From assembly GCA_017543025.1 (NCBI GenBank), contig JAFYGX010000209.1, forward strand, positions 1-29,628: DNA of 29,628 bases. Direction: 5' to 3'. Source of the stretch: Solobacterium sp. GTDB lineage: Bacteria > Bacillota_I > Bacilli_A > Erysipelotrichales > Erysipelotrichaceae. A model generated the notes under the pieces. It did not search any database. It had not been told where the DNA came from and saw only the letters and a program-made list of their open reading frames with translations. Below are positions 1 to 29,628 of this stretch, piece after piece. Position numbers and translations under genes: made by a program. Within the stretch, counting starts at the first letter, position 1. Each line of letters opens with the position of its first letter.

Positions 1-3000
1 ATTAATGCAGTGGTAAGCAGTACGCCGATCTATGCGGATTACTATACCTTTCATATTTCTGTAAGCGAAGAGAAAGAAGAAGGCTATGAGGTATCGATCG
101 TATTCCCGCAGACCGTAAAGGGAAATGATTACAGATTGTTCTTTGTAGAGAATGAAGAAGTAACCGAAATCAAAGACGGGACAGTTGATACAACAGGAGA
201 AGAAGGAGACCCGGAAGCAGCTGGGTTCAGCTTTCATACAGACAGACTTGGTGAATTTGTATTTGCCTGCACAAAGACCTATGAATATCAGATACCGGAA
301 GGAAGTCTGGTATATGAAGTGACAAAGGATGAACCGGTATCGTTAAGGGAAGTGCTTGTTTCTTCTGAGATGGTCAGTGAAGAAGATGCAGATCTCTTTG
401 TGACTTATGTAACAGAAGTAACATCTCAAGACCCGGAAGCCGTAAAAGTAGAACTACTTAATGAAGAAGAATGCATGATAACTCCTTCTGCGATGTTCAG
501 TGAAACCAGTCTTACGGTAACGATGGAAGACGGGCAGAGTGGAACCATTACGGTAAAGGATACAAGAGAACATCAGCCGGTCGAAGAAGATGGTGGGATT
601 GAAGCAGCAGTCTCCAACCCGGAAGATGAAGAGATTGAATCAATTGTCATTAAACCGGCAGAAGACAAACTGCTTCCGAAGGATGCAGAAAGTACAGCGA
701 AAGTAGTGGAAGGAAGTGCATCCATTGAAAAGATCGCTGCAGATGCAGAACAGAAGAAAGGGAATCCGGAAGCGGTAACAGAATACAAAGTCTTTGATAT
801 TGATCTGGAGAATGTAAAGAAAGAAGACTATAACGGATTCCATGTAGAACTGACACTGAGTGAAGCAGGAGCCGTATCAGGCGGGGAATATAAGCTCTAT
901 CACATTAAAGATGACGGTACGTATGAAGCGGTACCGGTAGAAGTAAAGACCAGAAAAGATGAAGCAGGCAATGAGGTCGCTGATACGATTGTTTTCACGA
1001 CGCCTTCGTTTTCGGAATTTGTATTAGCTTATACAGTCGATTTCCATTGGGGAGACTATACCTACAGTATTGATGGAGAAAGTGAAATCACATTAAGTGC
1101 ATTGCTGGAGAAACTGAATGTAACAGAGATCACGATTACAGATGTTACAGACGTAAGCTTTACGAATCCGGAATACATTGAAATCACAAAAACAGAACCC
1201 GACTGGGTACTTCGTTCCCTGAAGACGTTCAATACCGAAGAGAAACTCACACTGAGTCTTAAAAACGGGAAGAGCGTGGAGATTAAGGTGACGGATGAAA
1301 GTGCCGGCGAGAGCGGTACCTGGACGAATGGAAACAATGGAAGTGGTACATGGGCCGTTGATGAAGACGGTGTCTTGACCATATCCGGAACCGGTGCGAT
1401 GAAAGACTATACTACAAATAACAAATGGGTATCAGAAACCCCGTGGTTTGATTACATCGTAAAAGATAGCACTCATCCAAACCCTTCTGTAACCAAAATA
1501 GTGATTACAGGTGGAATCACCAGAATAGGTACAAATTCATTTACCCGGACGTACAATCTGAATGAGATCGATGCTTCTGATTGCACCTCGCTTACAACAA
1601 TCGGAGGTTCTGCATTTAAACAGCAAAGCAGCGGTTCTGCTTCCAATAATCCGAATAACCCGAAAATAATTAATTTTTCCGGTTGCAGTAATCTTTCGAC
1701 AATTGAAACAGATGCGTTCAGAGACTGCAAAAAAATTGATTCCATTGATATTTCCGGAACAAAGCTGAATGCAAGTGTTCTCACAACATCCGGCGCTGGT
1801 TTTGGTTCAAGCAAGACTGCCATTCAGACCCTCAAAGCCAATAACTGTACAAGTATAACAGGTGCACTGGATCTGTCTGAATATACCTCTTTGACAACAC
1901 TGGAGCTTTCCGGCTGCAGTGGAATTACCAGTCTGACTCTTCCGGCCAGTGTAACAACACTTGATATTTCCGGCTGTGTAAATCTGGACTCGCTGGAGCT
2001 TTCAGCGTGCACGAATCTTACAACAGTAAAAGCTGGGAATCGTTCTGATCTGACCGATCTTTCCTGGCTGACACTTCCTTCTTCGGTTACCACACTGGAT
2101 GTGTCCGGTTTTACAAGTCTTACATCGATTACAGTACCGACGTCTGTAACCAGTCTGAATGCCTCCGGCTGTACCGGAATAACTGCACTTGATCTGAGCA
2201 GTACTTCTCTCAGCAGTATTGATGTTTCAGATAATCATGCTCTGACCGCATTGAAGATTCCTGCATCTGTTAATTCACTGAATATTACAGGATGTTCAAA
2301 TGTGGTGATCTATTTCGATGGTACTTCATCCAGTCTGCCTGAAAATCTGATTCCGGACTCCGTTCCATTGATTTCCTGGGGTGATTATTCTTATTCGATA
2401 CCACGTTTCAGCTCTGTAACTCTGCAGGAGATTTTTACTGCGCTTGGAATAACCGGAATTACAGCGGAAAACGATGTTCAGAGTATCAGTGCATCAGATG
2501 ATAGTATTCTGCAGATTGATGGTCTTACCGTTAAAAATCTGACCTTATTTGAACAGCCGCAGACGCTTACGATTACATTAAAGAGCGGAATCAGCGGAAG
2601 TATAAAGGTAGAACTGTTGCCATTGACAGAGTCGGATGATCTGAATCAGTTTACAGATGATCAAACGTCTTATAGCTATGAAGGAGATACTAGATCCTAC
2701 CCGCTTACTGAAGCAGCAGCACTGAAAGAAGGAGATCATCTGAGTCTTTCACTTTCGTTCTCTGAAGTGCCGGATGGAACAGAAGGTGCGCGTCAGATGG
2801 CGCTTCTCGAACCGATGACCTATACCTTCCCGGCCGGGTTAACGGTTACAGATGTGCCGGAGACAATTATGTTTTCTTCCGGCAACAGAAATGATAATGA
2901 ATCGTTTGAGCTTTCTGTGACACGAAGTACTGATCCGGATACCGGTGCACAGATCCTGGAATTAACAGGAGAGTTTAATGATGCACAGAAAGAAGCGATC

Positions 3001-6000
3001 CGTGCACTGAGTGCGGTGAGCTTTACTATTCCGGTTACGGTTCAGGTAACTGCAGTGCCTGGAGAATATGAGCTTGGAAATGGACTTGTCTTATCTGCCG
3101 TCAGTCCGAAGAACGCAAAGGTAACGATTGCTTCGGGAGAATATGATGCAGAAACTGATACGATTCAATATACCGTGACAGTGGAAGCGGAAGGTGATCT
3201 CACGGTGGAAGGAATTGATTATCCGGTAGTCATTACCGATCTTTCTGCAGGGAATACGCCAGCTGTGAGCTTTGTTTCAGGCAGCTATCTCTATACCCAT
3301 AAAGAAGGATTTGATCCTGAGCATGCAAGCAAAGTGAACGGGGAAGATGCAGTGATTGGTACGGAAACTGCATTTACCGGATTACCGGTAACCGTATCAC
3401 AGATGTATGGCGGAGATGTGATTACGCTTACGTATACCGCAAAGCCACTGAAAGGTACTTATATCGGAAACGAACAGGCTGAGATTACAAATACAGCCAC
3501 AATTGACAACCATAGAAATCCATACAACATTCCGACTGATGATACAGCTTCTGTTTCCAATACGGTTGCTTATCACACATTGAACCGGGAATATCTGACG
3601 CTGGACGGCAGCTGGGCATACTGGAGAGTTACGGTAAACCCGAGCGGTTATAAAATCAACAATGGCAGCGATCTCAAACTCGCAGATGTTTTTGATGATG
3701 GGGTCACAGGAGATGCAGAACAGTCAATTGACTACTCCAGCATCAAAGTGACAAGTGAAGCAGATATCAGCTATGACTACAGCGGAAGCACCGGTACATT
3801 TGTCATTCCGGATAGTACGGCTGTTACGATTACCTATCGCACACGGATCAAAGCTAATCCGGGCGATGCGAAACTGTTCCGCGGTACGGCACGGTTAACG
3901 GACCAGGATGGAACTGTGATTGCCACTGCAACGGCAGGCGTTACACAGGAACCGGTTGTTATTTACCCGAGTCCGACAGATGTGGACGGTCCGGTAAACC
4001 GCTATATGTTAAAGCTCTATGTCTATGCGGACGGGGCAATGCAGACGGGGATTGCGGGAGCGACATTTATCCTGAAAGACGCAAACCAGCGGGCAATTGA
4101 ATACAAGCTTGGTGACAATAAAGGTGAGCCCGTAACATTTACAACCGGAGAAAACGGGTATGTGAATATTGACCTGAACGAAGAACCGGGTGATGTATCG
4201 ATTCAGAAGAATACTGCCTACTATCTTGAAATGATGCAGGCCTTACCCGGTTACCAGAAAGACAACACGCTTTACAGCTTCATGATTACAGACGACCCGG
4301 ACTATGACGCCGGCGGGTTCTATACGTACTACAACGGCGATACGATGAAGGTAAGACTGTATCCGGCGGAACCCGGACTCAGTGTTTCCATACGCTTTTC
4401 CGGCAGCTATTCTCTGCGGGACGATCAGAAAAATGCTGTAGTCGCAATTCTGCAGAAGAAGGACGACCATAACAACTGGGTAGAAGTTGAACGCCACCCA
4501 TATACCGATACCAGATGGGGTTCCATCACATTTAATGAAGTTCTGTACGATGAAAATCTTGGTGTATATCAGAATGTTTACCGTGTGGTGGAAGAAAACC
4601 AGAGCCCGTGGGATCTGCCGGAAGACATAAATCTCACAACACATTATTACAGCATGGTGAATGCGGCTGAAGCAATGCCATACACAGAACCGCAGGATTT
4701 TTCAGTAGATAAAGCGAGTGACAGTGTAAGTGTGGTCATTGATAACCGCTATGAGGAATCACAGCTGACGATCGTCAAGATGAATAAGAGTACCGGAGAG
4801 GCACTCCCTGACGCTGAATTCTCGGTCTATCAGATTCTGAATGGACAGCAGACCGGCGAACCGGTAAAAACATATACAACCGATTCTGAGGGAACGATTG
4901 TGGTACGAGGCGGTGAAAGCTTTGAATCAGAAACACTGTATGGCATCAAAGAGACAGCTGCACCGGATGGCTATCTTCTGCCTCAGCACGAAGAATGGCA
5001 GTATTTCTATTTCTGTAACGATCCATATCTCGAACCGAGTATTCTGGCAAACCTTCCCGAAGGGGCAACCGCAGTCAATCTGACAAACTCCGGAGACAAG
5101 GTTACCGTTGACAACCAGAAAGAGATTATTGACATCCCGATCATGAAACTCTGGCAGGGTGGAACCTGGCCGGAGAATGCGGAAGTTGTGATCGGACTGT
5201 ACCGGCGCATTGAAGGCGAAGAAGAGGACCAGCCTGTTCTGAACCCGGATGACAGTGCACCGATGACGAAGACACTGACACAGGCAATTCCATACAATAC
5301 ATTTACCGGGCTTTATTCCAGAGATGAACAGGACCGCAATTACATTTATTCCATCAAAGAAGAAAGCATTAATGGTATTGATCCACTTGATGCAGGATAT
5401 GTACAGGAATACGGTATTTCCAGTGCCGGTGTATACATTGTTCGAAACAAGCCGGCAACCTCTCTTACCGTCCGTAAAGAATGGTATGACTTTTCAGGAA
5501 ACAGAATTGAAGATGAAACATTGCTGAGGGAACAGTCGCCGGTCACATTTGATGTGTACCAGTCTTCTGTGGCTTTTACAGACTCCACTACGGAAGATGG
5601 CGTTACCTATGAAGACCTCGCTGCGTTTACGGAGAGCTGTGAGAAGGTGCGTGAACATCTGACATTTGGTATGGATGATGGCTGGACGATGATGATTCGT
5701 GATCTGGATCAGCAGGATGATCTTGGCAATCGTTATTACTACTATGCACTGGAGGATATCCCTTCGTTTGGAACTGAACTATATGTGCTGGATGATGAGA
5801 ATGGAATCATTACCATTCAGAATCAGATCGCACCGGAGAATGTGAATCTGACGGTAACCAAAGCGGCGTTAGTGGAAGATCCAAGACCAGAGTCCTTAGA
5901 CAGAGACTTTGAATTTACGCTGAAGCTGACAGCCAACGGTCATCCGGTTCGCAGCTGGCAGGTATACACCGATTTAGAACACCCGGAAAATAATCTGGTG

Positions 6001-9000
6001 ACAGACTGGAACGGTGAAGTGAAATTCACGCTGAAGCCGACAAATCCGGATCAACAGCCAACGGAAGGAGCTTCCATCACCCTGAGTGTTCCGGTGGGGG
6101 TCAATGCGTCTGTTACCGAGACTGCAAATCCGGAATATACGGTCGAAACAGCAGCGACAGTATCTGGTGAGACCGGAGATAACGGGAGAACCTTTTCCTA
6201 TGGCACAGATAGTGAGGTTCCTGAAGTAACCCTTACCTATACCAACACCCTGCGTGTTATCTGCAAGGTAATCGATGATAACAATAACCAGACCCCGTTT
6301 GAGTCACTGAAAAGTGCTCTGAGATTTATTCATGACCATGCGGGCAGTTTCACTTCCCCATGGACCATCTATCTGCTGGAAGATTATGAGATTCCAGCAA
6401 CCGATGTGGTTACCGTGCAGGAGGGAGAGAGTCTGATCATAACCACCGCATCAACACAGGATTCGATGTTCCCGTTCCGTCCAGGAGAGGAAGAAGATCG
6501 CGGTGTTATTAAGCGCGGAGCGGTTTCCGGAAGCCTGTTTACGAACAACGGAACCCTGACGCTTGAAAACATCATACTCGATGGTAATAAAGACAACTTT
6601 ACCGCAGAAGGCGACGGTGGTCTGGTAAACAGTAACGGCACATTACATCTGAATCAGGACACGGTACTGCGCAATTCTGCAGCAAGCGGAAAAGGTGGTG
6701 CTGTGTGCGCGGCAGGCAGTGTTTATATTGCTGCGTCAGGCATTGAGATTACCGGCAACAGCGCTCCAAGTGCATCTGCCCTTTATTTGAATGGCACGCT
6801 TACCATGACGACAGGAATAATTAAGGGCAATACCGGTGCCAGAGATGGCGCAGTCGTCGTGGAAGCTGCGACAGACCGGATCAATCTGAATGGCAATCCA
6901 GTTATTTTCGGCAATACAGATGCACAGGGCAAAAATGCCAATCTCTACATCGGAGCTGACAGCGATAATATTCTGAATGTTGTTACTCCGGGTCTTACTG
7001 CAGATGCACAGATTGGCGTCACTGCCATGGAAGGGCATATGCTGATCGGGGAGCAGTTTGCGACCGCGGAATTTGAACAGACTGCAAATCTGAAATGTTT
7101 CGTAAATGATGCTTATGGCTATCGCGGAAAACTGAAAGACGGTACCTCTACGAACATCGTATGGGATGGTCTGACCATTACAATCAAAAAAGAATATGAA
7201 GGGCGTGGCGCCAGTGCCAATGATCGTTTTACGATTACCCTTTCATCGTCTTCAATCATCATGAGCAGCTATATCATTGACGGTACGCTTGATTACACGG
7301 TGACTGCAGCGAGACAGGGAAGACCGGGAAGAATTGTATTCCGCAATGTAAAAGCAGATGATGTGATCTCAATTTCTCCGCTGCCGGTAGGTGAATATAC
7401 CATTGCCGAAGAAGCGTCCAACTATACTCCGACTTATACCGGTAATGAAACAGGAAGCGAAACGCCTGTCACAATCGAAGGCGGTGTTTTCACTGCGGAA
7501 AATGACAGCACCATCACAGTAACCAATACACGCAGACTGGCACAGGTGAATTTCACAAAGATTCTGGAAGACAGACTGAAGTCGGAAACGGAAACGCAGG
7601 AGTTTGCATTTACTGTTTCATTGCACGAAGCAGACGGAACAGCAGTTTCCGGTTTTAAGCTTGCGGAAGGAATCACCACGAATGATAACGGTGATGCGTC
7701 CTTTACAATGTCTCCGTCAAACAGCGCGGATGATGAGAAGGTATTCACAGCACCGGTAGGCGTTACCATGGCGATCCGTGAAAAGAATGACTTAAATTAC
7801 AGAGTCATAGTTGAAGCGAAGACTTTGGAAAATGCAGCGATCAGTAATCTCGCAGAGGAATCTTCTGAACAGGATACGGTGTTCACGTTCCAGGTAAGTG
7901 ATGATGGAGCAGCCATCAAGTTTACCAATGAGCGGAAGATGGCAAATATCGCGCTTCAGAAGAGACTGATCAACAAAGTGTCTGAAACAGAATCCTTCAC
8001 GTTTACCATTACGCTTACCCGTGCGGATGGGAATCCTGCCGCCGGATATACGATGTACAAGGATGAGGAAGATCCGTCGAAAAATATTACGACAGATACT
8101 GCTGGAAAGGCAGCCATAAAGTTTGATTTTGGAAAAGGAGAATCGTTCAAGGATATTCAGCTCGACATTCCGGATGGCACAAAGCTGGAGGTCGCAGAAA
8201 CAGATGTTAACGGTCATCCTGATTTCTATGACACAACGTATTCCATTAATAACGGAACTGCACAACCTGGCACTAAAGCAACAATCAACACTGTCTCAGA
8301 TTCTGACAGCAGTATTGCCTTTACCAATACACGCAAAACGAAAACAATCGTTGTAAAGAACACTGTCAACGGCTACTCCGGCAACGTAGTGCCTTTCACT
8401 TACACTGCAACGGTAACTGACTGGAATAGTGAGGAGCCTAAACCTGAGAATTATGATGATTATAACGCCAATGACTTTATAAATGGTGTTATGACTTTTG
8501 AACTGACTACCGGCCAGACACAGACACTGACGGTTCCTTATGGTGCAGAGTTAACTGTGGCAGAAGGCTTTATTGTCGGGTATGGAACAACCGTAAAACG
8601 AGGCAGTGCAGCTGCAGTTGAGAAGTTGAGTGATACCTTCACTGTCACACGGGATACGGATATGCCGGCTTCTTCACCATTGCTGTTTACAAACAGTCAG
8701 CTGATCGGCTTACGGATTGTAAACAATACCTCATCCAAATTGGAGAATGTCACGATTACTGTCGACAAGAACAATATCTACCTTGTAAATGAAGACCAGA
8801 CCGGACAGGAGAGAATCAGCACCAATAAAACTGCGACCATCAGTGTTGACGCAGGAAAAACAGCGATTCTAGAAATCCAGCATGATACGTCTGTAACAGC
8901 GAGCCAGAGTTACAGTGTAAAAGGCACAACTCCTGCAGTCGGATACTATTACACTATCAACAATGAGCCTTCCTTCCATGAAACTGCAAATCCGGCAATT

Positions 9001-12000
9001 CTGCGGGTATATAATGCTTCAAATTATGAAGTAAAGGGTGAGCTTCGCTACAGTGTTCAGGATTCAACAGTCACCTTTACGGAACAGCCGCTGGTCAGCT
9101 TTGACTCCAACGGCGGTTTCTGGACCACTGAGATGGAAGGATATAAAGACCGGGATGGAGACCGCAGAGTATATCAGAAGCCGGTCACAAGCGGAGAAAA
9201 GGTTGCCCGTCCATCTCCGGATCCGGTATATCCGACTGCAGAAGAGATTGGATTCCTTGGCTGGACAGTTGATGAAGACTTTGCCAATGCTTCTCATGCT
9301 GCAGGAGAGGATATCTCTGCCAAAGCATATGACTTTGAAAATACTCCGGTAACTGAGCCTATCACGCTTTATGCAGTGTGGGCAAAACCAGCACGTGATG
9401 AACGCGTTGTAACGGTTAAGAACGGGACAGCGGAAATAATGGATGTCACTGTTACATTGACGAAGAATGGCAGTCCGGTTTCGAGACATGTGATTTATAC
9501 AGATCCGCAGAATCCAGACTCGAAAATAACCACAAATGATAATGGAATTGCGACAATCGGCATCCCTGCCGGAGAGAGCAGAAACCTGACCGTACCGGAT
9601 CAGGTGAACGCTGTTTTCAGTGTGGAAAATGAAACCTTGGCAGTATCTTCGCAGTATGAGCTGATTGCTTCTGATGATAATAAATCGTATACGATCGCTT
9701 CTGTAAACAGAGATGGTACCGTTACCTTTATTCCTGGTGTCTGCAAGATTACTGACGCTGCTGGAAATGTTCTTTATGACAACAACGGTAAGACGGCGGT
9801 TTATGCGACCCTTTCTGCAGCGTTTACTGCATATGGCGGAACGCTGTATACAGATGCATCTCATACCACTGCAGGAACGCAGGCATATGTGAAGATGCTG
9901 GTGGATGAGTATACCATCACAGAAACTGTGCCCATCACTTTCCCGAGTAAGCCTATGACATTTACCACTGCAGGGAAAGATGACGATGACTTCCCTTATG
10001 TTGGTTCACGGACCCGCAGTGCGATTTACAGATCTATGGAGGGAGCTAATAATAACTGCTTTATCGCAGGTGCTGGCAATACTACGCTTACAGATATCAT
10101 TCTTGATGGTGGCAGCGAGTATGGAGTGAAAATTGCAAAAGCAAAAAACGGCGGCTTGATCTATATGAACAATGACGCCGGAATACTCAATGTCACGGAA
10201 GGGGCAACACTGCGTAATTGTGAATTTGCGGTTTATGATGACGGAAATAACAGCCGCGGTGGCGCGATTTACATGACAAAAGGCACGCTGAATGTTGATG
10301 CAGGTCTGTTCTCCAATCTCCATGCCTATCAGGGTGGTGCGATCTGTGTAACAGGCGGCACGATGAATGTCACCGGAACAGCGGGAAGCACAAAGTTTGA
10401 AGACTGCAGCTCTGAAAAACAGGATGGCGGTGCCATCTACTATAACAGGGCAAAAGATGTTGTCATTGACGGCGGTACGGATAAAGATAACCCCGGAATC
10501 ATCTTTACAAGATGCGTGGCTGCGTATACGAACGGTACAGGAGATGGAAGTGATGGCGGCGCAATTTTTGCCACGTCGAACTATACGAATACCGTAACGG
10601 TGAAGGGATGTTCCTTTGTTGAATGCAGTGCCAGGACTGGAAACAAAGAGTCAACATCAGGTTACGGTGGCGGCGGTATCTGTGCGTACAAGGTGAAAGG
10701 ACTCACTGTAGAAGCGTGTACGTTTGAAGACTGTGATACCCTCTGCGGCGGCGGTGCGATTGCGGCAATTGTCAAATATACAGAGACCGTTGAAAACGAA
10801 ACCGTCACGGTTAAGAATAGTGACTTCAACCGATGCAACTGCAAGGGTCAGGCCGGTGCACTGGGAGTCTATCAGGATAATAATGGTGCGACAAACAGCG
10901 CAACGAAGCTGTCTGTTATTGACAGTACCTTTGATCATTGCTCGAGCGGCACCAACAACGGTTCCGGCGGAGCGATTCAGTGCTATCTGCCATGCATGGA
11001 ATTTTCCGGCAGCACCTTTACGGATTGCTGGGCCGGTAAAGAAGGCGGAGCTGTGAATAACTTCTTCGGCAGCAATTATACAGCAGTGTGGGGAAAATCC
11101 TCTATGACTGTTACAAACTGCAGATTTATCCGCTGTCGTGCAGAAGACCGGTACGATACCTCGGCGGTGCAGCATTATGGCGGCGGCATCAATACCAAGG
11201 CTAAGACGGTGACTGTGACCGGCAGTTATTTTGAAGACTGCGTATCCACATTGAGAGAAGGAGGTGCACTTCATATCGGCGGCCAGGGAGGCGGCAGTAA
11301 GGCAACAATTACCGGCAGCACCTTCAAAAACTGTTCTGCGAAGAATGGCGGTGGTGCAGTGCTTTCTTCTCACGAAACATTGGAAATCAGTACGTCAAAT
11401 TTCTACGGCTGCTCTTCCTCCGCAAGCAATGGCGGTGCGGTATATCACACCAGAAACAGCAGAGGGGATTCGGAACAGGGAACTACAACGATAACGGAAA
11501 GTATATTTGGTATTGACCCGAAAGATGAAGGAAGCCTGGGCTGCAGTGCGGTACAGAACGGCGGTGCAATCTGGACGAGGGCTGCTACGTATTCTATTAC
11601 TGACTGCACGATCAATAATTGTTCGGCAAATAACGGCGGTGCAATATATCTGGATAATGAAAAAACAGCAGGGCAGTCTGGCACAATCACTGACGGCAGC
11701 ATTATTGACTGCCAAGCTGTAAAAGGCAGCGCAATCTATGTTGAAAACAAAGCAACATTCAGTGGTGAGCTCAATGTCTCTGGCAATACTGTTTCCGATA
11801 TCAACGACGGTGCAATACACGGAGGAAAACTTTACTTTGAGGGCAATGTGAAGGTGGAAAACAATAGCTGTAGCGCTGATTCCACTTACAATCATGACGT
11901 TCTCATGCAGAACAACAATGCCACTACTATCTATACAACAAGCAACGGCTTAGAGGAAATGGCCAATATCGGAGTCTATGTGCCAGACAGCGTGTTCAAC

Positions 12001-15000
12001 AATCGTGGTCTTGAGGGAAAAGCTTTCGGTACTTATGACAACGGTGAAGGCAGCAGTGGCAGTAACTATCTGGATGCTTTCTTTAATAACCGTGACAGCG
12101 AACTATACGGTTATCAGGCATCTACGACTGACACTAATATCTATTGGGGCATCTATATCTGCAAAATTACAGATGAAGAAGGCAACACACTTAAACGAAC
12201 TAATGGCAGAGACGCGATCTATCCTAGAATCAACCTTGCACTTGAGGAGTTCAATACAGTTACTGGTGGGAAACCCGTCTATGTGAAGATGCTGATTGAA
12301 AACTACAATCTCGGGCAGACAGCGCAGATCGAGAATTTCCCTGATGCAAATATCACTTTGACCACGGAAACTCATACAGATAAAAAACCGGTAGAAGGTG
12401 AATATGATGGGAAGCATCCTTACCGCGGTAAGGAAGGTACTTTCTGCACGATTTCTCGCACTAACAGCACTAATCAGCTTTTTAAACTGAATAATGAAAA
12501 TGCTACCTTTCAACTCAGAAACATTACCCTGGATGGACGCAAGGATAAAACCACTGAAAAGGGTAACTTCAGACTGATCGAGGTCGCAAGCGGTAATCTC
12601 TTTATCAACCGTGGTACGACCATGCAGTATGGTGCCGCAAGCAACGGCGGTGCAATTGAGGCGGCAGCTGATGCTCAGGTTACAATCAATGGTGAATATG
12701 ACGCCGATACGAAAGAGCCGACGGTCAGGTTTATAAACTGTACCGTAACCGGCAATAAACCAAATGGCGGGGCAATCAGAGCTTACGATCTGACCATCAA
12801 AAACAGTTCTAATAATAAAGGCGAGTATGGTACAGCTTTTATCAGCTGCAGTGCGTATAATGGCGGTGCGATCACCTCACTCGGATCGAGCATGGAAATT
12901 AATGGTGTTTACTTCGAGGATTGCCATACTACGTCCGCAGGCGGTGCAATCTACCATAACAATTCAGCTGCTGATACGACAACCACGGTTAAAAACAGTG
13001 CGTTTGAAAACTGCAGGACGAACGGAAACAACTGGGCCCATGGCGGCGCAATTGAAGCCAGAACTGCAGTCCTGAACGTAGAAGACTGCTCATTTAACGA
13101 TTGCCAGGCCACCTCGGACGGCGGTGCGGTTTATCATGGATTCGTGGATGGAAACAACAAACCATCCGGCAACCGGGATAAAACCTTAATAAAAAACACT
13201 TCCTTTACCGGATGCGCTACCAGTGGAACAGATACCGGCTACAATTATGGCGGCTCGGTATACACCCAGGCTAAGACGGCAGAAGTAATCGACAGCAGCT
13301 TCCTGAACAGCACAGCCACCAATCATGGCGGTGCGCTGTACTGTCAGACCAGCGTGGCAGATTCCGATGTGATCATTTACGGCACAAGATTTCTGAATTG
13401 TTCCACATCCCGTAACGGAGGTAATGGCGGTGCAATCTACACCAACTCCAAAGCCCTCACCCTGCAGAAGAATGGAACTGCAGAAACAACCATCAGTTCC
13501 TGCTCTGCGCCTGGTTACAGCGGTGCAGTACATATGGCGAACAGCGGCAGTGTGCTGAATGTCAAGGATGGTACGGTGATCAGTAACTGCTATGCCAATA
13601 AAGGCGGTGCAATCTATCTTCTTTCCGATGTAACGATGAATCTTACGGAGAGTCCGGAATTCAGAGAGAATGGCTATACAACGCAAAGCGGAAGTATTGT
13701 CGATGCGGAAGCAGGCGCGTGCATTTATCTCTCGGAGGGAAGCAGAATCAATCTTTCCGGAAGTCCGAAGTTCAGCAGAAACATTCTGTCGAATCAGCCA
13801 AGAATCACCAACGGCGGTATTACAGACTTTGTACGCCAGGATATCTATCTGGCGGGTTATGCTGGAACTTCCGCAACGTCGATCTATGTTGTCGGTGAGC
13901 TTACCGGCGATACCATCTGGGTATGGCCGGAACAATCACCTCACAGACTTCCGAATGAACAGTTTGCGAAGATTGATGATGAAGTTACTGTCAGTGATGA
14001 AACGCTGAGTCATCTCAGAAACTCTCTTGCAGATAATGTGACCCATTGCGAGTATGGCGAATATCTGGCTGGCGTTCAGCTTGGTGAAGGAAACAAGAAT
14101 GTCTACTGGGATAAGATGTATACCGTTTCCTTCAAGAAGATCGACAACAAGGGTGTAACGGTACCCGGTGCCGGTTTTACTTTTTACAAAGATATGGCAT
14201 GTAAAGAGGTGGTTGGATCTGCCGACTCTGCAGACGGAGAAACTGATACGGATGCACAGGGCAAACTCCTTCCAAGAGGTACCGTAGAGTTTACATCCAT
14301 CCGAATCGGCGCTTACTACATGAAAGAGACCGGAGTACCGACCAGTTTTAAAGAAAATGATGCGACCTATATCGTGCTGGTAGGTACACCGTATTTAGCA
14401 CCGAATGATGACAACAGATATCTGTGGGAGAATGGAGGGCCACTTGATGTGCCTGACGCCGCAACCCTGGTTGCCCGGCATACGACCGATGCCGGTAAAT
14501 ACTACGGTATTTTCCCGCTGGATGAAAACAACAAAGCAGTGCTTCGTGCCAATCTTGCCAGCAACAGTGTAGGTATTGTGAATATCCGCAACGACTATCA
14601 GGTCAGCTTCATGAAAACGGACAGTGATGGTAAAGCATTGCCTGGCGCAGCGTTTACAATCTACACTCAGATTCTTGACAGTGAAGGGAATCCGGCTGCT
14701 TTTGAAGACGGTTATCCGGAGCTGATGCTTTGGAGCCGGGATGGCGAGACGTATCCTGCTCCGGTGGTATCGGCAGATGGCACTGCAGCATATAAAGATG
14801 TAAACAACAATACACTCCCGAAGGGAATGGTATATTTCCGTGAGCTTCCGCTTGGCACCTATTATCTGCTTGAGACCGATTATCCGGAACGTAACGGTGA
14901 TGGACGCCGTACCTATTATGCGGAGAGTGATCGTGTTTTCAGACTGACGGTGGAAGAGGATACTGAATCACCGGATAACATCAAATCAACACTCAGTGAA

Positions 15001-18000
15001 TGGGTTCCAAGTACAGATGGCACACAGAGATATGATGAGATTGAAAAGACGGAAGGCTATTACACCGTTTCCAATAATGAAGTAGTATGCAAGCTGACAG
15101 ACGCAGATAATAACCTGCTCTATACCGAAGGACATGCAATCCGGGAAAACAAGTCTTCCACAGCGACCACAAGACTGTTCCCGGCAGTTTACGGAACGCT
15201 GGAAGAGGGATTTAATTCTGCACAGAATGGAACGTTTGTCTATAAAGACAGAACAGCGGCTGTTGCAGGTGAACTGAAGCTGAAGGTACTGAAGGACTTT
15301 ACGATTTCACGACCGGTAACCTACATCAGTGAGCGTAAGATTACCTTTACAACCGCTGAAACCACCAGAACAAAGGATGACCGGTATATCTTCAGCACTA
15401 CGCGTACAACCGATACGTCCAGAGCTCTGATTCGCCGCAGCTACAGTGAAGATGGTTCGGCAAATGCAAATGACGGCGCATTGATTACCCTTTCTCGGGG
15501 TGCAGATATGACCCTGCAGAACATTCGGCTGAACGGGCAGAAAACAAACTATAACGGCAGAGCGATCCATGTGACAGATGGTAGTTCTCTTACGATACAG
15601 AGTCATACACAGATTGAAAACTTCAGACAGGAAGCGGCAGCAGACAGTGCCGGTGAAAGTGATCTCAAGGGAGGCGCAGTCCTGCTGGAGGACAATACAA
15701 ATCTCACAATTGACGGCGGCTACAACCGTACAGCCATTTTCACCGGAAATGAGGTTGTGAATCATCGCACTGCAGGTAATACAGGGTCTGACGGCGGTGC
15801 AATCGCTGTCGGTGCAGACTGTACCTTCCGTATCACGAATGCGCAGTTCAGCAGTAACCGCGCCGTCTCTGATGCAGAAAAGAAAGGCAATGGCGGTGCT
15901 GTAAGCATCAATAAAACAAAAGAAGCTGCAGACCAGCTTGATCTAGAGATTTACAATGTGGTCTTTACAGGCAACTCAGCAAGCTATAAGGGCGGTGCAG
16001 TCCGTACTGCAGAGAATTGTAATCTTACAGTAAACAACTGCACCTTCAGTTCCAACACTGCTGTAAATGAAGGCGGCGCAATTGCCGTGCTGTCCAAGGC
16101 AGAAACACCTTCCAGCCTGACAATTACCAACGGTACAACCTTTACAGGAAATACTGCGGCGTCGGGCGGAGCGGTACGGATCGGCGGAAACGGAACACTG
16201 AATCTGAATCATGTAACGATGAGAAACAACAGCGCAACCGAAAATGGCGGTGCGGTTTCCGCAGCACCTGCGGCAGTCGTAACCTTTACCAGCGGCACCA
16301 TTGCCGGCAATACTGCAGTACTCGGAAGCGCACTTTATGCAGAAGATGGTGCTTCAGTTACCATTACGAATGCCAGCATTACCGGCAATACCGCAAGCGG
16401 TACCATTGGCGGAGCCATCAATATTGGCGGTAACAACGCAAGACTCTATTTTGGTGGGAATCCGACGGTGTTCGATAACTTCGGGGAAGGCGATAATGTT
16501 CAGCAGAAAAACCTGATTCTGAGTGAAGATACCAATGCGATCATCAATACAACCGAAGATGGTCTGCAAGGCGGCATCATCGGCGTATATGTGATTGAAG
16601 ACAACGGAAGCGTATTTGAAGAACATGGTCTGCCTGGCAAACCATTCGGCACCTTCGGTGACGCAGGCCATCTGAAACCGGAAGTCTTCCGCAATGATCA
16701 CAGCCTGGCGCTCTATGGAGTAAAGAAAGATAGCGATAACAACATCTACTGGGTCGATGTTCTCTGCAAGCTGACGGATGCGAATGACAATATCCTTTAT
16801 CAGGACATCCGTCTCACGATCAACGGAGAGACACAGATCCGCAAAGGGCAGGCGGTTTATGCACGGATCACCACGGCAGACGGCGGTACAGCAGAAGACG
16901 GCTTCAACGTATTGCTCAACGGATTTGAAGTTGCACAGAATACCGGAACATCCGCGAACAGGCTTTATTCCAGAAACGGAACAAGTTTCTCCGTGATTGC
17001 GAACAGCGATCCGATCAGGCTGAAAATGCTGAAAGACTATAATCTGGAAAAGAGCATTGTTCATACCGGAAGTACAAGAAGCGTAACTTTCACAACTGCA
17101 GAACAGTATGCAGATCTGACGGATGCGATGAAGGCCAGGGGTGATTACTTCTCCTACAGCACTGATCGTACAGACGGAAACGGAAATCCGGAAACCAGTG
17201 CATTGATTTCACGTGCGTTTAACGGAGACTCGATGATAACAGCCTCCGGGCAGAATCTGACGATTGCCGGCATCATACTGGATGGCGCAAGGACCAGCTA
17301 TCAGTCAACAGCGAATGGCGGTATTGTTCATGTCAGCACGAATGGCATACTGACTGTGACAGACGGTGCGGTATTGCGGAATTCCATTACAACCGGAAAT
17401 GGTGCAGGAATCTGGCTGGAGTGGACAGATGCTGAGAATCATGCAGTATTGAACCTCTCCGGCAATCCAAGCTTTGGCGGAACTGACCGAGTAGGTGGCG
17501 AAGGAACCGACAAGGATAATCTGAAAGGAACAGAAGGCAACTTTGTTCGGAAAGATGCAAGGTTTAAAACAGGCGATACCGAACCGGCCAACGGCGGAAA
17601 GCAGTACCCGAAGGAAAACAACACCAGCTACTATCTGGTTCGTCAGGATATCTACATCTCCGGAACACCGATTACACCAATCGATACAGCGAAACCGCAT
17701 TCCGCAATTCATGTGACCGGGAACCTGATCTCCGGTGATGGCACAATCTGGGTATGGGCAGACAATGTGAATCATTATGAAATGCTCAAACAGTTTGCGA
17801 TGTTCAGTGAGGGAGGAACCGGCTTAAGTGATGTGGAAAAGGACACCAGCATGCGGGCGTTCCGCAACGCACAGCCTGACAGTGTGACAAACTGCGGCGG
17901 CGATTATCTGACAGGCCAGAAAGGTGAAGTGAAAGACTGGATCTACTGGACTGGCGGATTTGATGTCGTATTTGTAAAGACGGACAGCTTTGGTGTCGGT

Positions 18001-18870
18001 CTGCCAGGAGTTGAATTTACGCTTTATTCTGATGAAGCGTGCACCACTCCGTTTGAAATGACTTTCACAGGCAGCACACCTGCAACAGGTGACGGCAAGC
18101 GTGCCACCACAGTCTCCAGTGATGGAACAGCGACTTATAAAGATAAGAATGGCAATACAGTCACACTCGTAAAGGGTGAGGTCCTGCTGGCCAAGGTACC
18201 TCCGAAAACGTTCTATCTGAAAGAAACATCTGTACCGGACGGATTCAACCGTGTGGAAAATAGCCAGGGGACAAACCAGGAGATTAATAAGAATCAGGTT
18301 TATCAGGTTAATGTGCTTGGAACCGGAGAGTTTACGATTAAGAAGAAGGGAACAGATGGTCAGTATTCGGAAGAAGTCTATAAAGAGAAACGCCGTGAGG
18401 TGACCGTCAATGGACAGACGACAGATCTCATTCAGTATGTCATTCTGAATATCCCGGAAGCAGAACGGAAGGTGGTACTGCGAAAGATTCATCTGGAAGG
18501 CGAAGGGGAAGATAAAGAACATCTTTCACTTGAAGGAGCGACATTTGAAGTCTTACGGTATGACCGGACGCCGGTAAAATCAACCAACAGCGAAGGAGAA
18601 ACCGTGACAGAATTTACCAGCGGCGCATCTGGTGTATATTTCATTGATACATTGCCGTATGGGCTGTACTATCTCCATGAGAAATCCGTTCCATCTGGTT
18701 ATCAGACAATTACAGCAGATAAAGACGGTACTAAGGATGGCAACTGGTTTATTCTGATAGTGAATAAGAACGGAGCCGGCTACATAACGAAACCGGTACA
18801 GGGAATCCCTGATTATGAAAACGGAACTCCGCTTTATACGATTACAGCTCCGGAAACAGTAAAACCCTGA
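1..18870 (+). CDS. Giant modular surface/secreted protein, 5'-truncated by window edge (BspA-like LRR, SpaA/Cna-B, InlB-like and Pmp-like beta-helix modules)
   Basis: The frame is open from base 1 with no convincing start (the GTG at 10 has no ribosome binding site), so the true N-terminus and any signal peptide lie upstream. Counting residues from GTG 10, the order is: paired modules (about 1-432); a BspA-like leucine-rich block (about 437-770, opening with VLTISGTGAM); a third copy of one paired module (790-868); Ig-like regions; a SpaA domain near 1582-1657 (YGIKETAAPDGY); a Cna-B-like domain (from about 1708); beta-helix module 1 (2085-2387); further Ig-like repeats; an InlB-type repeat (about 3029-3125); beta-helix modules 2-5 (3245-4046, 4051-4700, 5027-5581, 5586-5980); and SpaA-like domains after modules 3 (two) and 5 (two). 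The likely role is adhesion or another extracellular function. SpaA and Cna-B families often form Lys-Asn isopeptide bonds. The C-terminus (ITAPETVKP) has no LPxTG, membrane helix or basic tail, so how it is held on the cell is unclear. No frameshift is seen over 18.9 kb. Confidence 0.9.
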   Translation: MNAVVSSTPIYADYYTFHISVSEEKEEGYEVSIVFPQTVKGNDYRLFFVENEEVTEIKDGTVDTTGEEGDPEAAGFSFHTDRLGEFVFACTKTYEYQIPEGSLVYEVTKDEPVSLREVLVSSEMVSEEDADLFVTYVTEVTSQDPEAVKVELLNEEECMITPSAMFSETSLTVTMEDGQSGTITVKDTREHQPVEEDGGIEAAVSNPEDEEIESIVIKPAEDKLLPKDAESTAKVVEGSASIEKIAADAEQKKGNPEAVTEYKVFDIDLENVKKEDYNGFHVELTLSEAGAVSGGEYKLYHIKDDGTYEAVPVEVKTRKDEAGNEVADTIVFTTPSFSEFVLAYTVDFHWGDYTYSIDGESEITLSALLEKLNVTEITITDVTDVSFTNPEYIEITKTEPDWVLRSLKTFNTEEKLTLSLKNGKSVEIKVTDESAGESGTWTNGNNGSGTWAVDEDGVLTISGTGAMKDYTTNNKWVSETPWFDYIVKDSTHPNPSVTKIVITGGITRIGTNSFTRTYNLNEIDASDCTSLTTIGGSAFKQQSSGSASNNPNNPKIINFSGCSNLSTIETDAFRDCKKIDSIDISGTKLNASVLTTSGAGFGSSKTAIQTLKANNCTSITGALDLSEYTSLTTLELSGCSGITSLTLPASVTTLDISGCVNLDSLELSACTNLTTVKAGNRSDLTDLSWLTLPSSVTTLDVSGFTSLTSITVPTSVTSLNASGCTGITALDLSSTSLSSIDVSDNHALTALKIPASVNSLNITGCSNVVIYFDGTSSSLPENLIPDSVPLISWGDYSYSIPRFSSVTLQEIFTALGITGITAENDVQSISASDDSILQIDGLTVKNLTLFEQPQTLTITLKSGISGSIKVELLPLTESDDLNQFTDDQTSYSYEGDTRSYPLTEAAALKEGDHLSLSLSFSEVPDGTEGARQMALLEPMTYTFPAGLTVTDVPETIMFSSGNRNDNESFELSVTRSTDPDTGAQILELTGEFNDAQKEAIRALSAVSFTIPVTVQVTAVPGEYELGNGLVLSAVSPKNAKVTIASGEYDAETDTIQYTVTVEAEGDLTVEGIDYPVVITDLSAGNTPAVSFVSGSYLYTHKEGFDPEHASKVNGEDAVIGTETAFTGLPVTVSQMYGGDVITLTYTAKPLKGTYIGNEQAEITNTATIDNHRNPYNIPTDDTASVSNTVAYHTLNREYLTLDGSWAYWRVTVNPSGYKINNGSDLKLADVFDDGVTGDAEQSIDYSSIKVTSEADISYDYSGSTGTFVIPDSTAVTITYRTRIKANPGDAKLFRGTARLTDQDGTVIATATAGVTQEPVVIYPSPTDVDGPVNRYMLKLYVYADGAMQTGIAGATFILKDANQRAIEYKLGDNKGEPVTFTTGENGYVNIDLNEEPGDVSIQKNTAYYLEMMQALPGYQKDNTLYSFMITDDPDYDAGGFYTYYNGDTMKVRLYPAEPGLSVSIRFSGSYSLRDDQKNAVVAILQKKDDHNNWVEVERHPYTDTRWGSITFNEVLYDENLGVYQNVYRVVEENQSPWDLPEDINLTTHYYSMVNAAEAMPYTEPQDFSVDKASDSVSVVIDNRYEESQLTIVKMNKSTGEALPDAEFSVYQILNGQQTGEPVKTYTTDSEGTIVVRGGESFESETLYGIKETAAPDGYLLPQHEEWQYFYFCNDPYLEPSILANLPEGATAVNLTNSGDKVTVDNQKEIIDIPIMKLWQGGTWPENAEVVIGLYRRIEGEEEDQPVLNPDDSAPMTKTLTQAIPYNTFTGLYSRDEQDRNYIYSIKEESINGIDPLDAGYVQEYGISSAGVYIVRNKPATSLTVRKEWYDFSGNRIEDETLLREQSPVTFDVYQSSVAFTDSTTEDGVTYEDLAAFTESCEKVREHLTFGMDDGWTMMIRDLDQQDDLGNRYYYYALEDIPSFGTELYVLDDENGIITIQNQIAPENVNLTVTKAALVEDPRPESLDRDFEFTLKLTANGHPVRSWQVYTDLEHPENNLVTDWNGEVKFTLKPTNPDQQPTEGASITLSVPVGVNASVTETANPEYTVETAATVSGETGDNGRTFSYGTDSEVPEVTLTYTNTLRVICKVIDDNNNQTPFESLKSALRFIHDHAGSFTSPWTIYLLEDYEIPATDVVTVQEGESLIITTASTQDSMFPFRPGEEEDRGVIKRGAVSGSLFTNNGTLTLENIILDGNKDNFTAEGDGGLVNSNGTLHLNQDTVLRNSAASGKGGAVCAAGSVYIAASGIEITGNSAPSASALYLNGTLTMTTGIIKGNTGARDGAVVVEAATDRINLNGNPVIFGNTDAQGKNANLYIGADSDNILNVVTPGLTADAQIGVTAMEGHMLIGEQFATAEFEQTANLKCFVNDAYGYRGKLKDGTSTNIVWDGLTITIKKEYEGRGASANDRFTITLSSSSIIMSSYIIDGTLDYTVTAARQGRPGRIVFRNVKADDVISISPLPVGEYTIAEEASNYTPTYTGNETGSETPVTIEGGVFTAENDSTITVTNTRRLAQVNFTKILEDRLKSETETQEFAFTVSLHEADGTAVSGFKLAEGITTNDNGDASFTMSPSNSADDEKVFTAPVGVTMAIREKNDLNYRVIVEAKTLENAAISNLAEESSEQDTVFTFQVSDDGAAIKFTNERKMANIALQKRLINKVSETESFTFTITLTRADGNPAAGYTMYKDEEDPSKNITTDTAGKAAIKFDFGKGESFKDIQLDIPDGTKLEVAETDVNGHPDFYDTTYSINNGTAQPGTKATINTVSDSDSSIAFTNTRKTKTIVVKNTVNGYSGNVVPFTYTATVTDWNSEEPKPENYDDYNANDFINGVMTFELTTGQTQTLTVPYGAELTVAEGFIVGYGTTVKRGSAAAVEKLSDTFTVTRDTDMPASSPLLFTNSQLIGLRIVNNTSSKLENVTITVDKNNIYLVNEDQTGQERISTNKTATISVDAGKTAILEIQHDTSVTASQSYSVKGTTPAVGYYYTINNEPSFHETANPAILRVYNASNYEVKGELRYSVQDSTVTFTEQPLVSFDSNGGFWTTEMEGYKDRDGDRRVYQKPVTSGEKVARPSPDPVYPTAEEIGFLGWTVDEDFANASHAAGEDISAKAYDFENTPVTEPITLYAVWAKPARDERVVTVKNGTAEIMDVTVTLTKNGSPVSRHVIYTDPQNPDSKITTNDNGIATIGIPAGESRNLTVPDQVNAVFSVENETLAVSSQYELIASDDNKSYTIASVNRDGTVTFIPGVCKITDAAGNVLYDNNGKTAVYATLSAAFTAYGGTLYTDASHTTAGTQAYVKMLVDEYTITETVPITFPSKPMTFTTAGKDDDDFPYVGSRTRSAIYRSMEGANNNCFIAGAGNTTLTDIILDGGSEYGVKIAKAKNGGLIYMNNDAGILNVTEGATLRNCEFAVYDDGNNSRGGAIYMTKGTLNVDAGLFSNLHAYQGGAICVTGGTMNVTGTAGSTKFEDCSSEKQDGGAIYYNRAKDVVIDGGTDKDNPGIIFTRCVAAYTNGTGDGSDGGAIFATSNYTNTVTVKGCSFVECSARTGNKESTSGYGGGGICAYKVKGLTVEACTFEDCDTLCGGGAIAAIVKYTETVENETVTVKNSDFNRCNCKGQAGALGVYQDNNGATNSATKLSVIDSTFDHCSSGTNNGSGGAIQCYLPCMEFSGSTFTDCWAGKEGGAVNNFFGSNYTAVWGKSSMTVTNCRFIRCRAEDRYDTSAVQHYGGGINTKAKTVTVTGSYFEDCVSTLREGGALHIGGQGGGSKATITGSTFKNCSAKNGGGAVLSSHETLEISTSNFYGCSSSASNGGAVYHTRNSRGDSEQGTTTITESIFGIDPKDEGSLGCSAVQNGGAIWTRAATYSITDCTINNCSANNGGAIYLDNEKTAGQSGTITDGSIIDCQAVKGSAIYVENKATFSGELNVSGNTVSDINDGAIHGGKLYFEGNVKVENNSCSADSTYNHDVLMQNNNATTIYTTSNGLEEMANIGVYVPDSVFNNRGLEGKAFGTYDNGEGSSGSNYLDAFFNNRDSELYGYQASTTDTNIYWGIYICKITDEEGNTLKRTNGRDAIYPRINLALEEFNTVTGGKPVYVKMLIENYNLGQTAQIENFPDANITLTTETHTDKKPVEGEYDGKHPYRGKEGTFCTISRTNSTNQLFKLNNENATFQLRNITLDGRKDKTTEKGNFRLIEVASGNLFINRGTTMQYGAASNGGAIEAAADAQVTINGEYDADTKEPTVRFINCTVTGNKPNGGAIRAYDLTIKNSSNNKGEYGTAFISCSAYNGGAITSLGSSMEINGVYFEDCHTTSAGGAIYHNNSAADTTTTVKNSAFENCRTNGNNWAHGGAIEARTAVLNVEDCSFNDCQATSDGGAVYHGFVDGNNKPSGNRDKTLIKNTSFTGCATSGTDTGYNYGGSVYTQAKTAEVIDSSFLNSTATNHGGALYCQTSVADSDVIIYGTRFLNCSTSRNGGNGGAIYTNSKALTLQKNGTAETTISSCSAPGYSGAVHMANSGSVLNVKDGTVISNCYANKGGAIYLLSDVTMNLTESPEFRENGYTTQSGSIVDAEAGACIYLSEGSRINLSGSPKFSRNILSNQPRITNGGITDFVRQDIYLAGYAGTSATSIYVVGELTGDTIWVWPEQSPHRLPNEQFAKIDDEVTVSDETLSHLRNSLADNVTHCEYGEYLAGVQLGEGNKNVYWDKMYTVSFKKIDNKGVTVPGAGFTFYKDMACKEVVGSADSADGETDTDAQGKLLPRGTVEFTSIRIGAYYMKETGVPTSFKENDATYIVLVGTPYLAPNDDNRYLWENGGPLDVPDAATLVARHTTDAGKYYGIFPLDENNKAVLRANLASNSVGIVNIRNDYQVSFMKTDSDGKALPGAAFTIYTQILDSEGNPAAFEDGYPELMLWSRDGETYPAPVVSADGTAAYKDVNNNTLPKGMVYFRELPLGTYYLLETDYPERNGDGRRTYYAESDRVFRLTVEEDTESPDNIKSTLSEWVPSTDGTQRYDEIEKTEGYYTVSNNEVVCKLTDADNNLLYTEGHAIRENKSSTATTRLFPAVYGTLEEGFNSAQNGTFVYKDRTAAVAGELKLKVLKDFTISRPVTYISERKITFTTAETTRTKDDRYIFSTTRTTDTSRALIRRSYSEDGSANANDGALITLSRGADMTLQNIRLNGQKTNYNGRAIHVTDGSSLTIQSHTQIENFRQEAAADSAGESDLKGGAVLLEDNTNLTIDGGYNRTAIFTGNEVVNHRTAGNTGSDGGAIAVGADCTFRITNAQFSSNRAVSDAEKKGNGGAVSINKTKEAADQLDLEIYNVVFTGNSASYKGGAVRTAENCNLTVNNCTFSSNTAVNEGGAIAVLSKAETPSSLTITNGTTFTGNTAASGGAVRIGGNGTLNLNHVTMRNNSATENGGAVSAAPAAVVTFTSGTIAGNTAVLGSALYAEDGASVTITNASITGNTASGTIGGAINIGGNNARLYFGGNPTVFDNFGEGDNVQQKNLILSEDTNAIINTTEDGLQGGIIGVYVIEDNGSVFEEHGLPGKPFGTFGDAGHLKPEVFRNDHSLALYGVKKDSDNNIYWVDVLCKLTDANDNILYQDIRLTINGETQIRKGQAVYARITTADGGTAEDGFNVLLNGFEVAQNTGTSANRLYSRNGTSFSVIANSDPIRLKMLKDYNLEKSIVHTGSTRSVTFTTAEQYADLTDAMKARGDYFSYSTDRTDGNGNPETSALISRAFNGDSMITASGQNLTIAGIILDGARTSYQSTANGGIVHVSTNGILTVTDGAVLRNSITTGNGAGIWLEWTDAENHAVLNLSGNPSFGGTDRVGGEGTDKDNLKGTEGNFVRKDARFKTGDTEPANGGKQYPKENNTSYYLVRQDIYISGTPITPIDTAKPHSAIHVTGNLISGDGTIWVWADNVNHYEMLKQFAMFSEGGTGLSDVEKDTSMRAFRNAQPDSVTNCGGDYLTGQKGEVKDWIYWTGGFDVVFVKTDSFGVGLPGVEFTLYSDEACTTPFEMTFTGSTPATGDGKRATTVSSDGTATYKDKNGNTVTLVKGEVLLAKVPPKTFYLKETSVPDGFNRVENSQGTNQEINKNQVYQVNVLGTGEFTIKKKGTDGQYSEEVYKEKRREVTVNGQTTDLIQYVILNIPEAERKVVLRKIHLEGEGEDKEHLSLEGATFEVLRYDRTPVKSTNSEGETVTEFTSGASGVYFIDTLPYGLYYLHEKSVPSGYQTITADKDGTKDGNWFILIVNKNGAGYITKPVQGIPDYENGTPLYTITAPETVKP
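280..561 (+). repeat. N-terminal B module, copy 1 of the giant protein
   Basis: This is the first copy of a module of about 80-95 residues. It starts with alternating aromatics (YEYQI), continues with VSLREVL and a V-x-S-x-DP-like stretch, and ends TLTVTL/xGTITVKD-like. It is preceded by a short beta-rich stretch ending GEFVFACT. Copies at 1048-1296 and 2377-2613 follow the same plan. Family not recognised. Confidence 0.55.
1048..1296 (+). repeat. N-terminal B module, copy 2 of the giant protein
   Basis: This copy starts WGDYTYSI, continues ITLSALLEKL and ends KLTLSLKNGKSVEIKVTD. The preceding stretch ends SEFVLAYT, matching GEFVFACT before copy 1, so the repeated unit is a two-domain pair (A plus B). 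The BspA-like leucine-rich block follows directly. Confidence 0.6.
1315..2330 (+). repeat. BspA-like leucine-rich repeat block within the giant protein
   Basis: The block opens with the GTW...DGVLTISGTGAM signature that commonly precedes LRR_5 (BspA/TpLRR) repeats. About a dozen short repeats follow, of the form LTxLxLSGCxxITSLxLPxSV. It is framed by B-module copies 2 and 3. LRR_5 blocks of this type occur in adhesins of oral and gut bacteria. Confidence 0.75.
2377..2613 (+). repeat. N-terminal B module, copy 3 of the giant protein
   Basis: This copy starts WGDYSYSI, nearly identical to the start of copy 2, then VTLQEIFTALGITGI, and ends TLTITLKSGISGSIKVEL. It lacks the A-type partner and sits directly after the leucine-rich block, so the LRR block appears to sit between copies 2 and 3. 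Confidence 0.6.
6262..7170 (+). repeat. Beta-helix module 1 of the giant protein
   Basis: The module starts at the Cys of CKVIDD. It carries the shared entry strand (WTIYLLEDYEIPATD then LIITTAS) and the rung LENIILDGNK, and ends at NIVWDG. It has Asn-type rungs (LRNSA, ITGNSA) and one GGAV. It is the first of five modules with the same plan, and lies about 2.6 kb upstream of module 2. Confidence 0.65.
9094..9384 (+). repeat. InlB-type beta-repeat (Listeria-Bacteroides repeat) in the giant protein
   Basis: The sequence VSFDSNGG near the start, a GEKVARPSPDP middle, GFLGWTVDED and the end ITLYAVW are the landmarks of the InlB B-repeat family, a small beta-grasp-like domain common in Gram-positive surface proteins. 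Only one copy is seen. Confidence 0.75.
9742..12147 (+). repeat. Beta-helix module 2, Cys-ladder, Pmp-like GGAI repeats
   Basis: The largest of the five beta-helix modules, about 800 residues. It starts CKITD, carries the entry strand YVKMLVDEYTI...MTFTTA and the rung LTDIILDGG, and ends NIYWG. I count about 12 exact GGA(I/V/L) motifs. Most rungs have Cys at the position where modules 1 and 4 have Asn (FEDCSS, FTRCVA, FDHCSS, FTDCWA, FKNCSA, FYGCSS). About 28 Cys fall in this module, very high for a Bacillota exoprotein. Confidence 0.75.
12160..14109 (+). repeat. Beta-helix module 3, Cys-ladder, Pmp-like GGAI repeats
   Basis: About 650 residues from CKITDEEGN to NVYWD. It carries YVKMLIENYNL...ITLTTE and LRNITLDGRK, about nine GGA(I/V/L) motifs and Cys-type rungs (FINCTV, FISCSA, FEDCHT, FENCRT, FNDCQA, FTGCAT, FLNCST). 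It starts only four residues after the end of module 2, so the two probably form one continuous long helix. Confidence 0.7.
14119..15060 (+). repeat. Two SpaA-like domains between beta-helix modules 3 and 4
   Basis: Two successive domains begin VSFKKIDNKG and VSFMKTDSDG, continue PGAGFTFY and PGAAFTIY, and end YYMKETGVP and YYLLETDYP. The early Lys and the late Glu in YYxxET are the usual positions of the isopeptide-forming Lys and its catalytic acid in SpaA/prealbumin-like domains. The partner Asn was not confirmed. Confidence 0.75.
15088..16752 (+). repeat. Beta-helix module 4, Asn-type Pmp-like GGAI repeats
   Basis: About 555 residues from CKLTDADNN to NIYW. The entry strand is LKVLKDFTI...ITFTTAE and the rung is LQNIRLNGQK. 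I count about eight GGA(I/V) motifs, here with Asn-type partners (FSSNRA, FTGNSA, FSSNTA, FTGNTA, MRNNSA, ITGNTA). This is the arrangement closest to the chlamydial Pmp GGAI/FxxN pair. Confidence 0.75.
16765..17949 (+). repeat. Beta-helix module 5 of the giant protein, degenerate
   Basis: It starts CKLTDANDN, carries LKMLKDYNL...VTFTTAE and IAGIILDGAR, and ends WIYWTGG. It has the same entry and exit landmarks as modules 1-4 but no exact GGA(I/V) motif (only NGGIVHV) and few rungs. Confidence 0.6.
17956..18867 (+). repeat. Two C-terminal SpaA-like domains of the giant protein
   Basis: The first starts VVFVKTDSFG with PGVEFTLY and ends FYLKETSVPDGF. The last starts VVLRKIHLEG with LEGATFEVL and ends YYLHEKSVPSGY. 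The stop codon comes about 40 residues after that motif. In related proteins this is where a linker, LPxTG, helix and basic tail would follow; none is present. Confidence 0.75.
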
Positions 18871-19283
18871 CATGCTTCAAACCGCAGAACTTCTGAAACG
18901 AATTGATATTCTGAATTCAGAGTGAGCGGGTAAACACCAGAGCGGCGATCGTTCGAAAACAGAAACTTCCGTCAGACTCAGCCTGCTATCAGATCAGGCC
19001 GGAGGAAAACGGAAGTTTTTCATAGTCAGAAGGGAGTAGTCTATCCCATAATCTGTACTTGCGAATTGCAGAGAAAAGCCGGTAACAGGGAAACAGAAGA
19101 AATTCTTGTTATCTGCCTGCAGAAGAGCGACCGGAAGCAGAGCAGGCTTCTGAATGGCAGAAACGCGCAGAGAGAATATCTGAAACAGCAGATGTGATTA
19201 TTTCAGACATTTGCGGATGACCGAATGGAGATAGTTCAGTATATTAATCATGGAACTCAATCAATGGAGAGAGGGGGAAACGA
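18871..19283. other. 413-bp intergenic region between giant gene and TPR genes
   Basis: Apart from the terminator at 18963-19020, I see no supportable gene. The last part holds the ribosome binding site of the first TPR gene (GAGAGGGGG, 19269-19277). A possible -10 (TATATT, 19240-19245) has no good -35 at proper spacing. Confidence 0.5.
18963..19020 (+). terminator. Rho-independent terminator after the giant gene
   Basis: A perfect 10-bp outer stem, AAACTTCCGT at 18963-18972 paired with ACGGAAGTTT at 19009-19018, encloses a second stem GCCTG/CAGGC and runs into TTTTT. It lies 92 bases after the stop codon. Confidence 0.8.
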
Positions 19284-20177
19284 ATGGAAACATCAGAACG
19301 CATCATGCGGGAGCTTAACGCGTTTATGGACGAACATCAGGAAGATCTGGATAACGGCATGGATCTGGATGAACTGCTCAGGATGTTCAATGAAACCGGC
19401 CGCAATAAACCGATGGATGAAAGCAATGCTGCTACGGCAGAAGATTTTGCAGAGCTTGCCATGAATGAACGGCAAAGTGAGAAGAGGGGGGAATATGCCC
19501 GAAAAGCACTGGAACTCGATCCGCATAATATTGATGCAGGATTGATGCTTGCGGTCACAAAGGATGAGGAGGAGACGTATCAGAATCTGCAGAAGCTGAA
19601 AGCAGATGCGTGGAACCAGCTTGAAAAAGGCGGGTTCACAGGTGAAGACAGCATCGGGCATTTCTATCAGATTGTTGAAACAAGACCATATCTGAGGGTG
19701 CTCGAGATGATCGCAGAATTCCAGTTTCATGCCGGCAGGCATCAGGATGCGGTGGAGATCTATGAAGAAATGATTCGCCTGAATGAGGATGACAATCGCG
19801 GAGCCAGAGTCAATCTCATGGTGATTTATGCGATTCATGAGATGGAAGACAAAGCGCTGGCACTGCAGGAGAAATACGGAGAGTATGATGAGACGGCCTC
19901 CATGCTTATACTTTCGATTCTGTATTACAAAAAGATGGATTACAGGATGGCTAAAAAATATCTTCGCAGACTGCTGCGGATTAACCGTGAGACCGATAAA
20001 TTCCTGAAATGCTATTATCAGGGCGACCTCCCGTCGATCAGAAAAGAGATCAGTGAATACGGATATCATCCGTTCACTGCGGAAGAACTGCTGGTTCTGT
20101 ATGAAGAAGGCATGAGTCAGCTGCTGGATTCCGTAAGGAATTCTTACCCGGAATGGGTGTTTTATGTGACGAGGTAA
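19284..20177 (+). CDS. TPR-repeat protein, ST7-like
   Basis: A 297-residue soluble protein with no signal peptide or membrane segment. The ATG is preceded by GAGAGGGGGAAACGA, a good ribosome binding site. TPR-like helices are visible around residues 56-82 (YARKALELDP), 138-170 (GRHQDAVEIYEEMIRLNEDD) and 205-235 (YRMAKKYLRRLLRINRE). The stretch GHFYQIVETRPYLRV matches, from memory, a GHFW...ETRPYMR signature of ST7-like bacterial TPR proteins. The family is taken to be a protein-interaction scaffold; the partner is unknown. The acidic N-terminal 50 residues (MDEHQEDLDNGMDLDELL) probably form a separate helical cap. It is followed 11 bases later by a second TPR gene, probably on the same transcript. 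Confidence 0.8.
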   Translation: METSERIMRELNAFMDEHQEDLDNGMDLDELLRMFNETGRNKPMDESNAATAEDFAELAMNERQSEKRGEYARKALELDPHNIDAGLMLAVTKDEEETYQNLQKLKADAWNQLEKGGFTGEDSIGHFYQIVETRPYLRVLEMIAEFQFHAGRHQDAVEIYEEMIRLNEDDNRGARVNLMVIYAIHEMEDKALALQEKYGEYDETASMLILSILYYKKMDYRMAKKYLRRLLRINRETDKFLKCYYQGDLPSIRKEISEYGYHPFTAEELLVLYEEGMSQLLDSVRNSYPEWVFYVTR

Positions 20178-20188
20178 CGGAGGGACAG

Positions 20189-21055
20189 ATGAGAGATTAC
20201 GAAGCATTCATTGCTGCGGTGCGCTTTCTGAACATGCATTATAGTGCGGAGGGCGATAAAAACCAGCTGATAAAAAAGATAAACGAATTCGAAACGAAAG
20301 ATATCGGAGTTACAGAAGATACCGCTGCCTCAGCAGCAGACTGGGTTCGGCTTTCGATTGCTGCAGAAAATGACAGAGAGATGATCCGTTATGCAAAACA
20401 GGCACTGAAACTGGAGCCTGAGAATGCTAAGGCGAAGTTACAGCTGATCTCTCAGTATCGCAACAATGAAGAAAAATACCTGAAAGAGCTGAACAGACTT
20501 CAGGAAGAATACAGGAAGAAAATGGAAAAGGCGGAAGCTGGCTCGAAAGCAGAGAAAGACTGGGCTGCTGTGACCAGTGAACTGTCGCGGTTTTATTTTC
20601 ACAGTGCGAGATACCGGAACGCAGAAGCGCTGTATGAAGAATTGCTGGAACGTGATCCGGAAGATTCCTTTGACAATGCCGGAACGCTGATGGGATTGTA
20701 CGCATTGTTAGACGAAGAGAACAGGCTGAATGAATTCATAACGAAGAACAGAACCGTAAAGCAGTATCTGAAGCCTCTTGTACAGTCAGTCATGTATTAT
20801 ATGCGTCAGGAGAATGCAGAAGCCAGAAAGCTTCTTCTGCAGGCACAGGAGGAAAACAATGTGCTTGAGCGGGCGATATTAATGCTTGCTTTGAACCTTC
20901 ATGAAAATGAGGGCGAAGTCAATTCAAATGATGCGCTTATAGAAGATGAGGAGATGATTAATGTTCTGAGTGAGCTTCGTAAGATCATTTTTCTGTTTGA
21001 AACTTCTGAAAGCTATCCGATCTGGGCACAGAGACAGCTTGGGTACAGAGGATAG
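20189..21055 (+). CDS. Second TPR-repeat protein, diverged paralogue of the upstream gene
   Basis: I choose ATG 20189 (MRDYEAFIAAV), which sits just after CGGAGGG (20178-20184); an in-frame ATG at 20153 overlaps the upstream gene and has no ribosome binding site. The product is 288 residues, soluble and helical. It parallels the upstream protein: a leading helical segment, a TPR helix pair ending KQALKLEPENAKAKLQL, a charged helical linker (about 90-130), then RYRNAEALYEELLERDPED and a C-terminal helical segment ending YPIWAQRQ, comparable to the YPEW end of the first protein. The GHFY...ETRPY signature is lost. The 11-base gap implies co-transcription. Function unknown; it may be a partner subunit of the first protein. 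Confidence 0.75.
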   Translation: MRDYEAFIAAVRFLNMHYSAEGDKNQLIKKINEFETKDIGVTEDTAASAADWVRLSIAAENDREMIRYAKQALKLEPENAKAKLQLISQYRNNEEKYLKELNRLQEEYRKKMEKAEAGSKAEKDWAAVTSELSRFYFHSARYRNAEALYEELLERDPEDSFDNAGTLMGLYALLDEENRLNEFITKNRTVKQYLKPLVQSVMYYMRQENAEARKLLLQAQEENNVLERAILMLALNLHENEGEVNSNDALIEDEEMINVLSELRKIIFLFETSESYPIWAQRQLGYRG

Positions 21056-21494
21056 CTGCCTTCCTGATCCGTGCGATGCCGAAGATCCTGGCAAAGGCCA
21101 GGGCTGAAACGTATCCCGGTAGTATCCTGAAATGGTGAGAAGTATTATCGGTATGCGCAGGAAATGCGGAGTGCTGCAGCTCCGATTTCCGTTTTCATCT
21201 GTCAGATCATCTTTGTCTGTTTTATCATGTGCGGTGCATCCATGAGTCTTGCGGATGCATGGAACCTCGCAGATGCCCTGAATGGCTTTATGGCGATTCC
21301 GAACCTGATTGCGCTTCTTGCGCTTTCCGGGACGACAATAGAGATGACAATGGATCATATGAAACACAGGTAAGCAGAAAAGAAAGAACATCGGGTACGT
21401 AATAGAAGTGTCATTTTTCGGGATAAGTGGTGTGAGAGGGATTTAAATATTACCTGCTCGATTTCTATGATTGAGGGCGATAAGAAGGTTCTGG
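21056..21494. other. 439-bp intergenic region with transporter remnant
   Basis: Besides the symporter remnant at 21131-21376 it holds a perfect hairpin CCTGGC-aaag-GCCAGG (21087-21102) without a T-tract, 31 bases after the TPR stop. Between 21377 and 21494 I see no gene and no clear terminator for the leftward gene that ends at 21495. Confidence 0.5.
21131..21376 (+). pseudogene. C-terminal remnant of an AGCS sodium:alanine symporter
   Basis: The frame after the TGA at 21128 reads NGEKYYRYAQ, then a hydrophobic helix (SVFICQIIFVCFIMCGASM), then ADAWNLADALNGFMAIPNLI, ALLALSG, and ends at TAA 21374. This matches the end of alanine or glycine:cation symporters, where a YYGEK motif is followed by a helix and a WxxADxxNGLMAIPNLIALLLLSG segment. 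About 81 codons of an expected 450-480 remain, with no start and a stop directly upstream, so it cannot make a transporter. Just before it another frame reads PGSILKW, which might be the shifted continuation of the preceding helix; that part is uncertain. Confidence 0.8.
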
Positions 21495-23390
21495 TTAATC
21501 TGCTGCTTGTTCATCTGTTTCGCGTAATGCAATACAGTCTGCGTAAATTCTGCTGTAGTTGCGTCGGCGCGGTGCGTCGAAGTAATACCGGCTGTTATAG
21601 GCGTTTGGAATGGGGGAGAACCGTTTCAACGAAGCACGTAACGGAGTGGTCGCATCCGGCATATGGTCATAGGAAGCGTTGCGCTCAATCAGTGCCTGAA
21701 ACAGATCGGAATAGTATTCCGGAGTACCGGAGGAATCGCGTTTACAGAGATCCACGAATTGTATGAATCGTTCATCCGCAAAGGGGCTGGAGGAATCTGC
21801 TTCCATAAATAGAAAGTCAAGTTGGCTGTCGATGGTATTCCATGTGTCTGGGAATGTCTGGATCAGGCCTTGTTTTCTGCTTCTTCCCCACTGCAGAAGG
21901 CCAATGGAACCGTCGGGCGATTCCGCCTCGGGAGAAAATCCGCTTTCTACATGCATGTTTCCCAGGATCCCGGCAATCACCGATGATTGAAAGCTGTTTT
22001 GTTTCAGCCGCTGATAGATGGTTTCAACAGAATCCTGAAAGGTTTTTGTTTTCCGGTCGAACAGGACCGTATAAATCTCATCATAGATCACAGGCTTGCG
22101 TGGGGGTTCTCTGCGAAGCTGCAGTACAGGCACTTCTTCCAGACTGGACGCATATGCCTCGTCACTGAGAAGGCCGCCGAAGTGAATATATTTCAGGCGG
22201 TTTTTCCGGTAAAACTCTGTATGGTCCGGATACTTCAGCGGATTGTTAAATCCGGGGCTCATGGAGATGGCAGTGAGATAAGCACATTCGGAAACAGAAA
22301 GCTGATCGGCAGTCTTATTGAAATAGAATGAAGCCGCTTCAGCGATCCCGTAACAGTTGTTTCCCAGACATAATGAATTGACATACAGTTCCAGAATTTC
22401 CTGTTTTGTGAAGTGGTGTTCCATCAGCACTGCGAGATACAGCTGAATCAGTTTGTGCTGAATCGTTCGCTGATAGTTATTGATAAACAGAATCTTTGTC
22501 AGCTGCATCGTAATCGTGCTGGCTCCCTGCTTTGATCTGCCAAGCAGATTGTTGACCAGAGAACGCAGTATTCCGCGCAGGTCATATCCACGATGGGAAA
22601 AGAATCTGCGATCCTCATAGCCGAGCACATCATTGATGACAGTCTGTGGAATTTGATCGTAATAAAGATACGGTTCAGAGCGCTCAATCTTCTCGAGTCC
22701 ATCAGCGGTTGTCCCATAGCGGATGATGTTTTCTTCAAAGGGGTCCCGCTTCAGATTCCCGGACAGATCAAAGATTCCGTCTTTTGCGTATCGAAGCGGT
22801 TCGATATCTCCTGATTGAATCAGCTGAACGGATTTTCTCAGAATGGTTTTCCAAAGGTTTTTCTTTGCGGTCTGATAAGCCGCATAGGCGGTTTTTGCCT
22901 GGGAGATTTCTGCCGGCGTGTAATCTGCGGCCTGTTCGCCGCGTTCCAGCGCAATCACGCAGAATTCATTGGTATTTACATAGATGCCGCCCCGATGTGC
23001 ATGGGATGGAGTCGTTACTGCAGCTTTGTCAGTATGGACTCGGAAGAGACCAGTGTTTTCAAGCAGCTGTCCCATATTTCCTGTGTATCCGGCTTCATCG
23101 ATATCCAGACCTGCAAGCAGATAAACAGAGAGCACAAAGCTGCTGCAGTCAAAACTGCCGGATGCCTGATCAATATTGCCCTGGTGCTTCAGAATCGACG
23201 CATAACCGCTCCAGCGTGCCTGTAGGGAACACTGAAAATTGCCGGAAGTGCAGATCTGTTCTGCCAGCTTCGCTGCCTGTTCCGCAAGCACGGGATCCAG
23301 CGGGTCGAGGTAGAGGTCCCAGTTACCGTAGTACCAGGGACCGATGGAACAGTTGTTCGGAGTTGATCCGCCTGCGTACGCAATCTTCAT
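21495..23390 (-). CDS. Three-domain cell-wall enzyme: NlpC/P60-like, GT51 transglycosylase, phage-tail-type lysozyme
   Basis: I choose the ATG at 23390 (MKIAYAGG), preceded on the minus strand by GGAGG with good spacing; product 631 residues. Residues about 55-150 look like an NlpC/P60 or phage-amidase peptidase: FDCSS with Cys82, then SHAHRGGIYV with His130 or His132. Residues about 235-405 are a GT51 peptidoglycan glycosyltransferase: EDRRFFSHRG (Glu259), GASTITMQLTK (289-299), LMEHHFTKQEILELYVN and NCYGIAEAA. The second catalytic glutamate of motif III (RKxxE) appears to be Gln316. Residues about 465-580 match phage-tail lysozyme: AGILGNMHVESGFSPEAE (likely catalytic Glu482) and GLLQWG. 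There is no PBP transpeptidase domain, signal peptide or membrane anchor, although each domain acts outside the cytoplasm. It is divergent from murC. Confidence 0.8.
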   Translation of the reverse strand: MKIAYAGGSTPNNCSIGPWYYGNWDLYLDPLDPVLAEQAAKLAEQICTSGNFQCSLQARWSGYASILKHQGNIDQASGSFDCSSFVLSVYLLAGLDIDEAGYTGNMGQLLENTGLFRVHTDKAAVTTPSHAHRGGIYVNTNEFCVIALERGEQAADYTPAEISQAKTAYAAYQTAKKNLWKTILRKSVQLIQSGDIEPLRYAKDGIFDLSGNLKRDPFEENIIRYGTTADGLEKIERSEPYLYYDQIPQTVINDVLGYEDRRFFSHRGYDLRGILRSLVNNLLGRSKQGASTITMQLTKILFINNYQRTIQHKLIQLYLAVLMEHHFTKQEILELYVNSLCLGNNCYGIAEAASFYFNKTADQLSVSECAYLTAISMSPGFNNPLKYPDHTEFYRKNRLKYIHFGGLLSDEAYASSLEEVPVLQLRREPPRKPVIYDEIYTVLFDRKTKTFQDSVETIYQRLKQNSFQSSVIAGILGNMHVESGFSPEAESPDGSIGLLQWGRSRKQGLIQTFPDTWNTIDSQLDFLFMEADSSSPFADERFIQFVDLCKRDSSGTPEYYSDLFQALIERNASYDHMPDATTPLRASLKRFSPIPNAYNSRYYFDAPRRRNYSRIYADCIALRETDEQAAD

Positions 23391-23451
23391 GTTTATCCTC
23401 CAGGTTGTGATTGGTCCACAGCCGTTATAGCATACTGTGATGACCCTATTC

Positions 23452-23480
23452 ATTATAACGGGCGTATAGAAAAACATCGA
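23452..23480 (-). promoter_or_regulatory. Candidate promoter for the three-domain wall enzyme
   Basis: On the minus strand a perfect TATAAT (23457-23452) lies 17 bases from TCGATG (23480-23475, 3 of 6 matches to TTGACA). The expected start near 23445 gives a leader of about 55 bases to the chosen ATG. Confidence 0.5.
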
Positions 23481-23575
23481 ACACCCGTAATGGAGATACG
23501 TTCCTGTATGCATGTATCTGAAGATGATGAAGTTTCTGCGTTTAAACCAACAGCTTGTACTACAATAAATATGTT

Positions 23576-25000
23576 ATGAGTCCATACGAGAGCGCATATC
23601 ATGTACTGAATCGACCAGGAAGTCATATCCATATGACTGGCATTACCGGTTCCAGCATGTCTGGACTGGCACGTCTTCTGCTGGATATGGGTTTTCAGGT
23701 GTCCGGCTCCTGTGATCGCAGCTCTGCAGTAATCGATTCCCTTCGCGCACTGGGCATTACGGTTACGATCGGGCATACCGCTGAAACGGTACATCACGCG
23801 GATCTTGTAATTTATACAACTGCAGTAAGCAGTGATAATCCAGAGCTTCTGGAATGTGAACGCTGCGGTATCCCCGTAATGGATCGTCCGGAGCTGCTTG
23901 GCTGGATCGCCGAACGATATGAGCGCTCGGTCGCAATATGCGGTACGCACGGAAAAACGACCTGTACCAGCATGCTTGCGAAAATAATGCTGGATAACGG
24001 AGAAGACGCAGCTATTCATATTGGCGGCGTACTGGATGCGATCGGGGGAAGCGTTCGGCTTGGCCATGGTGATCTGTTTATTACAGAAGCCTGTGAGTAT
24101 AAGCGCGCATTCTTTCATTTAAAACCGTATCTTGAAGTGATTATCAATATCGATCGGGATCATCTGGACTGTTACCGGGATATTGATGAGATTGAAACAA
24201 CGTTCGGCAAATTTATGAATCAGGTAAAAGAGGGAGGTATCCTAATCGGCAACGGATCGGATGCACGTATTCTCCATCAGTTCCAACTGCGTCCTGATCT
24301 GAATCATCTGACATTTGGCTGGAAAGAAACAGATGATTATCATCCCCGGTGTTATCAGGAAGATGCGGAAGAATACGCTTCCTTTGATTTCTACTGTCAT
24401 GAACAAAAGCTCTGTCATGTGCAGATGGCAGTTCCGGGGAAATTCAATGCGGAGAATGCGCTGGCGGCGCTGGCCGCGGCCCATGTGCTTGGGGCGGATA
24501 TGATATCTGCCGCAACTAGTCTGTCTGAGTTTTCCGGTGTGCACCGGCGGTTTGAACGGACAGCAGTGATCAACGGAGTTGAACTGTTTCATGATTACGG
24601 ACATAACCCGACGGAAATCCGCAATGCGCTTCATATTGCCCGCAAGCGCTGTAAGGGAAAACTGATCTCCGTGGTTCAGCCGCATACGTTCAGCCGGCTT
24701 CGGTCCTTGTTTGATGATTTTGTGAACTGTACGGCGGAGGCGGATCTGACCTTGATTACAGATGTATTCATGGCAAGGGAACGTGATCCCGGAGATCTTG
24801 ATTCTGGGATGCTGGCGGACGCAATGAATCGTGCCGGTATACCTGCCCGCTGGACGCCGACATTTGAAGATGCGGAACAGGCGGTCCTGGAGGTATGGAA
24901 ACCGGGTGATCTTGTGATCACGCAGGGGTGCGGTAATATCTATCTGTTAAATGACATGATTGCACGGCATGCCGAATCGATCGGATTAATTCAGAAATGA
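23576..25000 (+). CDS. murC: UDP-N-acetylmuramate--L-alanine ligase (MurC)
   Basis: MurC is the ATP-dependent cytoplasmic ligase that adds L-alanine to UDP-MurNAc, the first step of the peptide stem. The 474-residue product is full length. It shows the N-terminal nucleotide-sugar-binding segment HMTGITGSSMSGLA (19-32), the ATP loop GTHGKTTCTS (123-132), ITEACEYKRAF (169-179), NIDRDHLD (191-198), NAENALAA (291-298), GVHRRFE (321-327), DYGHNPTEIR (340-349) and QPHTFSRL (368-375). The TEACEY form is the variant typical of Bacillota. The late motif reads QGCGNIY where many have GAGDIY. The ATG at 23576 is chosen because it puts the first motif at the usual distance. No ribosome binding site precedes it; TTG 23555 is a weaker alternative. 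It is divergent from the GT51 fusion gene and followed by a terminator. Confidence 0.93.
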   Translation: MSPYESAYHVLNRPGSHIHMTGITGSSMSGLARLLLDMGFQVSGSCDRSSAVIDSLRALGITVTIGHTAETVHHADLVIYTTAVSSDNPELLECERCGIPVMDRPELLGWIAERYERSVAICGTHGKTTCTSMLAKIMLDNGEDAAIHIGGVLDAIGGSVRLGHGDLFITEACEYKRAFFHLKPYLEVIINIDRDHLDCYRDIDEIETTFGKFMNQVKEGGILIGNGSDARILHQFQLRPDLNHLTFGWKETDDYHPRCYQEDAEEYASFDFYCHEQKLCHVQMAVPGKFNAENALAALAAAHVLGADMISAATSLSEFSGVHRRFERTAVINGVELFHDYGHNPTEIRNALHIARKRCKGKLISVVQPHTFSRLRSLFDDFVNCTAEADLTLITDVFMARERDPGDLDSGMLADAMNRAGIPARWTPTFEDAEQAVLEVWKPGDLVITQGCGNIYLLNDMIARHAESIGLIQK

Positions 25001-25003
25001 GGA

Positions 25004-25034
25004 ATGGAATCGTATCGCGTGATTCCATTTTTTT
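25004..25034 (+). terminator. Rho-independent terminator after murC
   Basis: The stem ATGGAATC (25004-25011) pairs perfectly with GATTCCAT (25021-25028) around a 9-base loop and runs into seven T (25028-25034). It starts four bases after the stop codon. Confidence 0.85.
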
Positions 25035-25193
25035 ATGATGAGGCGGCTCCGGCGCAACTGTTCATTAAACTAAGACACCTTTTTAATGAGAAACGTTAAT
25101 TAATTGCGAAGTTAGTTAGAAAGTTTGTTGTCAAATAACAGCCATGCGAGCATGGTGGCCTAGGTTATGTATGAAACAACAAGATTTTCATTG

Positions 25194-25216
25194 AAAAAGG
25201 CTCTTATGCAGAGCCT
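25194..25216 (-). terminator. Rho-independent terminator, leftward
   Basis: On the minus strand AGGCTCT (25216-25210), loop GCATA and AGAGCCT (25204-25198) lead into TTTTT (25198-25194). It lies 148 bases beyond the stop of the Rpn-family gene, the only leftward gene that could use it. Because the stem is symmetric it might slow transcription in both directions, but only the minus side has the T-tract. Confidence 0.75.
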
Positions 25217-25363
25217 CGTAGTAATTAAATGTCCGATGTTTTATGTGTCCAAACAGAATATGAAAGCGTGAAAACGGAACTGATCTGCGGACAAAGTCTG
25301 CGGCTGAAACAGCATATGCGGCAAAAGGAACGTCTTCATGATGCGGTAATAGGTCAGAAGCGA

Positions 25364-26407
25364 TCAGACTCCGGTATTTGCGGGAACCAGTTTCAGCAGC
25401 TGACTGTGCTTCTCTTCCATCTGCTTCAGTTTCTTCCGCATTTCCTTTATCTCAGCATCTGCTCTTGCGCGTTCTTCCCTGCGAATCGCATCGGCTTTTG
25501 CACGCTCTTCTTTGCGGATTTCAGCGACTTCTTTTTTATGAACTGCTGCCGCAGCCTGTTTCGCCTTCTTTACTTCCTTCTTAACTTCAGCTTCTACAAT
25601 CTTTTCTGCTTTCTTTTCAGCTTCTTCTTCCAGCAGTTCATCAAATGCTTTACACATGTTGTAGGTACCTCCCTCATCGTTCCGGAAATTCTCCCGGGCT
25701 GCTTTTATTCCTGTGACTGCCACAATCTGATTAAATGCAACTGCATCCAGTTCCTTAAAGTGAAACTGTCGCGAACCAAGAATCCTGTTCCGCTCCGTTT
25801 TATGCTCCACCCAGTACATCGCGGCGTAGATCTCCCGTAATACGGTACTGAAGCTCCGGATCTCCTTCATACTGAACTCCTGCGGTGTAACTACGGTATA
25901 CGGAGGAATCACTTCCCTGTTCCGCAATGCGTTCGGACTGACGCTTTCTACTTTATCCAGCATGTGTACCGGTCCGTCCCAGTGACGCATACTCCAGTTG
26001 TGATAAATGGTATACACCCGCGGATAAATCAGGCTGGCGGAGCTTTTCGACAGCAGTTCATCACCGGTAAGCTTCTTTCCGCTGTTGTACATAAGATCAC
26101 ACTGCGTATAGGTCATAGCGTCCCTTGCCAGAATATTCCGTACAATCCCATGGTCGATATATGCGCTGTCTTCAATTGCCAGGATCACCGGTCTTTCCTG
26201 ACCCGAATCTTCCCTGAATACTGCGCTGAACAGGTTATCGCGGTAAGTGGTTTTCCCGATCGCTGTATTAACTCCCTTGATATCGATCGGTCTGATCGAA
26301 TCAAGAAGGATCGTTCCATTTTTAAATACTTTCTTTTCAAACGCTTCTTTTACACATTCTGGATGACTGATCCAGAGCTGGTGTGAGGTTTGATCGATTA
26401 ATCCCAT
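25364..26407 (-). CDS. Rpn family PDDEXK nuclease-like protein with long coiled-coil tail
   Basis: 347 residues. The ATG is preceded by AAAGGGG at a workable distance. The N-terminal half matches the Rpn/YhgA (PDDEXK, transposase_31-like) family: RDNLFSAVF (56-64), then VILAIEDSAYIDHG (74-87) and ILARDAMTY (92-100), where family members usually have LIGIENQ...YD...MPxRxxxYDxxxY. The usual E-x-Q acidic motif reads Glu79-Asp-Ser81, so Gln/Lys may be replaced. Residues about 255-335 are an almost uninterrupted Glu/Lys/Arg/Ala heptad-rich helix, predicted coiled coil, ending LLKLVPANTGV. Family members promote RecA-independent recombination in E. coli and are often mobile or multicopy. Whether this one cuts DNA is unclear because of the substituted residue. 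Confidence 0.75.
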   Translation of the reverse strand: MGLIDQTSHQLWISHPECVKEAFEKKVFKNGTILLDSIRPIDIKGVNTAIGKTTYRDNLFSAVFREDSGQERPVILAIEDSAYIDHGIVRNILARDAMTYTQCDLMYNSGKKLTGDELLSKSSASLIYPRVYTIYHNWSMRHWDGPVHMLDKVESVSPNALRNREVIPPYTVVTPQEFSMKEIRSFSTVLREIYAAMYWVEHKTERNRILGSRQFHFKELDAVAFNQIVAVTGIKAARENFRNDEGGTYNMCKAFDELLEEEAEKKAEKIVEAEVKKEVKKAKQAAAAVHKKEVAEIRKEERAKADAIRREERARADAEIKEMRKKLKQMEEKHSQLLKLVPANTGV

Positions 26408-26781
26408 TGCAGGAAATCCCCTTTCAATGTTTTATAATCAGGAGATTTCAGATTCCGCAGAAATATTCTGTTTTTTCGGATCAGCTATACAAAAGAACGA
26501 TACCATCATCCTGCTGTATGCTTCAGCGAACTGGTTTCTGCTGCCTTCAATACGATAAATCGAAGTGCTCACCGATATTATAATATGCAGGAATCTGAAA
26601 GAAAAGGGACAATGTACTGGCCTGTCGCATGATTCTGATGATGGATAATTCATGCGTCTTCACTGCCGCCTGAGCATCACAGATATCAGTCATCCCACTT
26701 CGAAGAAACAAAAAGAACATCCCTTTACGAATGCCTGACAGATTGTATTCTGATATGAAACGGGAATGTTCCTGGGTTTCT
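26408..26781. other. 374-bp intergenic region, no confident gene
   Basis: The right part carries the candidate operon terminator at 26715-26771. In 26430-26700 minus-strand frames give short peptides (for example a stretch ending FFQIPAYYNIGEHF) that I cannot match to a family; they switch frames and lack ribosome binding sites, so decayed coding sequence is possible but unproven. Confidence 0.45.
26710..26771 (-). terminator. Candidate terminator of the flavodoxin operon
   Basis: Read on the minus strand, GAACATTCCC (26771-26762) pairs with GGGATGTTC (26723-26715) with one bulged base. An inner stem CAGA/TCTG lies in the loop, and TTTTT follows (26714-26710). It starts 11 bases after the stop codon of the NTF2-like gene. 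Confidence 0.55.
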
Positions 26782-27153
26782 CTAATAAGTCGATGCTCTG
26801 GAAGAGGTAAACTTCCAGACTCCCTCTTCTTTCCGCAGCGTAAAATCACCCTGCAGATGCCATGTGTGTCTCTTGCCGCCATATACAGCAGCTTCCACTC
26901 TGCTGCATCCCCGGAGTACTGCCTGATCTCCTCTGATCCAGACCTCAATCCTGTCATGGTCTGCAGCGTAATACTGGAATGTTCCGTCCATCAGGCCTTT
27001 AAGAAACACTTCTGCTGACTGTTTCACTCCTGTCATATGAAACAATACATACTCCTTCGCAAAGAGGCTTCTCAGCCCGTCCGCATTCTTACTGATCATA
27101 TACTGCCAGTATCTGCGGTACATGTCTTTCAGAACTTCCTGCTCTTCCTTCAT
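26782..27153 (-). CDS. NTF2-like (SnoaL/DUF4440-type) small protein
   Basis: A 123-residue cytoplasmic protein with the size and layout of the NTF2-like cone fold: N-terminal helices (EVLKDMYRRYWQYMISKN, LRSLFAKEYVLFHMTG), a short helix (AEVFLKGLMDG), then beta-strands (DRIEVWIRGDQAVLRGCSRVEAAVYGG and HTWHLQGDFTLRKEEGVWKF). Members of this fold include ketosteroid-isomerase-like enzymes and ligand-binding proteins; no catalytic residue set can be assigned here. Its ATG overlaps the stop of the acetyltransferase gene (ATGA), so the two are translationally coupled. It is the last gene of the flavodoxin operon. Confidence 0.75.
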   Translation of the reverse strand: MKEEQEVLKDMYRRYWQYMISKNADGLRSLFAKEYVLFHMTGVKQSAEVFLKGLMDGTFQYYAADHDRIEVWIRGDQAVLRGCSRVEAAVYGGKRHTWHLQGDFTLRKEEGVWKFTSSRASTY

Positions 27154-27734
27154 TCTTTCTGTTCCTTCGGGTCAAGAAACCGGATAACCTTTGCCGGAAC
27201 CCCGCCGACGACTGCATAGTCCGGCACATCCTTTGTCACTACTGCTCCCGCAGCGACAACCGCGTATTCTCCGATCGTCACGCCAGGACAGATCGTCACA
27301 TTCATGCCAAGCCACGCATTGCGTTTCACGTGCACTTTGCCATACGTATAAATCGTATGCCTTGCATTCATATCATGATTGATCGTTGCGATCCGAACTC
27401 CCGGCGCTGCCATCACTCCGTCTTCGAACTCAATTCCGCCCGAAGCGGAAAGGATTGCCGAATGGTTGAGAAACACGCCTTTCCCGAATTTCACCCGGTT
27501 GCCGAAATCGCAGATGAACGGTGTCAGGATACGCACGTCATCCAGCTTTCTGCCGAAAAGCTCCTCCAGATACGTTACATACGCCGGATCATCCGGCATG
27601 GCGGCGTTCGCTTTTGCACAGAGCGTGCGTGCCCGCGTCATCTCCTCAACCGCTTCTCTAAAATATGGTTCCTGGTTGTCTGTCGGCCCGCCCTGATCCA
27701 TCAGCTCGTAAACATAACCCTGTCTGTATTCCAT
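27150..27734 (-). CDS. Maltose/galactoside-type O-acetyltransferase (hexapeptide repeat)
   Basis: 194 residues, the usual length for the Maa/LacA/NodL family, which transfers acetyl from acetyl-CoA to a sugar hydroxyl. The N-terminal helical cap (about 1-60, ending AYVTYLEELFGRK) is followed by ILTPFICDFGNRVKFGKGVF and left-handed beta-helix hexapeptides. The catalytic His is in TINHDMN (His120). NAWLGMNVTICPGVTIGEYA and VVTKDVPDYAVVGGVPAKVI are the standard C-terminal signatures. The ATG follows AAGGAG. It lies 15 bases after the flavodoxin gene and overlaps the NTF2-like gene by 4 bases. The acceptor substrate cannot be read from sequence. Confidence 0.92.
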   Translation of the reverse strand: MEYRQGYVYELMDQGGPTDNQEPYFREAVEEMTRARTLCAKANAAMPDDPAYVTYLEELFGRKLDDVRILTPFICDFGNRVKFGKGVFLNHSAILSASGGIEFEDGVMAAPGVRIATINHDMNARHTIYTYGKVHVKRNAWLGMNVTICPGVTIGEYAVVAAGAVVTKDVPDYAVVGGVPAKVIRFLDPKEQKE

Positions 27735-27749
27735 ACCCGCAGCTCCTTC

Positions 27750-28271
27750 TTACAGCAGACCGTTGGCTGAAAGCCAGTTCTTCACACGGTTTCCGGACTC
27801 TGCAGCTGCGCTGCCTGTAATGGAAAGGCCGTCTCTGACTTCCGCTCCCGGGCATATCCGCCGGATATCCCGTTCGCTGTTCCCCATTCCGCTTCCTTCG
27901 TTGGTGCACAGCGGAAGGATTGTTTTTCCGCTGAACTCATATGCCTCAAGGAAGGTGAACACTGCCATCGGCATCGTGCCCCAGTAATTCGGATATGCAA
28001 GCACGATCGTATCGTAACCGTCAATGGAATCCGGCATGGATACAAGTTCCGGTCTGGCCCCTGCCTTCAGGTCCTTTTTTGCCTCTTCAATGCAGGTCAT
28101 ATAGACCGGAGAGTACGGGTTCTTCATTTCAATCCGGAAACAATCCGCCGGGATCAGTTCTTTCATGAGATTGCATACAATCTCCGTGTTTCCTGTTTTC
28201 ACATAACGCATCGCTCCGCCAAAGTAGTTTTCACCTGCCCGTGAAAAGAATGCAATCAGTGTATTTGCCAT
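27750..28271 (-). CDS. Flavodoxin
   Basis: I choose ATG 28271 (MANTLIAFFSRAGEN) because AAGGAGG lies 8 bases upstream; an upstream in-frame start would run through the promoter. The 173-residue product has the long-type bacterial flavodoxin pattern: N-terminal FSRAGEN (9-15) at the FMN phosphate loop, TGNTE (26-30), YDTIVLAYPNYWGTMPM (86-102) at the isoalloxazine side, and LCTNEGSGMGNS (121-132). It binds FMN and carries electrons or reduces a small substrate. No signal peptide. It is the first gene of the three-gene operon and divergent from the LysR gene that likely controls it. Confidence 0.9.
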   Translation of the reverse strand: MANTLIAFFSRAGENYFGGAMRYVKTGNTEIVCNLMKELIPADCFRIEMKNPYSPVYMTCIEEAKKDLKAGARPELVSMPDSIDGYDTIVLAYPNYWGTMPMAVFTFLEAYEFSGKTILPLCTNEGSGMGNSERDIRRICPGAEVRDGLSITGSAAAESGNRVKNWLSANGLL

Positions 28272-28306
28272 ATCTGTTTCCTCCTTCTCTGTTTTCTGAC
28301 AACTGC

Positions 28307-28336
28307 AGTATAGGTTTGAATCATCACATTTTCCAA
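28307..28336 (-). promoter_or_regulatory. Candidate promoter of the flavodoxin operon
   Basis: On the minus strand TTGGAA (28336-28331, 4 of 6 matches) and TATACT (28312-28307) are 18 bases apart. The expected start near 28300 gives a leader of about 30 bases. The left arm of the inverted repeat at 28315-28323 lies within the spacer. Confidence 0.6.
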
Positions 28337-28362
28337 TCGAAAACATATATAATTGATTCAAA
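28315..28362. promoter_or_regulatory. Candidate LysR operator: perfect 9-bp inverted repeat
   Basis: TTTGAATCA (28315-28323) and TGATTCAAA (28354-28362) are perfect inverted copies separated by 30 bases, in the 112-bp gap between the divergent flavodoxin and LysR genes. The left arm lies in the flavodoxin promoter spacer; the right arm lies just after a TATAAT (28348-28353) that could serve the LysR gene. This suits a dimeric or tetrameric regulator acting on both genes. Confidence 0.6.
28348..28353 (+). promoter_or_regulatory. Candidate -10 element of the LysR gene
   Basis: A perfect TATAAT 30 bases before the ATG of the LysR gene. No good -35 is found at 16-18 bases, consistent with a weak or activator-dependent promoter. 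It abuts the right operator arm, which would allow autoregulation. Confidence 0.45.
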
Positions 28363-28383
28363 TATCAAATAACAGACAGTACT

Positions 28384-29271
28384 ATGAACACAAAACAGAT
28401 CGACTATTGCATTGAACTTGCCCGCACACAGAACTTCAGCCGGGCAGCTGAAAACATGTATGTCAGCCAGCCGGCATTCTCCTATCAGATCAGACTGCTG
28501 GAGGAAGAGATCGGCTTCACAGTCTTCTCGCGGAGCGGAAAAGGCGCCGCGCTCACTCCTGCCGGAGCACAGTTTGTATCCTTTCTTTCAGGCATGCGGC
28601 AGGATCTCAAACGTGCCATTGAACAGGGGCAGAACTTCAGCGCAAAATATCAGGATACGATTTCCGTCCTCATGATGGTACGGCAGTCTCTGTATTTTCT
28701 GCCGGAGGCAATGCGGCAGTTTTCGGAAACATACCCGGAAGTACAGATTACTCCGGTATTTCAGTACGAAAACAGTCTGGAATCCTTTCTGCGAAATGAA
28801 GCGGACATCCTCTTCGCTCTGAAGGAACAGACCAGGCACATTCCCGGTATTGCCGTGCATGATCTCTTTGAAAGCCGCATCTATCTGATCACCGACCGGA
28901 ATGACCCGCTTGCCGCAAAGAACCTCATCCATGAAGAAGATCTCTATGGCCGCACGCTGATGGTGGGAGGCGGATCGCCGCCTGCCCTGAAAGCCGTACA
29001 GCACAGGCTGATCAGTACGGGAAAGATTCCGTATTTCAACAGCCCGGACCATGACACCACATTGATTAATGTTGCGGCAGGAACAGGAGTCTGCCTTGCG
29101 CCGGGGTTTCTGAACGACCACAGCGGACAGTTCGCCTGGACTCCGTTTGACTGCAGGGAATCATTTTCCTGTGTTCTGTGCACGCATAAAACCGATACCC
29201 GCCAGAGCCTCGTCTCTTTTACAGATCTTCTGAGACAGCTGTACCGCGAAGTGAACGCCTTCCCTCTTTAA
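28384..29271 (+). CDS. LysR family transcriptional regulator
   Basis: 295 residues, typical for LysR. Residues 1-60 are the winged helix-turn-helix (ARTQNFSRAAENMYVSQPAF with recognition helix SQPAFSYQIRLLEEEIG, then FSRSGKGAALTPAG), followed by the linker helix (SGMRQDLKRAIEQG) and a two-lobed effector-binding domain from about residue 90 (DTISVLMMVRQ, VAAGTGVCLAPGF). No strong ribosome binding site precedes the ATG. It is divergent from the flavodoxin operon, with the inverted repeat between them. The effector cannot be read from sequence; a redox or quinone-type signal is an inference from the flavodoxin neighbour. Confidence 0.92.
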   Translation: MNTKQIDYCIELARTQNFSRAAENMYVSQPAFSYQIRLLEEEIGFTVFSRSGKGAALTPAGAQFVSFLSGMRQDLKRAIEQGQNFSAKYQDTISVLMMVRQSLYFLPEAMRQFSETYPEVQITPVFQYENSLESFLRNEADILFALKEQTRHIPGIAVHDLFESRIYLITDRNDPLAAKNLIHEEDLYGRTLMVGGGSPPALKAVQHRLISTGKIPYFNSPDHDTTLINVAAGTGVCLAPGFLNDHSGQFAWTPFDCRESFSCVLCTHKTDTRQSLVSFTDLLRQLYREVNAFPL

Positions 29272-29628
29272 TATCACTGAAGAGCTTTATTCTCTGCAGA
29301 TCACACCCGCCGGTTCTTCGAAATGACTCCGCATCCGTTAACGGAATGCTCATCGAACAGCAGAATCAACGAACATGCACACCGTCTGAAAGCGGATTGT
29401 CACAGGAACTGTTTCATTGATGAGATGATTCGTCTTTCTCCGGTTTTCATATTGCGAAAATCTCCTGCCCGCGGGAAAATTGATGATAGTGAATCCTCTC
29501 CACCTGATCCAAAGAATCAGATGGAGCTTCCAAAGCTTGTGTGCTTCGGACTACCCGACAGCCGATACAGCAGAATGTACAGACATATACTCCGAAGAGA
29601 CATATATCCCATCATCCCCTAACAGCAG
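29272..29628. other. 357-bp right-edge region, no confident gene
   Basis: A 99-codon frame (29323-29622) exists but lacks a ribosome binding site and any recognisable domain. A 12-base palindrome TCCGTTAACGGA (29335-29346) is present without a T-tract. I see nothing else supportable. Confidence 0.4.

Follow-up and report, generated by a model that had tools for sequence, protein, structure and literature searches.

Chlamydial Pmp proteins (PF02415, TIGR01376) combine a GGA[ILV] motif, a Phe three positions ahead of the ladder residue, variable loops separating the two motifs and a predicted right-handed beta-helix. According to excerpts of AlphaFold work on these proteins, the FxxN Asn belongs to an asparagine ladder in the helix interior (PMC10715098). 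The motif, its spacing, the loops and the predicted fold recur in a giant exoprotein encoded in the window, the 29,628 nt stretch of Solobacterium sp. DNA analysed here. Unlike the Pmp proteins, the giant protein has a Cys ladder in modules 2 and 3, with Asn in module 4, and includes SpaA-type and LRR domains. No autotransporter barrel (PF03797) occurs among the Pfam matches of four pieces spanning window positions 1–18867. Modules 2 and 3 (P0001) matched no family in Pfam or NCBIfam, being missed by PF02415 and TIGR01376; the C-terminal piece with module 4 exceeds both of these cut-offs (32.4 vs 20.6 bits and 24 vs 15 bits).

Excerpts of the crystal structure report on the fucoidan lyase FdlA describe a five-Cys ladder in a beta-helix, which is structural and non-catalytic (PMC9410043). 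FdlA has, and the giant protein is predicted to have, a Cys ladder where turn meets strand in a right-handed beta-helix; that of FdlA is described as stabilizing. FdlA differs in being an enzyme, in belonging to another helix family and in having five rungs, whereas the giant protein has 14 and nine and its Cys-or-Asn choice extends through many relatives. Cys ladders are already known singly, from FdlA and, reportedly, from the extracellular solenoid of InlJ, also a Bacillota protein. InlJ has an LRR fold, not a beta-helix, and the giant protein's own LRR also has ladder-like Cys. The FxxC..GGA pattern is shared with proteins of Methanoregula, Methanolacinia and Streblomastix, which come from other domains of life and have other domains where listed (PEGA, PKD). 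No description of FxxC ladders was found in the literature searched.

Organization of the giant ORF

The ORF occupies positions 1–18870 of the forward strand (6,289 aa) and is left open by the 5' end of the window. Pfam matches include an LRR near the N-terminus, SpaA-type prealbumin-like domains (PF17802) in the N- and C-terminal pieces and three stretches of DUF7601 ahead of module 2, and there are several beta-helix segments. The LRR segment (1453–2370, forward strand), made of LxxL..SGC repeats, is supported by Pfam LRR_5 and EndoS LRR matches and by alignment with L001 and L005; it has nine Cys in 306 residues, with Cys at its ladder-like position too. From its domains and relatives the protein is predicted to be secreted and located at the surface, its N-terminus lying outside the window. 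A C-terminal LPxTG, transmembrane segment and charged tail are absent, the last residues being TAPETVKP. LPxTG is likewise absent from the last 60 residues of the ORFs of L001–L005, L007 and L008, the comparison being confined to these as the L006 ORF runs off its contig. An Rfam search of the window gave no match at gathering.

Cys-type and Asn-type modules

The core of module 2 (10168–11775, forward strand) contains 25 Cys in 536 residues, and is assigned from an AF2 model and PDB beta-helix matches. Its ladder Cys (10405–11712, forward strand) are residues 3469, 3505, 3542, 3578, 3612, 3647, 3676, 3712, 3747, 3778, 3804, 3848, 3874 and 3904. The core of module 3 (12448–13680, forward strand; 11 Cys in 411 residues) is assigned from sequence pattern, and its ladder Cys (12739–13590, forward strand) are residues 4247, 4283, 4308, 4338, 4368, 4405, 4467, 4501 and 4530. 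The module 2 ladder Cys were identified from register and conservation, and the rung pattern in both modules is FxxC..GGA. Cys is enriched in the two cores (36/947 residues, compared with 31/5,342 elsewhere; Fisher p = 1.5e-13).

An earlier note on this DNA had listed the Cys rungs FEDCSS, FTDCWA, FKNCSA, FENCRT and FNDCQA, and all five are present, at 3466, 3673, 3775, 4335 and 4365, respectively. Its figure of about 28 Cys in module 2 is also correct for residues 3248–4000, which hold 28; residues 4001–4703 hold 15. The single Cys stack that it described over about 1450 residues resolves instead into two runs, of 14 rungs (3469–3904) and nine rungs (4247–4530), separated by a linker and Cys-poor sequence. 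A second site, two residues ahead of the Phe (C-[ST]-F), also carries Cys in a subset of the rungs, whether Cys-type or Asn-type, so part of the module Cys lies outside the ladder.

Module 4 (15358–16500, forward strand), identified from an AF2 model and register, has the rung pattern FxxN..GGA and ladder Asn at residues 5250, 5286, 5325, 5352, 5384, 5437 and 5463; an all-N block is found in 8/8 loci. The Asn rungs FTGNSA and FSSNTA were noted previously as belonging to modules 1 and 4. Both are present (5322 and 5349), but both lie in module 4. Module 1 (6262–6990, forward strand), recognized by sequence pattern, has few rungs, and these are described as IxxN/LxxN because its motif is ITGNSA (2250). 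The fifth module of the same note has two Cys in 496 residues.

Predicted fold and register

The AF2 models of module 2 (mean pLDDT 86.5, pTM 0.90) and module 4 (85.9 and 0.88) were compared by DSSP. In module 2, 12 of the 13 regex-matched ladder sites (a count that omits four C-[ST]-F matches) show a strand at the Phe/Ile, a two-residue break ending at the Cys, and a new strand; the sole exception is model residue 18. The same strand–break–strand register is seen at 7/11 matched sites in module 4, the four sites off register being IRLN, LTVN, IGGN and LNLN. The proposal that Cys occupies the Asn-ladder position is therefore supported at the level of one Cys-type and one Asn-type model. The models predict a right-handed parallel beta-helix for modules 2 and 4 and in-register placement of the module 2 ladder Cys.

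VIA-align gave long beta-helix alignments with PDB structures, and the top Foldseek matches had low TM-scores (0.19 at rank 1, with an rmsd of 21.9). A sequence search of the PDB with modules 2–3 returned no chain at E <= 10, and profiles A4 and A2 matched solved structures only at E 0.085 or weaker.

Conservation of the ladder Cys

Ladder Cys is retained in 243 of 258 homologue cells, with 138/148 in module 2 and 105/110 in module 3, each module being covered by 13 of the 14 homologues. Mean identity in the alignment is 84% for window Cys, 79% for Phe, 52% for Asn and 91% for Trp (eight residues); this comparison omits P0007, which is on the same contig as L003, and P0010, which is too distant. 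Alignment A1 (3,415 columns) was set aside because full-length proteins were mixed in.

P0003/P0004 and L005/P0006 show joint loss of adjacent ladder-Cys pairs. This would be predicted if neighbouring rung Cys were paired along the stack and oxidatively locked outside the cell, forming the disulfide-stiffened rod suggested in the earlier note. The Cys-richness of an exported repeat and a strong DSBA-family match in host genome G002 (E 1.1e-34) point the same way. However, six homologues have lost single, isolated ladder Cys, even-length Cys runs are not preferred (0.643, compared with 0.627 +/- 0.034 when shuffled), and, in a search covering VKOR, Thioredoxin_4 and DSBA, the first two were found in 0/9 genomes. 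These observations disfavour the disulfide rod, which we regard as quite unlikely. DSBA itself is present in only two of the nine genomes, in one of them over the cut-off, and in-register parallel rungs would have poor disulfide geometry. An even-number signal in run lengths, indicative of disulfide pairing, was dropped after the shuffle control.

The regular line of thiols predicted here would also suit coordination of metal ions or binding of sulfide/persulfide along the rod. A supporting motif for a metal array, another earlier suggestion, is lacking: residues 3248–4703 contain no CxxC, and have two CxxxC and one CxC. Moreover, published Pmp models, as excerpted, place the ladder position in the core (PMC10715098), and in many relatives it is occupied by Asn. 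A metal or sulfur-ligand array is thus very improbable.

Two ladder types among relatives

All three protein searches started from Cys-type queries. Type was counted in the 230 of 254 relatives that have at least six C+N rungs, the other 24 being left out; the window's own P0001 and P0002 are excluded from all these statistics on relatives. The main counts take Phe rungs only, because the wider patterns used, [FI]..[CN] and [FILVM], catch a stray Asn beside the rung Cys (FTNC). Cys made up no more than 20% of C+N in 127 proteins and at least 80% in 82, with 21 between; by tenths of C/(C+N), the counts are 114, 12, 3, 2, 0, 4, 3, 10, 16 and 66. The ladder reaches 0.907 of the maximal between-protein variance, compared with 0.452 or less for 12 other residue pairs. 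Within-protein excess is 0.250 at the ladder, and across 15 other sites it does not rise above 0.084; six of the 254 relatives were left out here because they had under six Phe rungs. Such an all-or-none choice is not matched at any other rung site tested. Outside the ladder and -2 sites, Cys frequency is 0.0101 per residue in both the 82 Cys-type and the 127 Asn-type proteins. Clustering at 35% identity collapsed the relatives into four components, one of them with 227 members, so cluster-weighted statistics were unusable. Many of the Cys-type matches resemble one methanogen lineage.

The ladder letter could simply be that of whichever ancestral rung underwent duplication, with Cys and Asn interchangeable. 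Tandem repeats do propagate via duplication, and Asn to Cys takes two base changes, so inheritance alone would slow mixing. Nearest neighbours are also mostly of matching type: in a masked comparison, those of the 82 Cys-type proteins are Asn-type for seven and mixed for seven more, and independent origins may therefore be few. Against this explanation, at other sites N/G pairs, also two steps apart, attain only about 0.25, and the within-protein excess is far higher at the ladder than at the other 15 sites. Rungs within one protein are only 23% (Cys-type) or 20% (Asn-type) identical when Phe and ladder are excluded, which indicates that the ladder is held while the remainder diverges. Deviations that take a single step, to Ser among others, are indeed observed at the ladder, and across the loci holding these modules one polypeptide keeps an Asn last module beside mostly Cys modules 2 and 3. 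We consider neutral inheritance an unlikely explanation.

A probable buried free-thiol ladder

Of the three options in the earlier note, a free-thiol stack best fits the sequence data, the disulfide rod being disfavoured and the metal array having no motif. The Cys of modules 2 and 3 probably form a buried free-thiol ladder at the Asn site, which would lock rung to rung and so stiffen a rod on the cell surface under anaerobic conditions. The ladder Cys and Asn side chains would face inward, and each thiol would replace the Asn side chain in turn-capping and pack against those of adjoining rungs. The thiols would remain reduced, and mixed Cys/Asn ladders may pack less well. The rod itself could be an adhesive fibre showing exposed loops.

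Excerpted work reports a tendency of obligate anaerobes to exclude cysteine from exported proteins (PMC12453122). Despite that tendency, Cys is retained here at a single structural position in successive rungs, with no sign of disulfides. The two types also provide a natural experiment, in which one stacking residue has been swapped for another within a repeat scaffold.

Distribution and oxygen

Named Cys-type proteins occur in methanogenic archaea, the flagellate Streblomastix and Lachnospiraceae. A restriction of the Cys ladder to one Bacillota exoprotein is therefore not supported; the view that Cys rungs are not routine in Bacillota holds for the sampled relatives, with Cys dominant in only two of 24 matching sampled genomes (15 unclassable). 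A survey with PF02415, which is N-biased as a survey tool, gave matches in 3/299 Bacillota genomes and 2/8 host genomes.

A broader reading, tentative and on balance rather unlikely, is that Pmp-type beta-helices have two ladder dialects, Asn and Cys, all-or-none per rod segment, with the Cys form serving as an anaerobe's buried thiol rod and an oxygen-triggered stability switch. If so, anaerobic protists would share the Cys dialect with archaea and bacteria; it would work only in the absence of oxygen and be converted on contact with air. FxxN or FxxC before GGA offers a two-letter signature with which to ask whether ladder chemistry tracks oxygen exposure. In Actinomycetota, Cys-type profile A5 matched 60/396 genomes, 41 with COX1 and 19 without. 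One locus was scored per genome, and the 11 of 60 with at least four scorable rungs are all Asn-type (eight with COX1, three without). The other 49 of the 60 were too short to class; the sole pure Cys string in the set (CCC) is in G007, a genome without COX1 that itself hosts the giant exoprotein family. This pattern is at most consistent with the oxygen idea.

The Cys-rich span of the giant ORF

The giant ORF (window 1–18870, forward strand, open at its 5' end) encodes 6,289 residues of a protein whose N-terminus falls outside the window. Pfam hits are LRR repeats towards the N-terminus, SpaA-type domains, DUF7601 (three stretches) and Chlam_PMP repeats late in the ORF. Neither Pfam nor NCBIfam matches residues 3248–4703 at E 0.001, probably owing to a requirement for FxxN in the repeat models. 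Every rung motif quoted in the earlier note was found in the ORF. Of its 67 Cys, 36 lie in the 947 core residues of modules 2 and 3 (FxxC..GGA rungs) and 31 in the remaining 5,342, odds about seven-fold higher. As they have another ladder residue (three after the rung Phe) and do not reach the model cut-off, these modules were not placed in PF02415 and are treated as a variant of the Pmp-type beta-helix.

Conservation in close homologues

A genome scan gave eight homologous loci (L001–L008). Seven are in MAGs that carry the labels Clostridiales, Ruminococcaceae, Oscillospiraceae or Oscillibacter; three of these come from sheep rumen or goat reticulum, and the other four have RUG (rumen) isolate names. 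The eighth is in an Atopobiaceae MAG recovered from yak jejunum. When the window was aligned with 14 homologue stretches, mean identity of its residues was 84% for Cys, 79% for Phe, 75% for Gly and 52% for Asn; Trp reached 91%, but with eight residues only. Cys occupies 138 of 148 covered homologue cells in the 14 ladder columns of module 2, and 105 of 110 in the nine of module 3. Cys predominates in modules 2 and 3 of the loci having them (the pattern also catches some non-ladder Asn), and the last module (FxxN..GGA rungs) is all Asn in all eight.

Nearly all-or-none ladder residue among relatives

Three protein searches, with Cys-type queries throughout, returned at least 254 relatives besides the window's own proteins; two of the listings comprised the best 120 of 1,893 and the best 120 of 4,353 matches. 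Only Phe-anchored rungs were counted. Among the matches listed, 230 relatives have at least six C or N rungs, and C/(C+N) by tenths is distributed 114, 12, 3, 2, 0, 4, 3, 10, 16, 66: 127 Asn-type (≤20% Cys), 82 Cys-type (≥80%) and 21 intermediate. Again among the matches listed, within-protein excess identity was 0.250 at the ladder and did not exceed 0.084 at any of 15 other sites (248 proteins, 5,225 rungs), and the share of maximal variance was 0.907 at the ladder, 0.452 for the most lineage-like control pair (−3, S/N) and 0.384 for C/S at −2, two residues before the Phe. With Phe and ladder left out, rungs inside one listed protein share 23% identity in Cys-type and 20% in Asn-type relatives (sample: the first 143 relatives, 138 with at least six Phe rungs). 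Cys elsewhere amounts to 0.0101 per residue in both types among the matches listed; Cys is thus site-specific in Cys-type relatives. In 31 mixed proteins of the first 143 relatives like letters cluster, 339 of 449 adjacent pairs being alike vs 304 ± 6.5 after shuffling (maximum 326 in 2,000). At the −2 site (C-[ST]-F) the residue is not all-or-none among the matches listed: Cys fills about 11% of rungs in Cys-type and 15% in Asn-type relatives.

Taxonomic distribution

Taxa were compared in 31 relatives with organism names, of the 254 among the matches listed. At five or more scorable rungs, those with ≥80% Cys belong to Methanoregula (six), Methanolacinia (two), Streblomastix (three) and a Lachnospiraceae MAG (one). 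The ≤20% group comprises ten proteins of Methanobrevibacter, Methanosphaera, Methanobacterium and other Methanobacteriales, and one each from Thermoguttaceae, Chloroflexota, Acidimicrobiia, Planctomycetota, Kiritimatiellales and the algae Bryopsis and Heterococcus. The lineages with Cys-type proteins are known as strict anaerobes, Streblomastix as an inhabitant of the termite gut; the ten Asn-type Methanobacteriales proteins likewise come from anaerobes. An Oscillospiraceae protein of the giant-protein family has 9 C to 3 N, and a Capsaspora (protist) protein named TKL kinase, P0029, has a mixed ladder, NNNNCCCCNNN, with a four-Cys block within Asn rungs.

Within Bacillota, 24 distinct genomes matched profile A2, 7 among 299 from the phylum and 18 among 247 from the order. 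Cys rungs are not routine in this sample: only G001, a host of the giant-protein family, and G515 are Cys-dominated (at least five Phe rungs), seven genomes are Asn-dominated with at least four rungs, and 15 have too few, among them G180 with 2 C to 1 N. Among 396 Actinomycetota genomes, 60 match a Cys-type profile, and none of 11 classable loci is Cys-type; G007, a host of the giant-protein family, has three Cys rungs.

Thiol state: free, disulfide or metal-bound

Isolated ladder Cys are lost, with neighbouring Cys kept, in L002, L004, L006 (twice), L007 and the homologues P0006 and P0008; two neighbours are lost together in P0003/P0004 and in L005/P0006. Even-length runs of Cys rungs are not favoured (0.643 vs 0.627 ± 0.034 shuffled), and CxxC is absent from residues 3248–4703. 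Nine genomes (the eight behind L001–L008, and G515) were searched for Thioredoxin_4, VKOR and DSBA. Neither Thioredoxin_4 nor VKOR matched in any of these possibly incomplete genomes, and DSBA matched in two, once strongly (G002, E 1.1e-34); of 14 control genomes, 9, 3 and 8 matched Thioredoxin_4, VKOR and DSBA, respectively. A ladder of reduced, buried thiols is inferred to be most likely.

Precedents, function and neighbouring genes

A literature search, covering little of the subscription literature, found no published account of FxxC Pmp-type ladders or of an all-or-none choice. FdlA has a published Cys ladder (five Cys) within a beta-helix (PMC9410043). InlJ is reported to have a Cys ladder in its LRR; the giant protein's own LRR (window 1453–2370, forward strand; 9 Cys in 306 residues) has Cys at a ladder-like position (LxxL..SGC). 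This LRR is a candidate second Cys ladder of another solenoid type, so two solenoid types of one chain would share the preference. LDVSGC-type repeats form a longer array in the L005 homologue.

Judged by its domain order, size and relatives, the protein may be a secreted or surface fibre that presents loops; within it, the Cys ladder would serve structurally rather than as an active site. The L002 N-terminus reads as a hydrophobic, signal-like stretch. Despite the SpaA-type domains, the C-terminus (window 18800–18870) lacks LPxTG, a transmembrane stretch and a charged tail, and these are equally absent at the ORF ends of L001–L005, L007 and L008.

In L005 the giant gene is followed (19607–24601) by several small genes whose N-termini are prepilin-like; of five that were scanned, two match the N_methyl motif. 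Two TPR proteins occupy the corresponding position in the window. A 672-residue frame (window 21495–23513, reverse strand) has endolysin-like, peptidoglycan transglycosylase and phage-type lysozyme domains, combining wall building and wall cutting in one protein.
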